Origin: Halosolutus halophilus | GTDB taxonomy: Archaea > Halobacteriota > Halobacteria > Halobacteriales > Natrialbaceae | Length of the DNA: 64,000 bases | Direction of reading: 5' to 3' | Assembly (NCBI RefSeq): GCF_022869805.1 | Contig: NZ_CP094974.1 | Span: forward strand, 3,410,001-3,474,000 | Shown here: positions 1 to 64,000 of the stretch, piece after piece | Layout of the letters: each line of letters starts with the position of its first letter | How positions within the stretch are numbered: position 1 is the stretch's first letter | Notes under the pieces: model-generated | Database searches by the model: none | What the model saw: the letters and a program-made list of their open reading frames with translations, nothing else | What the model was told of the DNA's origin: nothing | Position numbers and translations under genes: made by a program

Positions 1-349
1 TCTCCTCGGACCACGGCGTCAGGACCGCGTGGACCGCGTCCATCCCCTCGGCCGCGCTCGCGTCGACGTCGGTCACGTAGCCGTGTGGGATCTCGCTGCG
101 AACGACCGCGGCGTGTGCGAGGTCGGGGAACCGTTGCTCGTAATCGGCGGTGTACTTCGCCTGCCCGGTGACGAGTTTCGGATCGTCGTCTTTCTGGGCC
201 GGTCGCGAGACGCTGGCTCGCTCGTCGGGTTCCAGGTCGTTGTTCTCGGGTTCGTCCCACTCGAGGGGATGGTCCTCGAACTCGGGGGACTCCCTCTCCG
301 AACGCGATGCGGTACCGCCGTCGGGTTTCGGATCGTCTGGATCAGTCAT
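1..349 (-). CDS. Xanthine dehydrogenase family, molybdopterin-binding subunit (5' part only)
   Basis: This is the N-terminal 116 codons of a large gene that runs off the left edge. The start ATG at 349 overlaps the end of the 2Fe-2S subunit gene by 8 bases. After an acidic leader of about 45 residues comes the typical opening of the CO dehydrogenase/xanthine dehydrogenase large subunit: RPAQKDDDPKLVTGQAKYTADY, then a stretch ending VRSEIPHGYVTDVDAS. The subunit would carry the molybdenum cofactor and hydroxylate a purine or another N-heterocycle. Placement beside purine permeases, adenine deaminase, XdhC-YqeB, SelD and YqeC suggests a purine substrate and possibly a selenium-dependent cofactor (inference). 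The catalytic domain is outside the window, so the substrate cannot be read. Confidence 0.82.
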   Translation of the reverse strand, partial: MTDPDDPKPDGGTASRSERESPEFEDHPLEWDEPENNDLEPDERASVSRPAQKDDDPKLVTGQAKYTADYEQRFPDLAHAAVVRSEIPHGYVTDVDASAAEGMDAVHAVLTPWSEE

Positions 350-887
350 GCGTCTCACCGCTGCGTTCGGTCGCCTCTCGAGCGGTGGATGCGGGCGACG
401 TGCCGCCGTCCGTCGCGACGGTCCCGTCGCCGTTCATCCGCTCGGCGGCGTCGAGTATCGCTTCGACTGGTTTCTGGTAGCCGGTACACCGACACAGGTT
501 GTCGTCGATCGCCGCTCGAACGTCGGCTTCGCTCGGGTCCGGGGTCTCCTCGAGCAACGCTTTCGCCTGGATGATCATCCCCGGGATACAGAACCCACAC
601 TGGACCGCGAAGTGATCGACGAACGCCTGCTGGATCGGATGGAGGTCGTCCTGCGTGCCGAGGCCCTCGATCGTCCGGATGGACGCGCCGTCGGCCTCCC
701 GGACGGTCGTCCCGCAGGCCATCCGGGCGTCGCCCCCGATGAGTACCTTCGAGGCCCCGCAGACGCCGCCGTCACAGCCGCACTTCACGCCCGTGTAGCC
801 TTCGCGTCGCAACACCGACGCGAGGTTGTCCTCCGGCGCCGCGTCGACGTCCATCGATTCGCCGTTGACGGTCAGGGTGAACTGCAC
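342..887 (-). CDS. Xanthine dehydrogenase family, 2Fe-2S subunit (CoxS/XdhC-type small subunit)
   Basis: This 181-residue protein is the small electron-transfer subunit of a molybdenum hydroxylase. An N-terminal plant-type ferredoxin domain is followed by the helical [2Fe-2S] domain with QCGFC (Cys97, Cys100) and CRCTGYQ (Cys132, Cys134). The ferredoxin loop is unusual. The normal C-x4-C-x2-C pattern reads GCDGGVCGAS, so the third ligand position is Ser46, with Cys38 and Cys43 present, Cys58 as the distal ligand and an extra Cys36 just before. The start is GTG at 887, chosen because AGGAGG lies 7 bases upstream and the protein begins at the usual point. The C-terminal tail beyond about residue 150 is acidic and low-complexity. 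It overlaps the catalytic subunit gene and is surely co-transcribed with it. Confidence 0.9.
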   Translation of the reverse strand: MQFTLTVNGESMDVDAAPEDNLASVLRREGYTGVKCGCDGGVCGASKVLIGGDARMACGTTVREADGASIRTIEGLGTQDDLHPIQQAFVDHFAVQCGFCIPGMIIQAKALLEETPDPSEADVRAAIDDNLCRCTGYQKPVEAILDAAERMNGDGTVATDGGTSPASTAREATERSGETHD

Positions 888-894
888 AGTGATC

Positions 895-962
895 CCTCCT
901 GTAAGCGTATCACTAGCATACGTGTCGTAGTGAAAGATGAGAGACAGCGCTACATATAATTA
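895..962 (-). promoter_or_regulatory. Promoter and ribosome binding site of the molybdenum hydroxylase operon
   Basis: Read on the minus strand, an AT-rich TATA-like element lies at 951-962 (TAATTATATGTA). A strong Shine-Dalgarno AGGAGG at 895-900 sits 7 bases before the GTG at 887. The distance from TATA box to start implies a leader of roughly 40 bases, so this operon has a leadered transcript, unlike most genes in the window. Confidence 0.55.
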
Positions 963-1160
963 TGGTTGCCCCCGACGAGCGCGTACTGGGACGATTCTCC
1001 GTCAGTCCGTTCTCGCTGGACTGAATCGCTGCACCGATTGTGGTGCCGAAAACCGGGTCGGAGTCCACGACGGGTGTCGAACGGCCGCGATCTCGGCGCG
1101 GGGATTCAGTGACGCCGCTCGCCGGTCTCCGTGACCGAAAACGCGACTGCGGCGGTCGAG

Positions 1161-1541
1161 TCAGCGGTTCGCCGCGATCGCTTCGATTTCGACCCCGACG
1201 CCCTTGGGCAGGTTCGCCACCTCGACGGCGCTCCGGGCCGGCGGTTCCTCGTCGAAGAATTCGGCGTACGTTTCGTTCATCTCGTCGAAGGTCTCGATGT
1301 CGTCGAGAAAGACCGTGACCTTGAGCACGTCGCTCATCTCGAGGTCTTCCTCGGCCAGGACGGCTTCGACGTTGTCGAGCGCCCGTTCCGTCTGGACTGC
1401 GATCGGTTCGTCGTCGAGTAACTCCCCGTCGGCGGTCATGGGGATCTGTCCGGCGGTGAACGTGACGTCGCCGTTGGTCGTCGCCTGACTGTACGCACCG
1501 ACCGCGGCCGGCGCGTCGTCGGTACCGAGGATGCGCTTCAT
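1161..1541 (-). CDS. RidA family protein (enamine/imine deaminase)
   Basis: This 126-residue protein has the size and sequence of the RidA/YjgF family. It begins MKRILGTDDAPAAVGAYSQA, has the GQIPM segment, a KVTVFLDD strand and the PARSAVEVANLPKG motif with the conserved Arg that binds carboxylates, ending in EIEAIAA. RidA hydrolyses reactive enamine/imine intermediates to ammonia and a keto acid. The ATG at 1541 was chosen because family members start here; the reading frame extends further upstream without resemblance to the family. It lies between the molybdenum hydroxylase and the purine permeases. RidA-like proteins also occur in purine and pyrimidine catabolic loci, so a role here is possible, but housekeeping is equally likely. 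Confidence 0.9.
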   Translation of the reverse strand: MKRILGTDDAPAAVGAYSQATTNGDVTFTAGQIPMTADGELLDDEPIAVQTERALDNVEAVLAEEDLEMSDVLKVTVFLDDIETFDEMNETYAEFFDEEPPARSAVEVANLPKGVGVEIEAIAANR

Positions 1542-1790
1542 ACAGCCCGAATACAGGTACGAGCGCTTAAACGTTGTCCAGCGGAGGGCGGAACGGAGTT
1601 CGTCCGCTCGCCGTTCGACGTCGATGTCGAACCGAATCGATCGCGGAAACGGTCGCGCCAGCGACCCGACGCCGATCGGCATCGGCAGTACGGAGGGTGT
1701 CACCGCGACCCCAGGTCGCCGACGAAATCGTGTGCCACAGTGTGGCCGAACAGTTGTGCGACGGTGACGAATCGGATCGATCAGGGAAAA

Positions 1791-1796
1791 TTATAT
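1791..1796 (+). promoter_or_regulatory. TATA box for the AzgA-type permease, probable leaderless start
   Basis: TTATAT at 1791-1796 lies 26-31 bases before the ATG at 1822. That is the spacing expected when transcription begins at the start codon. There is no Shine-Dalgarno before 1822. This supports 1822 over the two in-frame ATG codons upstream. Confidence 0.55.
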
Positions 1797-1821
1797 GATG
1801 ATATGGTGTGGCATGGCGTAT

Positions 1822-3219
1822 ATGTCAGATTCAACTGGCACGAACTCCCGGCTGGGGGAGTACTTCGGATTCGACGAGCACGGGACCGATCTGAAGACGG
1901 AACTGCTCGCGGGGATGACGACGTTCCTCACGATGTCGTACATCATCATCGTGAATCCCGCGATCCTCTCCGAAGCGATCCAGATCGAAGGCTACTCTCA
2001 GCAGGAGGTATTCCAGATGATCGCTATCGCGACCATTCTGGCGTCCGCCGTCGCCATCCTGGTGATGGCCTTTCACGCGAATCGACCGTTCGGATTGGCC
2101 CCGGGAATGGGGTTGAACGCGTACTTCGCGTTCACGGTCGTGATACTACTCGGCGTCCCCTGGCAAACGGCGCTCGCGGCCGTGTTCGTCGAGGGCGTGA
2201 TATTCATGGGCCTGACGTATTTCGGCGCGAGACGGTACATCATCGAGTTGTTCCCGGCACCGGTCAAGTTCGCCGTCGGTGCGGGTATCGGGTTGTTCCT
2301 GCTGTTGCTCGGTCTCATCGAGATGAACGTCATCGTCCAGTACGAAGCGACGATGGTTCAGTTGAACGACGTTGCGACGGATCCCGTCGCACTCGTCGCA
2401 CTCGCGGGACTCGCGTTCACGTTCGTTCTGTACGCACGCGATATTACCGGTGCGATCATCATCGGGATCATCACGACGGCGATCGCGGGGTGGGCGCTCA
2501 CGCTCGGCGGGGTCGTCGATCGGGGCGTCCTCGCACCGGCGGAACTCGCCTCCCCTCAGTACGATATCACGCCGCTTGCCGGGGCCTTCCTCGATGGCTT
2601 CGGTCAGATCGACCCGGCGACGTTCGTTCTGATCGTGTTCACGTTCTTCTTCGTCGACTTCTTCGACACCGCCGGAACGCTGATCGGCGTCTCACAGTTC
2701 GGCGGCTTCCTCGACGAGGACGGTGACCTGCCGGAGATAGAGAAGCCGCTGATGGCCGACGCGATCGGGACGACGTTCGGTGCGATGGTCGGGACGTCGA
2801 CGGTGACGACGTTCATCGAGAGTTCGACCGGGATCGAAGAGGGCGGGCGGACGGGCATGACGGCGCTCACAGTCGGCGTCCTGTTCCTGCTCTCGCTCGT
2901 GGCCGTGCCGCTGATCGCCGCGATTCCGCAGTACGCGTCGTACCTCGCACTGGTGGTCGTCGGGATCATCATGCTCCAGGGCGTGACGGACATCGACTGG
3001 GAGGACCCGGCCTGGCTCATCTCGGGCGGACTCACCATCACCGTGATGCCGCTCACGGCCTCCATCGCGAATGGGCTGGCGGCGGGGATCATCAGCTACC
3101 CGATCATCAAAGCGACGATGGGGGAAACGGACGACATCCACCCCGGCCAATGGGTCCTGGCCGCGGCCTTCGTGCTCTACTACTACGTCTCGGCTGGCGG
3201 CGTGATATCCGGAACGTGA
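1822..3219 (+). CDS. NCS2 family permease, AzgA/PbuG type (adenine/guanine/hypoxanthine)
   Basis: This 465-residue integral membrane protein has about 12-14 predicted transmembrane helices. It carries hallmarks of the AzgA-like branch of NCS2 transporters: TELLAGMTTFLTMSYIIIVN near the N terminus, GLAPGMGLNAYF, FFFVDFFDTAGTLIGV and GTSTVTTFIESSTGIEEGGR. Known members import adenine, guanine or hypoxanthine with protons. The start at 1822 (MSDSTGTNS) is supported by a TATA box 26 bases upstream. It precedes a second, unrelated NCS2 permease and adenine deaminase on the same strand, so nucleobase uptake followed by adenine deamination is the likely role. The exact substrate cannot be told from sequence. 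Confidence 0.9.
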   Translation: MSDSTGTNSRLGEYFGFDEHGTDLKTELLAGMTTFLTMSYIIIVNPAILSEAIQIEGYSQQEVFQMIAIATILASAVAILVMAFHANRPFGLAPGMGLNAYFAFTVVILLGVPWQTALAAVFVEGVIFMGLTYFGARRYIIELFPAPVKFAVGAGIGLFLLLLGLIEMNVIVQYEATMVQLNDVATDPVALVALAGLAFTFVLYARDITGAIIIGIITTAIAGWALTLGGVVDRGVLAPAELASPQYDITPLAGAFLDGFGQIDPATFVLIVFTFFFVDFFDTAGTLIGVSQFGGFLDEDGDLPEIEKPLMADAIGTTFGAMVGTSTVTTFIESSTGIEEGGRTGMTALTVGVLFLLSLVAVPLIAAIPQYASYLALVVVGIIMLQGVTDIDWEDPAWLISGGLTITVMPLTASIANGLAAGIISYPIIKATMGETDDIHPGQWVLAAAFVLYYYVSAGGVISGT

Positions 3220-3393
3220 GGGTCGATTTCGATCTCTGGGCTTCACGTGGCACACGCCGTACAAATACGTCGTCCTAATACGTATTCTCCAGAAACGGTG
3301 CACGAATGTAGGTATAATCCGGCACACCGTGGTTAAATGTGGATGTAACAAAGAATTTATCACTCCCCGGGGAGATTTGTACCGTGTTATCCC

Positions 3394-4779
3394 ATGTCAT
3401 CCAACGATGGGTCCATCGAACTGGCGTACGAGTTAGAAGAGAAACCGCCGACGCTCAAGGCGATCTTCCTGGGCTTGCAACACGTCTCGGCGATGTTCGT
3501 CCCGACGATCGCAGTGGCCATCATCGTCGCCGGAGCGATCGGGACCGGTGGCGCAGACACGACCTACCTCATACAGATGGTCCTGATCTTCTCCGGGCTG
3601 GCGACGCTCGTTCAGGTGTTCCCGATCGGACCGGTCGGGGCGCGACTCCCCATCGTAATGGGATCGAGTTTCGCGTTCGTCGGTGCGGCGATAGCCATCG
3701 GCGGGCAGTACGGTCTCGACGCCGTCTTCGGTGCGATCATCATCGGCGCCCTGGTCGAGATCCTCATCGGCTGGCAGTATCAGCGGGTCAAACAGCTGTT
3801 TCCACCGCTGGTCACCGGCCTCATCGTCATGATCCTGGGTCTGTACCTGATTCCGGTCGGGATGGACTACATGGCCGGCGGAGCCGACGCTGCCGATTAC
3901 GGTGCGTACCACCACCTCGGCCTCGCCTTGCTCGTCCTGGCTATCACCGTCGGTATGAACCTCTTCATGGAGGGAATCTGGCGACTCCTCAGCATTCTCA
4001 TCGGGATCGTCGTCGGCTACGTCGTCGCCGTTGCCATCGGCATCGTCGACTTCTCCACGGTCGCGGACGCGAGTTGGTTCGCACTTCCGGTGCCCGGTCG
4101 ATTCGGGTTCGCGTTCGAACCGATCGCCGTCCTGACGTTCACCGCGATTCACATCACGGCTGCGATCGAATCGATCGGCGATATGTCCGGTATCACGGCC
4201 GCAGAGGGCCGTACTCCGGACGATTCCGAAATTCGCGGCGGCCTGTTCGTCGACGGTCTCGGCAGTTCACTCGGCGCCGTCTTCGGAGCGTTCCCGCTGA
4301 CGACGTTCTCACAGAACGTCGGCATCATCAATTTCACCGGCGTGATGAGCCGGTACGTGGTCGGCATCAGTGGTGCCGTGCTGCTGGCGCTCGGTTTCAT
4401 TCCGAAGGTCAGTGCCGTCGTCGCGACGATTCCCCAGGCCGTTCTCGGCGGTGCGGTGATCGTCATGTTCGGGATGGTGATGGCGAGCGGTCTTCGGCTC
4501 ATCTTCCTGAACGAACGCATGAATCGGCGGAACATGGTCATCATCGCCGTCTCGATCGGTCTCGGCCTCGGCGTCGAAGTCCGACCCGAGATATTCGAGG
4601 CGATGCCCAGGGGCGTGACCATCTTCTTCGGCAACGCCATAATCATGACCGCTCTCTGTGCGGTCCTGCTCAACTCTCTCGTCCCGCGCCCGGACGGAGA
4701 CTACGAGATGGGACTCGAGGAACCGGTCGACGGCGACCAGCCGTCGCCCGCCGAACGCTCTGCCGTGCAGGAAGACTAA
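3394..4779 (+). CDS. NCS2 family permease, nucleobase-ascorbate type (uracil/xanthine/urate)
   Basis: This 461-residue membrane protein belongs to the nucleobase-ascorbate transporter branch of NCS2, distinct from the AzgA-type gene before it. Visible signatures are the LQHVSAMF motif in helix 1, the PIGPVGARLPIVMGSSFAFV stretch, and the AAIESIGDMSGI motif holding the substrate-contacting Glu of helix 8. It is followed by LTTFSQNVGIINFTGV in place of the usual family signature. Family members take up uracil, xanthine or uric acid. Beside a xanthine-dehydrogenase-type enzyme, xanthine or urate is the best guess (inference). A 174-base gap separates it from the upstream permease and may hold its own promoter near 3350-3360. 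Confidence 0.9.
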   Translation: MSSNDGSIELAYELEEKPPTLKAIFLGLQHVSAMFVPTIAVAIIVAGAIGTGGADTTYLIQMVLIFSGLATLVQVFPIGPVGARLPIVMGSSFAFVGAAIAIGGQYGLDAVFGAIIIGALVEILIGWQYQRVKQLFPPLVTGLIVMILGLYLIPVGMDYMAGGADAADYGAYHHLGLALLVLAITVGMNLFMEGIWRLLSILIGIVVGYVVAVAIGIVDFSTVADASWFALPVPGRFGFAFEPIAVLTFTAIHITAAIESIGDMSGITAAEGRTPDDSEIRGGLFVDGLGSSLGAVFGAFPLTTFSQNVGIINFTGVMSRYVVGISGAVLLALGFIPKVSAVVATIPQAVLGGAVIVMFGMVMASGLRLIFLNERMNRRNMVIIAVSIGLGLGVEVRPEIFEAMPRGVTIFFGNAIIMTALCAVLLNSLVPRPDGDYEMGLEEPVDGDQPSPAERSAVQED

Positions 4780-4894
4780 CCATGACCACAGCGTTGACGC
4801 TCACGAAGGCCTCACACGGGGTGGGTCCGATCGATCGCGCATGTGTTCGGGTGTCGGCCGCTGCAGCTAGCCGGAGGGCCGCCGCTATCCACCC

Positions 4895-6565
4895 ATGAAT
4901 CGCGTCGACACACTCGTTCGAGGGACGCTCGTCAACGTCAACACGGGCGTGCTCGAGGACCGCGCGATCGCCATCGACGACGGGGACGTGGTCGCACTCG
5001 AGGAGCGGCCGGCGGACCGCGAACTCGAGGCCGAATACGTCGCACCGGGACTGATCGACGCACACAAACACGTCGAATCGAGCATGGTCACGGTGCCACA
5101 GTACGGCGAAGCGATGGTTCCTCGCGGGGTCACCAGCATCGTCCACGACCCCCACGAGATCGCGAACGTCCTCGGCGTCGACGGCGTCCGGGCCGCCTTC
5201 GAGGACGCGACGAAAACGCCGTTGAAGGTCCGGTTTAGCGTTCCCTCGAGCGTTCCCGCTTCGAACCTGCAAGACGGCGGAGCCACGCTCGACGCGGACG
5301 ACGTCGCGGCGTTACTCGATCACGAACACGTCGTCGCACTCGGCGAGGTGATGGACCTCCCGGCACTGGTTTCGGGCGATTCGGACCTTCACGCGAAGAT
5401 CCGCGCCGCCCGAGAGCGCGGGTTGACCGTCGACGGGCACCTCCCTCGGGTGTCCGGATCGGACCTGCAGGAAGCCGCACGCTACCTCGACACCGATCAC
5501 GAGAGCATCACCGAGGCCGAGGCACGCGAGAAAGTCGATCTCGGATTCCGGGTCTACCTTCGCGAAGGGTCGTCGTCGAAGAACCTCGCCGATCTCGTCG
5601 GCCTCGTCGACGACGTCCCCACGCGTCGGCTGTCGCTGTGTTCGGACGATCGAGACGTGGTCGATCTGGTCGAAAACGGCGGCGTCGACTTCGCAGTGCG
5701 AAAGGCGATCGACGAAGGCGTCGACCCGGTCGAGGCCGTACAGATGGCGACGCTGAACACGGCGGAGAGCTACGATCTCCCGTTCGGGCGGATCGAACCC
5801 GGCGCGCCGGCCGATCTGGTGCTGCTCGAGGATCTCGAGACGTGGTCCGTCGATCGCGTTCTCGTCGACGGGCAACTCGATCCCACGCGTACCGATCGCG
5901 ATCCGCCGGCGACCGCGCTTTCGACGGGCACCGTCGACTTCGATCCAGTCACGGGGCGTGACCTGGCGCTCGATGCGCCGAAATCGCCGGCGGAGCGCGC
6001 CACCGTCCGCGTGCTCGAACTCACCGGCGGAATCCAGACGGGACGCGCGGAGGCGTCACTTCCCGTCGGGGACGGCACGATCGAACCGATGCCCGATGAC
6101 GACGTGCTCGCGATGGCGGTTATCGAGCGACACGGACGCGACGCCGGTATCGGTCGCGGCTTCGTCCGCGGACTCGGCCTGGAGCGCGGGGCGATCGGGT
6201 CGACGGTCGCCCACGACGCGCACAACTGCGTCGTCGCCGGCACGGCGTTCGACGCGATGGCTCGAGTTGCGAACCACCTCCGGGACATCGACGGTGGCGT
6301 CGCCGTGTGCGATCCGGAACGGGACGGCGAGGAGATTGCGGCGGTTCCCCTTCCGGTCGCGGGTCTGATGTCCGACGACCCGCTGACCGACGTCTGCGAG
6401 CGGTTCAAGTCGGTCGTCGCTCGGGCGGAAGCCCTCGGGCTCGGCCGGCACGGACTGATGACCCTCTCGTTTCTCGCACTCGAAGTGATCCCCGAGTATC
6501 GGCTGACGAATCGGGGACTGGTCGACGTCGAGCGCTGGGAACACGTCGACGTCGTGATCGAGTGA
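4895..6565 (+). CDS. ade: Adenine deaminase
   Basis: This 556-residue amidohydrolase converts adenine to hypoxanthine and ammonia. The metal-site strand reads APGLIDAHKHVESSMV and is followed by the family-specific VHDPHEIANVLGVDGV. Later motifs match too: DGHLPRVSGSDL, TDHESITEAEA, LCSDDRD and the VRKAIDEG helix. The C-terminal region (TVAHDAHNCVVAGT, VAGLMSD) is the typical adenine deaminase C-terminal domain. A purine-rich CGGAGGG sits about 20 bases before the ATG. The product feeds hypoxanthine to Hpt (13325-13876) or to the molybdenum hydroxylase at the left edge. It probably shares transcription with the permease ahead of it (115-base gap). Confidence 0.93.
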   Translation: MNRVDTLVRGTLVNVNTGVLEDRAIAIDDGDVVALEERPADRELEAEYVAPGLIDAHKHVESSMVTVPQYGEAMVPRGVTSIVHDPHEIANVLGVDGVRAAFEDATKTPLKVRFSVPSSVPASNLQDGGATLDADDVAALLDHEHVVALGEVMDLPALVSGDSDLHAKIRAARERGLTVDGHLPRVSGSDLQEAARYLDTDHESITEAEAREKVDLGFRVYLREGSSSKNLADLVGLVDDVPTRRLSLCSDDRDVVDLVENGGVDFAVRKAIDEGVDPVEAVQMATLNTAESYDLPFGRIEPGAPADLVLLEDLETWSVDRVLVDGQLDPTRTDRDPPATALSTGTVDFDPVTGRDLALDAPKSPAERATVRVLELTGGIQTGRAEASLPVGDGTIEPMPDDDVLAMAVIERHGRDAGIGRGFVRGLGLERGAIGSTVAHDAHNCVVAGTAFDAMARVANHLRDIDGGVAVCDPERDGEEIAAVPLPVAGLMSDDPLTDVCERFKSVVARAEALGLGRHGLMTLSFLALEVIPEYRLTNRGLVDVERWEHVDVVIE

Positions 6566-6630
6566 GGCGGGACTCCCCGACGCCGATCGTCCCGTCCCAC
6601 CGCGATTTTCGACGTTGTCGCATGCTAACC

Positions 6631-6638
6631 CTTATTAT
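6631..6638 (+). promoter_or_regulatory. TATA box of the DsrEFH-like/xdhC-yqeB operon
   Basis: CTTATTAT at 6631-6638 lies 24-31 bases upstream of the ATG at 6662. This fits a leaderless transcript covering the four tightly coupled genes to 9205. It separates this operon from adenine deaminase, which ends at 6565. Confidence 0.5.
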
Positions 6639-6661
6639 CGTACTCTGCCAATACTTCGGAC

Positions 6662-7033
6662 ATGATCCACGTCGGGTTCTTGCTCACCGGCGGTCCCTTC
6701 GATAGCGAACGGTGGCGCACCGCCTACGAACTCGGGCGTGCGGCACTCGACGCCGGTCACGAGGTCACGTACTTTCACTATCTCGACGGCGCGTACGTTC
6801 CGGTCGCCGACCAGCGCCTCCCCGACTGTTCGGACGCGGGACTGTACGACGAGATGCCGACCGAGAAGTTTCAGGAGTTGATCGCCGACGGTGCGGACGT
6901 GATCTGTTGCGGGCTATGCGTCAACGCGCGGGGTATCGACGCCGAGACCGATTACCCGGACGGCGTCGAGGTCGGCTTGCTGCCGGATCTCGCGGACACG
7001 ATCGGCGAGGCCGACAGGGTGATCTCGCTATGA
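6662..7033 (+). CDS. DsrE/TusD-like sulfur (or selenium) relay protein
   Basis: This 123-residue protein has the DsrE-like fold. It opens with MIHVGFLLTGGPFDSERW, has a YELGRAALDAGHEV helix-turn, and carries the Cys segment CCGLCVNARGI (Cys82, Cys83, Cys86) where TusD/DsrE carry their persulfide-bearing cysteine (C-V-x-A-x-R-G). In TusBCD and DsrEFH this subunit accepts persulfide sulfur from TusA. Its stop overlaps the next start (ATGA), and three more genes follow in the same operon, ending with an XdhC-YqeB fusion. It therefore probably serves molybdenum hydroxylase maturation rather than tRNA thiolation (inference). No dsrAB genes are nearby. Confidence 0.75.
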   Translation: MIHVGFLLTGGPFDSERWRTAYELGRAALDAGHEVTYFHYLDGAYVPVADQRLPDCSDAGLYDEMPTEKFQELIADGADVICCGLCVNARGIDAETDYPDGVEVGLLPDLADTIGEADRVISL

Positions 7034-7383
7034 AACGGGACGTCGTCGTCGTGCTCACGCGAACGCCGTACGGACGGGTCCACGTCCCGGAGGGCCTCCG
7101 GGCGGCACGCGGCGTCGCGGCCGGGTTCGATCGACACGACGTCTCGGTCGTGTTCACGCAGGACGGCGTCTACGCCGCTCGCGCGGCCGTCGACAGAGAT
7201 GCGCTCAATATGACGGACCACCTCGCCGATCTGGCGGCGGAAGACGGGGACCTGTTCGTCGACGAAGCGTCGATGACGGCACGAAACGTCACGAGCGAGG
7301 AGATCGCCCCCGACGTCAGTATCCGGTCCGGCGAGGAGGTCGCATCGATGATCGAACGGGCGGATCACGCGCTCGACTTTTGA
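7030..7383 (+). CDS. DsrE-family protein, DsrF/TusC-like
   Basis: This 117-residue protein starts at the ATG of an ATGA overlap with the preceding gene. The fold pattern is DsrE-like: an opening strand VVVVLTRTPYGRVHVPEGLR, a helix of small residues (AARGVAAGF), then VSVVFTQDGVYAAR. It has no cysteine, as is common in the DsrF/TusC partner, which mainly has a structural role. Position between a DsrE-like and a DsrH-like gene supports an alpha2-beta2-gamma2-type complex (inference from known DsrEFH). Confidence 0.7.
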   Translation: MKRDVVVVLTRTPYGRVHVPEGLRAARGVAAGFDRHDVSVVFTQDGVYAARAAVDRDALNMTDHLADLAAEDGDLFVDEASMTARNVTSEEIAPDVSIRSGEEVASMIERADHALDF

Positions 7384-7385
7384 CA

Positions 7386-7631
7386 ATGCTCTATCTGATA
7401 GACGAACCGATGGCGGAGATCGGACGCAGAACCGCAGCGACCGACGCCGACGGCATCGTCGTCCTGATACAGGACGGCGTCCTGCTCAATCCGGATCTCG
7501 ACGTCCCGACGCTCGCGGTCGAACGGGACGTCGAGATGCGCGGCGCGAGCCTGCCCGATCGGATCGACACCGTCACGTACGACGAACTGATCGAACTCAT
7601 GGTCGACCACGAGGTGAGGAGTTTCGTATGA
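7386..7631 (+). CDS. DsrH/TusB-like protein
   Basis: This 81-residue protein begins MLYLIDEPMAEIG at the ATG at 7386. An in-frame TTG two codons earlier is less likely. It has the small DsrH/TusB pattern: an N-terminal strand, then a segment reading GIVVLIQDGVLLNPDL, where DsrH/TusB normally has a V-L-L-x-D-A/G-V strand, then a second alpha-beta pair ending in IELMVDHEVRSFV. The Cys found in many DsrH proteins is absent. It lies 2 bases after the DsrF-like gene and overlaps xdhC-yqeB by ATGA, so all four are translationally coupled. Confidence 0.65.
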   Translation: MLYLIDEPMAEIGRRTAATDADGIVVLIQDGVLLNPDLDVPTLAVERDVEMRGASLPDRIDTVTYDELIELMVDHEVRSFV

Positions 7632-9205
7632 CGCTGTTCGATCGCGTGGACGACCTCGTCGAACGGGGCCGACCGGCCGCGATGCTGACGGTCGTCGACA
7701 AAGATGGCAGCGCACCGCGGGACGTCGGGGCGAAGATGCTCGTGACCGAAGACGACGCGTTCGGCACGATCGGCGGCGGGACGGTCGAGGGACTCGCCGT
7801 CGACGAAGCCCGTGACGTCCTCCGAGGTGATGCGGAGCCGGGAGTCCGGACGTACGAACTGCGACCCGGTGGCAACACGGGGATGGTCTGTGGCGGCTCT
7901 ATGGACGTCTTCGTCGATCGGATCCGCGGCCGCTCCCGGCTCTACGTTGCGGGTGGCGGACACATCGCGGTCGAACTCGCGGCGATGGGCGGACGGCTCG
8001 GCTACGACGTCACCGTCGTCGACGACCGCGACGAGTACGCGTCCCCGGAGCGGTTTCCCGCGGCGACCGACGTCGTTCACGATGACTACGACGAGGCGCT
8101 CGCCGGGCTCCCGATGACGTCGGAAACGGCGGTCGCCGTCGCGACGCGAAGCGGCACGTTCGACCAGCAGGCCGTCGCCGCTGCACTCGACGGCGGTGCC
8201 GGCTACGTCGGCGTCGTCGCCAGCGAGGACAAGGCCGCACACATCGTCGACTCGTTGCTCGAGGACGGCTACTCGCGTCGCGAACTCGTTCGCGTTCGCT
8301 CGCCCGTCGGTCTCGATCTCGGCGGTGGCGGGCCAGAAGACGTCGCGCTCTCGACCCTCGCCGAAATCCACCGCGATCGCCACGGAGCGACCGGCGAGCG
8401 CGCGACCCGCGAGAACCTCGAGGATCTCATCGTCGTCCGGGGCGGCGGCGACCTCGGGACCGGCGTGGTCTACCGCCTCCAGCAGGCCGGGTTTCCGGTC
8501 GTCGTCACCGAGACGGCTCAGCCGACCGTCGTCCGTCGCGAAGTCGCGTTCGGGGCGGCGATGTACGAAGACGACGTCACCGTCCAAGGCGTGACGGGCC
8601 GTCGCGTCGACGACGTGGACGAGGCGATCGCCGTTCTCGCCGACGACGCGGTCCCCGTCCTCGAGGATCCGACCGCCGCCATCGTCGACGAACTCGAGCC
8701 CGGGGTGGTCGTCGACGCGATCATGGCGAAAGGGAAGGCAGACACCGGAACTCGGAGGGATCTCGCCGACGTCGTCGTCGGTCTCGGACCGGGGTTCGAG
8801 GCCGGCGAGAACGTGGACGCGGTCGTCGAAACCGATCGGGGACACGAACTCGGACGCGTCATCTACGACGGTAAACCGAGTCCGTACGACGGCGAACCGG
8901 GTGACCGACGGGGATACACGCACGAACGCGTCCTGCGGGCACCGAGCGACGGCGAGTGGTCACCGGCGGTCGAAATCGGCGACGTCGTCGAGGCGGAGTC
9001 GATCGTCGGCCACGTCGACGACGATCCGGTCGTCACGGAGATCGGGGGGCTAGTCCGGGGACTCGTCCACGAGGGCGTCCCCGTCTCCACGGACGCGAAA
9101 CTCGGCGACGTCGACCCTCGCGAGGACGTCGATCACGCGAAACTCTCGGACAAAGCGCTCTGTCTCGGCGGCGGCGTCCTCGAGGCGGTGCTCAAACTCT
9201 CGTAG
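7628..9205 (+). CDS. XdhC-YqeB fusion, molybdenum hydroxylase maturation factor
   Basis: This 525-residue protein has two parts. Residues 1 to about 255 are XdhC/CoxI-like: DKDGSAPRDVGAKMLV, GTIGGGTVEG, a VCGGSMDVFVD segment, a Rossmann strand RLYVAGGGHIAVELA, and a C-terminal SPVGLDLGGGGPEDVALS. XdhC proteins bind and sulfurate the Mo cofactor for insertion. Residues about 266-525 match the YqeB family of the selenium-dependent molybdenum hydroxylase system: VVRGGGDLGTGVVYRLQQAG, TETAQPTVVRREVAFG, VVDAIMAKGKADTG and VGLGPGFEAGENVDAVVET. The two activities are normally separate genes. It is the last gene of the operon that begins with the DsrEFH-like trio and converges on selD. The fusion supports one dedicated maturation machine. 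Confidence 0.85.
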   Translation: MTLFDRVDDLVERGRPAAMLTVVDKDGSAPRDVGAKMLVTEDDAFGTIGGGTVEGLAVDEARDVLRGDAEPGVRTYELRPGGNTGMVCGGSMDVFVDRIRGRSRLYVAGGGHIAVELAAMGGRLGYDVTVVDDRDEYASPERFPAATDVVHDDYDEALAGLPMTSETAVAVATRSGTFDQQAVAAALDGGAGYVGVVASEDKAAHIVDSLLEDGYSRRELVRVRSPVGLDLGGGGPEDVALSTLAEIHRDRHGATGERATRENLEDLIVVRGGGDLGTGVVYRLQQAGFPVVVTETAQPTVVRREVAFGAAMYEDDVTVQGVTGRRVDDVDEAIAVLADDAVPVLEDPTAAIVDELEPGVVVDAIMAKGKADTGTRRDLADVVVGLGPGFEAGENVDAVVETDRGHELGRVIYDGKPSPYDGEPGDRRGYTHERVLRAPSDGEWSPAVEIGDVVEAESIVGHVDDDPVVTEIGGLVRGLVHEGVPVSTDAKLGDVDPREDVDHAKLSDKALCLGGGVLEAVLKLS

Positions 9206-9254
9206 CACCGGTCGCTCGCCTGCAGTGTTCGGCACGGATCGATCGGCGTGACTG

Positions 9255-10283
9255 CTACCCGCGAACCCGTTCGATCGTCGGATCGACCAGCGCCGCGCCG
9301 GTACCGGTAGTGACGCGGCCGACCTCGCGATGGAAAACGCCGGCGGCCGAGAGGGAATCCTCGAACGCATCGGTCCGCCGTTCCGGGACCGACAGCAACA
9401 GCCCACCGCTCGTTTCCGCGCTCTCGCCGTCCTCGAGACCGTAGCCGAAGAGCTGTGAGAGTTCGAGGGTCCCCTCGATGACGGGGAGGTGCGTGAGTTC
9501 GACGCCGACGCCGGCGCTCTCGGCGAGGACGCGAGCCTGTCCGAGGAGGCCGAACCCCGTGACGTCTGTCGCGGCCGTCGCGTACTCGCGGGCCGCGAGC
9601 ATCGCGGCCCTGTTCGGCGTCGTCATCCACGCGAGCGCCTCGTCGGCGACGGTCCCGACGGGACGGGGCGTCGTTTCGGCGATCGTCTCGCCGAACTCTC
9701 CGTCCTGTACTCGAAGGGCGCCCATCGCCGCCTGGGTCCCGAGGGGTTTCGTCAGGTACAGGTACTCGGACGGCGACGCGTCGCTCATCCGTAGCAGGTG
9801 CTCGGGCGACGCGGTCGCGGCGACGGTTCCCCCGGCGATCGGCCACGGGTTCATGATGGTGTGGCCACCGGCGACGACGCCACCCATGTCCTCCACCGCG
9901 TCGACGATACCGCCCAGAATCTCCGTGGCCGCGTCCGTTACCTCCCGCGGGAGGCCGAGCACGACGAGAAACGTCAGATCGTCGCCGGCGCCCGACGCGA
10001 AGGCGTCGCTGGCGGCGTTACACGCGGCGACGCGACCGAATTCGTACGGATCGTCCACGATCGGCGTGAAGAAATCGATCGTCGTCACGAGACTGCGATC
10101 GTCGCCGATCGAACGGGCGCTCGCGTCCTCACCGACGCCGAACTGCAGTTCCGCCTGTGCACCCGACAACCCGACGTCGGCGAGCAGCGAGTCGAGGTCG
10201 TCCTGACCGACCTTGCACGAGCAGCCGTGGAGGTCCGCGTATTCGGTCAGCGCCGGCGAGCGATCGTCTCCCTCGTCAGTCAT
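9255..10283 (-). CDS. selD: Selenide, water dikinase (selenophosphate synthase)
   Basis: This 342-residue SelD makes selenophosphate from selenide and ATP. The catalytic loop reads HGCSCKVGQ, keeping the Cys and Lys of the bacterial GCGCK site with Ser in the middle. Other family motifs are VTTIDFFTPIVDDPYEFGRV, ACNAASDAFASGA and AGGHTI, with an ATDVTGFGLLGQ segment in the C-terminal half. No selenocysteine codon or SECIS is implied, since the catalytic residue is Cys. The gene overlaps a TusA-like gene by 8 bases and faces xdhC-yqeB. SelD without Sec machinery beside yqeB and yqeC is the signature of the selenium-dependent molybdenum hydroxylase trait (established knowledge); absence of selA/selB cannot be judged from one window. 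Confidence 0.93.
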   Translation of the reverse strand: MTDEGDDRSPALTEYADLHGCSCKVGQDDLDSLLADVGLSGAQAELQFGVGEDASARSIGDDRSLVTTIDFFTPIVDDPYEFGRVAACNAASDAFASGAGDDLTFLVVLGLPREVTDAATEILGGIVDAVEDMGGVVAGGHTIMNPWPIAGGTVAATASPEHLLRMSDASPSEYLYLTKPLGTQAAMGALRVQDGEFGETIAETTPRPVGTVADEALAWMTTPNRAAMLAAREYATAATDVTGFGLLGQARVLAESAGVGVELTHLPVIEGTLELSQLFGYGLEDGESAETSGGLLLSVPERRTDAFEDSLSAAGVFHREVGRVTTGTGAALVDPTIERVRG

Positions 10284-10536
10284 CGGCCCCCTCCGATCGG
10301 TTCGAATCCGCGGGTGGACGAATCAGCAACTCGAAACCGCCATCGGCGTCTTCGGGTGTCGGTCGGTCCTCGACCTCGTATCCGCGTTTCGTACACGTTC
10401 GGCGAAGATTGCTCTCGGCCGGCGGATAGTCACCACGAACGAGCAGTTCGTCGTCCCGATCGAGTTCGGATAGCCGCCGACGGACGATGAGAGCGGGACG
10501 CGGACACACTTCTCCGGTGACGTCCACACGTTCCAT
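10276..10536 (-). CDS. TusA/SirA-family sulfur (selenium) carrier, coupled to selD
   Basis: This 86-residue protein starts MERVDVTGEVCPRPALIVRR. The CPxP motif (Cys11) is the TusA-family persulfide site. A second Cys lies in RRTCTKRGYEVED (Cys48), replacing the usual hydrophobic position. The tail is short and acidic. The ATG at 10536 gives the standard TusA length. Its end overlaps the selD start by 8 bases, so the two are translationally coupled. In bacteria, YedF (TusA joined to a DsrE domain) goes with orphan selD. Here the TusA part sits with selD while the DsrE part lies in the facing operon. Selenium or sulfur delivery to SelD or the Mo cofactor is the likely role (inference). Confidence 0.85.
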   Translation of the reverse strand: MERVDVTGEVCPRPALIVRRRLSELDRDDELLVRGDYPPAESNLRRTCTKRGYEVEDRPTPEDADGGFELLIRPPADSNRSEGADD

Positions 10537-10656
10537 ACGGTAGCCTACCGAGGCTGTCCGAATAATTGTATCGCCGCCGCCAGGTCGCCCCCACCACCCG
10601 TCCGCGGCATCCGTTCTCGCCGTAACGCTCATCCCGCCAGCCGGTGAGGTCCAGAT

Positions 10657-11409
10657 ATGAATCTCGCCGACGGGCTCGGCCTCGGAGCCGAGGAACTCGT
10701 CTCGTTCGTCGGTGCCGGCGGAAAAAAGACCGCCATGGGGCACCTGGTCGCAGCGGCGGGTGATCGCGGACTCGACGCGGGCTACACCACGTCGACGCAC
10801 ATGCCGCCGCCGACGGATCTCCCGCTCGTTCTCGCCGACCCCGACCGCGTTCGGACCGTACTGGACGACGAGACGGCGCCGATCGCGCTGGCGAGCGACC
10901 ACGTCGCCGATCCGGACCGCGTCGACGAGAAAGTTCGAGGCTACGAGCCCGCCGTCCTGAGTTCGCTGTTTCGAGACGGGGACCTCGACTGGCTCCTCGT
11001 CAAAGCCGACGGAGCCAGAATGCGCGAATTCAAGGCGCCGGGGCCGGACGAACCGCCCATTCCCCGGGCGAGCACGTGCGTCGTCCCGGTCGCGTCCGTG
11101 CAGGCCGTCGGCCAGTCACTCACGGACGACGTCGCCCACCGCGTCGATCGGATCGAACGCTGTACCGATACCGCCGAGGGGGAGCGGATCACGCCAGAAA
11201 CCGTTGGCCGAGTACTTGCGCATCCTGCTGGTGGGCGAAAGAACGTCCCCGACGACGCGACGATCGTCCCGCTCGTCAACAAGGCGGACGACGACGCTCT
11301 CGAAAGACGTGCGGAGGAAGTCCTCTCGGCGGCGTTCGAGCACACCACGCGGTTCGATCGGGGGCTCATCTCCTCGTTCGAGACGAATCGGCTCACAGTC
11401 GTCCCGTGA
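10657..11409 (+). CDS. yqeC: YqeC-family selenium-dependent molybdenum hydroxylase accessory protein
   Basis: This 250-residue protein matches the YqeC family. It has a P-loop-like VSFVGAGGKKTAMGHL near residues 15-30, a GYTTSTHMPPP segment, DWLLVKADGARMREFKAPG and a late PLVNKADDD that resembles a nucleotide-specificity loop. YqeC occurs almost only in genomes with the selenium-dependent molybdenum hydroxylase trait, where it is thought to act in cofactor maturation; its biochemistry is not settled. GGTGAGGT about 8 bases before the ATG serves as a ribosome binding site. It is divergent from the tusA-selD pair, with 120 bases between, and converges on a histidine kinase gene. Confidence 0.88.
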   Translation: MNLADGLGLGAEELVSFVGAGGKKTAMGHLVAAAGDRGLDAGYTTSTHMPPPTDLPLVLADPDRVRTVLDDETAPIALASDHVADPDRVDEKVRGYEPAVLSSLFRDGDLDWLLVKADGARMREFKAPGPDEPPIPRASTCVVPVASVQAVGQSLTDDVAHRVDRIERCTDTAEGERITPETVGRVLAHPAGGRKNVPDDATIVPLVNKADDDALERRAEEVLSAAFEHTTRFDRGLISSFETNRLTVVP

Positions 11410-11459
11410 GCGGGTCCGGTGAAGTCCGTCACGTCGACGGGTCCGATACGCAGACACCC

Positions 11460-11480
11460 GATCGGTTACGGGAACCGATC
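11460..11480. terminator. Inverted repeat between convergent genes, possible terminator
   Basis: A perfect 8-base stem, GATCGGTT with AACCGATC, separated by 5 bases, lies in the 83-base gap between yqeC and the convergent histidine kinase. No T-run follows on either strand, so a role in termination is only suggested by position. Confidence 0.3.
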
Positions 11481-11492
11481 CGATCGGGCCGG

Positions 11493-12680
11493 TCAGGTCG
11501 ATACCGAATTGCTCCGTGCGGAGCGGTTGTCTCCCCCGTCGGTCGCTGCTGGTAACGAAAACGCGAACGTCGTCCCCTCGCCGGGACTGGAATCGACGCG
11601 GATCTCGCCGTCGTGACGTTCGACGATCCGTTTACAGAGTGCGAGCCCGATTCCCGTCCCCGAGTGCTCTTCACGGGTGTGGAGCCGCTGGAACACCTCG
11701 AAGATGCGGTCCTGTTCCGCTGGATCGATCCCGATGCCGTTATCGCGAACCGAGATGGTCCACTCCTCGGCATCGCGTTCGGCGGAAACGACGATCCGCG
11801 GCGGCTCGTCGCCGCTGTACTCGATCGCGTTCGAAAGGAGGTTCTGAAAGAGCCGGCGTAATTGTCTCACATCTCCCTCGACACGCGGTAACGCCTCCGT
11901 TTGGATGGTGGCGTCGTTTTCGTCGATCTGTAGTTCGAGATCCTTGCGAACGCTGGCGAGCACCGCGTCGAGATCGACGGGTTCGAACGGTTCTCCCTGC
12001 GTGTCCACGCGTGAATATTCGAGCAGCCCCTCGATCATCTCTTTCATTCGCTCCGAGCCGTCGATCGCGTACTCGAGGAACTCTTCGCCCTCTTCGTCGA
12101 GTTCGTCACCGTATCGGCGGTCGATGAGTTCCAGGTAACTCGACACCATCCGGAGGGGCTCTTGCAGGTCGTGGGACGCAGCGTACGCGAACTGCTCGAG
12201 GCGTTCGTTCGACTCTTCGAGTTGCGTCTGCGTCCGTTCCAGCAGCTGATTTTGCCGTTCGAGTCGATAGGCGTGCGTTTCGGCCTGCGCATTGTACGTC
12301 CCGACGCCGTATCCGGCGACGCAACTGAATCCCGTGAGTATCGAGATGGACCGCACTGGGCTGGAGAGGCCCGGTCCGGGCTGGAGGTTGTAAAGCGCCA
12401 GAATGGCGAGCATCACTCCGACCCCGACGAAGCACCAGCCCGCGATAGTGGGATAGAATCGCGGGTGGATGTCGGTGTAAGGCAATCGATAGCCGCCGAC
12501 GAGAAGAACGACACCGGAGCCACCGATGAAACTGGAGACGATGAGAACACTCAGGACAGACAGTTCCGGAGACGTCCGGGTGAACACCCATCCGGCAGCG
12601 AGCGCGAGATACAGCCCGCCGAGAGCCATAATAACGCGCTTTCCACCGACGACCGGCACGTAGCGGTCCCAGAGACGCAT
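11493..12680 (-). CDS. Membrane sensor histidine kinase (orphan)
   Basis: This 395-residue kinase has four predicted transmembrane helices in the first 150 residues, no obvious extracellular sensor domain, a short coiled-coil (RQNQLLERTQTQLEESNERL) and then a HisKA domain with the phosphoacceptor in AASHDLQEPLRM. The ATPase domain shows NLLSNAIEYS (N box), VRDNGIGID (G1) and GTGIGLALC (G2). The ATG at 12680 was chosen over an upstream frame extension because TTATAA lies 24-29 bases before it. No response regulator adjoins it, as is common in haloarchaea. Its signal is unknown. It neighbours the selenium/purine genes, but a regulatory link is only a guess. Confidence 0.88.
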   Translation of the reverse strand: MRLWDRYVPVVGGKRVIMALGGLYLALAAGWVFTRTSPELSVLSVLIVSSFIGGSGVVLLVGGYRLPYTDIHPRFYPTIAGWCFVGVGVMLAILALYNLQPGPGLSSPVRSISILTGFSCVAGYGVGTYNAQAETHAYRLERQNQLLERTQTQLEESNERLEQFAYAASHDLQEPLRMVSSYLELIDRRYGDELDEEGEEFLEYAIDGSERMKEMIEGLLEYSRVDTQGEPFEPVDLDAVLASVRKDLELQIDENDATIQTEALPRVEGDVRQLRRLFQNLLSNAIEYSGDEPPRIVVSAERDAEEWTISVRDNGIGIDPAEQDRIFEVFQRLHTREEHSGTGIGLALCKRIVERHDGEIRVDSSPGEGTTFAFSLPAATDGGDNRSARSNSVST

Positions 12681-13324
12681 CGGAGTTTTTGCGTCGCGGT
12701 TGATTATAACCTTTTTTGAATCGACAGCTGCATTTCCATGCCGCAATCGGTTCGCACGCGTAGCGATCGGTTAGTTTGCGGCCAATACATTCGGAGAAGA
12801 AAGGTTCGACAGCGCCGGCCGAGTGTATCGGCACGCGGTCGTGGGAGGAGTGGAACCCCTTCTCGAAACGTGTCGGACCTGAACGGGTGTGACAGTCTGC
12901 GATCGGACTTGGAGTAGTCGATGCACGGCCGAACAGAATGGTAACACGTACACATATAACTCGAATATTGTGCATTCATTATATTACTTCTATGCCCAAT
13001 ATTTCCAGGTATGAACCACGATACACTGTCATTATTACATTTATGGTTGATAAACAACGGCCAATTCAGCCATTTGGGTTTAATAATCCCTACTGTCTTT
13101 GGGACGAAAGCAGCAATCTTATATCACATCTTGTGCGAATACAGTATATAGTAGCAGATTGCGACAAAAATAGCGGTGCGTACACTATCCGGTGGCGGAT
13201 CCCGGTGGCCCGCGAAATAGCGATCTGGTTGGAGGGGTAGAACGATACAGTCCGACACGCGATCTTTTGCGCTCCCGAGACGCAGTAATCAGCATCCTTT
13301 ATTTGTCCCGCGAAAAGTATGCAC
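12681..13324. other. AT-rich intergenic region between histidine kinase and hpt
   Basis: No convincing gene is seen. The first part holds the kinase promoter (TTATAA at 12704-12709, minus strand). From about 12945 to 13190 the DNA is much poorer in GC than its surroundings. It contains TTGTGCGA at 13131-13138, a word that recurs twice in the divergent region at 20658-20931, and an inverted repeat GCAATCT (13113-13119) with AGATTGC (13156-13162). A TATA-like CTTTATTT at 13297-13304 precedes hpt by about 21-28 bases. The AT-rich part may be a regulatory region or an old insertion scar. Confidence 0.45.
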
Positions 13325-13876
13325 ATGGAGAAACTGGAACGGTCGGTCCACGAGGCGCCGATTATCGACAAGGGGGAGTACGAGTATCTCGTCCATCCCA
13401 TCAGTAACTGCGTTCCGAAACTCGACGCGGAACTCCTCCGTGAAGTCGCGTCGCACATCGTGGCAACGGCCGATCTCGAAACCGTAGACAAGATCGTCAC
13501 TCCCGCAGCCATGGGGATTCACATTTCGACCGCCGTGTCCCTTCTCTCCGACATTCCCCTGGTCGTCATTCGGAAACGCGAATACGGGTTAGATGGGGAA
13601 GTTTCGTTGACACAACGGACCGGATACTCGAAAAGTGAGATGTATATCAACGACGTCGACGAAACCGATTCGATCCTCCTGCTCGACGATATGCTCAGTA
13701 CTGGTGGGACGCTTCGGGCGATTATCGACGCTCTCGAAACGATCGGTGCCGACATCGTCGATATCGTCGTCGTTTTGCACAAAGTTGGCGGTGAGAACGC
13801 GCTGGAGGATCTGTCTCACGACGTCACGACGCTTCTCGATATCACCGTACAGGATGGCGACGTCGAAATCGTGTAG
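13325..13876 (+). CDS. hpt: Hypoxanthine/guanine phosphoribosyltransferase (archaeal type)
   Basis: This 183-residue protein belongs to the archaeal Hpt/GfcR-like phosphoribosyltransferases. It shows [46 protein letters not shown] and the PRPP-binding motif [19 protein letters not shown]. It would convert hypoxanthine or guanine plus PRPP to IMP or GMP. The second of two close ATG codons (13325) matches the usual start MEKL and lies 21-28 bases after a TATA-like element, so leaderless translation is likely; 13319 is the alternative. With the permeases and adenine deaminase it completes a purine salvage route. The archaeal family also includes transcriptional regulators (GfcR), but no N-terminal HTH is present here. 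Confidence 0.88.
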
Positions 13877-14047
13877 GCTGGTGTCACAGCCGTCCGGGTC
13901 TCTCGATCGGATCCCGATCCGGCACGATCACTGTCTACCTCGCGAACAGTCGGCCGTAATTGACTATCTGATAACAGGTATCGATTTCTGATTGGTTCTG
14001 GTACCTGAAAGGGGACTTGCAGTGCTCCTATATATCAGTGGGGTATC

Positions 14048-14406
14048 ATGTGTGGTGGCGTAGAACAGGTCACCGACCAGGGACAACTGAAACTCGCCCT
14101 GACGTTCGCGTACAACGATATTGCGACACAAGACGCCCGAGCCACTGATCGGCCGCCGCGAACCGGTCCGCAGCAGCGCTCTCTCGCCATCGCGACGTGC
14201 TTCCGTCCACGCTCGACGCTTCGATCTGTGGCGTCACCGTTCCGGACGCCGAACTGGAGGGTGCCGTCCGGGTCGGCGTGTTCGAGAGCGTCCCACCGCT
14301 CGACCGGGGAAGGGAGATCGTGTTCGCGCCCACTACCCAGTCGGCCCGCAACAGTGGCATCCTGGTCGTCCCCGGCTCTTTCGTCGGTGAGTTCTGGACG
14401 GGCTGA
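14048..14406 (+). pseudogene. Frameshifted small gene, unrecognised
   Basis: Two consecutive coding-like stretches lie in different frames. The first starts at the ATG at 14048 and reads MCGGVEQVTDQGQLKLALTF, then AYNDIATQDARATD. From about 14149 the neighbouring frame takes over: DVLPSTLDASICGVTVPD, then AELEGAVRVGVFE, and GREIVFAPTTQSARNSG to a TGA at 14404. Both halves have the high GC third position of local genes, and each looks random in the other frame. A one-base change near 14145 would join them into a protein of about 119 residues. I do not recognise the family. It could be a real frameshift or a sequencing error. Confidence 0.4.
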
Positions 14407-14421
14407 TCCGCAGATTTAGCG

Positions 14422-15651
14422 TCAGTTTTGGAGTTCGACGGCGGCTTGGTTCAGCCTCGCCGCGATCCGGGTCGCAGCAGTCCGGAGGTGATCGCGGGCG
14501 GCACCGCCGTCGGTTCGGAGCGCGATCGGAGGTGCCCTGTCGGCCCCCGTCCGCTCCTCGTGAGTGCGGGGCAACTGGAGGCGACCGACGAGCGGGACGT
14601 CGATGCCGGGCGGACGCTCCGGATCACCGTCGCTGTCTTCCGTTCCGACGCCCGAGTCGAGTGGAATCCGCCCCAGAATCGGGACGTCGAACTGGTCGGC
14701 CAGGTCGTCGGCACCGCCGGTCCCGAAGATGTCGTGAACCCCTTCACAGTCCGGACACTCGAACCCGGCCATGTTCTCGACGATACCAAGCACTGGCGTG
14801 TCGTAGCGCGCGAACCCGACCAGTCCGCGAGCGGCGTCGTCGACCGCGACTTCCTGGGGAGTGGTCACGATGACGGTCCCGGCGACGGGGATGTGCTGCA
14901 CCAGCGAGAGGTGTACGTCTCCCGTTCCCGGGGGCAAGTCGACGATCAGGTAATCCAGTTCACCCCACTGCACGTCGCCGACCAGTTGCTTGACGAACTC
15001 GTCGACGAGCGGGCCGCGCCAGATAACCGGGTCGTCCTCGCCGGCGACGAACCCCATACTCATCGTCCGGACGCCGTAGGTATCTCGAGGGACCATCTGG
15101 TCGTCGGTCGTCGCGTCGGGTTGTCGCTCGTCGAGGCCGAGGAGCGTCGGCGCGTTCGGGCCGTACACGTCGGCGTCGAGCAGGCCGACGGCCGCGCCCG
15201 TGTCCGCCAGCGCGACCGCGAGGTTCGCCGCGACGGTACTCTTGCCGACGCCGCCCTTGCCCGACGCGACGGCGACGACGTTCTTCACGTCGGGGAGCGT
15301 GTCGATGCGCTCTCCCGGATCGGCGGCGCTGGCCCGGAAGCCGACTTCGACCGCCTCGACGCGCTCGACGGACTCGGCGGCCGCCGCCACGCCCGCGGCG
15401 AGGTGCTCGCGGAGCGTCTCGCTCGGCACGGGGAGCGATACCTCGACCGACGCCACGCCGTCGCGCACGACGACGTCGCCGACGCCATCGATCGACGCGA
15501 GGTCGGCGTGGAGTTCGTCCTGCCCCACGTCCGCCGAGGCGATGGCCTCCCGGACGGCCGCGGCGGCATCGTCCCGCCGATCGGCGTGGGACGGCGCTGT
15601 GGCCCCACCGTCGACCCTCTCCGATTCGGACGCGTCGTCGGAGTCACCCAT
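14422..15651 (-). CDS. Mrp/NBP35-family ATPase, Fe-S cluster carrier
   Basis: This 409-residue protein has an N-terminal MIP18/DUF59-like domain (about 30-110), then a ParA-type ATPase with the deviant Walker A SGKGGVGKSTVAAN at 130-143, LLDADVYGPNAP, and DYLIVDLPPGTGDVHL. A VENMAGFECPDCEG segment supplies the CxxC used by Mrp/ApbC proteins to bind a bridging [4Fe-4S] cluster. Known relatives transfer Fe-S clusters to target enzymes. It starts 6 bases after the stop of the molybdopterin oxidoreductase gene and is the last gene of that operon. It probably loads or maintains the five or more clusters of the complex (inference). The C-terminal 60 residues are disordered-looking. Confidence 0.9.
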   Translation of the reverse strand: MGDSDDASESERVDGGATAPSHADRRDDAAAAVREAIASADVGQDELHADLASIDGVGDVVVRDGVASVEVSLPVPSETLREHLAAGVAAAAESVERVEAVEVGFRASAADPGERIDTLPDVKNVVAVASGKGGVGKSTVAANLAVALADTGAAVGLLDADVYGPNAPTLLGLDERQPDATTDDQMVPRDTYGVRTMSMGFVAGEDDPVIWRGPLVDEFVKQLVGDVQWGELDYLIVDLPPGTGDVHLSLVQHIPVAGTVIVTTPQEVAVDDAARGLVGFARYDTPVLGIVENMAGFECPDCEGVHDIFGTGGADDLADQFDVPILGRIPLDSGVGTEDSDGDPERPPGIDVPLVGRLQLPRTHEERTGADRAPPIALRTDGGAARDHLRTAATRIAARLNQAAVELQN

Positions 15652-15657
15652 CGTCAG

Positions 15658-18600
15658 TCAGTCCCCGTCCCGCGGGCCGAACTCGTCCGGGTCCCATCGC
15701 TCCTCCCGGCCGACCGGGCCGTCCATGTACCAGGCGTCGTCCTCGTCGGGGTCGGTCGGCGGGGCGATCGGTCGCTTGAGCCACTTCGGCCGGCGCTTGC
15801 CGTCCGGCCCACCGGCCGGTCGGGTCTCCTCGACCCACTCGCGGTAGATTTCCATGGACCGATCGGTATCGACGTAGACGTCGCCGTAGTAGTCGTCCGG
15901 CTTCGCCGGCCGGACCCGGACCTTCTGGTGCCAGCAGTGCATCCCCGAGATGGGGTCGGGATGGGGCGCGTGCGTGAGGTTCTGCGGGACGCCCCCGTCG
16001 GTCCACCAGACCCGGGCGGAGTCGGGGTCGTCGCTGTCGAAGGGACCGATGCCGGACTGCTGGCGCATCCCCCAGCTGCTGTCATCGTCTTTCAGGTCGA
16101 CCGTGACCTTCCCGTAGGGGTCGCCGCCCTCGTCGAAGTCCCCTTCGGCCTCGCCGTCGCCGTCGCGGTCGATCTTCCACTGGCCCATGTGGTGGCTCAT
16201 CGCGGCGATCCCGGGTTTGATGGACTCGGTGACCCACACCTCGTTGACGTAGTAGCCGATGTCGGTCTCCACGCGCACGAGGTCGCCCGTCTCGACCCCC
16301 AGTCGCTCGGCGTCTTTGCTGTGGAGCCAGACGGGGTTGTTGTGCGAGATTTCCTCTAGCCACTTGGAGTTCGACGATCGGGAGTGGATCTGGGTCGGTA
16401 ACCGGAAGGTGGGCACCAGCACCATCTCGCCGTCGTCGTAGTCGATGTTCTCGGGGTGGACGTGGCTCTTCAGGTAGTGGGGAATGGTGTACTCCTCGTC
16501 GTCCCAGCCCCACTCCGCGAGCGTCTTCGAGTAGAACTGCTGTTTGCCGGTCGGGGACGGGAACCCGCGTTTCGGTTCGCCGTCCACCATCACGCCTAGC
16601 ACCTGGGTGTCGACGTCCGAGAGTCCGCCGTGGGGAATCGTGTCGTACCCGCCGGGGTAGTCAGAGCCCTCGTCGATTTCGGCCGACTCCGCCGCCCCGT
16701 CGGGAATCGAGACGTCGGCGTCCTCGTCCAGTACACGGTGGATGGTCCCGTACTCGTCGACGAACACGTCGTCTTCCTCGAGGAGTGCCGGATCGAGCGG
16801 CTCCTCGTGGAGTTCGTACTCGTTCCGGCTGGCCTCGAACGCCCCGTGGTGTTTCATGTACTCCAGGGGCTCCATACCGGCCTCCTCGGCGGCCTCGACG
16901 AGGTTCTCCTCGTGCTCGAAGATGTAGCGGTAGTACTCGTCGATGGTCATCTGGGGCGGTTCGTCCGTGGCCCCGTCAGTGCCCGTCGCCTCCCGATCGG
17001 CCGCGCCGTCGTCCCGCTGTTCGGTCGTGCCGCCGTTCGCCGCGGACGTCTCCCGATCGCGGTAGGGGCTCTCGAAGTACTCCCGGATTCCCAGTTCGCC
17101 GTCCTCGTCGATGCGCCAGGAGAGGTCCATCCAGAACTCGTCTTCCTCCCAGACCTCGCCCGGATTCGCCTCGTAGGTGCGCTCGATGTCCGCGCCCTCG
17201 CGCTCGGCGTATTCCCGCTGGACGGGCTGTCGGTAGGTGACCCACGTCGCGGCGTGGGTCTCCTGGCTCTGGATGTCGTGGCGCTCGGGGCTGTGGCCCA
17301 TCGGCAGGACGTAGTCGGCGAAGTACGCCGTCTCGTTCCAGGTGGGCGTCAGCGCGACGTGCATCCCGACCTTGTCCTCGTCGCTCAGCGCCTCGATCCA
17401 GGAGAACCCGTCGGGGTAGGTGTAGACGGGGTTGAACACGCGGGTGAAGTAGACCGACAGCTTCCCGCGACCCTCCTTGAGGAAGTACGGCAGAAGCTGG
17501 CTCATCTCGTAGTGGGCGAACGGCCACTCCGGCGGCAACTGGAGTTCGTCCCAGAGCTTCTGGCGCGGCGGCTCCTTCGGCATCTCCGGCTCGAACTGGT
17601 GCCAGGCGTTGGGCGAGGTGCCGCCCTTCGTGCCGACGCTCCCGGTGAGCACGGACAGGAAGTGCAGCGTGCGACTGACCTGCCAGCCGCCCCTGTTCCC
17701 CGACGCCGCAGAGCGCCAGATGTGGCTGGCGAACCGGTCGCCGGCGAGACCGATCTTCCGGCCGACCTTCTCGATGGTGGCGGCGTCGACGCCGCTCTCC
17801 GCCTCGACGTACGCCGGCGTGAAGTCCGCGTACGTCTCCCGGAGCACGTCGAGGTACGTCTCGAACGTCCGCTCGCGTCCGTGGTGTTCCTCGTCGAGGA
17901 ACTGCCGCCAGTTCACCCAGTTGCGGAGGAACTCCTCGTCGTAAAGCCCCTCCTCGAGGATGACGTTGGCCATCGCTAGCAGAACCGCGGCCTCGCTGCC
18001 GGGCTGAGTGGGCAGCCAGTAGTCCGACATGGCGGCCGTGTTCGACAGCCGCGGATCCAGAACCGCGAGCTGGCCCCCTTCCATGACGCCCTCGATGATG
18101 CGCTGGGCGTGCGGGTTGAAGTAGTGGCCGGACTCCAGGTGGGCGGACAGCAGCAGGATAAACTCGGCGTTGGCGAAGTCCGCACTCGGCCGATCGTACT
18201 TGTGCCAGAAGGCGTAGCCCGCCCTGGCGCCCGACGAGCAGATGTTCGTGTGGGAGTTGTGGCCGTCGACCCCCCAGGCGTTGATGACCCGGTCCATGTA
18301 CCCCTCGTGGCCGGGCCGGCCGACGTGATAGGTGATCTCGTTCTCGCGGTCGTCCTCGATGGTCTCGCGCATCTCGGAGGCGATGTCATCGAGGGCGTCG
18401 TTCCAGGAGACGCGGGTCCACTCGCCGCTCCCGCGCGGCCCGTCCCGCTTGAGCGGATAGCGGATACGCTGGGGATCGTTGATCTGGTTGATAGTGGCCG
18501 GCCCCTTCGCGCAGTTGCGCCCCCGGCTTCCGGGGTGTTCGGGATTGCCCTCTATCTTGCGTATCTCGCCGGTCTCCTTGTCGATATAGGTCAGCAGACC

Positions 18601-18858
18601 GCAGCCTGCCTCGCAGTTGAAGCAGGCCGTGGGGACGACCGAGTACTCCTTCGGGAGGCCCTCGGACTCGTACTCGACCCAGTCGTGCCACTGCTCGGGG
18701 TCTGGGTAGGAGCCGAGTTCGCCCTCCGGGGCGATGCGGTCGATGCCGTCCACGCCGCGGCGCTGTCGTTGCTTCTTCGTCTCCTCGGTGCGGTTCGAGA
18801 TGACGCCGAGTCGCTCGGCGACTTTCTCTATGCGGCTCGGTTCGAATTCGTGTCCCAT
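15658..18858 (-). CDS. Molybdopterin oxidoreductase, SoeA-like (sulfite-oxidising or polysulfide/tetrathionate-type) catalytic subunit
   Basis: This 1066-residue enzyme belongs to the DMSO reductase family. The N-terminal [4Fe-4S] site is C79-x2-C82-x3-C86 with C116 in GSRGRNCAKG. The segment GHNSHTNICSSGARAG (about 199-214) holds Cys207, the likely Mo ligand. I recognise this stretch and the following LESGHYFNPHAQRIIEG from the SoeA/PSRLC3-type group. There is no Tat signal, so the enzyme is probably cytoplasmic, as in SoeABC. Residues about 600-640 form an inserted low-complexity acidic stretch. The ATG at 18858 lies 2 bases after the stop of the Fe-S/NrfD gene. TusA and DsrE genes next door point to sulfur chemistry. 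Polysulfide, tetrathionate or thiosulfate reductase activity cannot be excluded. Confidence 0.72.
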   Translation of the reverse strand: MGHEFEPSRIEKVAERLGVISNRTEETKKQRQRRGVDGIDRIAPEGELGSYPDPEQWHDWVEYESEGLPKEYSVVPTACFNCEAGCGLLTYIDKETGEIRKIEGNPEHPGSRGRNCAKGPATINQINDPQRIRYPLKRDGPRGSGEWTRVSWNDALDDIASEMRETIEDDRENEITYHVGRPGHEGYMDRVINAWGVDGHNSHTNICSSGARAGYAFWHKYDRPSADFANAEFILLLSAHLESGHYFNPHAQRIIEGVMEGGQLAVLDPRLSNTAAMSDYWLPTQPGSEAAVLLAMANVILEEGLYDEEFLRNWVNWRQFLDEEHHGRERTFETYLDVLRETYADFTPAYVEAESGVDAATIEKVGRKIGLAGDRFASHIWRSAASGNRGGWQVSRTLHFLSVLTGSVGTKGGTSPNAWHQFEPEMPKEPPRQKLWDELQLPPEWPFAHYEMSQLLPYFLKEGRGKLSVYFTRVFNPVYTYPDGFSWIEALSDEDKVGMHVALTPTWNETAYFADYVLPMGHSPERHDIQSQETHAATWVTYRQPVQREYAEREGADIERTYEANPGEVWEEDEFWMDLSWRIDEDGELGIREYFESPYRDRETSAANGGTTEQRDDGAADREATGTDGATDEPPQMTIDEYYRYIFEHEENLVEAAEEAGMEPLEYMKHHGAFEASRNEYELHEEPLDPALLEEDDVFVDEYGTIHRVLDEDADVSIPDGAAESAEIDEGSDYPGGYDTIPHGGLSDVDTQVLGVMVDGEPKRGFPSPTGKQQFYSKTLAEWGWDDEEYTIPHYLKSHVHPENIDYDDGEMVLVPTFRLPTQIHSRSSNSKWLEEISHNNPVWLHSKDAERLGVETGDLVRVETDIGYYVNEVWVTESIKPGIAAMSHHMGQWKIDRDGDGEAEGDFDEGGDPYGKVTVDLKDDDSSWGMRQQSGIGPFDSDDPDSARVWWTDGGVPQNLTHAPHPDPISGMHCWHQKVRVRPAKPDDYYGDVYVDTDRSMEIYREWVEETRPAGGPDGKRRPKWLKRPIAPPTDPDEDDAWYMDGPVGREERWDPDEFGPRDGD

Positions 18859-18860
18859 AA

Positions 18861-20657
18861 TTAGGCGAGCGAGATGGTCTGCGGGGCGGTTATCCAGCAA
18901 TACTCGAAGGCAAACAGGCCGGCCAGCGCGAGCGCGCCGGCCACCGCCGCGAGGACGGGCCAGCCGACGGCCAGCGCGGCCAGCGGCAGCAGGATGCCGA
19001 CGACGACGCCGCCGATCCAGAACGCCGTCCGGAACCGACCGCGGGTGATGCGCGCGGCGGCTTCCTCGGCGTCCTCGGTCTGGTGAGGCGTGAAGATCTC
19101 GGAGGCGACCAGCACGGCGTGCAGGACGAGGCCGGCTCCGAGGGCAAGCGCCGACGGACCGACCATCGCCTCGAATCCCGGCACACCCGCGACGCCGAGG
19201 ACGATCAGTGTCGCGCCCCCGGCGACGATCGACTGCGCGAACATGTGCAGCGGCATCGCGGGGCTCTGCCAGAGGTCGCGTCCTTTCGACTGGCTGAACA
19301 GAAACGCCGTGTAGACCGCCGTCGCCGCGCCGAGGACGGCGGCCGCGCCCAGCGAGAGCGGGTGGACGACGGCTTCGATTCCCAGGAGTGCTCCCAGGAC
19401 GGCCAGCCCGAGGTACGCGCCGGCCGCCGAGATGATGTAGGCTCCCTTCACGAGCCAGGAGTTCCAGTTCGGCCGCAACAGCACCCAGTGAAACCGGGTC
19501 GGCTGTTCGAGGTCCAGGACGAGGAGCACGCCGGTCGCCGCCAGGAACAGACCGCTGACGAACGCGCTCGCGCCGAAGGCGGTCACGTCGGGTTCGACTA
19601 CGCCGAACAGCATGAACAGCGCCGAGAGCAGCAACGTCCCGGCCGAGATCCCCTTCGTCCAGGTGTAGGAGTACACCTCCCAGCCCCAGGACCCGTAGTG
19701 GTCTTCGCCGATGTCGTAGACCCGCGTTGCCTCCTCGTGGAGGAGTTCGTAGGCTCGCTCGGTCCGGCCTTTCGAGTCGTCGGACCCGCTCCGTCTTGCG
19801 GGCTCGGTTCCGTACCCGCCATCGGACTGGACGTCACTCGTGTTCGTCGACGACGCGGACGCGTCCTCCTTGCCGCACCCACAGGAATCACAGCCACAGT
19901 CCGTTCGCCCGCCGTCGGCGCGGGCATCCGCGTCGTCCGATCCCCCGGCATCGCCCAGCGAGACGTCGGACGCCGCGAGCGACTCGGCGGCCTTCTCGAG
20001 GTCGAAGTCGGGGACCGCTTCGCCCTCGGTCTCGACCTGGTGGGGAGCGTCGCTCCACATGTAGTGTTCCTCGCGGGCGGTCGTGCCCGGGGTGGTGCTG
20101 CCCTCGTCGCCGTCGACGTAGAACAGCTTCGGCTCCGTGCCCTTCTCGGGCTTGCGGGCCTGGACCTCCTCGCGGGAGGCGGTGCGGGCGATTTCGCTGT
20201 CGGGGTTCTCGAGATCGCCGGCGACGATCGCGTCCTCCGGGCAGACGGTGACGCAGGCCGGCTCTCGCCCCGTGTCGACCCGGTGGCTGCAGTAGTTACA
20301 CTTCGCAGCCGTCTCCGTGTTCGGGTCGATGTAGAGCGCGTCGTACGGACAGCCCTGCATGCAGGCCTTACAGCCGATGCAACGCTCCGGATCGAAGTCG
20401 ACGATGCCGTCCTCGCGTTCCCACAGTGCCGTCACGGGACAGACGTCGGTGCAGGGGGAGTCGTCGCAGTGGTTACACCGCATCACCGAGAAGTTGCGGT
20501 TCGTATTGGGGAACTCGCCTTTCTCGATGTACTTGACCCAGGTCTTGTTCACACCGATCGGGTCGTCGTGCTCGCTCTTGCAGGCGACGGTACAGGCGTG
20601 ACAGCCGATACATCTCCTGTTGTCGATGACGAAGCCGTAGTTCGTTATAGGGGCCAC
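18861..20657 (-). CDS. Fused 4Fe-4S ferredoxin and NrfD-type membrane anchor (SoeB-SoeC-like)
   Basis: This 598-residue protein joins two subunits that are usually separate. Residues 1-190 carry four [4Fe-4S] motifs: CIGCHACTVAC, CNHCDDSPCTDVCP, CIGCKACMQGCP and CNYC with CVTVCP. A linker of about 120 acidic residues contains a compact DCGCDSCGCG. From about residue 330 there are eight or so hydrophobic helices typical of NrfD/PsrC quinone-reactive anchors (WTKGISAGTLLLSALFML onward). It would pass electrons between the Mo subunit and the menaquinone pool. The start is taken as GTG at 20657, the only plausible start before the first cluster motif; a purine-rich GGAG directly abuts it, so the start is uncertain. 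The next gene begins 2 bases after its stop. Confidence 0.78.
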   Translation of the reverse strand: MAPITNYGFVIDNRRCIGCHACTVACKSEHDDPIGVNKTWVKYIEKGEFPNTNRNFSVMRCNHCDDSPCTDVCPVTALWEREDGIVDFDPERCIGCKACMQGCPYDALYIDPNTETAAKCNYCSHRVDTGREPACVTVCPEDAIVAGDLENPDSEIARTASREEVQARKPEKGTEPKLFYVDGDEGSTTPGTTAREEHYMWSDAPHQVETEGEAVPDFDLEKAAESLAASDVSLGDAGGSDDADARADGGRTDCGCDSCGCGKEDASASSTNTSDVQSDGGYGTEPARRSGSDDSKGRTERAYELLHEEATRVYDIGEDHYGSWGWEVYSYTWTKGISAGTLLLSALFMLFGVVEPDVTAFGASAFVSGLFLAATGVLLVLDLEQPTRFHWVLLRPNWNSWLVKGAYIISAAGAYLGLAVLGALLGIEAVVHPLSLGAAAVLGAATAVYTAFLFSQSKGRDLWQSPAMPLHMFAQSIVAGGATLIVLGVAGVPGFEAMVGPSALALGAGLVLHAVLVASEIFTPHQTEDAEEAAARITRGRFRTAFWIGGVVVGILLPLAALAVGWPVLAAVAGALALAGLFAFEYCWITAPQTISLA

Positions 20658-20931
20658 CTCCGTTGAGTCATGGCAACGATCAACATGCGATCGGGAGTAT
20701 ACTTAAAGCTTGTGCGAATTGTACAATATACCGAATACAGAACACTTCGTCTGGGTACGGCTCGGAACGGATGCGCGGACCGACGGCAACCGATCGAGAA
20801 CCTCCGTCAGAAACGAACATTAGAACCACGAATACCGGTATCTGTGGTTGAGACTATCACCCATTTTTCAACAATACGAATCTTTATTGTCTTGTACACG
20901 AGAGAAATATTGTGCGAGGTTGGCAAGACAC
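20658..20931. promoter_or_regulatory. AT-rich divergent control region between the Mo-enzyme operon and the tusA-dsrE operon
   Basis: On the minus strand TTTAAGTATA near 20697-20708 is a TATA candidate for the Fe-S/NrfD gene. On the plus strand AAATATT at 20905-20911 is placed about 25 bases before the tusA ATG. The region contains a perfect palindrome TTGTACAA at 20719-20726, a related TTGTACA at 20892-20898, and TTGTGCGA at 20710-20717 and 20910-20917. An 11-base word CTTGTGCGAAT (20709-20719) recurs upstream of hpt at 13130-13140. Such elements could be operators for a redox or sulfur regulator (inference). Confidence 0.5.
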
Positions 20932-21192
20932 ATGAGTACGGAACACAGAGTCACCGAAACGCTCGACGTGAAAGGACTGAACTGTCCGATGCCAGTCGTC
21001 AAGGCGAAGCAGGCGGTAGACGGCCTCGAATCGGGAGACGTCCTCGAGATCGTCGCGACGGACCCCGGGAGCGTATCCGACATCGAGGGATGGGCGAACG
21101 CGACGGGCAGCGTAAAACTCCTCGAACAGGACGAGACCGACGAGGACGGCGAGACCGTCTACCGACACTACGTCCGGAGGACAGACGCATGA
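20932..21192 (+). CDS. TusA-family sulfur carrier protein
   Basis: This 86-residue protein has the TusA fold and the active-site motif LNCPMPVVKAK with Cys18 in CPxP. It would carry persulfide sulfur between a sulfur donor and acceptors such as DsrE proteins. The ATG at 20932 gives a standard length and follows a TATA-like AAATATT at about -25. An upstream in-frame extension shows no family similarity. The stop overlaps the next start (ATGA). It is distinct from the selD-linked TusA at 10276-10536, sharing little beyond the CPxP motif. Grouped with DsrE2 and DsrE it resembles the TusA-DsrE2 sulfur-trafficking sets of sulfur-oxidising prokaryotes. Confidence 0.92.
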   Translation: MSTEHRVTETLDVKGLNCPMPVVKAKQAVDGLESGDVLEIVATDPGSVSDIEGWANATGSVKLLEQDETDEDGETVYRHYVRRTDA

Positions 21193-21761
21193 GCACGGAT
21201 TCGCCGACGGAGGACGCGACGGCGGACCCGAGCGTGGCGAAGCTGCAGGAGCAGATCGACGAACTCCGGGAGGATCTCGCCGCCGTGAAAAACGACGACG
21301 AGCAAAAACGGATGACCATCATCGCGACGAAGGGGTCGCTGGACATGGCCTACCCGCCGTTGATCCTCGCGAGCACGGCCGCTGCCTTCGGCTGGGACGT
21401 CGTCGTCTTCCACACCTTCTGGGGTCTCGACATCCTCCACGAGGAGAAATCCCAGAACCTCAAGCTGAGCGCCGTCGGGAACCCGAACATGCCGATGCCG
21501 AACGCGCTCGCCGCGCTCCCCGGCATGGACTCGATGGCCACGAAGATGATGCAGAAGAAGATCGACGAGAACGGCACCGCCACCATCGAGGAACTGATCG
21601 ACCTCTCGCTCGACAGCGGCGTCGATCTGCAGGCCTGCCAGATGACGATCGAGCTGATGGACTACGACGAAGACGACTTCTACGACGGCGTGACGACGGG
21701 CGTCGGCGCGGCCACCGCGTTGCAGCACATGGCCGAGGCGGACATCCAGTTGCTGGTGTAA
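21189..21761 (+). CDS. DsrE2-like protein (DsrE/DsrF/DrsH-like family)
   Basis: This 190-residue protein begins with a short acidic coiled coil (about 14-36), then the DsrE2 pattern KRMTIIATKGSLDMAYPPLI, a hydrophobic segment with FHTFWGLDIL, and a conserved LQACQMTIELMDYD holding Cys150. DsrE2 proteins are usually membrane-associated persulfide carriers working with TusA. The helix here (LILASTAAAFGWDVVVFHTF) is hydrophobic enough for membrane contact but may be only the protein core. It overlaps tusA by ATGA and is followed 2 bases later by a third carrier gene. Confidence 0.85.
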   Translation: MSTDSPTEDATADPSVAKLQEQIDELREDLAAVKNDDEQKRMTIIATKGSLDMAYPPLILASTAAAFGWDVVVFHTFWGLDILHEEKSQNLKLSAVGNPNMPMPNALAALPGMDSMATKMMQKKIDENGTATIEELIDLSLDSGVDLQACQMTIELMDYDEDDFYDGVTTGVGAATALQHMAEADIQLLV

Positions 21762-21763
21762 CC

Positions 21764-22159
21764 ATGGCGACCGTCGACAAAATCGGTATCATCGTGTACA
21801 GCGACGATCCGAAGAGCCTCGCCATGGCCATGAACCTCGGCCAGGTCGCCCTGGCGATGGAGACGGAGGTCGTCGTTTACTTCACGTTCGACGGCCTCTC
21901 GCACCTGCTGTCGGGCGAGAAGGATCTCGGCGACTTCGAGCGGATGGTCGAGGCGGGCGTACCCGATCCCTACGGGTTGCTCGCGGACTTCGTGGAGGCC
22001 GGGGACGACCTCGTCACGACCGTGGCCTGCACGACGACCATCGATATGCTGGGCTGGGACCGCGAGGCGATGGACGAGTCGCTGACGACCGAGTTCGCCG
22101 GCGCGGCCGCGTTCCTCGACGAAACGGCGGACGCCGCCCACGTGTTCAGCTTCGGGTAG
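21764..22159 (+). CDS. DsrE-family protein
   Basis: This 131-residue protein has the DsrE-like alpha/beta fold: IGIIVYSDDPKSLAMAMNLG at the N terminus, VVVYFTFDGLSHLLSGE, and VTTVACTTTIDMLGWDRE with a single Cys89 at the position of the carrier cysteine. It starts 2 bases after the DsrE2-like gene and closes the tusA-dsrE2-dsrE operon. Probable role: persulfide transfer linked to the divergent SoeABC-like enzyme (inference). Confidence 0.8.
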   Translation: MATVDKIGIIVYSDDPKSLAMAMNLGQVALAMETEVVVYFTFDGLSHLLSGEKDLGDFERMVEAGVPDPYGLLADFVEAGDDLVTTVACTTTIDMLGWDREAMDESLTTEFAGAAAFLDETADAAHVFSFG

Positions 22160-22319
22160 TCAGACGCCCGTCATCGCTTCTCGCGTCGCGGCGCAGTTTT
22201 CGGGCCACGCTCGACTCCGAACGCGCGCTCAGTCGGCACCCGCCTCCGGATCCGGCCGCGCGACGCTCTCGGCGCAGAAGCCGTCGCCGGTCGGCGCAAG
22301 CGAGCGCGCTGCCGGGCCG

Positions 22320-23882
22320 TTAGGTCCGCCGGCCGGACAGCGCGAGTCGATCGTACTGCCCTTGCGGGGCCCCGAGTTCCCGGAGAGCCTCTGTCAGGAG
22401 GCCGCGCATGCGGATTTCGGTCTCCCCATCGGTTCCGACAAGATCCGTCAGTTGATCCGGATCCGTTCGAACGTCGAAAAGCAAGGGATCCGCGTGGCGA
22501 GCGTGTGATTCCGCGGGGTAGCGCCAGACTGGGGCCTCCGCGTACGGAAGGAACGACCCGCATTCGGCGTCGGGCCTCGCCCGGGGCGGTTGGAACTGAT
22601 CCGGATACGGGTTCATCATCGACGCCGAGTAACAGTACGTCGGGTCGTCGGCCTCACAGGGGTGGAGATACGTGTACCGTCCGTCGGTGATGTTGACTGA
22701 CGAGCCCCAGTAGCCGTAAATCGCCCACTCCCTGATCCGTTCGGTGGTACCCTCGAGCAGCGGAATCAGGCTCCGGCCGTGTCGGCGATCGGCGTCGATT
22801 CCGAGCGCGTCGAGGATCGTCGCGTAGAGGTCGACGGCCGAGGTGAGCGCGTCGATCGTCTCGCCCGTCCGAGCGGTCTCGGGGTGCCAGATGAAAAGGG
22901 GCGTGTGAGCGAGCACGTCGTAGATCGGGGCGAACGGCTTGCCCATCCACCCGTGGTCGCCGAGGTAGTGGCCGTGATCCGACGTGACGATGACCATCGT
23001 GTCCTCCCAGCGCTCCTGCTCGTCGAGCGTCTCGAGAACGCGGCCGAACCAGCGATCGGTCATCGTCGTCTTGGCGGCGAATTGCGCCGTCACGAACTCG
23101 ACCTGGCGATCGGAGAGCCGCTCGCCACTCCCGCCGGGTGAGTCGGGTCCATCCCCCTCGCCGTCGATGCGCCCGTAGAACGGCCAGATCGTCAGTTCGG
23201 AGTCGTCGAGGGGCTCGTCGGTGTACATCGACGCGTACGATTCGGGGACGTCGAACGGCTCGTGAACGTCGAAGCTATCGACGTAGCAGAACCACTCGTC
23301 CCACTCCCGGTTCTCCGTGAGCCACTCCGCGGTTCGCCTGAAGACGCGGGGCGCAAAGTACTCGCGTTCGTCCGCGACGTCCGCGACGTTTCGAGCGTAG
23401 ACCGTTCGATTCACCAGATCGGACGGGGCTCCCGTCTCGGCGTTGAGTTGACTCGCGAACGTTCGGTCCGGCGGCGTTCGTGGATTCGTCCGGTGGGCGT
23501 CCCACTCGTGACCGCGAACGAACTCGTACCCGTTGAAGTCCTCGTAGTAGCCGTGACTTCCGTGCTGGAAGTAATGGTAGTGATCGGTGATCAGTTGGGT
23601 GACGATACCGGAGGCCCGCGCCAGCCGAGGGATCGGCGCGTCGAAGGGTTCGATCGGCCCCCACGACCGCCACAGGAACTCCTGCGTCCCGGTCAGCCAC
23701 TCACGGCGAGCGGGCATACACGGGAGGCTTCCGGCGTAGTGCGTGTCGAACACCGCCGCTCGCTCGGCGAAGCGATCGAGGTTCGGCGTCGCCACCTGAT
23801 ACCCGAAGCCCGTCGGTTCGTCCCGATAGACCTCCAACACGTCGCGCCGGAGGCTATCGATCGAGATCAGTACCACGTTCAT
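22320..23882 (-). CDS. Sulfatase family hydrolase
   Basis: This 520-residue protein belongs to the type I sulfatases. The metal-binding N-terminal strand is VVLISIDSLRRDVL (Asp9). The nucleophile region reads SLPCMPARREWLTG with Cys55-x-Pro-x-Arg59, the motif whose Cys is turned into formylglycine. Later ligands appear in VDSFDVHEPFD and VTSDHGHYLGDHGW. It has no signal peptide, so it would act in the cytoplasm. The substrate, a sulfate or phosphonate ester, is unknown. The gene converges on the dsrE operon with 160 bases between and could supply or remove sulfate, though the neighbourhood link may be chance. No sulfatase-maturing enzyme is visible in the window. Confidence 0.88.
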   Translation of the reverse strand: MNVVLISIDSLRRDVLEVYRDEPTGFGYQVATPNLDRFAERAAVFDTHYAGSLPCMPARREWLTGTQEFLWRSWGPIEPFDAPIPRLARASGIVTQLITDHYHYFQHGSHGYYEDFNGYEFVRGHEWDAHRTNPRTPPDRTFASQLNAETGAPSDLVNRTVYARNVADVADEREYFAPRVFRRTAEWLTENREWDEWFCYVDSFDVHEPFDVPESYASMYTDEPLDDSELTIWPFYGRIDGEGDGPDSPGGSGERLSDRQVEFVTAQFAAKTTMTDRWFGRVLETLDEQERWEDTMVIVTSDHGHYLGDHGWMGKPFAPIYDVLAHTPLFIWHPETARTGETIDALTSAVDLYATILDALGIDADRRHGRSLIPLLEGTTERIREWAIYGYWGSSVNITDGRYTYLHPCEADDPTYCYSASMMNPYPDQFQPPRARPDAECGSFLPYAEAPVWRYPAESHARHADPLLFDVRTDPDQLTDLVGTDGETEIRMRGLLTEALRELGAPQGQYDRLALSGRRT

Positions 23883-24145
23883 ACCTCAGCCTGAGACCAG
23901 GAATCGACTTCACTCTACGGACCGATCGCACGCGGACGATAGACCGGCGCGACGTGCTGCTGGTCAGTTCGTTCCAGTGACGGTCTCACTTCAGGACGGT
24001 ACCGAGCCTCGATCCGAACTAGCGTTCGCACCCGCGCTCCGTTCGAGGAAATCGCCTCCCGACTACCAGTTACGTACAAATATATTTGATGAGTAGTAGA
24101 CTATTCGTGGAGGCCTATTTCCGGTCTGCGCTCGTGTGCGTACCT

Positions 24146-25438
24146 ATGGCACGCCAACCCGTTCGGTTCACCCCGTTCTACCTCGCAGGTGCGCTGTTCC
24201 TGCTCGCCGGCCTCGTATTGGCTGTCTACCACGGTCTCGAGCAGTTCGATCTCGTTCCGCGACTCGGATGGGTTTCGTGGAGTCACATCCACTTCGTGAC
24301 GATCGGCGGCTTCACGCAGCTCCTGTTCGGGACGCTCCCCCTACTCACGGCTCGAAAGCTCGATCGACGGCTACCCTCGAAGTGGTACGACTGGCTGAGC
24401 TTCGTCGGGCTGAACGGCGGGTTCCTCCTGCTGTGGTACGGACGCGGCTGGAACCACACCTGGGCATTTGACGGCGGTCTGGTTGCGATCTGGCTACTCG
24501 TCGCCGGATTGCTGGTCGTGATGCTGCGAATGATCATGCAGAGCGGTCGCGCGTGGAACGCGACGATCGGGCTGTACCTGGCGTCGGTCTTCGTGTTCCT
24601 GTGGGGAATCACGTACGCGTACGGACTATTCGCCCACGTCTGGCAGGTTCCCGGAGGCTGGCTCGGCCTGCGCGAAGCCCACGTTCACGCCAACGCCTGG
24701 GGATTCCTCGGGCTCGCGGCCATCGGCACGCTCTACGATCTCTTCCCTCGCGTGCTCGGTACCGATCTCTACAGCGAGAAGCTACAGAACTACTCGGCGT
24801 GGTTCTTCGTCGTCGGCATCTTCCCGCTGATCACCGGCCCCTGGATCGGAATGGGTCGGACGGTCACGGCAACCGGGCTCGTCCTCTTCGCGACGGGCTT
24901 CGCACTGTACCTGTACAATCTCGTCCAGACGTACCGATCGGTGGATTCCCGATCGGGCATCGCGCTGTCGGTGCTGGCCGCCCAGTTCTGGATGCTCGGG
25001 CCGGCGGGCTTCGCCCCGTTCGTGTTGTTCGGCGTCGAGTGGGTCGACCCGGCGTACATCGAAGACGGGGCTCTCCACTTCTTTTTCGTCGGCTGGGCCC
25101 TCCCCATCGCGCTCGGCGGACTCTTGCTCTATTTCCGAAATCTCCCCGTCCTGCGGAAGGAGCGGTCCGGACTCGGGGACCGGGTCGATTCAGCCGATGC
25201 CGTTCCGGACGTGGACGTCCCGTCGGTGATCTCGACGTGGATGGTCTGGCTCTGGAACGGTGCGATCTTGCTCGTGGGCGTCGGGTTCTTCTACCAGGAT
25301 CAGTCGTGGTCGGCGTACCTCTTCGGGCCGGGATACACCGTCCTCGTCGTCCTGTGGGGCTACGAGTTGGCGCAGGTATTCCGCCTGCGCCGGTCACTCC
25401 CTGCTGACACCGAGACGACTGCTGATACTGGTCTTTGA
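24146..25438 (+). CDS. Polytopic membrane protein, NnrS/heme-copper oxidase subunit I-like
   Basis: This 430-residue protein has about 12 hydrophobic helices and several histidines near helix ends: WSHIHFVTIGGFTQLLFG, GWNHTWAF, LREAHVHANAWGFLGLAAIG followed by TLYDLFPRV, and ALHFFFVGWALP. The HVHANAWGF segment resembles those seen in NnrS and in CcoN/NorB-type subunits. The start at 24146 was chosen over an upstream ATG because family-like sequence begins there and CTATTT lies about 27 bases before it. It heads a same-strand cluster with a CuA subunit II and a subunit I that lacks the catalytic tyrosine. A role in NO response or as an extra heme-binding subunit is likely but not shown. Confidence 0.65.
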   Translation: MARQPVRFTPFYLAGALFLLAGLVLAVYHGLEQFDLVPRLGWVSWSHIHFVTIGGFTQLLFGTLPLLTARKLDRRLPSKWYDWLSFVGLNGGFLLLWYGRGWNHTWAFDGGLVAIWLLVAGLLVVMLRMIMQSGRAWNATIGLYLASVFVFLWGITYAYGLFAHVWQVPGGWLGLREAHVHANAWGFLGLAAIGTLYDLFPRVLGTDLYSEKLQNYSAWFFVVGIFPLITGPWIGMGRTVTATGLVLFATGFALYLYNLVQTYRSVDSRSGIALSVLAAQFWMLGPAGFAPFVLFGVEWVDPAYIEDGALHFFFVGWALPIALGGLLLYFRNLPVLRKERSGLGDRVDSADAVPDVDVPSVISTWMVWLWNGAILLVGVGFFYQDQSWSAYLFGPGYTVLVVLWGYELAQVFRLRRSLPADTETTADTGL

Positions 25439-25602
25439 AGATCGACCACACGACGGTGACGTCGGGACCGACGGATTCGTACACCCCTGCTCGGCCAGAC
25501 GCGGGATCGGCGGCAACGGTACGCGCGGACGGATCCCGTTTCGTTCGATATCGTTGACGAACCCATAGTTTTTTGAAGTCATTCGTGCTAACAGTTGCCA
25601 CT

Positions 25603-25749
25603 ATGTCCGGAGGCGTAGAGACAGATCCGCCGCTGTTGCAGCGTCTTTACGACCGTATTTGGCTTATTGCACTGGCAGCGATCCTGTTCTGGGCACTGTC
25701 GTACGTGCTGTGGGGATACGTCGACATCTTCACCGTACCGCCGGGGTGA
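25603..25749 (+). CDS. Small single-span membrane subunit of the oxidase/NOR cluster
   Basis: This is a 48-residue peptide: MSGGVETDPPLLQRLYDRIW, then a single hydrophobic helix reading LIALAAILFWALSYVLWGYV, then DIFTVPPG. It ends 4 bases before the GTG of the CuA subunit gene. Short one-helix subunits of this kind (CbaD-like) accompany ba3-type oxidases. The codon use is normal and the spacing argues for translation. Function is inferred from position only. Confidence 0.7.
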   Translation: MSGGVETDPPLLQRLYDRIWLIALAAILFWALSYVLWGYVDIFTVPPG

Positions 25750-25753
25750 TTCC

Positions 25754-26296
25754 GTGACGTCACCACTCAAACCGCCGGACGGCAATTGGTGGAACCAGCC
25801 GATCAACAGGCGTGAGGGCATCTGGCTGGGCCTCGCGGGTACCTGGTCGGTCATCATTTTCGGCTGGATGAGCGGTTTCACCCGCTTCGGTGACCAGAAT
25901 CCGATCGGGGAGACGTACGAGGTCAGCGCCAGCGAGTTTCAGGACAAGTTCTCGGAGTACGAGGATTCCGCGGAGGAGACCGATGCCGGATTAGTACCTC
26001 CGGGCGACGACGTGTACATCGCCGGGATACGGTTCTCCTGGCAGGGGACGCCGGTCGTCCTCGAGACCGGCCGGGAGTACGACTTCCACCTCAGCTCGCT
26101 GGACGTCCAGCACGGGTTCTCGATCCGGCCAGAACACGCGCTGAGCCAGCAGATGAATTTCCAGGTGCTGCCCGGTTACGAGTGGGTTCTGCCCATGGAG
26201 TTCGACGAACCCGGGGAGTACCACATCATCTGCAACGAGTTCTGTGGCCAGGGACACAGAACGATGCACGGGCGGATCGTCGTGAGGGATTCATAG
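25754..26296 (+). CDS. Heme-copper oxidase/NO reductase subunit II with CuA site
   Basis: This 180-residue protein has one N-terminal helix (IWLGLAGTWSVIIFGWM) and a cupredoxin domain. All six CuA ligand residues are visible: His120 in VQHGFSI, then Cys160, Glu162, Cys164, His168 and Met171 in CNEFCGQGHRTM. It would accept electrons from a copper protein or cytochrome and pass them to subunit I. The start is GTG at 25754, 4 bases after the small peptide gene; no ATG is available in the right place. The stop codon directly abuts the ATG of subunit I. The single helix and short length fit the B-type (ba3-like) group. Confidence 0.92.
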   Translation: MTSPLKPPDGNWWNQPINRREGIWLGLAGTWSVIIFGWMSGFTRFGDQNPIGETYEVSASEFQDKFSEYEDSAEETDAGLVPPGDDVYIAGIRFSWQGTPVVLETGREYDFHLSSLDVQHGFSIRPEHALSQQMNFQVLPGYEWVLPMEFDEPGEYHIICNEFCGQGHRTMHGRIVVRDS

Positions 26297-28024
26297 ATGT
26301 CGACGCTCGGTCTCTTCGATAACGACTACGACGAGGACGGGTTCCGGCGCTGCTCCGTGACAGGGTTGAACGTCCATCGAACCGTCGAGAATCTGGTCAA
26401 GTTGTTCGGCCTGTCGGCGGTCGTAGCGATGGTGATCGGCGGCACCTTCGCGTTCTTCGTCGCGATGACGCGGTGGGAGGTGATCGGGTTACTCGAGGCC
26501 CAGGATTATTACGTTCACCTCACGCTTCACGCCTGGAACCTGCTGATCTTCTGGATGGTGTTCATGGAAATCGCGGTTCTGTACGTCGGCGGGCCGATGG
26601 TGCTCGGCCGTCGACTGCCACTGACCGCGCTCGCAAAGACCGGCTGGGTGACGATGGTCGTCGGGGCCGTTCTCGTCAATCTCGGGGTCTGGATGACGGC
26701 CCCGCCGGATACGGCGCCACTGTTGACGGCCTACGTGCCGCTGACGGCTCATCCGTGGTTTTACGCCGGGGCGATCCTGTTCATACTCGGCGCCATCGTT
26801 GCGGCGATACCCTTCTTCGTGACACTGTGGCGAGAAAAGCGAGGCCAGCCGTACAAGACCCTGCCGCTCATCGCCTTCGGCGCGTTCGCAACCTCGATCA
26901 TCGCCTTCGAGGCGCTGGTCGGCGGCCTCGTCACGTTCGTGGTCGCGTTCCTCTGGCGAATGGAGTTCATCGGCTGGATGGACGCCGCCTGGTATCGTCA
27001 CATGTACTGGACCATCGGCCACAGCACGCAACAGATCAACCTCGCGGCGATGGTGACTGTCTGGTACTTCCTCACACACGTCGTCGGCGGGGCCGAGGTC
27101 GTCAGCGAGAAGGTCTCGCGGACCGCGTTCATCCTCTACATCTTCTTCATCAACCTCGGGGCCGCACACCACATCCTGTCGGATCCGGCGGTTTCCACGG
27201 GGTGGCGCATCTGGAACGCCTCCTACGCGATGTACGGCGCTGCCTTCGCCAGCATGATTCACGCGTTCGCCATCCCGGCCGGCATCGAGGCGGGTCGACG
27301 CAAGCGGGGGCTGGGCGGCGGGCTGTTCGGCTGGCTCACGTCTGCACCGTGGAACAATCCGGTCTTCTCCGCGACCGTGTTCAGCATCGTCCTGTTCGGT
27401 TTCGTCGGCGGCATCACCGGCGTCGTAATGGGCCAGTTGCAGGTTAACATGACGTGGCACAACACGTTCGCGACGGTCGGTCACTTCCACGCCACCGTCG
27501 CGCTCGGAACGACGCTCGCCTTCATGGGACTCGTCTACTTCGTCGTCCGCACGATGTTTCTGCGTCGATTCGTCTTCGATCGGCTCGCGACCCTCCAGCC
27601 GTACCTCTACGCCGGCGGGATGGGTATCGCGACGCTCATGATGCTGTACGCTGGCCTCCTCTACGGCGTGCCCCGTCGAACCGCCGAGGTGGTCGAGAAC
27701 ATCCCCGGTACGGAGTTTAACCTCGCTGCGGCCGCTCCGCTGTTCGCGATCTTCGGCGTCTTCGCCGTGATCGCGATCCTCGCCGGTGCGGCGTTCGTTC
27801 TGGTGGCGGTCGCATCGATTCTCGTCGGCGAGCGCGTCGATGGAACCGGCAGCGACGCGGACATCGTACCGGACGGGGGCGCGACGGTCGACGAGGACGA
27901 TCCGGTCCACGCCTACGAGATGCGGGGGACCTTTCTCCTCTGCCTCCTCTTCCTGGCCGTATTCGTCGCGTCGTACGTGGCGAACTGGTACCTGCTCACC
28001 GAACTATGGTCGGTTGGACTGTGA
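26297..28024 (+). CDS. Heme-copper superfamily subunit I, B-type-like, lacking the active-site tyrosine (candidate NO reductase)
   Basis: This 575-residue protein has 12 or more helices. Heme and metal ligands align with ba3 oxidase: His78 in LTLHAWN (low-spin heme), His242 in WTIGHSTQQ, the pair His291-His292 in AAHHILSDP, and His396 and His398 in VGHFHATVA. In oxygen reductases of this type the helix VI motif is HxxxY, whose Tyr is cross-linked and needed for O2 chemistry. Here the same position is Gln246. Nitric oxide reductases lack this tyrosine, and non-canonical NOR families that keep a CuA subunit are known in archaea (eNOR, sNOR). So this is more likely a CuA-type NOR than an oxidase. 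The ATG follows directly on the subunit II stop. Confidence 0.85.
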   Translation: MSTLGLFDNDYDEDGFRRCSVTGLNVHRTVENLVKLFGLSAVVAMVIGGTFAFFVAMTRWEVIGLLEAQDYYVHLTLHAWNLLIFWMVFMEIAVLYVGGPMVLGRRLPLTALAKTGWVTMVVGAVLVNLGVWMTAPPDTAPLLTAYVPLTAHPWFYAGAILFILGAIVAAIPFFVTLWREKRGQPYKTLPLIAFGAFATSIIAFEALVGGLVTFVVAFLWRMEFIGWMDAAWYRHMYWTIGHSTQQINLAAMVTVWYFLTHVVGGAEVVSEKVSRTAFILYIFFINLGAAHHILSDPAVSTGWRIWNASYAMYGAAFASMIHAFAIPAGIEAGRRKRGLGGGLFGWLTSAPWNNPVFSATVFSIVLFGFVGGITGVVMGQLQVNMTWHNTFATVGHFHATVALGTTLAFMGLVYFVVRTMFLRRFVFDRLATLQPYLYAGGMGIATLMMLYAGLLYGVPRRTAEVVENIPGTEFNLAAAAPLFAIFGVFAVIAILAGAAFVLVAVASILVGERVDGTGSDADIVPDGGATVDEDDPVHAYEMRGTFLLCLLFLAVFVASYVANWYLLTELWSVGL

Positions 28025-28087
28025 TTCCCACCGATCGTCGTCGCAGTCTCGGGATGTTCGAACGCACCCCACGACTACGACGTCCCG

Positions 28088-28813
28088 ATGACTGAACGAA
28101 GCACGGGTCCGCCGGAACTGGGGGGACCAGTAACGTGGATCCGAAACGTCGTCCGGCGGTCGTGGAACGACCTTCTGAGCGTCTACTACGCGAACACGCT
28201 CATCTGGCGCGTATTCAAGAGCGGAGCCCTCGTTTTCCTCGGTCTGTTCTGCTGGACGGGGGCGAACCTGCTGCTCTCGTATCGTCCCGACTGGGGGATC
28301 CTGTGGTACGTGATGGCATACGGATTTCTGCTTCTCTTCTGGGGACCGTTCACCCACTTCGTCGTCGTTCCGTTCGTCATTCGAATGCGGAAACGCGGAG
28401 ACGGGCCAATCGCACGCTTCATCTCTCGGCACGGATCGAAAACGAATCTCACCATCTTCCTGATACTCGTGCTCGTTCTCGGGACGTTTCCCGTCGGCCC
28501 CATGACCTTCGAGTTTCAGTTGCCGTCCGGCAGCGAATCGAGCGGGGACGTCAACCCGCAACTCCAGTGTACGAAGTCCGAGGAGGAGGTTCACTGCCAC
28601 CTCTCGGACTCTCGAGGGATCGATCAGCTCGTCGTCACGTCGAGTGATAGAACGATAGAGACGGTCGAAGAGTCCCCGTTCGAGTTCGACGTCCGGATCG
28701 ACGAACTCGAGTCCGTCCGCGGACAGAAACAGTTCACCGTCGAGCTACGGGATAGCGACGGCCAGACCCTGCGGAGATACGTTCGCGTTGTAGAGACGAT
28801 TCCGGGCGAATGA
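28088..28813 (+). CDS. Membrane protein of unknown function in the oxidase/NOR cluster
   Basis: This 241-residue protein has three predicted transmembrane segments (ALVFLGLFCWTGANLLL, WYVMAYGFLLLFWGPF, NLTIFLILVLVLGTFPVG). They are followed by a soluble domain of about 100 residues that looks beta-rich and contains two Cys in LQCTKSEEEVHCHL, spaced as for a disulfide or metal site. I do not recognise the family. It starts 63 bases after subunit I and is probably the last gene of the cluster. Assembly or an extra subunit is plausible (inference). Confidence 0.75.
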   Translation: MTERSTGPPELGGPVTWIRNVVRRSWNDLLSVYYANTLIWRVFKSGALVFLGLFCWTGANLLLSYRPDWGILWYVMAYGFLLLFWGPFTHFVVVPFVIRMRKRGDGPIARFISRHGSKTNLTIFLILVLVLGTFPVGPMTFEFQLPSGSESSGDVNPQLQCTKSEEEVHCHLSDSRGIDQLVVTSSDRTIETVEESPFEFDVRIDELESVRGQKQFTVELRDSDGQTLRRYVRVVETIPGE

Positions 28814-28835
28814 TCACCTTCCTCGAGATTCGGAT

Positions 28836-31262
28836 TCACAGCAACTCACGTCGGGAATTCGTGACGACGAGGACGCTACTGGTGGCCATCGCGACGGCCG
28901 CGAAGAGCGGGTTGAGAACGCCGGCGACGGCCAGGGGAATCGCGATCGCGTTGTAGCAGAGCGCCCAGCCGACGTTCTCTCGGATGCGGCGTCGCGTCGC
29001 CGAAGCGAGTTCGAACACGGCCGGGACATCGTCCAGCGCCCCGTCGACGAGCACGACGTCCGCTGCGTCCGCAGCACGGGCCGTCCCGGCGATCGCGATC
29101 CCGACGTCGGCCGCCGCCAGCGCCGGCGCGTCGTTCGTTCCGTCGCCGACCATCGCTGTCGAACCGGTAGCTCCTACCCGACGGATCGTCGCCGCTTTCC
29201 CGTCGGGTGGAACGCCTGCGAACACTCGATCGACGGCGGGGTGGTCGCGGAACCGTGCGGCTGCCGTCTCGTCGTCACCCGTGAGGACGATCACCCCTCG
29301 ATCGTCGAACGCGTCGAGCGTCCGTCGCCAGTCGCCCCGTTCGCGGTCTCCGACGACCGCGACCGCCGCCGGTCGACTTCCTCGACCGACGACGGCGGGG
29401 ACGTCGCCGTCTTCCCTCGCGTTCTCGACGGCCGCCCGGAGGCGATCCGGGAGCGGTCCACACCGCCGCTCGACGAGTTCGTCCGTTCCGACGACGACCT
29501 CCTCGCCGGCGACATCGCCGCTCACGCCCTCTCCGGGATGGCGTTCGAAGTCGGTCACCGTTCCCGTCTCGACGTCGGCGAAACCCCGATCGCCGTCGTC
29601 ATCCTCCCCGTCCCTGCCCGTTCCACCGTCGGTCACAGCCTGTGCGTGGTCGACGATCGCGGACCCGATCGGGTGAGACGACCGCCGCTCGACGGCGGCC
29701 GCCGCAACCAGCGCGTCGGCGTCGCCGATCACCTTCCGAACGGTCATCTCGCCCGTCGTGAGGGTCCCCGTCTTGTCGAAGACTACCGTGTCGACCGTCG
29801 GTGCGTCCTCGAACAGCGATCCGTTGGTGACGACGACGCCGCGTCCGAGCGCGTCGCGGAGGCCGCCAGCGACCGCCAGCGGCGTCGCCAGTCCCATCGC
29901 GCAGGGACAGGCAGCGACCAGAACCGTCAGCCCGGCTAACAGTGCCCCTGCTATCGGTTCACCGACGGCCAGACGCCAACCGGTTACGCCCGTCCCCAAC
30001 AAGAGGACGAGCGGTACGAACACCGTCGCGAGGCGATCGGCGAATCGCTGCACTCCGGGCCGATTGCTCTGTACGGTCCAGAGCAGCGACGTGATGCGAT
30101 CGAGCGTACTTTCGGCGTCTTCGTCTACCGCGAAGACGAGCGCGTCATCGGTGACGACGCTCCCGCCGATGACGGCATCTCCCGGCCGTTTCGTACTGGG
30201 AAGCGACTCCCCCGTCAACACGGCCTCGTCGACCGCAGCGACGCCTTCCACGACGGTCCCGTCGATCGGAACGCGCTCGCCCGGTCGGACCACAACCTCG
30301 TCTTCCGGTTCGAGGTCGTCCACGTGAACCGTCTCCGTTACCCCGTCTTCGTCTCGACGCGTCGCCTCGGTGACCCGCGTCGTGATGAGATCCGACAGCA
30401 GGCCGGTCGCCCGTCGCTTTCGTTTCCCCTCGTAGTAACTGCCGGCGGTGACGATGATCACGATCGCGATCGAGACGTCGTAGTAGAGGTGGATGCTCCC
30501 GGTGATGAGCGCGACCGTACTGTACGTGAAGGCCGACAGTATCGCCACCGAAAGGAGGAGGTCCATGTTCGGCTGCCGCGCTCGAACGCTGACGTACGCG
30601 CCCCGGAGTATCGGCCATCCGGTGTAGAAGACGACGATACTCGAGAGCGTTCCGATGACCGCCATCGGGAAATAGAGACCGAATACCGAGGTTCTATCGG
30701 CGGTGAGGATACCCGTCTCGATTCCGACGTAGCTCGGATAGAGGAAGAAGACGTACCACGGCATGACGAGCATCGCGAGAAACCCACCGACGAGCAGTCG
30801 CTGAAGCGTCTCCTCGTCGCGGTTCGGCCGATCGTCGTCGGTTCGGTCCCTGCGTTTCGCGGTGTATCCGTATCCGCTCAACACCGCCGGAATATCCGCC
30901 ACGTCGATCCGCTCGGGATCGTATCGTATGCGTGCGGTGTCAGTCGCGTAGCTCGCCTCGACGGAGTCGATCCCGTCGCGGGATTCGCCCCGAAGGGAGA
31001 GGAACGCCTCGCACGTGGTACAGTGCATTCCGCCGATCTCGAGGAAGACCTCCTCCAGTTCGTCGGCGGCCGTGACGGCTGCGTCGTCGTCGGCGACGGT
31101 ACGAGAGTACTCCCTGACCGCTGTCGTATCCACGTCTTCTATCTCGTCGACCGCTCGAGCGACCTCCAGACACCCACGACAGCAGAACGATCCCCGAACG
31201 TCGGTCGTCGTGACGGCTGGCGTCGGTGTCGGCAATCCACACAGCGTACACTCGTCGGTCAT
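28836..31262 (-). CDS. Copper-translocating P1B-type ATPase, CtpA/FixI-like
   Basis: This 808-residue ATPase begins with a Cys-rich segment (Cys5, Cys8, then CCRGC at 27-31), the N-terminal metal-binding region seen in FixI/CcoI-like pumps. An HMA domain with GGMHCTTCE (Cys81, Cys84) follows. The membrane core shows the TGES loop, the ion-binding ACPCAMGLATP (Cys452-Pro-Cys454), the phosphorylation motif DKTGTLTTGE (Asp496), SHPIGSAI and GDGTNDAPAL. CPC-type pumps of this class export Cu(I), and the CtpA/CcoI branch loads copper into heme-copper enzymes. The gene converges on the oxidase/NOR cluster with only 22 bases between, in keeping with that role (inference). Confidence 0.92.
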   Translation of the reverse strand: MTDECTLCGLPTPTPAVTTTDVRGSFCCRGCLEVARAVDEIEDVDTTAVREYSRTVADDDAAVTAADELEEVFLEIGGMHCTTCEAFLSLRGESRDGIDSVEASYATDTARIRYDPERIDVADIPAVLSGYGYTAKRRDRTDDDRPNRDEETLQRLLVGGFLAMLVMPWYVFFLYPSYVGIETGILTADRTSVFGLYFPMAVIGTLSSIVVFYTGWPILRGAYVSVRARQPNMDLLLSVAILSAFTYSTVALITGSIHLYYDVSIAIVIIVTAGSYYEGKRKRRATGLLSDLITTRVTEATRRDEDGVTETVHVDDLEPEDEVVVRPGERVPIDGTVVEGVAAVDEAVLTGESLPSTKRPGDAVIGGSVVTDDALVFAVDEDAESTLDRITSLLWTVQSNRPGVQRFADRLATVFVPLVLLLGTGVTGWRLAVGEPIAGALLAGLTVLVAACPCAMGLATPLAVAGGLRDALGRGVVVTNGSLFEDAPTVDTVVFDKTGTLTTGEMTVRKVIGDADALVAAAAVERRSSHPIGSAIVDHAQAVTDGGTGRDGEDDDGDRGFADVETGTVTDFERHPGEGVSGDVAGEEVVVGTDELVERRCGPLPDRLRAAVENAREDGDVPAVVGRGSRPAAVAVVGDRERGDWRRTLDAFDDRGVIVLTGDDETAAARFRDHPAVDRVFAGVPPDGKAATIRRVGATGSTAMVGDGTNDAPALAAADVGIAIAGTARAADAADVVLVDGALDDVPAVFELASATRRRIRENVGWALCYNAIAIPLAVAGVLNPLFAAVAMATSSVLVVTNSRRELL

Positions 31263-31864
31263 ATTCGGATCGACGGCTGATAGTAGGGACGGTCGACGTG
31301 TGGAGCGTCGATATCTAACGGTGCCGATCCGTGCGAGAAGGGGACGGATCCTGGAGCGAGGAACGCGACGCCGAGCACGCGATGCGCGCTCGAACGCTGA
31401 TTCGCGGTCACCGATCGTCGAGACGCGCTGGACCGCGACACGCGGTCGGCGTTCGTATTCGCCGTCGGCGGTGCGAGCGGGGGAGCACCGACGGTGGCCG
31501 CGCAGGCGATCATTCGTCGTACCACCCGTTTGTCGCTGGTGCGCTGCGGAGGATCGCCGTCGAGAGCGAAATCGTCACTCCACGGGTTAACTCGGCGCGA
31601 CGAAGCGCACGCGGGCACCCCCGTGACGATTCCATTACTGGAAACTGTGGGTCTAGCAGCAAAAACTCTAGTGGGGAACCGACCGCTAGATCTTCCCCCC
31701 GAGGACCGTTCGGACGGTCGACGGTACCGAACCTCGGAAAATTGTACCGTGATCGAATCGGGATCTCTCGAACAGGGCTCGAGAAGACCTCTCCCCGTCA
31801 GCGGTGAGAACCCACCTCGCACTCGGCAGGTGACCGATAACCGAGACGAGAGCGGGACACGAGG
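31263..31864. other. 602-base region without a convincing gene
   Basis: Open frames cross this stretch on both strands, but their translations are rich in Arg, Ser and Pro, with no acidic bias or recognisable motif, unlike real genes around them. The promoter of the copper ATPase must lie at its left end. Nothing else could be identified. Confidence 0.5.
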
Positions 31865-32263
31865 TCACAGTTCGTACTTGAGGTAGACGCCGAGATAACC
31901 GCCGATCGCGCTCAATCCGATCGTGTACAGCGCGCCGACGACCAGCATGAAGACGGCCATCATGCCGAACGCGAGGGGCGGACCGCCTGGCCCGACGCCG
32001 AGGAGGAACGTCACGAAGAACAGGCCGATGAGCACGAACGGGACGAGCATGATGAGGCCGGCGATCGCACCGACTCTCAGTCCGTCGTTCGTGTCGCCGC
32101 CCTCGAGGTAGCCGGCGACCGCGCCACCGAGGAGCGTCGACAGTGGGATGAACGAGAGGACGATCCCGGCGACCGCGCCGATCAGCGCGTTGACCGCGGT
32201 GCTTGAACGCCTGTCCGTCTCCGGTGCATCGGTCGTGGTCGACGGGGATGGTTCGGGGTCCAT
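31865..32263 (-). CDS. DUF5518 domain-containing membrane protein
   Basis: This 132-residue protein has a Ser/Thr-rich N terminus, then four hydrophobic segments. The pattern matches the haloarchaeal DUF5518 family: NALIGAVAGIVLSFIPLSTL, LLGGAVAGYLEGGD, GLRVGAIAGLIMLVPF, and a last helix ending in GGYLGVYLKYEL. These proteins are common in haloarchaea and have no known function. It stands alone, 192 bases from the next gene. Confidence 0.85.
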   Translation of the reverse strand: MDPEPSPSTTTDAPETDRRSSTAVNALIGAVAGIVLSFIPLSTLLGGAVAGYLEGGDTNDGLRVGAIAGLIMLVPFVLIGLFFVTFLLGVGPGGPPLAFGMMAVFMLVVGALYTIGLSAIGGYLGVYLKYEL

Positions 32264-32455
32264 GCGGGAAGATACTGACGCCCTGGCAAAAAATAGTGGT
32301 ATTCTTACACGCTACTACGAGACGGTGAGCGTTTCTCGTGGACTCGCTACTCGAACCCGTCGTTCGTCGAGGAAACACGAGAAGCCTGTTCGTGCATCGT
32401 TGCTCAGTGATCGTTTCGCTCCCCCACGCGGTCGAGGAGAACCCGTCCGGATGCG

Positions 32456-34663
32456 TTAGAACACGAACCGCTCGACGGCCCGACGAAGGGGACCGGAACT
32501 CCCCCAGTTCGACTCGACCTGAATCGCCGTGCAGTCGACGCTGTTGACGATCCTGTCCGCCGGCCGACCGAACAGGTTCCCCCGTATCCGTCCTCCGTCC
32601 GTCCCGATGACGAGAATGTCGGCGGAGGTGGTCACCGAGACGAAGTCCCGTTCGGGGTCGTCGGTCTCGACGATCGAACTGTTCACCGGAACCGAACACA
32701 ACGACTCCAGTTCCGCGAGGTACTCGTCTATCGTCTCGCGTTGCGTCTGGGTCGCCGCGTCATCGAGTGGGTACAGCAGGTCGATGCTACCCCCGGCCTC
32801 GCTCGCTAACGCGTTCGCGACGGTGATCTTCTGCGGATCGAAGGGTCCGCGATCGGTAATGACCGTAACGGCGTCGACCCGGTCCAGATCGCGGTCCTCG
32901 ATGAGCAAGACGTCACACGGTGCCTTGCGGGTGATCCACTCCACGGGAGTGCCGAACACCGATGCGTACAGCGGGTCGTCGCTTCGTTCGAGGAGGAGGA
33001 AGTCCGCACCCTCGTGTTCGGCGAAGTTGACGATCGCCCGCTTCGTGTCGTGGCTTACGATCTCGCCGTAGTGGACCGGGACGTCGAACTCCTCGGTGAG
33101 GGGCGCCGTCCGCTCCTCGAACTCGATGTCCGCCGGCGATTGCGTCTCCGATGCCTGTCGGAGCGGCACCTGGTCGGGAACTTCGTCGAACTGAACGACG
33201 GTGACGGTCCCGTCGTTCTCGCGAGCGATATCGGCGGCGATCCGCAGCAGTGTACGCTCTCGCCGCCCGCTCGTCTCCTCGGTGATCGCGACGAGCACCT
33301 CGTACCCGGCAACCTCTTCGAAGGTCGATTTAGTCCGCTCGACGGCCTTGCGGCCGACGGTCCGCCGTACGACGTCCGTGGCGGCGCCCTCGCGCTGGAC
33401 GCGGTCTCGCGCGTAGTAGGCGTACCACAGCACCGATCCCACCGTGATGACGACGGCGCCGACGAGCGGGATCGTTCCCATATACCCGATGAGCAGGAAC
33501 CCGCCGGCGATGCCGACGATCTGGGTCCACGGATACAGCGGGGAGTGGAAGCTGGGGTCGTACTCCCCGACGTTCCCCTCACGGAACGCGATCACCGCGC
33601 CGTTGACCAGGGCGAATACGACGATCTGAAAGGCGCTCGCCAGTTTCGCAATCTGAAGGATCGGAACGAACGCGATGAGCAGCAGCATCACGGCACCCGT
33701 GAGCGTGATCGCCCGCACGGGCGTTCCCCACTGCTCGTGGATCGCCGTCAGCGACGGCGGCGCGAGTTCGTCTCGGGCCATCGCGAACGGATATCGGGAC
33801 GAAGACAGAACACCCGCGTTGGCTGTACTGACCAGTGCGAGGACGGCCGCGACGATGACGGCGACCACGCCCGGCCAGGCGAGCGTCGCCTCGGCCGCGT
33901 GGATCATCGGCACCGCGGAGTCGCTCAAGAGGTCCGGTGGCGTCACGCCGACCATCACCACGACGATGAGCACGTACAGGAGCGTCGTGAACGAAAGCGA
34001 CGCCAGGATCCCGAGCGGGATGTTTCGATCCGGGTTCTCGACCTCCTCGGCTACGCTCGCGATCTTGGTCACACCCGCGTACGAAACGAACACGAGGCCA
34101 GTAGCGGCGAGGAGACCACCCGATCCCTTATCGAAGAACCCGCCGTAGTAGGTCCCGGTCGTCGACCGGAGTCCACCGGCGACGAACCACACCATCGCCG
34201 CGAGCATCACCGTGACGATGGCGATCTGGAGGCGTCCGGTCTGTTTCGCACCGAGGAGGTTGACGAGGACGAGAACGGCTGCCAGCGCGATCGCAACTGG
34301 CTTCACTGGCAGGTCGAACAGGTACAGCAAGTAGGGGACGCCCCCGACCAGCGCCAGCGCTCCCTTGAACGACAGGGAGAACCACGTCCCGATGCCGGCG
34401 ATCGTTCCGAGCAGCGGCCCCATTCCGCGTTCGATGTAGATGTACGTACCGCCGGCCTCCGGCATCGCCGTCGCCATCTCCGCCTTGCTCAGGGCGGCCG
34501 GCAGGACGAGTACCCCGGCGAGCAGGTACGCGAGGATGACCGCCGGTCCTGCCGTCTTCAGTGCCAGGCCGGGAAGGATGAAGATCCCGCTTCCAATCAT
34601 CGCGCCGATACTGATAGCAACGACCGCGAACAGTCCGAGGTCTCGTTCGAGTTCTTTTGGCAT
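32456..34663 (-). CDS. APC family permease fused to two UspA domains
   Basis: In this 735-residue protein, residues 1 to about 430 form an amino acid-polyamine-organocation transporter with about 12 helices and the opening motif SIGAMIGSGIFILPGLAL. The rest consists of two universal stress protein modules: one from about 450 (YEVLVAITEETSGRRERTLL to CDVLLIEDRDL) and one ending in a degenerate nucleotide-loop segment (ADILVIGTDGGRIRGNLFGR). Such APC-Usp fusions are common in haloarchaea; the Usp parts probably bind nucleotide and tune transport. The substrate is likely an amino acid but is not readable. An Lrp regulator gene lies just upstream on the same strand. Confidence 0.9.
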   Translation of the reverse strand: MPKELERDLGLFAVVAISIGAMIGSGIFILPGLALKTAGPAVILAYLLAGVLVLPAALSKAEMATAMPEAGGTYIYIERGMGPLLGTIAGIGTWFSLSFKGALALVGGVPYLLYLFDLPVKPVAIALAAVLVLVNLLGAKQTGRLQIAIVTVMLAAMVWFVAGGLRSTTGTYYGGFFDKGSGGLLAATGLVFVSYAGVTKIASVAEEVENPDRNIPLGILASLSFTTLLYVLIVVVMVGVTPPDLLSDSAVPMIHAAEATLAWPGVVAVIVAAVLALVSTANAGVLSSSRYPFAMARDELAPPSLTAIHEQWGTPVRAITLTGAVMLLLIAFVPILQIAKLASAFQIVVFALVNGAVIAFREGNVGEYDPSFHSPLYPWTQIVGIAGGFLLIGYMGTIPLVGAVVITVGSVLWYAYYARDRVQREGAATDVVRRTVGRKAVERTKSTFEEVAGYEVLVAITEETSGRRERTLLRIAADIARENDGTVTVVQFDEVPDQVPLRQASETQSPADIEFEERTAPLTEEFDVPVHYGEIVSHDTKRAIVNFAEHEGADFLLLERSDDPLYASVFGTPVEWITRKAPCDVLLIEDRDLDRVDAVTVITDRGPFDPQKITVANALASEAGGSIDLLYPLDDAATQTQRETIDEYLAELESLCSVPVNSSIVETDDPERDFVSVTTSADILVIGTDGGRIRGNLFGRPADRIVNSVDCTAIQVESNWGSSGPLRRAVERFVF

Positions 34664-34987
34664 TACGGGAGTGCAGCGATGTAGATCAGCAACGTTCGGC
34701 TACCTTTTCACCGGCATCGAGGTCGTGCAGACGGTGTCAACGTCGATGGCCCCGAACGCAGCCGCATCGTGCGGGCCGGCAGGGCGTCGCTCACGAGTAG
34801 TTCCGTACGGGTCGATCGTCCCGGATCAGCATAAAACCGGCGTTTTCATTCAGGAATCCCCAACATTCCACCCGTACTTTTTCGGTTCCGCCACACAACC
34901 TATACAGGTGAGACTGAGAATCCCGAACCTTCGTCGGGGGGCAGTGATTCTCTCCCGAGGACGCGCAACGGAATCCGCGAGACGTCG
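34664..34987. promoter_or_regulatory. Intergenic region upstream of the APC-UspA transporter
   Basis: This 324-base gap lies between the Lrp regulator and the transporter, both read to the left, so it carries the transporter promoter. There is no TATA box close to the transporter ATG, and the most AT-rich part is near 34830-34915. No gene or clear operator repeat was found. Confidence 0.3.
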
Positions 34988-35458
34988 CTATACGTCCTCG
35001 ACGTCGAACCCGTAGAAGGCGCACTCGTACTCGTTTCGTATCAAGTCCTCGTCGACGACTTCGAGGCCGAGTTCGTCGAGATCCCGGCCGATTCGGCTCA
35101 GGTCGTCGCCGTCCGATCCGATCGCTTCGACGTGGACGTTCTCGGTGCCGGTCATGATCTCTCTAACTGCGACGACGCCTGACACCTCCAGGGCTTTCTT
35201 CGCGAGGGCTTCTCGATCGGGGATGGGCGCAGTGCAGACGATGAGCGTCTGTAGCTGATAACTGGCCTTCTCGTAGTTCACTTCGGGTCGGTAACCGGTG
35301 AGGATGCCCGTTTCCTCCAGATTCCGGATCCGATTCCGGACCGTGCTGGCCGAGACGCCTGCCCGTTCTGCAATCTCGCTCGCCGACGTCTTGCGGGCGT
35401 CCTGCTGGAGACTGTGTACGATTCGTCGATCGAGATCGTCGAGCGGCTTCTCGCTCAT
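34988..35458 (-). CDS. Lrp/AsnC family transcriptional regulator
   Basis: This 156-residue protein has the AsnC-type winged helix (LDDLDRRIVHSLQQDARKTS, then SEIAERAGVSASTVRNRIRNLEETGILTGY). A RAM-like ligand-sensing domain follows (QTLIVCTAPI, VSGVVAVREIMTGTENVHVEAIG). Family members sense amino acids and regulate transport or metabolism. The ATG at 35458 gives the standard length. It lies directly upstream of the APC-UspA permease on the same strand and may control it (inference). The frame stays open upstream but loses similarity. Confidence 0.92.
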   Translation of the reverse strand: MSEKPLDDLDRRIVHSLQQDARKTSASEIAERAGVSASTVRNRIRNLEETGILTGYRPEVNYEKASYQLQTLIVCTAPIPDREALAKKALEVSGVVAVREIMTGTENVHVEAIGSDGDDLSRIGRDLDELGLEVVDEDLIRNEYECAFYGFDVEDV

Positions 35459-35567
35459 ACCCGCGAGTAATCGCGCCGGGGAAAGTAACTTTTCCCGCAG
35501 TACCGGCGGTCCGTCAGTGGATACCGAAACGGTCGATTTCGATCGGAGCGTGTGACCGCGCTCGCCG

Positions 35568-35930
35568 TCAGAAGTTCTGGCCCAGTTTCTCGCGGCTGAT
35601 CCGGACGCCGGTCGGCGTGATGATGATCTGATCTTCGCCTTTCCGGACGATGTCGCCGTCGACCTCCTGGGCGACCTGCCGGAGTTCGTCGACGATGTGT
35701 TCGACGGTTTTGTCCTCGGTTCGCAGGCGCGTGATGTCCGCGACGACCAGATCACCGTCGTAGACGGCGTCTTTGATGTCGATGGCGTCGGCCTGGTTGT
35801 CTACCTCCGCGATGTGGACCTGCATCGTCGCCTCTGTCGACTCTGCGGGTACGTCGTCGAGGCCCAGTTCGACGTAATCCTCGGCGGTCCGGGACTGGTT
35901 GCCGCCGAGAATTTTGCTCATGAGTCCCAT
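35568..35930 (-). CDS. sepF: SepF, archaeal cell division protein
   Basis: This 120-residue protein matches archaeal SepF, which anchors FtsZ to the membrane at mid-cell. It begins with a short membrane-targeting segment (MGLMSKILGG), then a linker, then the SepF core with VHIAEVDNQADAIDIKDAVY, DLVVADITRL and DIVRKGEDQIIITPTGV. It is transcribed alone, 109 bases upstream of the Lrp gene on the same strand. Confidence 0.93.
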   Translation of the reverse strand: MGLMSKILGGNQSRTAEDYVELGLDDVPAESTEATMQVHIAEVDNQADAIDIKDAVYDGDLVVADITRLRTEDKTVEHIVDELRQVAQEVDGDIVRKGEDQIIITPTGVRISREKLGQNF

Positions 35931-36008
35931 TGCCGATATCCACCGGGGCCGCGAGTATAGTTCTTACGTCAGACGGAGTGTCACGTGACCCGATACGAGG
36001 TGCAGTGA

Positions 36009-36107
36009 CTGTTTGCGGAGGCCCCCGACGGGCCCGATCCGGTTTACCTGACGGTCACCGATGCGGCAGGCACCGTCACAGCGGACCGATTACAAATCAA
36101 ACGGTGA
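36009..36107 (+). pseudogene. Remnant of a gene 3' end
   Basis: One frame reads FAEAPDGPDPVYLTVTDA, then AGTVTADRLQIKR and TGA at 36105-36107. The composition and beta-strand pattern look like the C-terminal end of an exported or surface protein. No start codon and no longer coding stretch lie upstream, because SepF begins at 35930. This is probably what is left of a deleted gene. It is too short to be sure. Confidence 0.3.
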
Positions 36108-36491
36108 GTATCGGTTCGTAGGGCCTCGACGAGAGACGAGTCTCGATCTCGTCCCCGTGATCCGGAAGGTACCAGCAAATCTTTCGATTATTACTCACGC
36201 GTCTATCTAATGAACGTATGTAGGTTCGGATAATGTTCAATGAATATAATAACTTTAATGTATTGTAATATATATGGAGGGAACAGGTGCATGTCACGTC
36301 CAATCATGCCACGTCGGCGGCACGCGCAGTTCGCCGATAGCCGTGTCCCGACGTGGGTGTGACCAGCGTGTCGACTCGATGGCGGGGGGAAGGTCGCGGA
36401 GAACCGTCGTCGAGGAGGGTACCTGCCGGCCGACGGTGGCCGGTGTGCCGGGATCGGGACGCTTCACGGACGCCGTGCACCCCAGCAACCT
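36108..36491. other. AT-rich intergenic region before the halolysin gene
   Basis: No gene is visible. Bases 36175-36275 are strongly AT-rich, with several TATA-like and AATAAT-like words, and the rest is GC-rich. No TATA box sits at the usual leaderless distance from the protease ATG at 36492, so its promoter may lie in the AT-rich block, giving a long leader of about 200 bases. Confidence 0.35.
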
Positions 36492-38288
36492 ATGTCAGAC
36501 AAACACGTCACTCGCCGCCGTCTGCTCCGCAACACCGCTGCAGGCGTGACGGCGACGGGAATGGCAGGTACAGCAGTCGCACAGGGACGATCGAAACGGA
36601 AAATCGTCGGATTGAACGCCGACGCACCGTTCGGACTCGCGAGGAAGGCGGCCAGCGAAGTCACGCACGAACTGGACTTCGATCGGGTCGGGAAAGTCGT
36701 GTCCGGCACGTTCTCGGCCGAGGCGGTCGAGGGGCTGGAGAAACACCCGAACGTCCGCTACGTCGAGGACGAGGGCACGATGCAGGCGCTGGCGCAGACG
36801 CTCCCGTGGGGCGTCGATCGCGTCGACGCCGACGTTCTCCACTCGAACGGCGAGACCGGAAACGGCGCCGATATCGCCATCATCGACACGGGGATCGACG
36901 CCGACCACCCCGACCTCCAGGCGAACCTGGGGACCGGCGAGGACTTCACCGGTACGGGATCGTGGGACGACGACAACGGCCACGGGACCCACTGTGCGGG
37001 CATCGCCGACGCCGTCGACAACAGCGAGGGCGTCGTCGGCGTTTCGACGGAGGCGACGCTACACGCGGTGAAGGTGCTCGACAGCCAGGGCAGCGGGACC
37101 TACTCGGACATCGCGGCCGGCATCGAGTGGGTCGCCGACCAAGGGTACGACGTCGGGTCGATGTCTCTCGGTGGCTCCTCGGGGAGTTCGGCGCTCCAGG
37201 ACGCCGTCCAGTACGCCCAGAGCAACGGCGTGTTGCTGATCGCCGCGGCCGGCAATTCCGGGCCGTGCTCGGACTGCGTCGGCTACCCTGCCGCGTACTC
37301 CGAGGTCATGGCGGTTTCCTCGACCAACAGCAGCGACGGCCTGTCGAGTTTCTCCTCGACGGGGCCGGAGGTCGAGATCGCCGCGCCCGGGTCGGACATC
37401 TACTCGACGTACAACGACGGTGGCTACAACACCCTCTCGGGCACCTCGATGGCGTGTCCCCACGTCTCCGGCGCCGCGGGCCAGTTGATGGCCAACGGCT
37501 ACACCAACTCGGAAGCGCGCCAGACGATGAAAGACACGGCCGAGGACCTCGGACTCGCGAGCAACGAACAGGGCGCTGGCCTGCTCGACGCCGAGGCTGC
37601 GGTGACCGGAGGTGGCAGCGACCCCGTCCTCACCGTCTACACCGATTCGGCGACCGGCGTCGGCGAGACGGCCGCGACGTTGAACGGCACGCTGAACGAG
37701 CTCGGCGGTGCCAGCAGCGCGGACGTCTACTTCGAGTGGGGCGAGGCCGGAAGCGGCCTCCCGAACACGACGAGCACCCAGACGCTCACGTCGACGGGAT
37801 CGTTCAGCGACGACATCTCCGGGCTGAACTCCGGGACGGACTACGAGTTCCGCGCGGTCGCCAACGGAAGCGACGGGAGCTCGGACACCGGAGCCACGGC
37901 GTCGTTCACGACTGACAGCGGCGACGGCGGCTGTTTCATCACCACGGCAACCGCTGGCGAAGGGCACACGCTGAACTCGCTGCGCCGGTTCCGAGACGAG
38001 TCCATGTCGGCGACGCCGGTGGGTCGCGGTCTGGTCGGGCTCTACTACCGGATCAGCCCACCCATCGCCGAGACGCTGGAACGGAACCCCAGGAGCCTGA
38101 CGGCCCGGGCCACCCGATCGATCGTGGACCGGTGTGCCTCGCTGTCGGACAGACAGGACGAGACCGATTCGGCCGCCGAGAGCGCGCTCCTGGGCGTCGC
38201 ACTCACGATGCTGTACGTCGTCGGCATCCTGGTGGGTGCCGGTGGCCACGCCGGAATCCGCACGCGAGAGTTGCTGGACTCGTCGTGA
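36492..38288 (+). CDS. Halolysin-like subtilase (S8) with C-terminal FnIII-like and CFI-box regions
   Basis: This 598-residue secreted protease has a Tat signal, RRRLLRNTAAGVTATGMAG. An inhibitor-like propeptide runs to about residue 100. The catalytic triad is Asp132 (IIDTGIDADHPD), His164 (NGHGTHCAG) and Ser319 (LSGTSMACPHVSG), with the oxyanion Asn255 in AAGNSG. Residues about 378-475 form a fibronectin type III-like domain (ATLNGTLNELG to YEFRAVANGS). After GGCFITTATAGEGH (Cys481) comes LRRFRDESM, then GLVGLYYRISPPIAETLE, and near the C terminus a hydrophobic helix (ALLGVALTMLYVVGILV). That tail is unusual for a halolysin and could tether the enzyme to the cell. Confidence 0.93.
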   Translation: MSDKHVTRRRLLRNTAAGVTATGMAGTAVAQGRSKRKIVGLNADAPFGLARKAASEVTHELDFDRVGKVVSGTFSAEAVEGLEKHPNVRYVEDEGTMQALAQTLPWGVDRVDADVLHSNGETGNGADIAIIDTGIDADHPDLQANLGTGEDFTGTGSWDDDNGHGTHCAGIADAVDNSEGVVGVSTEATLHAVKVLDSQGSGTYSDIAAGIEWVADQGYDVGSMSLGGSSGSSALQDAVQYAQSNGVLLIAAAGNSGPCSDCVGYPAAYSEVMAVSSTNSSDGLSSFSSTGPEVEIAAPGSDIYSTYNDGGYNTLSGTSMACPHVSGAAGQLMANGYTNSEARQTMKDTAEDLGLASNEQGAGLLDAEAAVTGGGSDPVLTVYTDSATGVGETAATLNGTLNELGGASSADVYFEWGEAGSGLPNTTSTQTLTSTGSFSDDISGLNSGTDYEFRAVANGSDGSSDTGATASFTTDSGDGGCFITTATAGEGHTLNSLRRFRDESMSATPVGRGLVGLYYRISPPIAETLERNPRSLTARATRSIVDRCASLSDRQDETDSAAESALLGVALTMLYVVGILVGAGGHAGIRTRELLDSS

Positions 38289-38405
38289 GCCCGCGGTAGC
38301 GACCGCATCGAACTACCGAAGCCGTGTCCACTACGGTTTCGGCTGCCTGGATCACGGCTGTCCGCGATACCGACTTTTTTGCTGGTTCGTCGCCTGAAGT
38401 CGAGC

Positions 38406-39179
38406 ATGACATTCAGCATCTGCGTCCACGAATCGTACGAAACGCCCGACGGCGAGACACACCAGCGGTTCGGCGTCGCCGTCACGACCCGGCTGCCGGG
38501 CGTCGGGACGCTCTGTCCGTTCGTCAGCGAGAACTGCGCCGTCGCGACGCAGAGCCTGGTCAACGTCGACCTCGGCCGGCGGGGGATCGCGTACGTCGAC
38601 GACGGACTCGCCGTCGAGGACGCCCTTGAGGCGCTGCTCAACGCCGACGAGGGTGCCCCGCAGCGCCAACTCCACGGCGTCGACGCCGACGGAACGTTCG
38701 CCTTCTCCGGCGAGGAGTGTGGCGACTGGTACGGCCACCACGAGGGCGATCACTTCACGGTCGCCGGGAACCTCCTGACCGGCGAATCCGTCGTCGACGC
38801 GACCGCGGCGGCCTACGAGGCGAACGCGGTCCACGAGACGACCGACGACACGAGCGGCAGTCCACGGGACGGCGACGGTCCCGATCCGCTCGCGAAGCGA
38901 CTGATCGACGCGCTGGCGGCGGGCGACGTCGAGGGCGGCGACAAACGCGAGGAACTGACCGTCCAGAGCGCCGCGATCGTCGTCGAGACCACCGAGGAGT
39001 ACGACGTGACGCCCCCGTACAACGACCTCCGGGTGGACGCGACGGAGACGCCGATCGCCGACCTGCGGGAGACGTACGACCTCGCGGTGCGAGGGTACGA
39101 GGACACTCTCGAACGGTACGAAGCGGCGTACGAAGCGGATTCGCTGGACGAAACCGACGAGTCGGCTACCCACGGCTAA
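38406..39179 (+). CDS. DUF1028 domain-containing protein
   Basis: This 257-residue protein matches the DUF1028 family, which resembles Ntn-type hydrolases. It begins MTFSICVHE and continues with RFGVAVTTRLPGVGTLCPFV, CAVATQSLVNVDLGRRG, LHGVDADGTFAFSGEEC and HFTVAGNLLTGESVV. The C-terminal 100 residues are acidic and helical. The ATG at 38406 fits the family start and follows a T-rich box about 27 bases upstream. The reaction is not established; some members sit in amino acid or peptide catabolic loci. It lies 117 bases after the protease. Confidence 0.88.
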   Translation: MTFSICVHESYETPDGETHQRFGVAVTTRLPGVGTLCPFVSENCAVATQSLVNVDLGRRGIAYVDDGLAVEDALEALLNADEGAPQRQLHGVDADGTFAFSGEECGDWYGHHEGDHFTVAGNLLTGESVVDATAAAYEANAVHETTDDTSGSPRDGDGPDPLAKRLIDALAAGDVEGGDKREELTVQSAAIVVETTEEYDVTPPYNDLRVDATETPIADLRETYDLAVRGYEDTLERYEAAYEADSLDETDESATHG

Positions 39180-39251
39180 CGCCGGAGCGTCCGTCTCGAG
39201 TATCTGCGACCCGCCGCGATCGGGAGGGCGGCTACTCGGTGAGGAGTCCGT

Positions 39252-39731
39252 CTATCCGGTGAACTCGTACAGTTCGTCGCCGACGTGGTGTAGCGAGTCG
39301 ACGACCTTCCCTTCGTCGCCGACCATGTCCGATCCATCGACGCGGGCGCGGCCGACGGCCAGTACCTTCCCGTGGGACTCCTCGGCGATCACGACCAGGT
39401 CGTCCGGCGAGATGTCGTCGGTGGCCTCGGTGATGCCGGGGCGCATCACGTCGGCCCCGTCGCTGACGAACGAAACAGCGCCGGCGTCGACGGTGACCAG
39501 TCGCCGATCGGGATCGTAAGCGTTCGCTCCGCGGACCGTCAGGAACGGTTCCTCGTCGAAGTAGGCGACCTGGGGCTCTCCGTCGATGAGGATCACCTCC
39601 CAGTCGGTGTCTTCGAACTCGACGCGCTCGTAGGCGTCACCCTCGGGAACGACGCCGAGTTGATCCTCCAGCATCTCTTCGAGACTGGAGACGGCGTCGC
39701 TACGGAGGTGGTGTCGAGACTTGACCTGCAT
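39252..39731 (-). CDS. PUA domain RNA-binding protein
   Basis: This 159-residue protein has a short N-terminal domain (MQVKSRHHLRSDAVSSLEEM) and a C-terminal PUA domain. The PUA pattern VTVDAGAVSFVSDGADVMRPG, DLVVIAEESHGKVLAVGRAR and GKVVDSLHHVGDELYEF is clear. Such stand-alone archaeal PUA proteins probably bind RNA. The start at 39731 was chosen over an in-frame codon four positions upstream because MQVKSRHHLR is the usual beginning. Confidence 0.88.
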   Translation of the reverse strand: MQVKSRHHLRSDAVSSLEEMLEDQLGVVPEGDAYERVEFEDTDWEVILIDGEPQVAYFDEEPFLTVRGANAYDPDRRLVTVDAGAVSFVSDGADVMRPGITEATDDISPDDLVVIAEESHGKVLAVGRARVDGSDMVGDEGKVVDSLHHVGDELYEFTG

Positions 39732-39854
39732 ACCGAGGACCACGTCTGTTCCCGGTATAAAACGCCCGTTTCCGAAACCGGTCGAGAGCGGCGAGAATCA
39801 CGGCCCCCGAAACGTGTGGTAATCGCTAAGTAATAGCGTGGTGTCGGTCGAACC

Positions 39855-40148
39855 ATGTGGCCCTCCCGGAACCGGGCTGAGACGGTCACGTGTCTCGCCT
39901 GTGGCAGCGAGGTCCCCCGTTCGAGAGCCCGCGAATACGACAAGTACGGCGATCGATGGGACCGGGAGAACAAGGAGTTCGAGCACCTCTGTAAGTCCTG
40001 CCACGGCGACCTCTGTCACCACCCTCGTGACGAACTCGAGGAGCTACTGGTCGAACTCGACGCGGGCGAGGACACCCAGGCGGCGTTTCTCGAAGGCTAT
40101 CTGGCGACCGTCGAAGAGCGGTACGGAACGCTCGAGGAAGAGTCCTGA
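39855..40148 (+). CDS. Small zinc-finger protein of unknown function
   Basis: This 97-residue protein has one zinc-ribbon-like unit: TCLACGSEV (Cys16, Cys19 in the first pair) and LCKSCHGDLCHH. It ends in an acidic helix. A TATA-like AAGTAATA lies about 26 bases before the ATG, so it is probably leaderless. It is divergent from the PUA gene and precedes the RNB exonuclease by 75 bases. Function unknown. Confidence 0.8.
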   Translation: MWPSRNRAETVTCLACGSEVPRSRAREYDKYGDRWDRENKEFEHLCKSCHGDLCHHPRDELEELLVELDAGEDTQAAFLEGYLATVEERYGTLEEES

Positions 40149-40222
40149 GTACGGGCTCGATCGGCGTTGTCGTTCATCCCGATCCCGACACGACTTTCAC
40201 CCTCACGTCCGTACCCTACTGT

Positions 40223-41521
40223 ATGAGCGACGACGCACAGGCCGAAGCCGGGACGGCCGAAGGGCAGGGGCCCGTCGAGATCTCCGAAGACCTCGCGCGC
40301 CACCTCGAGAACAAGCGCGAGGAACTGTTCGAGAAGTTCGAGATTCGCGACGGATTCCCCGCCGAGGTCATCGAAGAAGCCGAGGAACGGACGGAGGACG
40401 TCCAGTCCGAGATCGCCGACGAGATCGACGAGCGAGAGGATCTCCGCGACCTGACGACCTGGACGACCGACCCGATCGACGCACAGGACTTCGACGACGC
40501 GCTCTCGATCGAGGAACGCGAGGAGGAGTACGTCCTCTGGGTCCACATCGCCGACGTGACCCACTACGTCAACCCCGACACGGCGATGTGGGACGAGGCG
40601 GTCGAGCGCGGAAACACGGTCTACCTGCCGGGCTATACGATCCACATGCTCCCGCCGGTACTGGCCGAGACGGTCTGTTCGCTCGTGCCCAACGAGGATC
40701 GGCTGGCCCACACCGTCGAGATGCACCTCGACAAGGAGAATCTCGGCTACGAGTCGATCGACATCTACAAGTCGGTCATCGAGTCCGACGAACGGCTCAC
40801 CTACTCGCAGGCCGAGAACCGCCTGGAGGATCCCGACGCACCGCTGCACGAGGAGAACGTGCTGGTCCACGAACTCGCCGATCGGATGCACGAACAGCGC
40901 AAGGAGGACGGCTCACTCGTGCTCAATCCGAGACGCGATCGTGCCCACACGATCATCGAGGAGTGCATGCTGAAGGCCAACAAGGCCGTCACGCACACGC
41001 TGATGTGGGATCGCGGCGTCGAGGCGATGTACCGGGTCCACCCCCAGCCCAGCCCCGACGAGTGGTCCGAAGCCCTCCGGGAGATCCAGGATCTCGACGG
41101 CGTCTCGATCCCCGGCGACACGTGGGACGACCCGCGGAAAGCGGTCAACGCGACGCTGGAGGACGCCCCGGCCCGCCAACTCGACAAGATCCAGTGGGCG
41201 GTGATGAAGGTGATGCCCCGGGCGCGCTACATGAACGACCCCTTCGGCGGCCACCACGCGCTGAACTTCGAAATCTACGGCCACTTCACGAGTCCCATCC
41301 GCCGGCTCTCGGACCTCATCAACCACTGGATCGTCTACAAGAACGACGTCCCCGAGAACCTCGTGGAACTCTGCGATCGGGCCAGCGACAAGGGGAAAGC
41401 CGCCGAGCAGTGCGAACGCGAGTACAAGAACTTCCTCCAGGAGGTCGGCCTCGACCCGATGGCGGTCAACAATCGCGGGATCGAAGTCGTCGACGAGAGC
41501 GAGGCCGAGAAGACGCTGTGA
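40223..41521 (+). CDS. RNB-domain exoribonuclease (RNase II/R-like, minimal)
   Basis: This 432-residue protein consists almost only of the RNB catalytic domain. The Mg-binding cluster is TDPIDAQDFDDALSIE, followed by YVLWVHIADVTHYV, LPPVLAETVCSLVPNEDRLA and the C-terminal FEIYGHFTSPIRRLSDLINH. RNase II/R degrade RNA from the 3' end. The usual cold-shock and S1 domains are absent; an acidic helix (about 20-70) precedes the domain instead. Substrate range may therefore differ from the bacterial enzymes. It is followed by a convergent GNAT gene. Confidence 0.92.
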   Translation: MSDDAQAEAGTAEGQGPVEISEDLARHLENKREELFEKFEIRDGFPAEVIEEAEERTEDVQSEIADEIDEREDLRDLTTWTTDPIDAQDFDDALSIEEREEEYVLWVHIADVTHYVNPDTAMWDEAVERGNTVYLPGYTIHMLPPVLAETVCSLVPNEDRLAHTVEMHLDKENLGYESIDIYKSVIESDERLTYSQAENRLEDPDAPLHEENVLVHELADRMHEQRKEDGSLVLNPRRDRAHTIIEECMLKANKAVTHTLMWDRGVEAMYRVHPQPSPDEWSEALREIQDLDGVSIPGDTWDDPRKAVNATLEDAPARQLDKIQWAVMKVMPRARYMNDPFGGHHALNFEIYGHFTSPIRRLSDLINHWIVYKNDVPENLVELCDRASDKGKAAEQCEREYKNFLQEVGLDPMAVNNRGIEVVDESEAEKTL

Positions 41522-41560
41522 GCGACGTCGTGTGAGCGACGCGACCGAGAACCTCGTCTT

Positions 41561-42100
41561 TCACAGTTGCTTTTCGTAGACGTACTCCTCGAGGTCCACA
41601 CCGAGGTCGCTCTCGTAGGTCCCGACGCGTTCGAACCCGCGCGACTCGTAGAACGAGACGCCGATCTCGTTGTCGGCGAGGACGGCCAACCGGAGTCGAT
41701 CGAAGACCTCCTCGCACTCGGCTTCGAGGTGCTCTAACAGCGCCGTGCCGATACCCTCGCCCCACAGTTCGGGGCGGACGTAGATCCGGACGAGGTAGGC
41801 GACCCGTTCGTCTTCCGGCCACGGAACGATGTGGGCGAAGCCGCGGCATCGCTCGTCCGTCTCGGTCGGTTCGGATCCCGCGTCCGCGGCCGACTCGACG
41901 ACGAGGAAGGCCGCGTCGTCGCGCCCACGGGTGTCGTCGATCGACGATTCGATCTCGCCGATCGCGTACCACTCGTCGACGATTTCGTCGACCCGGTCCC
42001 GGCCGAGCAGGTCGTCGTAGGCGGCGTGCCAGCTCTCGCGGGCCGTCTCGTGGACGGCCCAGACGTCCTCGGTCGTCGCCTGCCGGATGTCTCGCGTCAC
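41561..42100 (-). CDS. GNAT family N-acetyltransferase
   Basis: This 179-residue protein has the GNAT pattern: IRQATTEDVWAVHETARESW at the N terminus, the acetyl-CoA-binding strand AYLVRIYVRPELWGEGIGTA with the R-x-x-G-x-G/A loop, and a C-terminal GVSFYESRGFERVG. The start is taken as GTG at 42100, because a TTATTTTT element lies about 25-30 bases before it; a TTG at 42127 and a GTG at 42115 are alternatives. The substrate is unknown. Confidence 0.82.
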   Translation of the reverse strand: MTRDIRQATTEDVWAVHETARESWHAAYDDLLGRDRVDEIVDEWYAIGEIESSIDDTRGRDDAAFLVVESAADAGSEPTETDERCRGFAHIVPWPEDERVAYLVRIYVRPELWGEGIGTALLEHLEAECEEVFDRLRLAVLADNEIGVSFYESRGFERVGTYESDLGVDLEEYVYEKQL

Positions 42101-42791
42101 GTCCGGTCCTATCACTCCAGCCGACAAAAATAACCATGGCTGATTTCGCCGGGTTTGCGGCCAATTGACTGATCGACGACGATGGATACGATCACAGCTG
42201 ACCTATTCTAGACGTGTCATGGCCCGTCGTCTCGCCAGCGGTACCGCCGGTATCGGTGCGCTTCCCGGGCCGGTGGTCCCTCGTCGTCGGACGGTGCCGT
42301 GGCAACCCCGGTAGTTCGGTTCGACGTACGGTCGTTCGTTTTGATCGGTTTGTCACGACGGTTGATTCGGTCTCGGCCGACCGGTTGCACGCGGACGGCC
42401 CACGCCACCTCTCACGTGAGGGTGACTCCACCACAGTTCCGTCCGCCACCCAGACGTTCCCCACTTTTGTGATTGCTGTGCCAGTCAGCGTCTCACGGTT
42501 AGTGAAGCGATACGATAGTCACGGGGCCGTGTCCGGGGAGTCGACGTCGCCGACGCACTCCCGTCCGCCCTCGAGTTTCGTACGCGCCTCGCGGACGAGG
42601 CCGTCGAGAATCGCGACGTGGACCATATACAGTCAACGAAAGCGATACAAAAAGACGTTCGTGCGGTCGTGCGTCGGCCACACCCGATCGAGTCAGCGGG
42701 ACTCAGTTGGGCAGGATGGAACGCAATCGAATTGGGCTCGATCGAGAGCGGATCGAATCGGGGTCGAGCGGGGACTCCGAACCGTACGGCG
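42101..42791. other. Gene-free region of about 690 bases
   Basis: Several open frames cross it, but none shows a protein-like composition or a recognisable motif. It separates the GNAT gene from the surface protein gene; both are read to the left, so it contains the GNAT promoter at its left end. No repeat or RNA gene was recognised. Confidence 0.45.
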
Positions 42792-44027
42792 TTACTCGTA
42801 AACGCGAGCGGCCACGGCGAGCAGCAGGGCGACCGCGGCGACGCCACCGCCGAATCCGGGCAGTCCGTCGGTGCCGCCGTCCTCGGCCGTCTCGGTGTCG
42901 CTGTCGTCCGCGTCGTTCCCGCCGGTGTCGTCGTCGGCAGCCTCGTCGCCACCAGCGTCGTCCTCGCCGTCACCGTCTCCGCTGATCGTCGCCGTCCGCT
43001 CCGAGAAGTGAGTGATCGCGACGTAGATCGTCGCCTCGCCCTGGGCCGTCGCCTCCTGGGCGACCATGTAACGGGGCGTGTCGCCGCCCTCGATCGCACT
43101 CTCGAGTTCGCTCTCGGATTCGGCTTCGACGGCCGCCTCCCCGTCGACGGCCACCGCGACGTCCTCGAGGCTTCCGACGGCCTCCTCGGAGACGGTGGTC
43201 AGCACGACGGTCCCCTCGTCGACGGTTCGATCGACGGTCACCTCGACCCCGTTCCGTGCCTCCCCCGAAACCTCGGCGCTGGTCCCCTCGCCGTATGTGA
43301 CGGCGCTCTCGGCCGTCTCGCCGTCGCGTTCTTCGACGTACACTTCGGCGGCGGCCGAGCCCTCGGCGATCAGCGACTCCTCGTATTTCGCGTCCTCGTC
43401 GCGCTCGCCGTCCTCGTAGGATCGGTACGCCAGGGTCGCGTTCTCCTCGAGCGCGGCGGAGACGTCACCCTCCTCGGTGACGGTCACCTCGCCGTCGCCG
43501 ACGACGAGGAAGACGCCTTCGTGGTCTTCGGTCTCCACGCGAACGCGATCGCCCTCGTCGCTCGCGTCGGCGTTCGCACCGAGTTCCGCCTGCACGTACT
43601 GGCTCTCGCCGCCGCTCTCGACGACGAGCGTCCCGCGTTCGTTGTCGTGTGCCGACAGCGTCGCACCGCTTTCGGCCTGGACCTCGGCGCCGGCCGACGT
43701 CCGCGTTTCGAGCGCGAGGCCCGCACCCACGAGGTCCGTCATCGTCTCGAGCGCGACGTCCGCTCCGACGCCGGCGGTCGCGTCGACCTCGCTCTGGGAC
43801 TGGACGGCGATCGAGGAGAACGCCTCGTCGCCGCCCACCTCGTAGTTGGTGATGGCGTCGTCCTCCACGTCGAAGGCGACGTGTGCCCCCGCGTACGCCT
43901 CGGTGGTCGTCCCCGTCGTACTCGATTCGGCGTCGATCGTCGACGTCGTCCCACCGGCCGCGGCAGCCATCCCGACCATGCTCGTGGTCAGCAGGACCGC
44001 CAGGCCGATCGCTAGTGTTCGTTTCAT
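42792..44027 (-). CDS. Secreted acidic surface protein with PGF-CTERM-like tail
   Basis: This 411-residue protein has a Sec signal (MKRTLAIGLAVLLTTSMVGM), about 320 residues of a highly acidic, Ala/Val/Glu-rich beta-like region, a Gly/Asp/Thr stalk from about 350, and the C-terminal tripartite signal DGLPGFGGGVAAVALLLAVA with the last residues ARVYE. PGF-CTERM tails are cut by archaeosortase A and replaced by a lipid anchor at the cell surface. The final basic cluster is weak (a single Arg). The function of the exposed part is unknown; short repeats of VEVTVDRT-like strands suggest a structural role. Confidence 0.78.
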   Translation of the reverse strand: MKRTLAIGLAVLLTTSMVGMAAAAGGTTSTIDAESSTTGTTTEAYAGAHVAFDVEDDAITNYEVGGDEAFSSIAVQSQSEVDATAGVGADVALETMTDLVGAGLALETRTSAGAEVQAESGATLSAHDNERGTLVVESGGESQYVQAELGANADASDEGDRVRVETEDHEGVFLVVGDGEVTVTEEGDVSAALEENATLAYRSYEDGERDEDAKYEESLIAEGSAAAEVYVEERDGETAESAVTYGEGTSAEVSGEARNGVEVTVDRTVDEGTVVLTTVSEEAVGSLEDVAVAVDGEAAVEAESESELESAIEGGDTPRYMVAQEATAQGEATIYVAITHFSERTATISGDGDGEDDAGGDEAADDDTGGNDADDSDTETAEDGGTDGLPGFGGGVAAVALLLAVAARVYE

Positions 44028-44325
44028 GCTATCGGTGACTGTCTCCGTGGACGAAAAGTGGGTTGTGGCAAACCCGTCAAAACGTCCGGCGCGCGTGCCA
44101 CGATTCGGTCACGGACCCAGACGACGATCCCGGGCAATCGCGAACGTGCAACGACCGCTACCGGGTCCGTAGGCGAGTGGACCGTCCGAAACGGGCGCTC
44201 GCCGCCGTTGTCGCACACAGAACAGTCCGGGAGAACGCGGCCCTGCGGCCCGCTCGATCGGTGTCCGTCGCTGGTGGGGACCGACGCGGACGGTGACCGA
44301 CGCGGAGGGACCGATCGATACGCGA

Positions 44326-45279
44326 TTACCGGGAGATGTCCGTCCCGCTCTCCTCGACGACGGATTCGACCTCCTCCTGTGTGACGAGGGCGACGTCGCC
44401 GGGGATGGTTCGCTTGAGCGCGGCCGTCGCGGCGGCGTACTCGAGGGCGGTCGGAACGTCGTCGCCGTCGAGTCGGCGAGCGATGAACGCCCCGGTGAAC
44501 GCGTCGCCGGTCCCGATCGCGTCGACGGTATCGGTCTCGTAGGCCTCCTGGCCGTGGACGACGCTGTCGTGCCAGCCGACCGCCCCTTCCGATCCTCGCG
44601 TCACGACGACGGTCGTGAAGTCGTACTGTGAACCGAGTTTGTGCGCGAGCTGACGCGGATCGCCCTCGAATCCGAGCACGGTCCGGGCGTCGCGGGCGGC
44701 GATCACGAGCACGTCGATACCCGGGAAGAACCGCGTCAGCGTCTCCCTGGCCTCGTCGGGCGACCAGAGCTTTCGGCGGTAGTTGAAGTCGAAGGCGGTC
44801 GTGGTGTCGCCCCGTCTGGCCGCCTTGAGCATGTTCGCCGTCGTCTCTCGAAGCGTCGACGAGAGTGCCGGCGTGATCCCGCTCGTGAAGAACACGCGCG
44901 CGTCCTGGATCACGTCGATGTCGAACTCCCGCGCCTCGGCGGTCGTGACGGCGGCGTTCTCCCGATCGTAGATGACGTTCGTGCCGCGCGGTTTGCCCGC
45001 GTGTTCCAGGTAGTAGGTACCCTGCCGTCCCCGGTGGCTCCAGACGACGTCCGTCTCGATTCCGTACCCGTTGAGTTCACCCACGACCCGGCGCCCGAGC
45101 GGCGTCTCCGGCACCTTCGAGAGCCACGTCGACGGCGTTCCGAGTCGCTGGGCGGCGACCGCGACGTTGCTCTCTGCCCCTGCGGCGCGAACCTCGAACT
45201 CGGCTGCGTCCTCGAGTCGTTCGCTGTCCGGCGGCGAGAGCCGGAGCATCGTCTCGCCGAACGTGACGAGGTCGCTCAC
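44326..45279 (-). CDS. kdgK: PfkB-family sugar kinase, probable 2-keto-3-deoxygluconate kinase
   Basis: This 317-residue kinase begins [20 protein letters not shown] and has [38 protein letters not shown] and the PfkB signature with the catalytic Asp in [13 protein letters not shown]. The [10 protein letters not shown] segment and overall length match haloarchaeal KdgK, which phosphorylates KDG in the semi-phosphorylative Entner-Doudoroff route. The start is GTG at 45279, supported by TGGAGG 8 bases upstream and by the family start. Confidence 0.85.
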
Positions 45280-45452
45280 GGCTCGGGCCTCCACCCCGAT
45301 CGATCGGTGGTACGTGACTCGGTCATACCGGGTAAACGAACGGGTGCGGTATAAGTTGTTACGTTGTCGACTCGTTGGCAGAACTCGATCGCCGTCGGGA
45401 ACTACCATCCGCTCGATCTCGACCTGCTGTCCGTGGACGGGATCGGCTCCTG

Positions 45453-46526
45453 CTATCCGTCTATCGGCGAGTCGACCGAGACGATCGTCGTCTCGCCGTC
45501 GTCCTCCAGGGTCGGCCCGACTCCGAACGACCGGAGCAGTTCGCAACTCGCCGCGACGTGGTCGGTCACCGCCGGAACGCGCACGCGGCCGCCGGCCAGG
45601 GCGAGCATCACCAGCAACTGGTCGGCCATGTGTCGATCGACCGGTGCGCTCCCGTCGAGCCACCGGTTCGCCGCGTCGGCGGCGTCCTCGCCGATCCGCT
45701 CGGCGGGTGTGCCGCGTTCGCCGAGCGCGGAGAATCCGGCCAGTCCGGTCCCGTGATCGACTCGGATCACGATCGCCGAACCCGGACAGTGGCTCTCCGC
45801 CGTCGTCTCGCATCGCTCGCCGACCGCGTCGCGATCGCCGTCCGAACCCGATCGATCGGCCTCGTCGTCGAGGTGTAGCCGTTCGTGCGCGCCTGCGACC
45901 TGCCGGTGAGCCACGTCCCGATCCGCGAGCGACGCGGCTTCGGTCGAGTAGAGACGCACGTCTTCGATCGGGCCCCGCTCGGTGAGGTCGATCGGGTCGA
46001 GCGTCGAGGGTGCCAGTCGGAGCGTCGCGCGGCCGCCGCCCGCGGGATAGAAGCCACGCCGATCGACCTCGCAGGCGGCGACGAGCCCGTACCGTCTCAC
46101 CAGCGGGAGCTTGACGTGTCGAACGTAGTCGATCGGGGGCGACCACTTCACGTCCGTCCCGCCGGTAGCGGTGACCGACAGCGGCGCATCGAGGACCGTC
46201 GCCAGCGGCAGGAGGGCCTCGAACAGCAGCGTCACGCTGCCGGCCGTCCCGATGTCGACGGCGTAGCTGCCGCCGGGGACGCGCCCGTCGCCCTCCAGCG
46301 CCGGATCGAACTCGACGACCGCCGCGCCGAGTTCCGCACCCGAGACGTCGGCGTCGCAGATCGCGACCATCGTCTCGAGAACCGCAAGGTGCTGGTGACG
46401 GAGGCCGGACGTCGATCGATCGCCCCGAACGTTCTCGATTCGGATCGGTTCGTTCCGGAGAACCGACAGTGCGAGCGCCGTTCGGACGAACTGGCCGCCG
46501 GCGCCCGAGCCGTCGAGTTCGCGCAT
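45453..46526 (-). CDS. rtcA: RNA 3'-terminal phosphate cyclase
   Basis: This 357-residue enzyme converts RNA 3'-phosphates to 2',3'-cyclic phosphates with ATP. It begins [20 protein letters not shown] and continues with [55 protein letters not shown] and [15 protein letters not shown]. The His of [12 protein letters not shown] is at the place of the AMP-accepting histidine. An acidic insert (about 225-255) is halophile-typical. No rtcB is nearby. Confidence 0.9.
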
Positions 46527-46713
46527 GCGGGTCGGTACGGGTTCGATCGACCTCCCGTTGTCGATGGTCGTCGGAATCGGGATCGGGATTGGAGTCGAGC
46601 TACGGAACGGACACGGCTCGACGACGGCGACGCGTCTACGAGGACGGTGGGGAACCCGGCTCGGCTTTCCGCTTGTGTAATGTTTTCAATGCTCCGGGAG
46701 CGATCCGGCACGA

Positions 46714-47991
46714 ATGCGACTCTGGCGCGATCCGCTCCGACGTCGGTGGCTGCTGTGGCTGATCCTGGGCGTCGTCTTCCTGCTCGTCAACGTCAATCGG
46801 CTCTCCTCCGCCGTGCTCGCCGAGGACCTCATGGTCGCGTTCGGAACCACGGGCGCAGAGCTGGGCACGCTTCACGCGACGTTCTTCTGGGTGTACGCGG
46901 TCATGCAGATCCCCACGGGCGTTCTGGCCGATCGAGTCGGCCCTCGTCGGACGGCGACGGCGGGGGGACTCGTCATGAGCGTCGGGACGATCTGGTTCGC
47001 GCTCGCGGAGAGCTACCTCGCTGCGATGGCCGCCCGGAGTCTCGTCGGCCTCGGCGGGAGCGTGATCTTCGTCTGTCTCCTCCGGTTCTGTGCGAGCTGG
47101 TACCGGGCCGACGAGTTCGCGACGATGAGCGGGCTGACGTTCGCCGTCTCCGGGGTCGGCGGCGTCCTCGCGACGACTCCGCTGGCTCTCGCCGTCGGCG
47201 CCGTCGGCTGGCGATCGGCGATCGGCTGGCTCGGTGTTTTCGGACTCGCCTTCTCCGTGGCGGTCTACGTCCTCGTCCGCGACACGCCGGAAGACGCGGG
47301 ATTCGATCCGATCGAAGGCGTCCCGGGACAGCCCTCGCTGACCACTGCGGAACTTCGAGCGCACCTCGGATCCGCCCTCCGGGACCCCCATATCTGGGTC
47401 GTCAGCGTCCTCCTGTTCTGCACGACCGGCGTGAACCTCACCCTGTTCGGGCTCTGGGGCGTCCCGTACGTCGTCCAGACCTACGACGTCTCGATCGCGT
47501 ACGCCTCGGTGTTCACCCTGCTGGGCGGGATCGGAACCATCGTCGGCCCGCCGACGATCGGCTGGGTTTCCGATCGGCTCGGACGGCGTGTCGACCTGAT
47601 GGTCGCGGGCGGCGTCACGTTCGTCGCCGCGCTCGGCGTGATCGCCGCGACCGGAAACCCGCCACTGTGGGTCGTCGCCGCGTCGTTCTTCCTGACCGGG
47701 GTGCTGCTGGGGGCGTTCGTCCTCAGCTACACGATCGTCAAGGAGCGCCATCCGAGCAGCGCGAGCGGGATCTCGACCGGAACGATCAACGGTGCGGCCT
47801 TTTTCGGCGCCGCGATGCTCCCCACAGTGATGGGGTGGGCGCTCGACGCCTACTGGACGGGCGAACTCGTCGGCGGCGTTCGCGTCTACACCGAGACGGG
47901 CTACCGGATCGCGTTCGGGATCGCGACCGTCGCCGGCGCGATCGCGCTCGCCTGTACGCTCTGGCTGTATCGGCACGAACGCGCCGACTGA
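46714..47991 (+). CDS. MFS transporter
   Basis: This 425-residue protein has 12 predicted helices. The loop 2-3 motif reads GVLADRVGPRRTATAGG, and its repeat in the second half is GWVSDRLGRRVDLMVAGG. It resembles the ACS/oxalate-formate-type branch (VFFWVYAVMQIPTG-like stretch at 55-70). The substrate cannot be assigned. It is divergent from rtcA. Confidence 0.88.
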   Translation: MRLWRDPLRRRWLLWLILGVVFLLVNVNRLSSAVLAEDLMVAFGTTGAELGTLHATFFWVYAVMQIPTGVLADRVGPRRTATAGGLVMSVGTIWFALAESYLAAMAARSLVGLGGSVIFVCLLRFCASWYRADEFATMSGLTFAVSGVGGVLATTPLALAVGAVGWRSAIGWLGVFGLAFSVAVYVLVRDTPEDAGFDPIEGVPGQPSLTTAELRAHLGSALRDPHIWVVSVLLFCTTGVNLTLFGLWGVPYVVQTYDVSIAYASVFTLLGGIGTIVGPPTIGWVSDRLGRRVDLMVAGGVTFVAALGVIAATGNPPLWVVAASFFLTGVLLGAFVLSYTIVKERHPSSASGISTGTINGAAFFGAAMLPTVMGWALDAYWTGELVGGVRVYTETGYRIAFGIATVAGAIALACTLWLYRHERAD

Positions 47992-48160
47992 GCGATCGAC
48001 CCGGCTGTATCGGCCGAACGCGCCGGGTGGGCGATCGTCGCGAGCGCAGGATCCGACGCTCGGCCCTGCACGTTCCATTCACGGCCGATCACACCACCGC
48101 GAGCGACGGGCTTCGACTGCAGGCTCGGTGATTATCCTCCGCTGGGCAGTAGGACGACCC

Positions 48161-48358
48161 ATGAGTGAACTGACCGATCGACTGCTGATCCTCGTCGTCG
48201 CGGCCACCGCCCTGCTCGTTCTGATCACGGGCTGGGCGGGCGGGCTCGTCGAGGCGGTGCTGGGCGGGGTGGCCGATACGATCGTCCTCGGCGCCCTCGG
48301 CCTTCTCCTGTTACTCGTCCTGCTCGGAATCTGGCAGGAGTTCAGCACGATCGAGTGA
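48161..48358 (+). CDS. Small two-helix membrane protein
   Basis: This 65-residue protein has two hydrophobic helices (LLILVVAATALLVLITGWAG and IVLGALGLLLLLVLLGIW) joined by a short loop. The ATG at 48161 lies about 27 bases after ATTATCC, so a leaderless start is likely. Function unknown. Confidence 0.7.
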   Translation: MSELTDRLLILVVAATALLVLITGWAGGLVEAVLGGVADTIVLGALGLLLLLVLLGIWQEFSTIE

Positions 48359-48523
48359 GTCGATGGGCGATCGGGACCGCTGTTGCATCGGCGGCGATCG
48401 CACCCGTCGTCGCGCCGAAATGGCGGTCGTGACGGCGGTAGTGCGCGGCCTCCGATGAATACGGGGGACGTCGTACTCGACGCGTACCAGATAATTAATT
48501 AGTGTCATGTTTGAAGCGATCGC

Positions 48524-49429
48524 ATGGGCAGAAAATTCGTCTCCGGGAGGACGGTTCAGACGGACGCGGTGCGCGGGCGACTCTATCCGGGTCTCGGCGC
48601 TGATCCGACGCCGGGCGTGCTCGTCCTCCACGGAGGCGGCGGTGCCCGCGGGTACGAACAGACGTACGCGGCGCTGCTCGCCGAACACGGCTACACGGCG
48701 TTTTGCGTCGAGTACTTCGAGGCGCCCGGCGTCCGTGACAGACCGCTCGAAGTACCCCTGGAGGAGATCGGAAACGCCGCCGACTGGCTCCTCGAGCGTC
48801 CCGACGTTGCGGGCGATCGGGTCGGCGTCGACGGATTCTCCAGGGGAGGCGAAGCGTCGCTTCTGGTCGGATCACACTTCGACGCGATCGGCGCCGTCGC
48901 CGCGTACGTTCCGAGTTGCTACGTCTGGCCCGCTCCGTCCTGGATGGACGGCATCGGCGAAGGCGAGCCAACCTGGACGCTCGACGGAGAGCCGTTGCCG
49001 CATCTTCCCATCGACAAGTACGTCTACGAGGATGACGGCATCGACGAACCGCTCGGCGTCCCGGAACCGAATCCCGGATCGCTGGCGATCGAACGTTCGA
49101 CCGCCGCCGAGAAGGAACGGGCCGAGATCCCCGTCGAGTCGATCGACGGCCCGGTGTTGGTCGTCTCCGGCGGAAACGACACCGTGTGGCCGTCGACGCT
49201 ACTGGCGGAACGCGTCACTGATCGGCTCGCTGCGCACGACCATCCCTGGCCGTTCGAGCATCTCTCGTTTCCCGACGCGGGTCACGCAATTCGGGTTCCG
49301 TACCGGCTCCGGGGCGACACCGATCCGGCGGAGACGCACCGGTTCGGAGGCACACACGAGGCGAACGGATACGCCTCAGCCCGCGCCTGGCAGGCGACGC
49401 TCGAGTATCTCGATCGAAATCACCAGTAG
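48524..49429 (+). CDS. Alpha/beta hydrolase, BAAT/acyl-CoA thioesterase or dienelactone hydrolase-like
   Basis: This 301-residue protein has the alpha/beta-hydrolase triad: the nucleophile in VGVDGFSRGGEASLL, an Asp in VVSGGNDTVWPS and His in FPDAGHAIRVPY. The oxyanion strand is VLVLHGGGGARGYEQ. The spacing and the DTVWPS motif match the BAAT C-terminal family, which cleaves acyl thioesters or conjugates bile acids. AT-rich TAATTAATTA at about -27 suggests leaderless transcription. Substrate unknown. Confidence 0.85.
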   Translation: MGRKFVSGRTVQTDAVRGRLYPGLGADPTPGVLVLHGGGGARGYEQTYAALLAEHGYTAFCVEYFEAPGVRDRPLEVPLEEIGNAADWLLERPDVAGDRVGVDGFSRGGEASLLVGSHFDAIGAVAAYVPSCYVWPAPSWMDGIGEGEPTWTLDGEPLPHLPIDKYVYEDDGIDEPLGVPEPNPGSLAIERSTAAEKERAEIPVESIDGPVLVVSGGNDTVWPSTLLAERVTDRLAAHDHPWPFEHLSFPDAGHAIRVPYRLRGDTDPAETHRFGGTHEANGYASARAWQATLEYLDRNHQ

Positions 49430-49456
49430 TAGTGTTTTATACGGCATCCAGGGACG

Positions 49457-51715
49457 TCAGCCGCCGTGACCGGGATAATCCCGCTCGAACCGATCCTCGA
49501 TCTCCGTCTCGTCGATCTCGACGATTACGGGCCGACCGTGCGGACAGGCGTACGGATTTTCGCAGTCGTCGAGCGCATCCAGCAAGTCGAGAACCGATCC
49601 CTCGGTCAGCGACGTGTTCCCCGTCAGCGACGGGTAACACGCGAGATCGCCGAGGAACTCGTCGGCCAGCGCGTCGACCGTCTCGGCGCCGGATTCGCGA
49701 TCGCCCTCGACGAACGACGCGAGGACGTCCCGGAACTGTTCCGGGTCGAGCGTCTCCGCGAACACCGCGGGGACCGTCGTCACCGCGACCGTCCGATCGT
49801 CGACCCGGTCGGCGTAGAACCCAAGTCGCTCGAGCGCTGCGGTGTAGCTCTCGAACGCCTCGGCTTCGATGGCGGTCAGTTCGAGTTCGACGGGGGAGGC
49901 AAGCGCTTGCACGGCCGGATCGTCCGCGAAGGCATCACGGAGCCGTTCGTAGTTGACTCGCTCGTCGGCGGCGTGCTGGTCGATCAGTGCGAGGCCGTCC
50001 GGCAGTTCGCAGACCAGATAGGTGTCGTGTACCTGGCCGAGCACGCGCAGCGGCGGCAGCGAGTCGAACTCGGTCTCGTCGCCCGTCGCCGCCTCGCCTG
50101 TGAGCGTCCGCTGCTCGGTCGGCCCGTCGAACTTCCGTTCGGGCGCTCGATCGGCGGCGTGTGCGGGATCGGTGGCCGCTGCCGATCGACTCCTCGACGC
50201 GTCGTCGGTACCGGAGTTCGTCGCGCCAGCGTCGGTGGAACGCGTCGGCGGTGTCCGGCGCTTCGGTTCCTCGCCGGCTCCCGAGCGGCCGTCGGCACCC
50301 GAACCGCCATCGGTTCCCGATTCGCTGTCGGTGATCGACTCGTCTGCCGCGCTCGAGTCCGCGCCCGATCGGGCGATCCCCGCGTCCGACGCCGGATCCG
50401 GGGTGGACGGATCGTCGCCGTCGGACCCCGTCCGGGGGTCAGAGTGCGGCGGCTGGTCGTCCGGGGTGGACGCAGCGGTCATGGTGTCGATCGACTCGTC
50501 GCCGACACCGTCGCCGGGCGCCGAGTCTCGTACGTCGGAGTCGTCTCCGGCAGTCTCCGCCCCGTCACCTGCCCCCGATCGGGCCGTCGACTCCTCGACA
50601 CTCCCGGGTTCGAGACGGGCCTCGCCGGGAGCCGATCGGCCGCGCGGCGCACCCGATCGCAGGAGGCCGTGCTCGAGCAGTGCGCGTTCGACCGCGGCGT
50701 CGACCTGCCGGCGCACGGCGTCGTCGTCGTCGAACCGGACTTCGCGCTTGCGCGGGTGGACGTTCACGTCGACGGCGTCGCCGGGGACGTCGAGAAACAG
50801 GACGACGAACGGGTACCGATCGCTCCCGAGTTGCGTGCCGTAGGCGCCCATGATCCCCTCGCGGATCGCGTCCGACGTCACCGCGCGTCCGTTGACGTAG
50901 GTCGCGAGGTACTCCCGACTCGATCGGTTCGTCTCGGGATGCGAGACGAGCCCCGAGACCGATCCGATCGGCCCCGGCGGCAGGTCGTCACCGTCGGCCT
51001 CGACGGCGATCATCGAGGACGCGACGTCGCGACCGTAGACGGACAGGACCGCGGCCTGTAGGTCTCCCTGCCCGGTCGTGGCGAACACCTCGCGACCGTC
51101 GTGTGACAGCGAGACCGCGACGTCGGGATTTGCCAGCGCGTAGCGCGTGACGATCCGGTTGACGTGGGCGAACTCCGTCGCCGTCGTCTTGAGGAATTTC
51201 CTGCGAGCGGGGGTGTTGTAGAAGAGGTCCTTGACCTCGACGATCGTTCCCGCCGGACAGCCCGTCGGCTCGACCGACACGACGTCGCCGCCCTCGGAGA
51301 CGAGTTCCGTTCCTGCCCCGTCCCCGTTCCGGGGCCGCGATCGGATCGTCAGCCGCGAGACCGAGCCGATCGTGTGCAACGCCTCGCCGCGAAAGCCCAG
51401 CGTTCCGACGCCGGACTCGAGGTCGTCGAGGCCGTCGATCTTGCTGGTCGTGTGCTGGCGGACGGCCGCGCGGACGTCCGCTCCGGTCATTCCGCGGCCG
51501 TCGTCCGCGACCCGGATCAGCTCCGTCCCGCCCTCCTCGACGGTCACGTCGACGCTTTCGGCACCGGCGTCGAGGCTGTTCTCGACGAGTTCCTTCACCG
51601 CGCTGGCAGGCCGCTCGACGACTTCGCCGGCGGCGATCCGGGCGACGGTGTCCTCGTCTAACTGGTGAATCTCGGTTTCCTCCGGGGTCGGTGGTGTGGC
51701 GCTGTCGTCGCTCAT
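49457..51715 (-). CDS. mutL: DNA mismatch repair protein MutL
   Basis: This 752-residue protein has the GHKL ATPase at the N terminus (ARIAAGEVVERPASAVKELV, ENSLDAGA, DDGRGM, LGFRGEAL) and the RKFLKTTATEF loop. A disordered linker of about 190 residues, rich in Asp, Ser and Gly, follows. The C-terminal domain carries the endonuclease metal motif LIDQHAADERVNYERL and CPHGRP, so it is a nicking MutL like those of bacteria lacking MutH. It precedes mutS by about 5 kb on the same strand, with four other genes of this strand or the opposite strand between, rather than in a mutSL operon. Confidence 0.96.
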   Translation of the reverse strand: MSDDSATPPTPEETEIHQLDEDTVARIAAGEVVERPASAVKELVENSLDAGAESVDVTVEEGGTELIRVADDGRGMTGADVRAAVRQHTTSKIDGLDDLESGVGTLGFRGEALHTIGSVSRLTIRSRPRNGDGAGTELVSEGGDVVSVEPTGCPAGTIVEVKDLFYNTPARRKFLKTTATEFAHVNRIVTRYALANPDVAVSLSHDGREVFATTGQGDLQAAVLSVYGRDVASSMIAVEADGDDLPPGPIGSVSGLVSHPETNRSSREYLATYVNGRAVTSDAIREGIMGAYGTQLGSDRYPFVVLFLDVPGDAVDVNVHPRKREVRFDDDDAVRRQVDAAVERALLEHGLLRSGAPRGRSAPGEARLEPGSVEESTARSGAGDGAETAGDDSDVRDSAPGDGVGDESIDTMTAASTPDDQPPHSDPRTGSDGDDPSTPDPASDAGIARSGADSSAADESITDSESGTDGGSGADGRSGAGEEPKRRTPPTRSTDAGATNSGTDDASRSRSAAATDPAHAADRAPERKFDGPTEQRTLTGEAATGDETEFDSLPPLRVLGQVHDTYLVCELPDGLALIDQHAADERVNYERLRDAFADDPAVQALASPVELELTAIEAEAFESYTAALERLGFYADRVDDRTVAVTTVPAVFAETLDPEQFRDVLASFVEGDRESGAETVDALADEFLGDLACYPSLTGNTSLTEGSVLDLLDALDDCENPYACPHGRPVIVEIDETEIEDRFERDYPGHGG

Positions 51716-52048
51716 ACTGTGATTCGAGTCGCGTCGAACGCGGGTGACTGCGATCCCGATCGACTCATCCCTAGTTCGTACAGAAAGGGGCTGGTTAGGT
51801 CTTACGCGTACCGCTCGATAGCGTTCAGATGATGTCGCGAGTTCTACACGGTCGATGGAAACGCCACGAAAGCCCCGAGCGCTCGACTCCAGGGACTCGC
51901 TGTCGTTCGAAAGCTGGCAGGTGCGGCGTGCTAAATACAGAGGGTGTATTCACCATCGCGACCAGGTCATCAGAGGCGGTCCAACAGAATCAGGTATTCG
52001 AGCACCAGCCACCGAGAAATAGGCAACCGGCCACTTGAGTCAGTGTTT
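51716..52048. other. Intergenic region with a possible degenerate element
   Basis: This 333-base gap holds no clear gene. The stretch around 51840-51960 (near CGAAAGCCCCGAGCGCTCGA at 51858-51877) has a composition and wording that I associate with non-coding or element-derived spacers in haloarchaeal genomes, but I see no terminal repeats or transposase fragment. The promoter of mutL lies at its left end. Confidence 0.3.
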
Positions 52049-53011
52049 TCACCCTCGCCGTTGCTCATCCACCACCTCCATCCGTTCGTCGTATGTGAGC
52101 CGTAGCGCTTCGTCCTCCAACGGAATCGAGATGCGGATGCGAAGCGGGTCCTCCGAGAGGAGTTCCTCCTCGAAGCTGAGGAGGTGCGCGCGTTGTTCGT
52201 ACGTGGCGAGGTCGAATTCGATGCCGTGCTCGTAATAGAACGCGATCACCGCCGGCTGTCTCGACGGGTAGAATAACGTCGGCATCCGCCACTGATATTT
52301 ACACGCCTCGCAGACGTGTGAGACGAGCATCCAGAAGATCGATCCGCAGGACTCGCAGAACTGGTACTCGTCCCAATTCGGCCGGTGATTGTCGCAGATC
52401 CCGACCGAGGTGATGGGCATATCACCCGCACATTCCGGACAGACGCCGTCCATCACGGATGCTCGTCGATGAGCGCCCCAGATCCGGTCCGCTTCGTTGA
52501 TTTCGTTCGGCGTGCGTCCCCGTAACCCCGACGGTGGGAACTCGTTCTTGCTGATGACGCCGGGCGGAAAGGTATCGACACACCGAGCGTCACAGTTCGT
52601 ACATTCCAGATATCGCCACCCCTCCCGGTAGCTCCACTCAGGTTGCCCCCCACAGTACCAGCACGATATATCCACCGCCACCGGTTCAATCTCCGGGTCA
52701 TCGATCGCGGTGCCGGAAAGCAGCATTCTGACGATCCGCTTTCCCGAATCCATGAGCTCGTATCCGTCTTCGGTCCGCCGGACGAAGTGGTCCATAAGCT
52801 CGTTCAAGTGGTAGTTGAGGCGGCCGGGATCCTCAACGCCGATGCGTTCGCGGAGTTCGGCAAACCGCATCGGCGTCTGGTCCGCGGGATCGTATGCTTC
52901 CCAGAGAACCTGTAATATTGCGAGTCTGGTCCCGTCCGAGAGGAGGTGGAACGCCTCATTTCCGGCTGACGGGTCCGGCCGTACTGGTTCGCTCGTACTC
53001 GAGGAGTCCAT
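52049..53011 (-). CDS. HTH transcriptional regulator with zinc ribbons (ArsR-like winged helix)
   Basis: This 320-residue protein has an ArsR-like winged helix near residues 20-110 (FHLLSDGTRLAILQVLWEAY, MRFAELRERIGVEDPGRLNY, HLNELMDHFVRR). Several Cys pairs follow: CWYCGG with CTNCDARC, CPEC, CESCG and CEACK, consistent with two zinc ribbons. The rest is a beta-rich C-terminal domain. Proteins of this build are frequent in haloarchaea and their ligands are unknown. The ATG at 53011 is supported by CTTTACT about 25 bases upstream. It is divergent from the DUF1059-methyltransferase pair and could regulate it (inference). Confidence 0.85.
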   Translation of the reverse strand: MDSSSTSEPVRPDPSAGNEAFHLLSDGTRLAILQVLWEAYDPADQTPMRFAELRERIGVEDPGRLNYHLNELMDHFVRRTEDGYELMDSGKRIVRMLLSGTAIDDPEIEPVAVDISCWYCGGQPEWSYREGWRYLECTNCDARCVDTFPPGVISKNEFPPSGLRGRTPNEINEADRIWGAHRRASVMDGVCPECAGDMPITSVGICDNHRPNWDEYQFCESCGSIFWMLVSHVCEACKYQWRMPTLFYPSRQPAVIAFYYEHGIEFDLATYEQRAHLLSFEEELLSEDPLRIRISIPLEDEALRLTYDERMEVVDEQRRG

Positions 53012-53250
53012 ACACCGTAGACGTGAACGACAGTAAAGATGGTTTCCCCTTGTTAACATACGACACAAAGACGGAGACCATCAAAGGGCGTCGACGATTG
53101 ACGAGGGGAGCCTCCCCGTGATGCATCGAGCGAGGAACGGTATGTGGATTTGTTTATAGAATCGCGGTTCGATCGACGTTCCAATAGAAATGTCGTTCTA
53201 ATTACGCTTATTTCGATCGCTGGCAATGGTGTATCCGGAGGTGGACAGAA

Positions 53251-53421
53251 GTGGCACACGCTCACAGGCTGGATTGTGAAGCAGCAGCCGATTGTCGGTT
53301 CATCGTTCAATCGGAAAACGAAGAAGAGGCGGTCGAGCTGACGAAAACCCACATGCGCGACGTCCACGGGCAGGACTACACGGACGAGGAACTCCGAAGT
53401 GAACACCTGAAAATCGTATAG
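53251..53421 (+). CDS. DUF1059 small protein
   Basis: This is a 56-residue protein: VAHAHRLDCEAAADCRFIVQ, then SENEEEAVELTKTHMRDVHG and a tail with DYTDEELRSEHLKIV. The two Cys, the acidic EEEAVE turn and the HMRDVHG motif match DUF1059, where these residues may bind metal. The start is GTG at 53251, with GGAGGTGG ending 7 bases upstream. It ends 6 bases before the methyltransferase ATG, so the two are one transcriptional unit. Confidence 0.8.
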   Translation: MAHAHRLDCEAAADCRFIVQSENEEEAVELTKTHMRDVHGQDYTDEELRSEHLKIV

Positions 53422-53427
53422 GAACCA

Positions 53428-54510
53428 ATGACGACAGAAACCCGAGCGGACGCGGACCCGATCAACGAACAGAAACTGAACGAACTCGTGGAAACGTCGC
53501 TCGTCGATCTCGGCGCGACGGTCCACGCCGCGCTGGCCGTCATCGGCGACGAACTCGGACTCTATGCGGTCCTGGACGACGCTGGGCCGCTCACGTCCGC
53601 CGAGGTGGCCGAGAAAACGGACACCTCGGAACGCTACGTCCGAGAGTGGCTGCGCTCGCAGGCCGCTGGCGGGTACGTGACCTACGATCCCGAGACCGAC
53701 CGCTACGAGCTCTCTCCTGAGCAGGCGTACGTTTTAGCCAACGAGGAGAGTCCGGTATTCATGCCAGGCGCGTTCCAGCTGGTCACGTCGGCGGCCAAGA
53801 TCGAACCCGAACTCCGCGAAGCGTTTCGAACGGGCGAGGGCATCGGCTGGCACGAACACGACGAGGACCTGTTTCATGGCACCGAACGCTTTTTCGGACC
53901 GTCCTATGGGGCCTATCTGCTCGACTGGATCGCGTCGCTCGACGGGATGGATGCCACGCTGAAAGCGGGCGGGCGAATCGCTGACCTGGGCTGTGGACAC
54001 GGCGCACCGACGATCCGCATGGCCGAAGCGTACCCTAACTCGACGGTTGTCGGTATCGACTATCACGAGGCATCGATAGAGGTGGCACGCGAACGGGCGG
54101 AAACGGCGGGCGTCAGCGACCGCGTCGACTTCGAGGTGGCGACCGCGAGGGAGTACAACGGCACCGACTACGACCTCGTAACGATGTTCAACTGCTTCCA
54201 TGACATGGGCGATCCCGTCGGTGTGGCGGCCCACGTCCGGGAGACGCTTACCGACGACGGCGCGTGGATGATCGTCGAACCCTATGCCGAGGACCGGGTC
54301 GAAGACAACCTGACCCCGTTCGGCCGCCTCGCGTACTCGATCTCGACGGTGGCCTGCACGCCGAATTCGCTCAGTCAGGATGTCGGCTACGGTCTCGGCG
54401 CACAAGCGGGTGAGGAGCGGACGCGTGAAGTCGTCGCCGAAGGCGGATTTACACGCTTTCGCCGAGCGGCAGAGACGCCGACCAGTCTGGTCTTCGAAGC
54501 GAAGCCCTAG
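53428..54510 (+). CDS. Class I SAM-dependent methyltransferase with winged-helix dimerisation domain
   Basis: In this 360-residue protein, residues 20-110 form a winged helix of the O-methyltransferase dimerisation type (LTSAEVAEKTDTSERYVREW, LRSQAAGGYVTYDPE). The Rossmann domain begins at IADLGCGHGAPTIRMAEAYP with the SAM-acid loop VVGIDYHEASIEVA, and has the MFNCFHDMGDP segment. Family members methylate small molecules; the substrate is unknown. The upstream partner is a DUF1059 gene. Confidence 0.9.
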   Translation: MTTETRADADPINEQKLNELVETSLVDLGATVHAALAVIGDELGLYAVLDDAGPLTSAEVAEKTDTSERYVREWLRSQAAGGYVTYDPETDRYELSPEQAYVLANEESPVFMPGAFQLVTSAAKIEPELREAFRTGEGIGWHEHDEDLFHGTERFFGPSYGAYLLDWIASLDGMDATLKAGGRIADLGCGHGAPTIRMAEAYPNSTVVGIDYHEASIEVARERAETAGVSDRVDFEVATAREYNGTDYDLVTMFNCFHDMGDPVGVAAHVRETLTDDGAWMIVEPYAEDRVEDNLTPFGRLAYSISTVACTPNSLSQDVGYGLGAQAGEERTREVVAEGGFTRFRRAAETPTSLVFEAKP

Positions 54511-54807
54511 AATTAGCCAAGATCGATTGTTTCGTCGACCGTCACTGGTCAAATCGATCGTGCGAATCTAACGCCTCGCGTGTCGGCTCGGCGTCTCGGC
54601 GTGCGTGACGCTCTCGTCGAGCCTCTTCCGAGACGAACCGGGTTACAGGACGTGGTGAATACGCGCCCGCTACTCAGCACGACTCAACGGAGATGCCCTT
54701 TCCCTGACAGAAATCCCGGCGGTCAGTTCGCACTCTCTACACGACGAATCGGCCGATTCAGATTCAGCCCACTAGATAAGGAACCCGTATTGCTAACTAC
54801 TGATAGC

Positions 54808-55605
54808 TCATTCGAGTCCGAGATCGACGTCGAAGGAGTTGCCGGGCCGCGGGACGCCCTTCGCGGTGACCGTCTCACCGTTCATGAACGACGCGGCGGG
54901 ACTGATCAGGAACTGGACGACGTCGGCGATCTCCTCGCTGTGACCGATGCGCCGATCGGTCTCGTCCCGATCGGGCATCTGCTCGCTCCGGATCCCCAGC
55001 GTCTCCGCGACGCCGGGGGTCTGGATCAGGCCGGGCGCGACGCAGTTGACGCGGATGCCGTCGTCGGCCCACTCGACGGCGAGCGTCTCGGTCAGGCGGA
55101 TGATCGCCGCCTTGGACGCGCCGTAGTGGCTTTCGTTGGGTGCCGGGTGCTGCCCGTTGACGCTGGAGAGGTTGACGATGACGCCCCCGTCACCCTCGCG
55201 CATCACCTCGCCCGCCAGTTGCGTGCAGTGAACGGTGCTGTTCAGGTTGAGGTCGACGATCGAGTTCCAGCCGTTTTCCGAGATGTCCTCGAACGGCGCG
55301 ACGAACTCCCCGCCGGCGTTGTTCACGAGGGCGTCGATGTCGCCGAATTCCTCGGCCGTCCGATCGACGAGATCCTGGACCTGCTCGCGCTCGCGGACGT
55401 TACACTCGACGGCCAGCGCCTCGCCCGCGTCCTCGACTTCGTTGATCTCATCGGCGACCGGACCGACCCGATCGATCGATCGCGAACAGATCGCGACGTT
55501 CGCGCCGCCCGCCGCGAGCGTTTCGGCGATCGCGCGTCCGATACCCTGACTCGCACCCGTGACGATGGCGGTCTCGCCCGCCACGCCGAAGTCCGGTTCG
55601 TACAT
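54808..55605 (-). CDS. Short-chain dehydrogenase/reductase
   Basis: This 265-residue classical SDR has the NAD(P)-binding AIVTGASQGIGRAIAETL, the NNAGGEF motif, the catalytic Ser in VNLSSVNGQ and YGASK (Tyr-x-x-x-Lys), and VNCVAPGLIQTPG. SRSID after the second strand suggests NADP use, as a positively charged residue lies where NADP enzymes bind phosphate. An ACTATA-like box lies about 27 bases before the ATG. Substrate unknown. Confidence 0.92.
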   Translation of the reverse strand: MYEPDFGVAGETAIVTGASQGIGRAIAETLAAGGANVAICSRSIDRVGPVADEINEVEDAGEALAVECNVREREQVQDLVDRTAEEFGDIDALVNNAGGEFVAPFEDISENGWNSIVDLNLNSTVHCTQLAGEVMREGDGGVIVNLSSVNGQHPAPNESHYGASKAAIIRLTETLAVEWADDGIRVNCVAPGLIQTPGVAETLGIRSEQMPDRDETDRRIGHSEEIADVVQFLISPAASFMNGETVTAKGVPRPGNSFDVDLGLE

Positions 55606-55736
55606 GGTGTGGACTGGGTGTCCATCGTCGTATAGTGTTACCGGTGGAAGCAGTTCTGTCGGTGGAGTTGTACGAAATTCGAGCCTATCCGAAATCCAGT
55701 GAACGGTCTATGCTCCCGTTCGGTTCCGTCGCGCGC

Positions 55737-56402
55737 TCAGTTCTCGATCGTCACCGCTACTTCGTTCCGCCGCATGAACGGCGGCGTCCACGGATCGTTG
55801 TACTGGAACACGACCGGGTCGTCACGACGCTCGAGGCCCCGCTCCTCGAGTTCCGCAAGCAGCGCCGCACGTGCTCGATCGACGCGAGCGGGCGTCGCGT
55901 ACCAGGAGAACCGGTAGGCGGCGACCGTTCGGGACGGCTCGACGACGAGGTGCACGTCGGGGTCGGTCGGCGCGGGTGCAGTCTCCAGCGTGTACTCCGG
56001 TGGGAGGAAGAATCCCATCGTCACCGCCTCGCCCGTCCGATCGGTTCGAACGGGTGCGGTCATCGCGACGGACTCGCCGTCGCGACGGCTCGATCGACCC
56101 GGTGCGGTCGCCGAACGCCCGTGGGCACTCGTGGTCACTGGTGCGGTCATGGAAATCTCGTCGCTCGCACCGTTTTCGCCGCCGATGTACCGAAAGAGGC
56201 GTCGAAACGCCGTCCGCTCGTCCGGAGCCGTCGTCTCGACCAGCGCCGTCGCAGGATACCGTCGACGTTCGAACGGCCCGTCGCGGTCGAGCGTCTCGGA
56301 CGGGACGCGCTCGGTCGTCGTGATCACGTAGAGCCCCCAGCCGATCCAGGCCGCGAGGAGGCCGGTGACGACCGAGGCAACTGCAGCGACTCGCGTTTGC
56401 AT
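55737..56402 (-). CDS. SOUL-family heme-binding protein, membrane-anchored
   Basis: This 221-residue protein has one N-terminal helix (VAAVASVVTGLLAAWIGWGL) and a SOUL domain: YPATALVETTAPDERTAFRR, LFRYIGGENGASDEISMTAP, VAMTAPVRT, MGFFLPPEYTLETAP and FMRRNEVAVTIEN. SOUL proteins bind heme or related tetrapyrroles. The ATG at 56402 lies about 26 bases after TTTTTGCC, consistent with leaderless transcription. The domain would face outward. No heme genes adjoin. Confidence 0.9.
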   Translation of the reverse strand: MQTRVAAVASVVTGLLAAWIGWGLYVITTTERVPSETLDRDGPFERRRYPATALVETTAPDERTAFRRLFRYIGGENGASDEISMTAPVTTSAHGRSATAPGRSSRRDGESVAMTAPVRTDRTGEAVTMGFFLPPEYTLETAPAPTDPDVHLVVEPSRTVAAYRFSWYATPARVDRARAALLAELEERGLERRDDPVVFQYNDPWTPPFMRRNEVAVTIEN

Positions 56403-56576
56403 ACGTCGTCTACGGTCCCGAACGGCAAAAACTCGCCAGTCGCGTGCCACCGAGATACCGCGTTTCGTATCGGCTCGAACGACCCGCTGAGCCGACTGGG
56501 ATCGCGGCGCAACCGACCGCTGTGACAGTGGGTGCAGAGAAAAACGCGTCTTCGATGCCGTCGATCGGCGGCCCCT

Positions 56577-59261
56577 TCAGTCCTCCAGGTGGCGCTGCCA
56601 CTCCTGGACTTTCGCGATCAGTTCGACCGGCGGCGTCGTGTTCACGTCGATCGACTCGAGTTCTTCGAGAACCCGTTCGGTATCTGAATCGATCGTCTCC
56701 TCGGGTTTCCCGGCGTCAGAGGGGCCCTCCGACGAGGATCGCGAACCGCCGTCCGCGTTCGCCGGACCGCGGAACTGGCCGCTCGAGACGTCGAACACCG
56801 TCTGGACGGGCTCGTTCGAGCCGCCGCCCTTGGCCTCGATCGCCTTCTCCTCGCGCAGTCGGTCGAGCACGTCCCGGGCCCGATCGACGACGGGATCGGG
56901 AACGCCGGCGAGGTCGGCGACGTGGATCCCGTAGGAGCGATCGGTGGGCCCGTCGCGAACCGTCCGCAGGAAGGTGACGTCACCGTCCCGCTCGTCCGCC
57001 GCGACGTGGACGTTGGCGACGCGGGGGAGTTTCTCGGCCAGTCCGGTCAGTTCGTGGTAGTGAGTAGCAAAGAGCGTCTTCGCCTGCACTTCGTTGTGCA
57101 GGTACTCCGTCGCGGCCCACGCGATCGAGATGCCGTCGTAGGTCGCGGTCCCGCGGCCCACCTCGTCGAGAATCACGAGGGAGTCCGCGGTCGCGGTGTG
57201 GAGGATGTTCGAGAGTTCGCTCATCTCGACCATGAACGTCGATCGACCCTGCGCGAGTTCGTCCAGTGCGCCCACGCGGGTGAAGATGCCGTCGACCAGT
57301 CCGATCTCGGCCTCCTTCGCGGGGACGAAACTGCCGATCTGGGCCAGCAGGACGATCCCGGCGACCTGTCGCATGTAGGTCGACTTCCCGGACATGTTGG
57401 GCCCCGTCACGACCAGAAAGCCGCGGTCGTCGTCGAGGCGCACGTCGTTCGGGACGAACTCCGTCGTCTGCTCGACGACCGGGTGCCGGCCCTGCTCGAT
57501 CGCGAGTCGATCGCCCTGGTGCAGGTCGGGCTTGACCCAGCGGTTCTCGGCGGCGTGGGTGGCAAGGCTCGCGAGCGCGTCGATCGTCGCGAGCGTCCGG
57601 CCGACGTCCTGCAGGAGTTCGGCACTCGCTGCCACCGTCTCGCGAAGGTCCTCGAAGAGTTCGTACTCGAGTTCGCCGCGACGTTCTTCCAGCCGGAGGA
57701 TCTCCCGTTCCCTGTCCTCGAGTTCGTCGGTCGTGAACCGTTTCGAGTTCTTCAGCGTCTTGATCTCCTCGTAGTAATCCGGGACGCCGTCGGCGGCGGA
57801 CTTGCCGACCTGGATGTAGTAGCCGTCGGTCTTGTTCCGATCGACGGTCACGTGCGAGAGTCCGTGCTGGCGCTTCTCGCGCTCGGCGAGGTTGTCGAGC
57901 CACTGCTTGACCTCCTCGTGGCGCTCGATCACCTCGTCGAGTTCGTCGTCGAACCCCCGCTGGAAGAGTTCGCCCTGGGTCACCGTCGACGGCGGGTCCT
58001 CGGCGATCGCTTCCGCGAGCGTCGACTGGAGTTCGCTGGCGGCCTCCCGATCGGGTCGATCGACGATCCCGGAGAGCGGCGAGTCGGCTAGTTCAGGCGT
58101 CGATGCGATGGTCTCGGCGATCGCGGGCAGGATCGAGAGCGTCTCCCCGACCGACAGCAGGTCCCGCGCGTCGGCGCTCCCGTGGGTCGCCTTCGAGGCC
58201 AGTCGCTCGAGATCGGCGGCCTCCCCGAGGACGCCCTGCAGTTCGTCGCGGGCGAGCGCCGCCGACGAGAGGCGGGCGACCGATTCCTGTCGCCGTTCCA
58301 GTGTTTCGATCGAGCGGCGGGGCCGACAGAGCCACTCCTTCAGGAGCCGCCGGCCGGCACTCGTCTCGGTGTGATCGATCGTCGCGAACAGCGAGCCCTC
58401 GACGTCGCCCTGCATCGTCTCGGTCAACTCGAGGTTCCGCTGGGTGGTCGCGTCCAGCGTGACGTGGTCGTCGCCGCGGTGGGCCTGGATGCGCGTCATC
58501 GAGGCCAGCACTCCTGCGCCGGTCTCCTCGACGTAGGAGAGAATCGCGCCGGCGGCCGCGATCGTCGCCTCGCCGACCGACAGCCGATCGACGGTCTCGC
58601 GGCCGAACTGTTCGCGGGTCGCGTGGGCGGCGCGCTTCGGCGCGAACGCTTCCGTCTCGTGGAGCGTCAGCGTCGCCGCGACGCGCTCGCGGACCCGGCC
58701 CAGCACGCCGTCGTCCGATCGAACCGCCGGACCGGGTAACACCTCGACGGGATCGAACCGGTACAGTTCCGTCAGCGCCGCGTCGGCGTCGTCGGCCTCC
58801 GCGACGAGGAAACGGCCGGTCGTCACGTCCGCGAACGCGAGTCCGTAGCGGGCGTCGTCCGATCGACCGCTCGAGTCCCCGCCGCTCCCGTCGACGACGG
58901 CCGCGAGGTACTGTGCGTCGGTGTCGGTCGTCTCCAGCAGCGTCCCGGGCGTGACGACGCGGACGATTTCGCGTGCGTGGCCGGTGTCGGTCTCGTACTG
59001 GTCGGCGACGGCCACCCGGTAGCCGCGCTCGACGAGCGCCTTGAGGTAGGGCGTGAGGTCGTCGACCGGCACGCCGGCCATCGGGTACGAGGATCCGTGC
59101 GAGGACTTCTGTGATATTTTCAGGTCCAGTTCGTCGGCGACGATTTCGGCGTCCTCCGCGAAGAACTCGTAGAAGTCGCCACACTGCATCGCCAGCACGT
59201 CGGCGTCGGTCCCCTCCTTGAGCGAGAGAAACTCCCCGACGATACCCGTCGCCTCGGTCAT
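56577..59261 (-). CDS. mutS: DNA mismatch repair protein MutS
   Basis: This 894-residue protein is a full MutS1. It has the mismatch-reading CGDFYEFFAEDAE (Phe-x-Glu-type motif near residue 30), the connector domain, the long lever and clamp, and the ATPase: VTGPNMSGKSTYMRQVAG (P-loop), STFMVEMSELSNIL, LVILDEVGRGTATYDG and LFATHYHELTGL. An acidic linker (about 810-860) precedes the C-terminal MutL-contact helix. The ATG at 59261 was chosen over a GTG 7 codons upstream because a T-run lies at -27 to -30. Confidence 0.96.
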   Translation of the reverse strand: MTEATGIVGEFLSLKEGTDADVLAMQCGDFYEFFAEDAEIVADELDLKISQKSSHGSSYPMAGVPVDDLTPYLKALVERGYRVAVADQYETDTGHAREIVRVVTPGTLLETTDTDAQYLAAVVDGSGGDSSGRSDDARYGLAFADVTTGRFLVAEADDADAALTELYRFDPVEVLPGPAVRSDDGVLGRVRERVAATLTLHETEAFAPKRAAHATREQFGRETVDRLSVGEATIAAAGAILSYVEETGAGVLASMTRIQAHRGDDHVTLDATTQRNLELTETMQGDVEGSLFATIDHTETSAGRRLLKEWLCRPRRSIETLERRQESVARLSSAALARDELQGVLGEAADLERLASKATHGSADARDLLSVGETLSILPAIAETIASTPELADSPLSGIVDRPDREAASELQSTLAEAIAEDPPSTVTQGELFQRGFDDELDEVIERHEEVKQWLDNLAEREKRQHGLSHVTVDRNKTDGYYIQVGKSAADGVPDYYEEIKTLKNSKRFTTDELEDREREILRLEERRGELEYELFEDLRETVAASAELLQDVGRTLATIDALASLATHAAENRWVKPDLHQGDRLAIEQGRHPVVEQTTEFVPNDVRLDDDRGFLVVTGPNMSGKSTYMRQVAGIVLLAQIGSFVPAKEAEIGLVDGIFTRVGALDELAQGRSTFMVEMSELSNILHTATADSLVILDEVGRGTATYDGISIAWAATEYLHNEVQAKTLFATHYHELTGLAEKLPRVANVHVAADERDGDVTFLRTVRDGPTDRSYGIHVADLAGVPDPVVDRARDVLDRLREEKAIEAKGGGSNEPVQTVFDVSSGQFRGPANADGGSRSSSEGPSDAGKPEETIDSDTERVLEELESIDVNTTPPVELIAKVQEWQRHLED

Positions 59262-59418
59262 GGTCGGTGACTGGCGGGCCACGACAAAAACCCTGCGGGA
59301 TCCGCGGTGAAAGTGATCGCGCCGAACCGGTACACATGACGGCGGCTGTGACTCTCTTCGACGCGGTCGTACGGGGTTCTATTACGCTCGCCGTCGTACG
59401 TCCTTCGACCCGCCTACA

Positions 59419-60207
59419 ATGGCTCGCCCCCGTGACCACCGTGTGCTCGTCCCGATCGACGTCCTGGGCGGCGAAAGCGTACCCCAGACGATCGTCGATG
59501 CGTTCGCGTCGGTTCCGGTCGTCCTGCTCGGCTACCGAGAGATTCCCGACCAGACCGGGACGGACCAGGCACGCGAGCAGTACGAGGACCGTGCCCGCGC
59601 CGAACTCGACGAACTCGTGACCGTCTTCGAAGACGCCGGCTGTCTCGACGTCACGTCCCGACTCGTCTTCACCCACGATCGTCTCAAGACGTTCGAACGC
59701 GTCGCCGTCGAGGCCGAGTGCGACGCGGTCTTGCTGCTCAATCCCGCACCGGTTCTCGAATCGGTGCTCGTCGCCGTCCGCAGCGACGTCAACCTCGAGT
59801 ACATCGCCCGACTCCTCGGGACGCTGCTCACCGGCACCGAACTCACGGTGACGTTCTTTCACGTCGTGTCCGACGAGGCCGATCGGGACCGCGGCACCGA
59901 ACTCCTCGACGCCGCGGTCGACACGTTCGCCGACGAGGGAGTCGACCGCGATCGGATCGACACCTCGCTCGCCGTAGACGGATCGCCGACGCAGGCGATT
60001 CTCGACGCCGCGGCCGATCACGACCTGCTCGTTGCCGGCGAGAGCCGGCCCTCCGTGCGCCGGTTCATCTTCCGCGATCGGGCGGAGACGCTGGCCAGGG
60101 ACACGGTCGATCCGGTGCTCGTGATCCGCGGGGAATACCTCGAGCAGGACGAGGAGGAGCCTGACGAGAGTGATCGGACGGTGGTGCGAGACGATGAGGA
60201 TGCGTGA
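59419..60207 (+). CDS. Universal stress protein (UspA) with two domains
   Basis: This 262-residue protein has an N-terminal Usp-like half (RVLVPIDVLGGESVPQTIVD) and a second, shorter half from about 125 (TVTFFHVVSDEADRDRGTEL to DLLVAGESRPSVRRFIFRDR, DPVLVIRGEYL). The ATP-loop G-x2-G-x9-G(S/T) is not complete in either half. It is the mirror image of the similar UspA gene that converges on it at 60314-61048. Confidence 0.85.
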   Translation: MARPRDHRVLVPIDVLGGESVPQTIVDAFASVPVVLLGYREIPDQTGTDQAREQYEDRARAELDELVTVFEDAGCLDVTSRLVFTHDRLKTFERVAVEAECDAVLLLNPAPVLESVLVAVRSDVNLEYIARLLGTLLTGTELTVTFFHVVSDEADRDRGTELLDAAVDTFADEGVDRDRIDTSLAVDGSPTQAILDAAADHDLLVAGESRPSVRRFIFRDRAETLARDTVDPVLVIRGEYLEQDEEEPDESDRTVVRDDEDA

Positions 60208-60313
60208 TCGGCCGGCGGAACGCGACGACGGCGACGTCGCCCCGTGATCCCGGCCGCTTTCTACCGGTTCGACGACTCGGGGACCACGATCCCGACCGAA
60301 TCCGCGAGACCGG

Positions 60314-61048
60314 TCACGAGTCGTCGCCGTTAGCCGTCCGATCGGCGGACTCCTCGGAATCGTCTTCTCGCTGTCGAACGACGAGCACCGGACCGACGGA
60401 GCCGGCGGCGACGCGGTCGGCTTCCTCGCCGAAGACGAGCGATCGGAGCGACGGGGCCCGTTCGCCCATCACGACGGCGTCGTGGTCTGCCGCGGCGTCG
60501 AGGAGCGCCTCGAACGGGGGTTCGTCGACCGCGAGTTCGGTCCGGACGTCGATCCCGCGATCAGCAAGCGGCGTCGCGGCCAACTCGAGCAGTTCCCGCC
60601 CCCCCTCCTCGTCGTCGGTCGCAAGAAAAAGCGTCGCGCCGATCTCGCGATCGCCGATCAGTTCCGCGACGAACGAACAGATCCGTTCGACGGCGACGTC
60701 GCCCGTCAGCGCCACGAGGAGGCGATCGACGGGGCCGGTCGCGCCCCTGATGGCGTAGACGTCCGACCCCGTCTCCGCGGCAACTCGATCGATCGTCTGT
60801 GTTCGATCGTGCGTAAACACGAGGCGGTACTCGGCGGTCCCGTCCTCTGCTCCGAACTCCGAGGCGAGGTCCTCGAGCGCGTCGGTCGCCCGTTCTTCGT
60901 ACTGCAATCGTGCCTGGTCCGGCGGCGTCTGCTCGGGAACGACGTGATAGCCCAGCACGGTCACGTTCATCGGCTGGAGCAGCGACGTCAATCCGGCCGA
61001 GACCGATTCCCCCTCGAGTATCGCCAGTGGAACGAGTATCCGTGTCAT
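60314..61048 (-). CDS. Universal stress protein (UspA), coupled to the APC permease
   Basis: This 244-residue protein is a paralog of the preceding Usp[39 protein letters not shown] and [20 protein letters not shown], with [10 protein letters not shown] at the end. Its start overlaps the stop of the APC permease by ATGA, so the two are translationally coupled. It acts as a free-standing counterpart of the Usp domains fused to the permease at 32456-34663. Regulation of transport by nucleotide binding is inferred. Confidence 0.87.
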
Positions 61049-62466
61049 AGTTGCCCCTTCAGAGTGACGTCCCGGGCGTAGTACGCGTACCACCCGGCGG
61101 TCGCGATCATGATTCCGGTGCCGACGTACAGTGATGCGGGTTGCATGAAACCGATCAGTGCGAAGCTGCTGATCGCACCGAGTGCCGGGACGACGGGGTA
61201 GCCCGGCACCCGGAAGTCGGGATCGTACCACTCCGGCTCGTTTCGCCGCAGTGCGATCAGCGCGACGCAGATCAGCCCGTACATGATGAGATGCAGGAAC
61301 GACGCCACTTCGGCGAGGAGTTCCACGCGCCCGGTCGCGGTCAGCACGAGGATCGGCCCGCCGGCCATCCCCAGCGCGGTGTGTGGGGTGCCGTACCGGA
61401 GGTTGATCCGGCTCGCCCGCCGCGGAAGGAGGGCGTCCCTCGAGACGGCGTAGATGGCCCGAGACGTGCTGAGAACCGACGCGTTGGCGCTGGACATCGT
61501 CGCGAGCAGGCCGCCGAAGACGATCGCGAACGCCCCGATCGGGCCGAGGTAGTCGCGGCCGACTTCGACCATCGCCGTCTCGCCGAACCCCGAAAGCGTC
61601 TCACTCCCGAACGCGCTGGTCGCGACGAAGATCGTCACCACGTAGAGGACGCCCACGATGAGCACCGAACCGACCATCGCAAGCGGCAGGTTCCGGCCGG
61701 GATCTTTCATCTCGCCGGCGACGGTCGCCACCTGGGCGAAGCCGAGGTACGAGGTGAACACGAGTGCGGCCGTCGTGAAGACGGGCATCGCGCCGAAGGG
61801 CGCGAACCGCTCGGGCGCCGCCGGGTCGCCCACGAGCCCGACCGACTCGAGTCCACCGTATCCGAGGAACACGATCAGTATCGACAACAACAGCGCGACG
61901 ACGCCGTTCTGGAGCTTCGCCGCGTTCTCCGTCCCCGTGACGTTCAGGACGGTAAACCCCGCGCCGAAAAGCAGCGCGATCGGGATGACCAGTCCCTCAC
62001 CGACCGCGATTCCGAGTTCTGCGAGCGTGTCCACGGCGTAGTAGCCGAACCCGACGAGGTAGAAGGCCGTCGCGAACACCAGCCCGAACCACAGCGAGAG
62101 GCCGACGACGGCTCCCGCAAGCGTGCCCAGACCGCGCGAAATGAAGTAGTAGCCGCCGCCACTCTTGGGCATCGCCGTCGCGAGTTCGGAGGTCGGCAAC
62201 GCGACGAGCAGGGCGACGACGGCCCCGATCGAGAACGAGACTGCTGCGGCAGGACCGGCCCGACCGGCCGCGAGCCCGGGGAAGACGAAGATACCGGCCC
62301 CGATCATCGTCCCGATTCCGATCGCGAGTCCGCCGGTGAGACCGAGCGTCCGCTCGAGTTCCGACTCGTCGGTGATCGTCGCGTCGTCCGTCTCGACGGT
62401 CGGTTCGACGACGGGAGCCTCGCCTTCGACGTTCGTCCCCTCGCTCACCGACGACTCGCCGCTCAT
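61045..62466 (-). CDS. APC family amino acid permease
   Basis: This 473-residue protein has an acidic N-terminal tail of about 40 residues, then about 12 helices with [54 protein letters not shown] and [19 protein letters not shown]. The substrate is unknown. No Usp domain is attached; instead the next gene is a separate UspA that overlaps by 4 bases. The ATG at 62466 is the first with family-like sequence after it. Confidence 0.9.
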
Positions 62467-62657
62467 AGTTACTCTCTCTCTCGCAACGCCAGTTATGTTT
62501 ACCGAGTGTTCACACGGCCCGGATCGACGGGGCTTCGGGACTCCCACGGCACCGATCGTCCCGTGGAACCGATCGATCGGCCTCCGCACCGTCGGGAGCC
62601 GATCGGATCCCGTGACCGCTATCGCGACATCGCCGTCGACGGGAGCGACCGTTCGGG

Positions 62658-63803
62658 CTAGTCACAGTCGATCGTCGCCGCAATCTCGACGACCGGTTCG
62701 GCGACGTCCGGACTCGAGACCTCGTAACTCAGGCCGCCACAGTTCCAGAAGACGCTCTCGATGCGACCGTCGCGATAGTAGCCGTCGTGACCGTTGATAT
62801 CGACGCGTTCGAGGACGTCCTCGTTGAACGATTGCTCGTCGCGGACACTCACGTACAGTTCCCGTTCGGTCCACTCCGGATCGAGATACCACAGCGTCGT
62901 CGTCGTCACGTCCGGCATCTCGACCACCGTGACCCGATCGAGTTCGTACGGCTCCGGAAGGTCGGGCTCCGGGAGATCGTACGGGGCGACGGCTTCGGCG
63001 GCAGCGGGCGAGTCGTAGATTCCCTCGGGTTCGAGCCCGGTTTCGGTGACGGTCGCGTCGGCCGGCGGCTCGTACTGGAAGACCCCGTCGTCGAGGTCGC
63101 CGTCGATCGTCACCTCCTCGAAGGCGGCGGTCAGGCTGTGGAGTTCGGTGTTTCCGGCGGTGACCGCGTTCCGTTCCTTGACCGGGTACCGCTCCTCGTC
63201 GGTGACGTAGAGCCGCCGGGTCACCTCGGCGTCGTCGAGTTCCTCCTGTGGAACCTCTTCCAGCGGGATGACGTACCTCGTGTCCCCCACGAGGACGTCG
63301 ATCGAGCGCTTGACGTCCGCGTCGGCCGGTGGCGCGACCTCGATCGCGTGTGTCTTCCGCCCGGCGACGGTTTCGGTCCCGTCGTACGTGAGACAGCACT
63401 CCTCGAGGAAGTTCTCGAGAACGAGCCGTACCCGATCGGCGAACACCCGGTGTGGGTGGTGACGTTTGGTGACTTCGTTCGCGCCCGGCTCGTACTCCCA
63501 CGTGACCGGACGGGTCGTCACCGAGACAGCTCCCGGCGAAACCGTGGTGTTCGTCGCGTCGAGCACTTCGAGCCGCTTTTTCGCCGGTGGCCGCTCGTAG
63601 ACGCGTTCGGTCCGCTTCATCCCTCCATCGTCGGCGGTGGCGGTGACGGTCCGGCGACCAGCGATCGAGTCGACGCCGGTACGCGTCTCGATGGCGTCGC
63701 GAATCAGATCTTCGGGTTCGGGATCGACGCTGCGCTCGACGGTGGTCGAACAGCCGGCAAGCGCAACGGCCGCGCCGACTGCGAGCAACCGACGGCGGTT
63801 CAT
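62658..63803 (-). CDS. Tat-exported lipoprotein of unknown function
   Basis: This 381-residue protein begins [18 protein letters not shown], a twin-arginine lipoprotein signal with the lipobox Cys18. The mature part is acidic and beta-rich; the segments [20 protein letters not shown] and [20 protein letters not shown] resemble the LolA-like/DUF4367 outer-leaflet proteins. CLTYD with CC at about 135 suggests a Cys pair. A TTATAA box lies about 26 bases before the ATG. The role is unknown. Confidence 0.85.
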
Positions 63804-63904
63804 GGAGGGTGATATTCACGATCGGTTATAAGTTAGTTGTTTTCACGATCGGCCGTGATGCAGGCTGGTCGTTTCGGGACGGCTCGTTCGAGTCGGGCAG
63901 TCGC

Positions 63905-64000
63905 TCAAAACAGGAGCCCGCCGAGCGGCACGTCCTCGTCGGGTTCGACGAGGACCGGATACTCGTCTTCGTCGGGGACGCCGACGGTCAGCGCCTCGGA
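63905..64000 (-). CDS. C-terminal fragment of an acidic protein (gene continues past the right edge)
   Basis: Read leftward, the last 31 codons are SEALTVGVPDEDEYPVLVEP then DEDVPLGGLLF and TGA. The composition is that of a real haloarchaeal protein. It is too short to identify. Confidence 0.55.
   Translation of the reverse strand, partial: SEALTVGVPDEDEYPVLVEPDEDVPLGGLLF

Follow-up and report, generated by a model that had tools for sequence, protein, structure and literature searches.

Genes of the selenium-dependent molybdenum hydroxylase trait in Halosolutus halophilus and a candidate DsrEFH-TusA chalcogen carrier among them

The entry of selenium into molybdenum hydroxylases has been described as the least understood of the selenium pathways, down to the question of selenophosphate as its donor (PMC11448449). 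A gene block in the haloarchaeon Halosolutus halophilus, located at positions 6662-11409 of the 64,000-nucleotide stretch of DNA analysed here (the window), raises the question of whether proteins resembling sulfur carriers take part in that step. We consider it probable that the locus makes and inserts the selenium of purine-type molybdenum hydroxylases with the aid of a dedicated DsrEFH-TusA chalcogen carrier, constituting a haloarchaeal variant of the maturation pathway.

Gene content of the locus and the role of SelD

A preliminary description had assigned SelD, YqeC, YqeB, XdhC, a DsrE/F/H-like trio and a TusA-like protein to this site, arranged as two facing operons. Family HMM and profile matches confirmed each assignment, and the gene layout the arrangement, with DsrE-DsrF-DsrH-XdhC/YqeB on the plus strand facing SelD and TusA on the minus strand, and with YqeC (plus) divergent from TusA (minus):

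6662..7033, plus strand, DsrE-like protein, 123 aa, candidate chalcogen carrier (PF02635, 71 bits)
7030..7383, plus strand, DsrF/TusC-like protein, 117 aa (TIGR03010, 41.7 bits; PF02635)
7380..7631, plus strand, DsrH/TusB-like protein, 81-83 aa (TIGR03011, 24 bits; profile match to TM0979)
7628..9205, plus strand, XdhC-YqeB fusion, 525 aa (TIGR03309, 338 bits, cut-off 220; XdhC Pfam domains)
9255..10283, minus strand, SelD, selenophosphate synthetase (TIGR00476, 257 bits, cut-off 125; PDB SelD matches)
10276..10536, minus strand, TusA-like protein, 86 aa (PF01206, 55 bits)
10657..11409, plus strand, YqeC, 250 aa (TIGR03172, 178 bits, cut-off 73; PF19842, 107 bits)

SelD, YqeB and YqeC all score above their family cut-offs. 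The active-site motif of SelD is GCSCK, in which C21 and K24 do not vary across 39 sequences, and the gene is overlapped by 8 nt by that of TusA, which carries an invariant CPxP motif and has C11 and C48 in 39/39 sequences. XdhC (residues 1-250) and YqeB (residues 268-524) are encoded by one fused gene, in which the XdhC_CoxI and XdhC_C domains exceed their Pfam gathering scores, C88 is present in 39/39 sequences, and the XdhC part matches the 2we8 and 3on5 folds. The fold predicted for the fusion from the single sequence was not usable (pLDDT 37); with 10 sequences (pLDDT 66) the XdhC half was recognised, while the C-terminal YqeB part was too poor to interpret.

In the complete genome, neither SelU (TIGR03167) nor SepSecS (PF05889) gave a match, and every tRNA-Sec match fell below the gathering score. 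SelD is therefore an orphan, and we reject selenocysteine or selenouridine use as its purpose; the check for a selenocysteine pathway proposed in the preliminary description thus leaves SelD unexplained by one. With an orphan SelD, three signature proteins above their cut-offs and hydroxylases in the locus, assignment to the selenium-dependent molybdenum hydroxylase trait is upheld. The trait had also been presented as rare in archaea; its presence there stands, but its novelty does not, as the trait was founded in 2008 on two genomes, one of them that of Haloarcula marismortui, with TusA next to SelD already noted then (PMC2276186, PMC2432076), and as all archaeal selenium-cofactor users in a 2015 survey belonged to the Halobacteriales (PMC5322559). 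The DsrEFH-like trio is not mentioned in the 2008 founding papers (PMC2276186, PMC2432076), and our literature search found no paper joining selD and DsrE in haloarchaea. The gene set, which would put selenium into a purine-degrading molybdenum enzyme, is thus already known, and the three sulfur-carrier-like genes are new candidate parts of the selenium-insertion pathway, since all haloarchaea checked that carry the gene set also have them and those without it do not.

The DsrE-DsrF-DsrH-like trio and its distribution

HMM and profile searches identify the three small proteins as DsrE/F/H paralogs encoded in the order E-F-H, the first two of them matching the DsrE family PF02635. The DsrE-like protein is the best conserved of the block (median identity to relatives 87%) and has an invariant CGLC motif, with C83 and C86 in 39/39 sequences and C83 aligned with the first cysteine of the YchN CxxC. 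The profile of the DsrF-like protein, which is without conserved cysteine, matches the DsrF structure 2hy5_B at 4e-7. The DsrH-like protein resembles DsrH/TusB weakly by single-sequence HMM (21.5 bits, gathering score 24.4); an 11-sequence profile matched the DsrH-like TM0979 structures at 7.8e-9 and, weakly, TusB 2d1p_C at 0.1, and its alignment contains no conserved cysteine. A 4-nt overlap joins the DsrF-like gene to that of DsrE, and the DsrH-like gene has such an overlap at either side; these overlaps suggest translational coupling.

SelD, YqeB and full-length DsrE were found in the identical 33 genomes out of the 392 examined from the order, the next-scoring DsrE matches being a 34-aa fragment and then a protein of 36% identity. 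The block, recurring in these genomes, is not a chance grouping. Of 32 related loci, 31 preserve the gene order, nearly all show the 4-nt overlaps among the trio and XdhC-YqeB, and in 25 the DsrE gene is preceded, at 58-168 nt and on its own strand, by a hydroxylase large-subunit gene. One genome (G203) retains a DsrE(1-35)/XdhC relic fragment where the block was lost. The co-occurrence check suggested earlier thus came out positive for SelD, YqeB and DsrE, and the claim that the sulfur-relay proteins belong to it is borne out by the shared genomes, the fixed order and the overlaps. The genes of the block stand largely side by side, mostly on plasmids, and their co-occurrence therefore partly reflects transfer as a unit. 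Neither the bacterial YqeB loci read nor two non-haloarchaeal archaeal ones have a DsrEFH trio nearby, so that the trait does not require the trio everywhere.

Distribution and gene layout bear on three alternatives. First, the trio and TusA could serve tRNA 2-thiouridine synthesis in the manner of TusABCD and be accidental neighbours of the selenium genes. TusD, TusC and TusB are indeed the nearest named equivalogs, but every score is below the equivalog cut-off (TIGR03012, 20 versus 89 bits; TIGR03010, 42 versus 94; TIGR03011, 24 versus 49), and the trio's DsrE is missing from 359 of the 392 genomes, while the 33 that have it also carry SelD and YqeB. We reject a role in tRNA thiolation on this distribution, considering it very improbable. 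Second, SelD might serve another use of selenium, for example selenoneine or a selenometabolite not yet described, with the hydroxylase association being secondary; the occurrence of SelD and YqeB in identical genomes, adjoining a hydroxylase, makes this highly improbable too. Third, the relay genes might guard the cell against surplus selenide or perselenide, or act as sensors of it, and have no part in its delivery. CxxC proteins can act as redox buffers, and a redox or detoxification role has been proposed for YedF (PMC5322559); however, the operon-like coupling is to XdhC-YqeB and the apo-hydroxylase, not to transport or regulatory genes, and we regard protection as quite improbable.

Molybdenum hydroxylases and the carried chalcogen

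Two two-subunit molybdenum hydroxylases (Xdh-type Fe-S/large-subunit pairs) are encoded upstream of the block, the second pair lying just upstream of the window. The preliminary description had put a hydroxylase 6 kb away, in agreement with the nearest such gene, an Fe-S subunit about 5.8 kb from the block:

Genome 3407905-3410358, continuing upstream of the window, minus strand, large subunit of molybdenum hydroxylase B (MoCoBD_1 search)
342..887, minus strand, 2Fe-2S subunit of molybdenum hydroxylase B (Xdh-type Fe-S by NCBIfam)
1161-1703, minus strand, RidA (TIGR00004, above cut-off)
1795-3219 and 3394-4779, plus strand, purine permeases (by sequence and homology between loci alone)
4895..6565, plus strand, adenine deaminase, a purine-catabolism neighbour (TIGR01178, 471 bits, cut-off 472.5)

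Adenine deaminase, permease and RidA genes recur near the block in related loci. Within the 17 kb surrounding the hydroxylases we recognised no gene for an FAD subunit, and the large subunits, scored alone, gave 283 and 259 bits against the cut-off of 830 for Se-dependent xanthine dehydrogenase (TIGR03311).

In the hydroxylase tree, two clades are SelD-positive and a third is SelD-negative. Eighteen positions are common to both SelD-positive clades and different in the SelD-negative clade; since 27 and 13 positions fit the other two clade patterns, there is no clear excess of selenium-type positions, and a selenium-specific sequence signature in the hydroxylase was dropped. Separately, the occurrence of RHPM versus RRPA in the hydroxylases is a lead only.

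XdhC-type maturation requires a sulfur donor. The DsrEFH/TusA relay might accordingly carry sulfur, either as a sulfido ligand on the molybdenum cofactor, later swapped for selenium by SelD/YqeB, or as a supply to a different step of the hydroxylase; we recognised no cysteine desulfurase gene within the block, and sulfur is involved in all the DsrEFH and TusA transfers reported in PMC3397948 and PMC4175335. However, the sister hydroxylase of SelD-negative genomes, about 64% identical, has no trio beside it: these loci lack DsrE, YqeB and SelD, and either contain an XdhC-like gene or gave no match for one. This indicates that ordinary sulfuration does not need the trio; moreover, the trio was gained and lost together with SelD. 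We therefore judge sulfur delivery unlikely, if still worth weighing. The SelD-negative haloarchaea with the sister hydroxylase constitute a natural control.

Proposed relay and comparison with known systems

In the mechanism we propose, the locus would make and insert the labile selenium ligand of the two purine-type hydroxylases. SelD would provide selenophosphate; XdhC-YqeB would hold the molybdenum cofactor, help to exchange or add the selenium ligand and then hand the cofactor to the apo-hydroxylase, with YqeC presumably in an assisting role. TusA (with SelD) and the DsrEFH-like complex (with XdhC-YqeB and the hydroxylase) would form a protein relay bringing the chalcogen to the cofactor, a pairing that the gene grouping favours. 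We infer that the carried atom is selenium, most likely held by DsrE Cys83 as a perselenide for which Cys86 would be the resolving thiol, and likewise the order of transfers and the presence of selenium in the hydroxylases. C. difficile strains mutated in selD or in yqeB have a purine growth defect in common (PMC11448449), selenium depletion raises TusA/TusD transcripts by 4.5 log2 in an archaeon (PMC11097638), and DsrE-to-TusA and DsrE Cys78 transfers have been demonstrated for sulfur compounds (PMC4175335, PMC3397948). As a serious but tentative possibility, the complex may be a DsrEFH type dedicated to selenium, forming with TusA a perselenide relay from SelD to XdhC-YqeB that would supply the missing carrier step as a counterpart of the bacterial YedF fusion. 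The trio is a concrete, testable candidate for the transfer step, its genes overlapping that of the insertion factor and occurring in all sampled SelD-bearing haloarchaea, including cultured Haloarcula species.

Plasmid pNG700 of Haloarcula marismortui (Haft and Self 2008; Zhang et al. 2008) has the same genes in the same order, including a DsrE-DsrE-hypothetical trio, the XdhC-YqeB fusion, SelD, TusA and YqeC. Both of its hydroxylases run directly into the trio, whereas purine genes intervene here, and its MocA-like gene after YqeC has no equivalent at that position here. For the central part of hydroxylase A, the nearest match in the PDB is 3hrd, the Eubacterium barkeri nicotinate dehydrogenase, which we take to be a selenium-dependent molybdenum hydroxylase; it has the RHPM motif in common with hydroxylase A but differs in subunit layout, and the context here is purine.

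With A. vinosum DsrEFH and E. coli TusBCD the trio shares three small paralogs ordered E-F-H and a conserved cysteine in the DsrE/TusD-type subunit (C83 here). In contrast to those systems, DsrE here has a CxxC as in YchN, Cys20 of A. vinosum DsrH is missing, and the genetic link is to selenium genes, with no DsrC/TusE, the known onward acceptor, recognised within the block.

Bacterial YedF (TIGR03527), a TusA-DsrE fusion adjoining selD (e.g., EF_2566), is absent from archaea according to the 2015 survey (PMC5322559), and its cut-off of 110 bits is not reached by TusA here (28 bits) or on pNG700 (33 bits), DsrE here giving no match. TusA and DsrE are separate in H. halophilus, and DsrE is accompanied by DsrF and DsrH; in both systems, however, TusA and DsrE domains are tied to SelD, and the DsrE part of YedF has a CGXC motif (PMC5322559), which the invariant CGLC of the haloarchaeal protein fits.

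Gene content and surroundings of the block

The window, positions 3410001-3474000 of a haloarchaeal genome (5.06 Mb, one contig), and the adjoining upstream region of the same genome (L009) contain the following features:

6662-11409, DsrE-, DsrF-, DsrH-like and XdhC-YqeB fusion genes (+), facing SelD and TusA (-), with YqeC (+) diverging
Upstream of the block, adenine deaminase, two purine permeases, RidA and two Fe-S/large-subunit hydroxylase pairs (A and B; hydroxylase A, L009:9665-12157, -)
Beyond the hydroxylases, a second TusA-like gene (L009:8770-9333, genome about 3403770-3404333), adjoining them and with the same GDYPPAE motif, then 5'-deoxyadenosine deaminase-type amidohydrolase, allantoate amidohydrolase-type and allantoinase-like genes
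14422-22159, a separate sulfur-type locus with an Mrp-like ATPase, a large DMSO-reductase-family-like molybdoenzyme, an Fe-S/NrfD-like fusion (for all three, calls based solely on sequence), plus two DsrE_2-type proteins (PF13686)

Second TusA-like copies also occur at three loci in the comparison set (L064, L088, L089). The seven reading frames of the block are genuine genes, with 4-nt overlaps at the DsrE/DsrF, DsrF/DsrH and DsrH/XdhC-YqeB junctions, an 8-nt overlap of TusA and SelD, and a short gap between the convergent SelD and YqeB. Searches against NCBIfam and Pfam bore out the genes named in the preliminary description: SelD, XdhC-YqeB, YqeC, TusA and one DsrE family member exceed curated cut-offs (those of Pfam for TusA and DsrE), the second DsrE-family protein is DsrF-like, and the third small protein gives a weak DsrH-like match. 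None of the trio reaches the equivalog cut-off of TusD, TusC or TusB; despite this, the trio is assigned by profile comparison as a true E-F-H set, because profiles of its relatives match solved DsrE/YchN proteins, the solved DsrF 2hy5_B (4e-7) and the DsrH-like TM0979 (8e-9). The XdhA model gives the hydroxylase large subunits 648-655 bits, short of its cut-off of 780, and their substrate is most likely a purine, given the purine-gene surroundings.

Distribution and loss of the block

The preliminary description had proposed a selenium-dependent molybdenum hydroxylase trait with a TusA/DsrEFH relay for selenium or sulfur. Co-occurrence in other haloarchaea, which it suggested checking, was observed for three of the genes: among the 392 tool-sampled genomes of the order, SelD and YqeB above cut-off and full-length DsrE (at least 62% identity) are each present in the same 33, spread over 11 of 95 genera. 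Since the genes mostly travel together as a unit, the three counts are not independent of each other, and the phylogenetic argument is weakened accordingly. At Halodesulfurarchaeum-type loci (L019, L090) the rearranged block keeps the trio, ~5 kb off, beside the second hydroxylase. Of the proteins encoded in the block, DsrE evolves most slowly (median identity to the window 87%, versus 72% for XdhC-YqeB and 66% for SelD).

A full selenocysteine pathway could have explained SelD; since the genome yielded no match to SepSecS or selenouridine synthase and its tRNA-Sec candidates all fall below the gathering score, SelD appears to have no other use among those tested (selenouridine, selenocysteine).

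Whether the trio serves selenium or ordinary sulfur transfer is addressed by SelD-negative relatives. Genome G203 lacks SelD and YqeB and carries what its sequence identifies as a relic of a lost selenium block (L091, contig 102, about 2200-2468), in which DsrE codons 1-35 run out of frame into a piece of XdhC, next to adenine deaminase and alongside a SelD-independent sister hydroxylase. In G203 and 19 further SelD-negative genomes there is one hydroxylase each that shares about 61-66% identity with the hydroxylases of the window; purine genes surround it, and close by there is at most a plain XdhC-like gene and no trio. A FastTree phylogeny of 87 large subunits places these 20 in one clade (support 1.0), and the SelD-positive sequences in two clades of 33 each (local supports 0.94 and 0.71). 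Enzymes of this type therefore do not need the trio to be sulfurated in the ordinary way, which indirectly favours a selenium over a sulfur role.

Residues 353-356 of hydroxylase A read RHPM, as in the SelD-positive clades, 3hrd and two YqeB loci outside the order; members of the SelD-negative clade have RRPA or a similar sequence there. Because xanthine oxidase has RHPF at this site, RHPM is unproven as a signature. In the two outside loci (L128, L129; genomes G574 and G566, same phylum) YqeB scores 390-398 bits and is accompanied by an XdhC encoded separately, a MocA-like gene and a hydroxylase of three subunits, one of them an FAD subunit; neither the trio nor SelD lies within 16-18 kb.

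Candidate order of transfer

TusA adjoins SelD in all loci, DsrEFH is coupled to XdhC-YqeB by gene arrangement, and a hydroxylase large-subunit gene lies directly upstream of DsrEFH in 25 of 32 loci (gap 58-168 nt). The most likely order, as read from the genes, is that TusA/SelD would capture or activate the chalcogen, transfer would proceed through DsrE, and XdhC-YqeB would insert it; TusA may act before or after SelD. The cysteines fit a carrier role: DsrE has CGLC (C83, C86) in 39 of 39 sequences, TusA a CPxP cysteine and a second invariant one, and XdhC a single invariant C88, with no conserved cysteine in the DsrF or DsrH alignments. Genetics in C. difficile back SelD and YqeB, and YqeC less so (PMC11448449). 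The structural model of YqeB was of too low quality for use.

Comparison with known systems

The selenium-dependent hydroxylase trait is already established. Orphan SelD was first recognised in two species, of which Haloarcula marismortui was one (Haft and Self 2008, PMC2276186; Zhang et al. 2008, PMC2432076), and the XdhC-YqeB fusion, YqeC, MocA-like, TusA/SirA-like and hydroxylase genes of H. marismortui were listed then. Its plasmid pNG700 carries a block identical to that of the window, trio included, here as a pair of DsrE-family proteins plus one small hypothetical protein, all three located between the hydroxylases and XdhC-YqeB; neither 2008 paper discusses the trio. Our literature search found no paper joining selD, DsrE and haloarchaea, and priority cannot be firmly claimed because most subscription papers lay outside its scope. 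Archaeal selenium-cofactor users were all placed in Halobacteriales by Lin et al. (2015, PMC5322559); the YqeB loci L128 and L129 come from genomes outside the order.

In A. vinosum DsrEFH, sulfur was detected solely on DsrE Cys78 (PMC3397948), and in Metallosphaera a DsrE protein hands a thiosulfate group to TusA (PMC4175335). Selenium depletion of Methanococcus maripaludis raises TusA/TusD transcripts by about 4.5 log2, unexplained by the authors (PMC11097638). Bacterial YedF is a SelD-linked TusA-DsrE fusion with a CGXC motif (PMC5322559); profile scores leave the haloarchaeal TusA and DsrE outside the YedF family, yet by analogy the two may constitute its split counterpart.

Follow-up and report, generated by a model that had tools for sequence, protein, structure and literature searches.

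In DsrEFH-type complexes, sulfur is carried by DsrE on Cys78/67 (PMC3397948, PMC13293266), Cys78 being described as the sulfur-carrying residue in DsrEFH (PMC3397948), and DsrE is loaded by TusA in the complexes of type II (PMC13293266). According to the text on YedF, archaea lack this protein, and its DsrE domain has CGXC as motif (PMC5322559); the suspected role of YedF is the delivery of reduced selenium to SelD. The mechanism of selenium insertion into the labile cofactor, and even its origin from selenophosphate, are stated to be unknown in a C. difficile study that tests SelD, YqeB and YqeC and whose text contains neither 'sulfurtransferase' nor 'TusA' (PMC11448449). In haloarchaea, the papers on the orphan-SelD cluster of Haloarcula marismortui plasmid pNG700 name in their text SelD, a SirA-like/TusA protein, YqeB-XdhC, YqeC, a MobA-related protein and a hydroxylase (PMC2276186, PMC2432076).

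The window, i.e. the whole stretch of 64,000 nucleotides that was analysed (G000:C1:3410001-3474000), lies on a haloarchaeal contig of 5.06 Mb and carries on its forward strand three consecutive small genes, whose products are called p1, p2 and p3, or together the trio. p1 (6662..7033, 123 aa) is a DsrE/TusD-like subunit with a CGLC motif (C83-C86) in addition to C56 and C82, p2 (7030..7383, 117 aa) a DsrF/TusC-like subunit without conserved cysteine, and p3 (7386..7631, 81 aa) a DsrH/TusB-like subunit, also without conserved cysteine, for which an in-frame TTG at 7380 is an alternative start. With a probability of roughly one half, the trio is a DsrEFH-type relay, recruited together with TusA, that carries selenium for the labile selenium-molybdenum cofactor, in the role of YedF. 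Its family, its operon, its strict co-occurrence and its cysteine pattern are the observed parts of this relay.

On the same strand, the trio is followed by the gene of an XdhC-YqeB fusion (7628..9205), the maturation factor of the Se-Mo cofactor (TIGR03309, 338.5 bits for a cut-off of 220; PF13478, PF02625), whose start sits within the stop of p3 (ATGA). The reverse strand encodes the selenide water dikinase SelD, with its HGCSCK motif (9255..10283; TIGR00476, 257.3 bits for 125; NF010705, 295.2 bits for 291), and a TusA-like carrier with C11, in a CPxP motif, and C48 (10276..10536; PF01206, 55.2 bits). The end of tusA and the start of selD overlap by 8 nt, and the top NCBIfam match of this TusA is the TusA half of YedF. 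YqeC, a selenium cofactor biosynthesis protein, is encoded beyond them on the forward strand (10657..11409; TIGR03172, 178 bits for 73.05); SelD, YqeB and YqeC, the gene set of the Se-cofactor trait, all exceed their model cut-offs. To the left of the trio lies a Mo hydroxylase, with its [2Fe-2S] subunit (342..887, reverse strand; PF01799 and XDH-family models) and the start of its Mo-binding large subunit (1..358, reverse strand; XdhA_XDHase, 654.5 bits, under the cut-off of 780), which continues beyond the left edge of the window (L066 15906-18359); another Mo hydroxylase pair comes after it. Two purine-permease-like genes (1795-3219 and 3394-4779), named from the annotation of their N. halophilum orthologues, and an adenine deaminase gene (4895-6565; TIGR01178, 471 bits, slightly under the cut-off of 472.5) come next on the forward strand, a RidA gene being also found among these purine genes. 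Together, these genes make up a locus of purine catabolism with selenium-dependent Mo hydroxylases (SDMH). A TATA-like box (TTATTAT, 6632..6638, forward strand), seen in the sequence 24-30 nt 5' of the p1 start, suggests that a nearly leaderless transcript of its own may begin at the trio; in most trio loci, an A/T-rich hexamer was recognised by eye at a similar position 5' of p1. The window holds a second set, TusA - DsrE2 - DsrE-like (20932-22159), whose DsrE2 scores 175 bits, under the cut-off of 210. This set adjoins a large Mo oxidoreductase-like operon on the opposite strand (15658-20657, named by eye), and probably has a role in the metabolism of sulfur oxyanions that is independent of the trio.

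That the three ORFs are DsrE-, DsrF- and DsrH-like, as the initial annotation had read them, is borne out by Pfam, NCBIfam and PDB-sequence profiles, which place the proteins inside the DsrE superfamily. p1 and p2 score 71.3 and 52.2 bits with PF02635 (DsrE; cut-off 22.7), and p3 of the window 21.6 bits with PF04077 (DsrH; cut-off 24.4), a model that is matched at E <= 0.1 by all 16 p3 orthologues scanned (best 3.8e-7). With NCBIfam, each protein matches the correct subunit, p1 TusD (20.2 bits for a cut-off of 89.25), p2 TusC (TIGR03010; 41.7 for 94.15) and p3 TusB (TIGR03011; 24.4 for 49.2), and none reaches the cut-off of the TusBCD equivalogs (TIGR03010/03011/03012). When profiles of the orthologue sets were compared with PDB sequences, p1 retrieved A. 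vinosum DsrE (2hy5_A, 7.7e-4), p2 DsrF (2hy5_B, 3.1e-6) and p3 TM0979 (4.6e-7), which we take to be a DsrH-family structure; the profiles also align p1, p2 and p3 to E. coli TusD, TusC and TusB, respectively. Monomer structures predicted from shallow alignments are of low or modest confidence (pLDDT 51.4 for p1 and 69.8 for p3). A Foldseek search with the p1 model places DsrE and TusD on top, but with rmsd > 13 A and E >= 3.2e-3, and nothing DsrH-like is found with the p3 model among the matches listed; sequence profiles were therefore relied on. RefSeq names p1 and p2 'DsrE family protein', and p3 either 'hypothetical' (two records) or 'DsrH/TusB family' (one).

The organisation of the trio was compared over 40 loci, window included, which correspond to 32 distinct sequences after removal of duplicates. 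The initial annotation had the three genes coupled by ATGA overlaps. This is true of p1/p2, overlapping by 4 nt in 38 of 40 loci (30/32 distinct, i.e. all but two distinct trios), and of p3/xdhC, with a 4-nt overlap in 39/40 loci (31/32 distinct), but not of p2/p3, which in the window are separated by 2 nt if p3 begins at its ATG, and by 1-3 nt in all 40 loci. p1 is the most conserved of the eight cluster proteins compared, with a median identity to the window protein of 87%, versus 54-72% for the others: p2 66%, p3 62%, XdhC-YqeB 72%, SelD 65%, TusA 57%, YqeC 54% (38 loci) and Ade 67% (13 loci). Over the same six pairs, pN/pS is 0.02-0.16 for p1, 0.07-0.37 for p2 and 0.18-0.58 for p3. The trio is thus not due to chance, because there are 32 distinct full trios with near-constant spacing and pN/pS values of 0.02-0.58. 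It could still consist of passenger genes playing no part in the pathway, since the cluster resides mostly on megaplasmids, which may allow its transfer in one piece. This is hardly credible, given the degree of conservation and the low pN/pS of p1, and given that the trio is kept in two rearranged clusters: in that of a Halodesulfurarchaeum MAG (L104), Mo-hydroxylase genes split the trio from XdhC-YqeB and the trio nevertheless stays in the cluster, and it is also retained in L085. Halodesulfurarchaeum is a genus of sulfur-respiring haloarchaea.

Cysteines had been noted in the first protein only. p2 and p3 of the window indeed have none, but p1 has four, C56 having been overlooked besides C82, C83 and C86. 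Among the distinct trios, C83 and C86 are kept in 32/32, and C56 and C82 in 31/32, the sole exception being that of the Halodesulfurarchaeum MAG, where CGLC is retained. The cysteines found in p2 are each shared by at most 6/32, and those in p3 by at most 1/32. C86 aligns with Cys78 of E. coli TusD, and C11 (CPxP) of the Se-locus TusA is kept in 32/32; this TusA has a second invariant cysteine, C48 (32/32). As CGXC is termed a redox-active motif in the text on YedF (PMC5322559), the CGLC pair might instead belong to a redox module, or one for the detoxification of selenium or persulfide, that reduces perselenides or disulfides and so shields SelD and the Mo enzyme. Such a module would leave unexplained both the two cysteine-free partner subunits and the alignment with the catalytic cysteine of TusD, and we regard it as very improbable.

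The position of tusA bears on another possibility, namely that TusA and the trio feed reduced selenium to SelD and never to the Mo cofactor, the coupling to xdhC-yqeB reflecting co-regulation. tusA abuts or overlaps selD, with a spacing of -14 to +17 nt in 39 of the 40 loci (32 distinct), and a YedF/SirA-like gene adjoins selD in several bacteria according to the text of two papers (PMC2276186, PMC2432076). However, it is to xdhC-yqeB, and not to selD, that the trio is coupled by the nearly constant p3/xdhC overlap, and supply of SelD alone appears quite unlikely to be its function.

Concerning descent, the trio had been proposed to be a split, three-subunit archaeal version of YedF. The CGLC of p1 does fit the CGXC pattern of the YedF DsrE domain. 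YedF itself (TIGR03527, cut-off 110) is over cut-off in none of the 242 haloarchaea surveyed, and TusD models are matched by all 14 p1 orthologues, whereas YedF is matched by 6/14 only (E <= 10), with a best E of 0.14. When the p2 profile was run on 294 genomes of the phylum, strong matches were restricted to the four trio-bearing haloarchaea of the sample, and six other genomes gave weak ones. One of these six (G479) has a DsrE, DsrF, DsrH operon (L137). Its DsrE shares the CxxC of p1 and is recognised by the p1 profile (E 7.1e-16, 36% identity), whereas its DsrH gives only a marginal match to p3 (E 0.016); the same survey draw showed no SelD in this genome. By sequence, p1's nearest non-selenium relative found is thus the DsrE of a DsrE-DsrF-DsrH operon of the same phylum. 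An origin of the trio by splitting of YedF finds no support in the weak YedF scores or in this relative and was rejected, and we conclude from pairwise profile scores that an archaeal DsrEFH was presumably recruited, from which the trio would descend. A YedF-like way of working is the part of the proposal that we retain, as an inferred one. Bacteria that have the Se-cofactor trait use YedF, which counts against the relay that we favour.

The CxxC motif was also considered as a selenium marker and discarded, because non-selenium DsrE proteins carry it: it is present in the DsrE of G479 and in another DsrE of the window genome. The latter, a third DsrE-like protein (G000:C1:1778815-1779126; L003 1498-1821), has 107 aa and a CGTC motif, and no DsrF- or DsrH-like ORF was noticed beside it, so that CGxC occurs there outside the Se locus. 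The DsrEFH operon of G479 and a DsrF-bearing operon of G385 (L137 2276-3082 and L132 2213-3007, respectively) both open with a protein that has HTH and Fe-S-cluster domains, which is perhaps a redox regulator. The only non-haloarchaeal SelD of the phylum sample belongs to G423; in the region around it, the ORF list, inspected by eye, contains a SepSecS-like ORF and neither TusA nor DsrE.

The trio is linked to selenium by its distribution. Among the 242 haloarchaeal genomes, the same 21 have p1 (E < 1e-50) and p2 in full length together with over-cut-off YqeB and SelD, and trio and selenium genes are adjacent in all 21. Close homologues are thus found beside Se/Mo genes in 21 of 21 genomes, and never away from them. 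Close p1/p2 orthologues are missing from the 221 haloarchaea without over-cut-off SelD, two of which hold remnants only. These counts depend on the thresholds used: SelD-like matches at E <= 0.001 occur in all 242 genomes, and only the 21 over cut-off were counted; YqeB matches occur in 39 genomes, of which 18 are weak and below cut-off (best E 6.6e-5 to 9.4e-4; one of them G073) and were excluded; and neither the weak p2 match in G062 nor the p2 remnant in G073 was taken as an orthologue. A tally of p1 in 207 of 242 genomes was rejected, the other listed matches having E >= 1.5e-6 and lying for many of them in frames of more than 600 aa; listed matches beyond the 21 orthologues and a remnant in Natronococcus jeotgali were not counted, and one that was checked (L058) corresponds to an ORF of 622 aa, and no gene of the size of DsrE is present there. 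The 21 genomes span 7 of 74 genera, and species without the whole set are present in 5 of these 7, so that the set must have been gained or lost several times. For the 21/0/0/221 table, Fisher's test yields 1e-30, a figure that linked transfer makes meaningless as a count of independent events, which are fewer than 21 because the whole cluster travels together on megaplasmids.

Two loci have decayed. In N. jeotgali (L065 2280-2520), p1 ends after 34 codons and is fused to an XdhC scrap, adenine deaminase and permeases being kept beside it; in G073 (L138 9050-9560), only pieces of p1, p2 and XdhC-YqeB are left. SelD over cut-off is absent from both genomes, and these two loci form a natural record of the block loss of the Se-cofactor trait.

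A p1 scan of genome contigs gave 18 loci, 17 full and one remnant, the full ones being all haloarchaeal by name; SelD, YqeB and TusA are present in 17/17 of them and YqeC in 16/17 within the stretch covered (the exception being L102). Among plasmid records, p1 is found in 15, and the same 15 have its TusA and a Mo large subunit at 83-91% identity. The next haloarchaeal plasmid records, with a Mo large subunit at 61-62% (three records) or 42% (one), are without p1. In three of these four, a purine Mo-hydroxylase cluster is present and no SelD, YqeB, YqeC, TusA or DsrE is annotated in the stretch; one of the three has a stand-alone XdhC. The TusA search of plasmids gave 24 places in the 15 records, and a second TusA-like match lies near some Se loci (L066 12026-12217; L087 3180-3395; L103 and L105 near 15300).

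As the trio occurs only where Se-Mo enzyme genes occur, it probably hands selenium to that cofactor. Alternatively, it could carry sulfur for the same enzymes, for example to provide the Mo cofactor with its terminal sulfido ligand or to serve Fe-S supply, and its linkage to selenium genes would arise because these enzymes require both elements. The DsrEFH/TusBCD complexes studied in two of the papers do carry sulfur (PMC3397948, PMC13293266), in Rhodobacter capsulatus the persulfide sulfur of NifS4 is described as going to the XdhC-bound cofactor (PMC2997495), and the trio-like operon of G479 occurs without SelD in the same survey draw. This nevertheless seems unlikely, since no trio lies beside the purine Mo-hydroxylase clusters without SelD and YqeB in the three plasmids examined, and since close p1/p2 orthologues are missing from every haloarchaeon without over-cut-off SelD, the two remnants apart.

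The partners of the known sulfur systems are absent as well. DsrC/TusE (PF04358) was found in 0/21 trio genomes, with the E. coli control being detected, and MnmA over cut-off in 0/21, 20 of them having weak sub-threshold matches. The trio is therefore without either textbook acceptor, and a role as tRNA thiolation or Dsr partner was rejected for these genomes. Selenouridine synthase (YbbB) and SepSecS were likewise found in 0/21, and the Se-cofactor is therefore the sole use of SelD found in the 21 genomes, so that a genetic test should be easier to interpret in them than in bacteria that combine several selenium traits.

We infer that selenium, and not sulfur, is the cargo of the trio, and propose the following selenium relay. 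TusA would pick up reduced selenium as a perselenide on C11, and selenium would go from there to C86 of p1, the equivalent of Cys78, in a complex completed by the cysteine-free p2 and p3 and probably assembled as p1-p2-p3 heterotrimers or as a dimer of heterotrimers. C83 of p1 would attack the S-Se bond and free selenium in a protein-shielded form, which would reach the XdhC-YqeB-bound Mo cofactor, either directly or once activated by SelD. We prefer XdhC-YqeB as acceptor in view of the translational coupling of its gene to the trio; it would put the seleno-cofactor into the Mo hydroxylases encoded alongside. p1-p3 would do the work of the DsrE half of bacterial YedF, and would stand in for the cysteine desulfurase from which XdhC is supplied in the case of sulfur-type Mo hydroxylases. 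More tentatively, and on balance doubtfully, the trio could be a dedicated selenotransferase, i.e. a DsrEFH heterohexamer with a perselenide on p1 C86, C83 as the resolving cysteine and direct transfer to the Mo cofactor of XdhC-YqeB; if true, the labile selenium cofactor would gain its first known protein relay, and DsrEFH complexes a first member acting on a non-sulfur element. Selenium depletion of Methanococcus maripaludis raises the transcripts of a 'TusAD' pair by 4.5-4.6 log2, which the text of that study leaves unexplained (PMC11097638); this TusA/TusD pair is an independent hint, and is possibly a related archaeal selenium carrier. The trio may be the missing archaeal part of selenium delivery to the labile cofactor. 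If the selenium relay is right, DsrEFH works outside sulfur oxidation and tRNA thiolation, and using such genes as markers of haloarchaeal sulfur oxidation would therefore mislead.

Like DsrEFH of A. vinosum and TusBCD of E. coli, the trio is made of small genes in direct succession, one from each of the three families, with TusA encoded nearby, and has a conserved cysteine, aligned with Cys78, in the DsrE/TusD-like subunit only. It differs by scores below the TusB/C/D equivalog cut-offs, by the extra partner cysteine of CxxC, by the absence of DsrC/TusE from its genomes and by its linkage to SelD, YqeB and Mo hydroxylases. It is also, like DsrEFH type II, a divergent trio; type II is TusA-fed and has some archaeal members, but is reported with dsrAB/dsrMK/qmo or yeeE, in a main text where 'seleni' and 'Halobacter' do not occur (PMC13293266, 2026). 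With YedF (TIGR03527), the TusA-DsrE fusion of selenium bacteria, it has in common the CPxP of TusA, the CGxC of the DsrE domain and the linkage to SelD, whereas its proteins are separate, two subunits are additional, TusA is in a different operon and the match of p1 to the YedF model is unconvincing. The G479 operon has the same gene order and a common CxxC but, unlike the haloarchaeal trio, adjoins an HTH/Fe-S regulator-like gene, in a genome without SelD in its survey draw. In the openly accessible article texts covered, no paper was found that describes a DsrEFH trio in an archaeal selenium locus, and the text of the papers on the pNG700 cluster does not name the trio (PMC2276186, PMC2432076). 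The locus described here is the same cluster as the orphan-SelD cluster of pNG700, where the trio lies at 249606-250575 of NC_006395.1.

Follow-up and report, generated by a model that had tools for sequence, protein, structure and literature searches.

Organization of the eNOR locus

The window that we analysed, a stretch of 64,000 nucleotides of the Halosolutus halophilus genome (contig NZ_CP094974.1, positions 3,410,001 to 3,474,000), carries a gene for a heme-copper catalytic subunit that is preceded by the gene for a cupredoxin-type subunit II, followed by a third gene and faced by a convergent gene for a copper-type P-type ATPase (Table 1). As developed below, we assign this operon to eNOR, a family of membrane-bound NO reductases (NORs). 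The initial annotation had described a complete CuA site in subunit II, and we indeed located all six ligands (H149, C189, E191, C193, H197 and M200 in the numbering of the 25667-26296 frame), of which H149, C189, C193, H197 and M200 are invariant in 25/25 subunit II sequences and E191 is present in 24/25; the match of the protein to NCBIfam CoxB (46 bits) lies under the cut-off. While the earlier description stood at every point checked, the start of subunit II is the exception: translation probably begins at GTG 25754 and not at TTG 25667, as judged from VTSPLKPPDGNWW..., which matches MTSPIKPPDGNWW in homologues. In each of the 20 haloarchaeal loci compared, the subunit II gene directly adjoins that of subunit I.

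Table 1. Features of the assigned eNOR operon and its convergent neighbour (window coordinates)
Feature	Position	Strand	Basis
Subunit II of the assigned eNOR, CuA site, probable GTG start; open frame from TTG at 25667	25754..26296	+	
CuA loop C189-N-E-F-C193-G-Q-G-H197-R-T-M200	26231..26266	+	
Subunit I of the assigned eNOR (norE-like, B-type heme-copper catalytic subunit), 575 aa	26297..28024	+	PF00115, Gln clade, AlphaFold model
Helix VI motif H242-S-T-Q-Q246: CuB ligand His and Gln replacing the cross-linked Tyr	27020..27034	+	
Third gene of haloarchaeal eNOR operons, 241 aa	28088..28813	+	Synteny
Copper-type P-type ATPase (HMA and E1-E2 ATPase)	28836..31262	-	Pfam; convergent neighbour

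The product of the third gene has about three predicted membrane helices (by eye) and a weak Ig-like outer domain. It is without a Pfam match, its family is without a noteworthy PDB match, and a bacterial Ig model touched one of five family members weakly. In a first survey of haloarchaeal eNOR loci, a member of this family followed subunit I in 20/20 cases, a few of them with a heme synthase gene in between, and a search of 84 bacterial or plasmid eNOR loci gave no match to it. On the strength of this synteny, the product may be an accessory subunit. The copper ATPase gene is present in 13/20 haloarchaeal eNOR regions as well as in two further loci of the window type (L192 and L193), and its product presumably supplies copper.

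The other neighbours of the operon are sulfur-metabolism genes, and nirK was not found in the compared stretch around it. The 14422-22159 region encodes an Mrp/ApbC NTPase, a molybdopterin oxidoreductase, a fused FeS-NrfD protein (TtrB/DsrO-like), TusA and two DsrE-family proteins and is likely a sulfur-respiration or sulfur-oxidation cluster; we considered it as a partner of eNOR and discarded it, as synteny gave no support. The gene just upstream (24086-25438, + strand) was likewise rejected as part of the system, as no relative of it turned up in the other eNOR regions compared and its second copy lies elsewhere. It encodes a COX1-like membrane protein of 450 aa that matches the helix X region of PF00115 only, and its second copy (59% identical) lies at 4798538-4799770 of the same genome.

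Glutamine occupies the tyrosine position of helix VI

Pfam search of the subunit I frame returned PF00115 (COX1) as the single strong domain (184 bits), and a sequence search of the PDB placed the Thermus thermophilus ba3 oxidase nearest among solved structures (E 3.5e-38). With a family profile, the Aquifex-type B oxidase and Thermus ba3 were reached at E ~1e-62, with the A-type enzymes far behind. The AlphaFold model (mean pLDDT 80.8, pTM 0.87) finds its best PDB matches in Thermus ba3 oxidase (TM 0.74-0.78) and, as a predicted structure, confirms the B-type fold. All six metal-ligand histidines described earlier could be located (H78, H242, H291, H292, H396 and H398), and helix VI indeed reads H-S-T-Q-Q, with coordinates, frame and residues (His242, Gln246) as first given. 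GHSTQQ aligns on GHPIVY of ba3, which puts Gln246 at the place of the ba3 tyrosine.

The motif GH[GST][STA]QQ[IV]N recurs in 30/30 haloarchaeal members (in the form GH[GS][ST]QQINL) and in 56/56 rows of the Gln clade defined below, a uniformity that is partly built in for the bacterial rows, because most of these were fetched by two peptide patterns of which one contains QQ; this bias does not extend to the haloarchaeal and plasmid rows, since these were found by whole-protein searches. Thus, Gln246 is neither chance nor a sequencing slip. The Tyr clade has Tyr at this position in 13/13 rows.

A single change separates the Gln clade from tyrosine-bearing oxidases

Searching 145 Halobacteria genomes, we found close relatives of subunit I (59-74% identity over the full length) in 28, along with a separate set of ba3-type oxidases that are about 30% identical and all carry Tyr. 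Relatives at 39-46% identity reside on plasmids of Thermus, Thermomicrobium and Defluviimonas, and a scan of species genomes added others from Pseudomonadota, Gemmatimonadota, Nitrospirota, Acidobacteriota, Myxococcota and further groups. In a maximum-likelihood (ML) tree of 70 proteins, from which the Rhodothermus marinus eNOR was absent, one branch (100/99, recovered in all bootstrap trees) split 56 Gln from 13 Tyr proteins, and the Gln/Tyr exchange amounts to one change. The Gln clade unites archaea, Thermus and many bacterial phyla, and its haloarchaeal members form one clade (24 rows, 100/99). Eight positions hold one and the same residue throughout the Gln clade and another in the Tyr clade (E91, Q245, Q246, N248, Y281, N307, Y310 and H322), and the window copy retains all eight. 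We also observed a GHFK motif, with Lys for the second His of GHFH, the axial ligand of the low-spin heme, in four Thermus loci (L041, L042, L047 and L048) and one of Aquificota (L098), so that a His/Lys-ligated low-spin heme is possible in these eNOR-like proteins.

With its B-type fold, CuA site and ligands intact, the window protein could also be pictured as an oxygen reductase that lacks the helix VI tyrosine and draws a radical residue from another helix, as cbb3 enzymes do, and two tyrosines that never vary among the proteins of the Gln clade (Y281 of helix VII, Y310 of helix VIII) might be put forward for this part, as the Tyr clade has F and mostly N/L/F, respectively, at these places. 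However, in three CcoN sequences the tyrosine precedes the His-His pair of helix VII by six residues; the window copy has Ile285 at that place, and its Y281 lies ten residues ahead of the pair. Moreover, the genome already encodes two A-type and two Tyr-bearing ba3 oxidases, and the exclusive co-occurrence of eNOR with NirK (see below) is unexpected for an oxidase, making this possibility very improbable. The initial annotation had named nesting within ba3 oxidases together with a tyrosine from another helix as the finding that would speak against an NO reductase; instead, we found the 100/99 split and no cbb3-style rescue tyrosine at the CcoN position.

According to the published classification, a conserved Gln in place of the cross-linked Tyr of oxygen reductases identifies the subunit I of eNOR (PMC8756737, section 2.7.1 and Table A4), and a cluster of eNOR genes has been reported in Halobacteria beyond Natronomonas (PMC8756737). 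The window operon has Gln at the Tyr position, the six histidines, a separate upstream cupredoxin subunit II and a place among the Gln proteins. We conclude from these sequence features that the 26297-28024 product is very probably an eNOR of the haloarchaeal kind, which would make it a membrane-bound NO reductase with B-type heme-copper oxidases as its ancestors. This supports the initial proposal of a CuA-type NO reductase from a non-canonical family and gives that family a name, eNOR, with its Gln signature (PMC8756737); the new active site offered as the other option is unnecessary, the Gln site having been published before (PMC8756737).

Haloarchaeal eNOR genes are strictly paired with NirK

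To correlate eNOR with nitrite reduction we compared gene content across the 145 Halobacteria genomes and found NirK in 28/28 with eNOR versus 49/117 without (Fisher 2e-9), and within the window organism's own family in 16/16 with versus 5/21 without (Fisher 1.6e-6), values that overstate independence because the genomes are related. A family-wide search added 23 eNOR genomes, all 23 with NirK (51/51 in total). Together with the nirK cluster, qNOR and NosZ of the window organism's own genome (see below), these counts make a strong case for an NO linkage of haloarchaeal eNOR and are an indirect sign of NO reduction. At the threshold used, qNOR was absent from 8/28 and 10/23 of these genomes, leaving eNOR as the only recognised NO reductase in 18/51, contrary to the view that NorZ (qNOR) is the only NOR class in haloarchaea (PMC8400030, PMC8301774). 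As these 18 genomes combine NirK and eNOR with no detectable qNOR, N2O production from brines has probably been misassigned in qNOR-only surveys, and automated annotation still labels eNOR proteins as cytochrome oxidase subunit I. The strict pairing with NirK yields a prediction that is easily testable in haloarchaea with one eNOR and no qNOR. Neither qNOR nor eNOR was found at the thresholds used in 12 NirK-positive Halobacteria genomes (G008, G019, G050, G062, G070, G089, G110, G116, G119, G125, G136 and G140), which may contain another NO reductase or give off NO.

In bacteria, NirS is encoded within ~6 kb of eNOR in 16/84 loci, with NnrS, DUF542 and hemerythrin genes nearby on occasion, and on the Thermus thermophilus NAR1 plasmid eNOR lies beside genes for a nitrite reductase, Rrf2 and DUF542. 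One organism leans the other way: Thermus brockianus YIM 77927, in which we detected an eNOR operon with NirS and NirK next to it (L048) and which has no cNOR, has been described as lacking nor genes, and once its nitrate had been consumed neither nitrite nor N2O nor N2 was detected, NO being inferred as the product (PMC9270275). This phenotype counts to some degree against NO reduction by eNOR, and if NO is truly the product, the eNOR of this strain would have to be inactive or unexpressed. The strain's enzyme has Lys at the low-spin heme ligand position that corresponds to His398 of the window copy and for this reason may not represent the haloarchaeal enzymes. As possible physiological support we also considered the NO-grown 'Ca. 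Nitricoxidireducens bremensis' (L116), which we set aside as its NO reduction is attributed to cNOR (PMC10390337).

The window copy belongs to a second type of haloarchaeal eNOR

The same genome harbours another eNOR subunit I gene (1573937-1575661, 74% identical to the window copy), which lies between two nirK genes. Its cluster comprises a NarO/Bat-like HTH regulator, a fused CtaA/CtaB heme synthase, NirK, a cupredoxin, SCO-like and CcdA-like proteins, subunits II and I, the third gene, a copper P-type ATPase and, further on, the second NirK, as well as small DUF2249-like proteins (by reading of the sequence). A gene pair for an NrfD membrane protein and an FeS protein (1562277-1565401; L135:278-3402) is found beside this cluster, its NrfD part resembling DsrP weakly. 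In all, the genome encodes two NirK (passing the TIGR02376 cut-off), two eNOR, a qNOR with HMWVE (4421712-4424060) and a TAT-type NosZ (passing the TIGR04244 cut-off), and the presence of NirK, qNOR and NosZ equips the organism for the conversion of nitrite to N2.

The window copy forms a separate subclade (100/99) with one copy of genome G169 (81-82% identity) and the sole copy of genome G184 (77%). The loci of this type are compact, consisting of the genes for subunits II and I, the third gene and the convergent copper ATPase, with no nirK in the compared stretch. Such features, in a host that also has a nirK-linked eNOR and a qNOR, speak for a divergent paralogue whose main job is not denitrification and which instead detoxifies NO, or takes part in signalling, in oxic or micro-oxic settings, or turns over an additional substrate. 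The clade-specific active-site residues are all unchanged, however, and all three genomes with the subclade carry NirK, and we regard such a departure from denitrification as possible, though rather unlikely.

The branch of the window copy (0.3) is longer than those of the nirK-linked copies, which, along with the missing nirK neighbour, could suggest a decaying, non-functional duplicate. Yet the three reading frames are intact, every ligand and clade-specific residue is retained, and the arrangement with the copper pump is kept in L192 and L193. Moreover, the differences from the closest relative, that of G169 (0.157/0.070/0.336 by codon position), are two to five times more frequent at third than at first and second positions. 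With divergence thus concentrated at third positions, the window copy follows a purifying pattern and appears to be maintained, and decay is improbable in the extreme.

Taking the window copy as a maintained eNOR, we can sketch a scheme of two haloarchaeal isoforms with a lineage-specific third subunit, in which the nirK-linked form would be the only NOR of many denitrifiers and the window type would do something different, such as proton-coupled removal of NO under air or on sulfur-derived electrons; we put this forward as speculation that has the odds well against it. While the Gln oddity is real, it is mostly explained already by the eNOR family. What the locus adds, at a modest level of interest, is that eNOR is strictly paired with NirK, that some denitrifiers are free of qNOR, and that there are a second isoform and a third gene, the less known parts being the subclade unlinked to nirK and the third membrane protein of haloarchaeal eNORs.

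Proposed mechanism

In the mechanism that we envisage, electrons from a blue copper protein or a cytochrome would enter at CuA of subunit II and pass through the low-spin heme of subunit I to the heme-CuB centre, where two NO would be reduced to N2O and water, NO being the presumed substrate of the window copy. Gln246 replaces the redox-active Tyr, which NO reduction should not need, because N-O bonds would be cut without the O-O cleavage that demands an extra electron. The conserved polar residues E91, Q245, Q246, N248, Y281, N307, Y310 and H322, a set confined to the Gln clade, probably form the altered active site and a proton route. Coupling to protons, as well as the parts played by the third gene and the copper pump, would be putative elements of the scheme. 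As a second isoform beside the nirK-linked copy, the window copy may be used for respiration or for removing NO when conditions differ.

Comparison with known systems

The eNOR family is said to go back to Hemp and Gennis (2008), and the Rhodothermus marinus enzyme has reportedly been shown to reduce NO. PMC11388526 counts eNOR among the biochemically characterised NORs, citing Murali et al. 2024.

The haloarchaeal qNOR (NorZ) likewise reduces NO and is present in the same genome, but it is a single fused subunit with Glu (HMWVE) and without a CuA subunit. Glu at this position of cNOR and qNOR, as the initial annotation had it, agrees with PMC8756737 Table A4, and in place of the Glu, the FeB site and the missing CuA of these enzymes, the window operon has Gln246 and a complete CuA site. 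bNOR (the CuA NOR of Bacillus azotoformans) and sNOR are, like the window enzyme, CuA-bearing NO reductases related to B-type oxidases, and gNOR is a putative NO reductase of B-type relationship with a cupredoxin subunit II; they differ in having Asn (sNOR and CuANor) or Asp (gNOR) where Gln246 stands here (PMC8756737 Table A4). With the Thermus thermophilus ba3 oxidase the window enzyme has in common the fold, the six histidines, CuA, Y257 (Y248 of ba3) and a conserved Glu in subunit II. It differs in the exchange of Tyr237 for Gln246, with Ile285 at the helix VII place of the cbb3 tyrosine, and in E91, Q245, N248, N307, Y310 and H322, which differ clade-wide.

Compared with the eNOR family at large, the haloarchaeal operons contain a conserved third membrane protein, in place of which the bacterial loci examined often have genes for heme o synthase, SCO and cytochrome b, and the window copy stands in its own subclade apart from nirK. 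It shares with the family the Gln for Tyr, the CuA-bearing subunit II, the B-type ancestry and the occurrence in Halobacteria.
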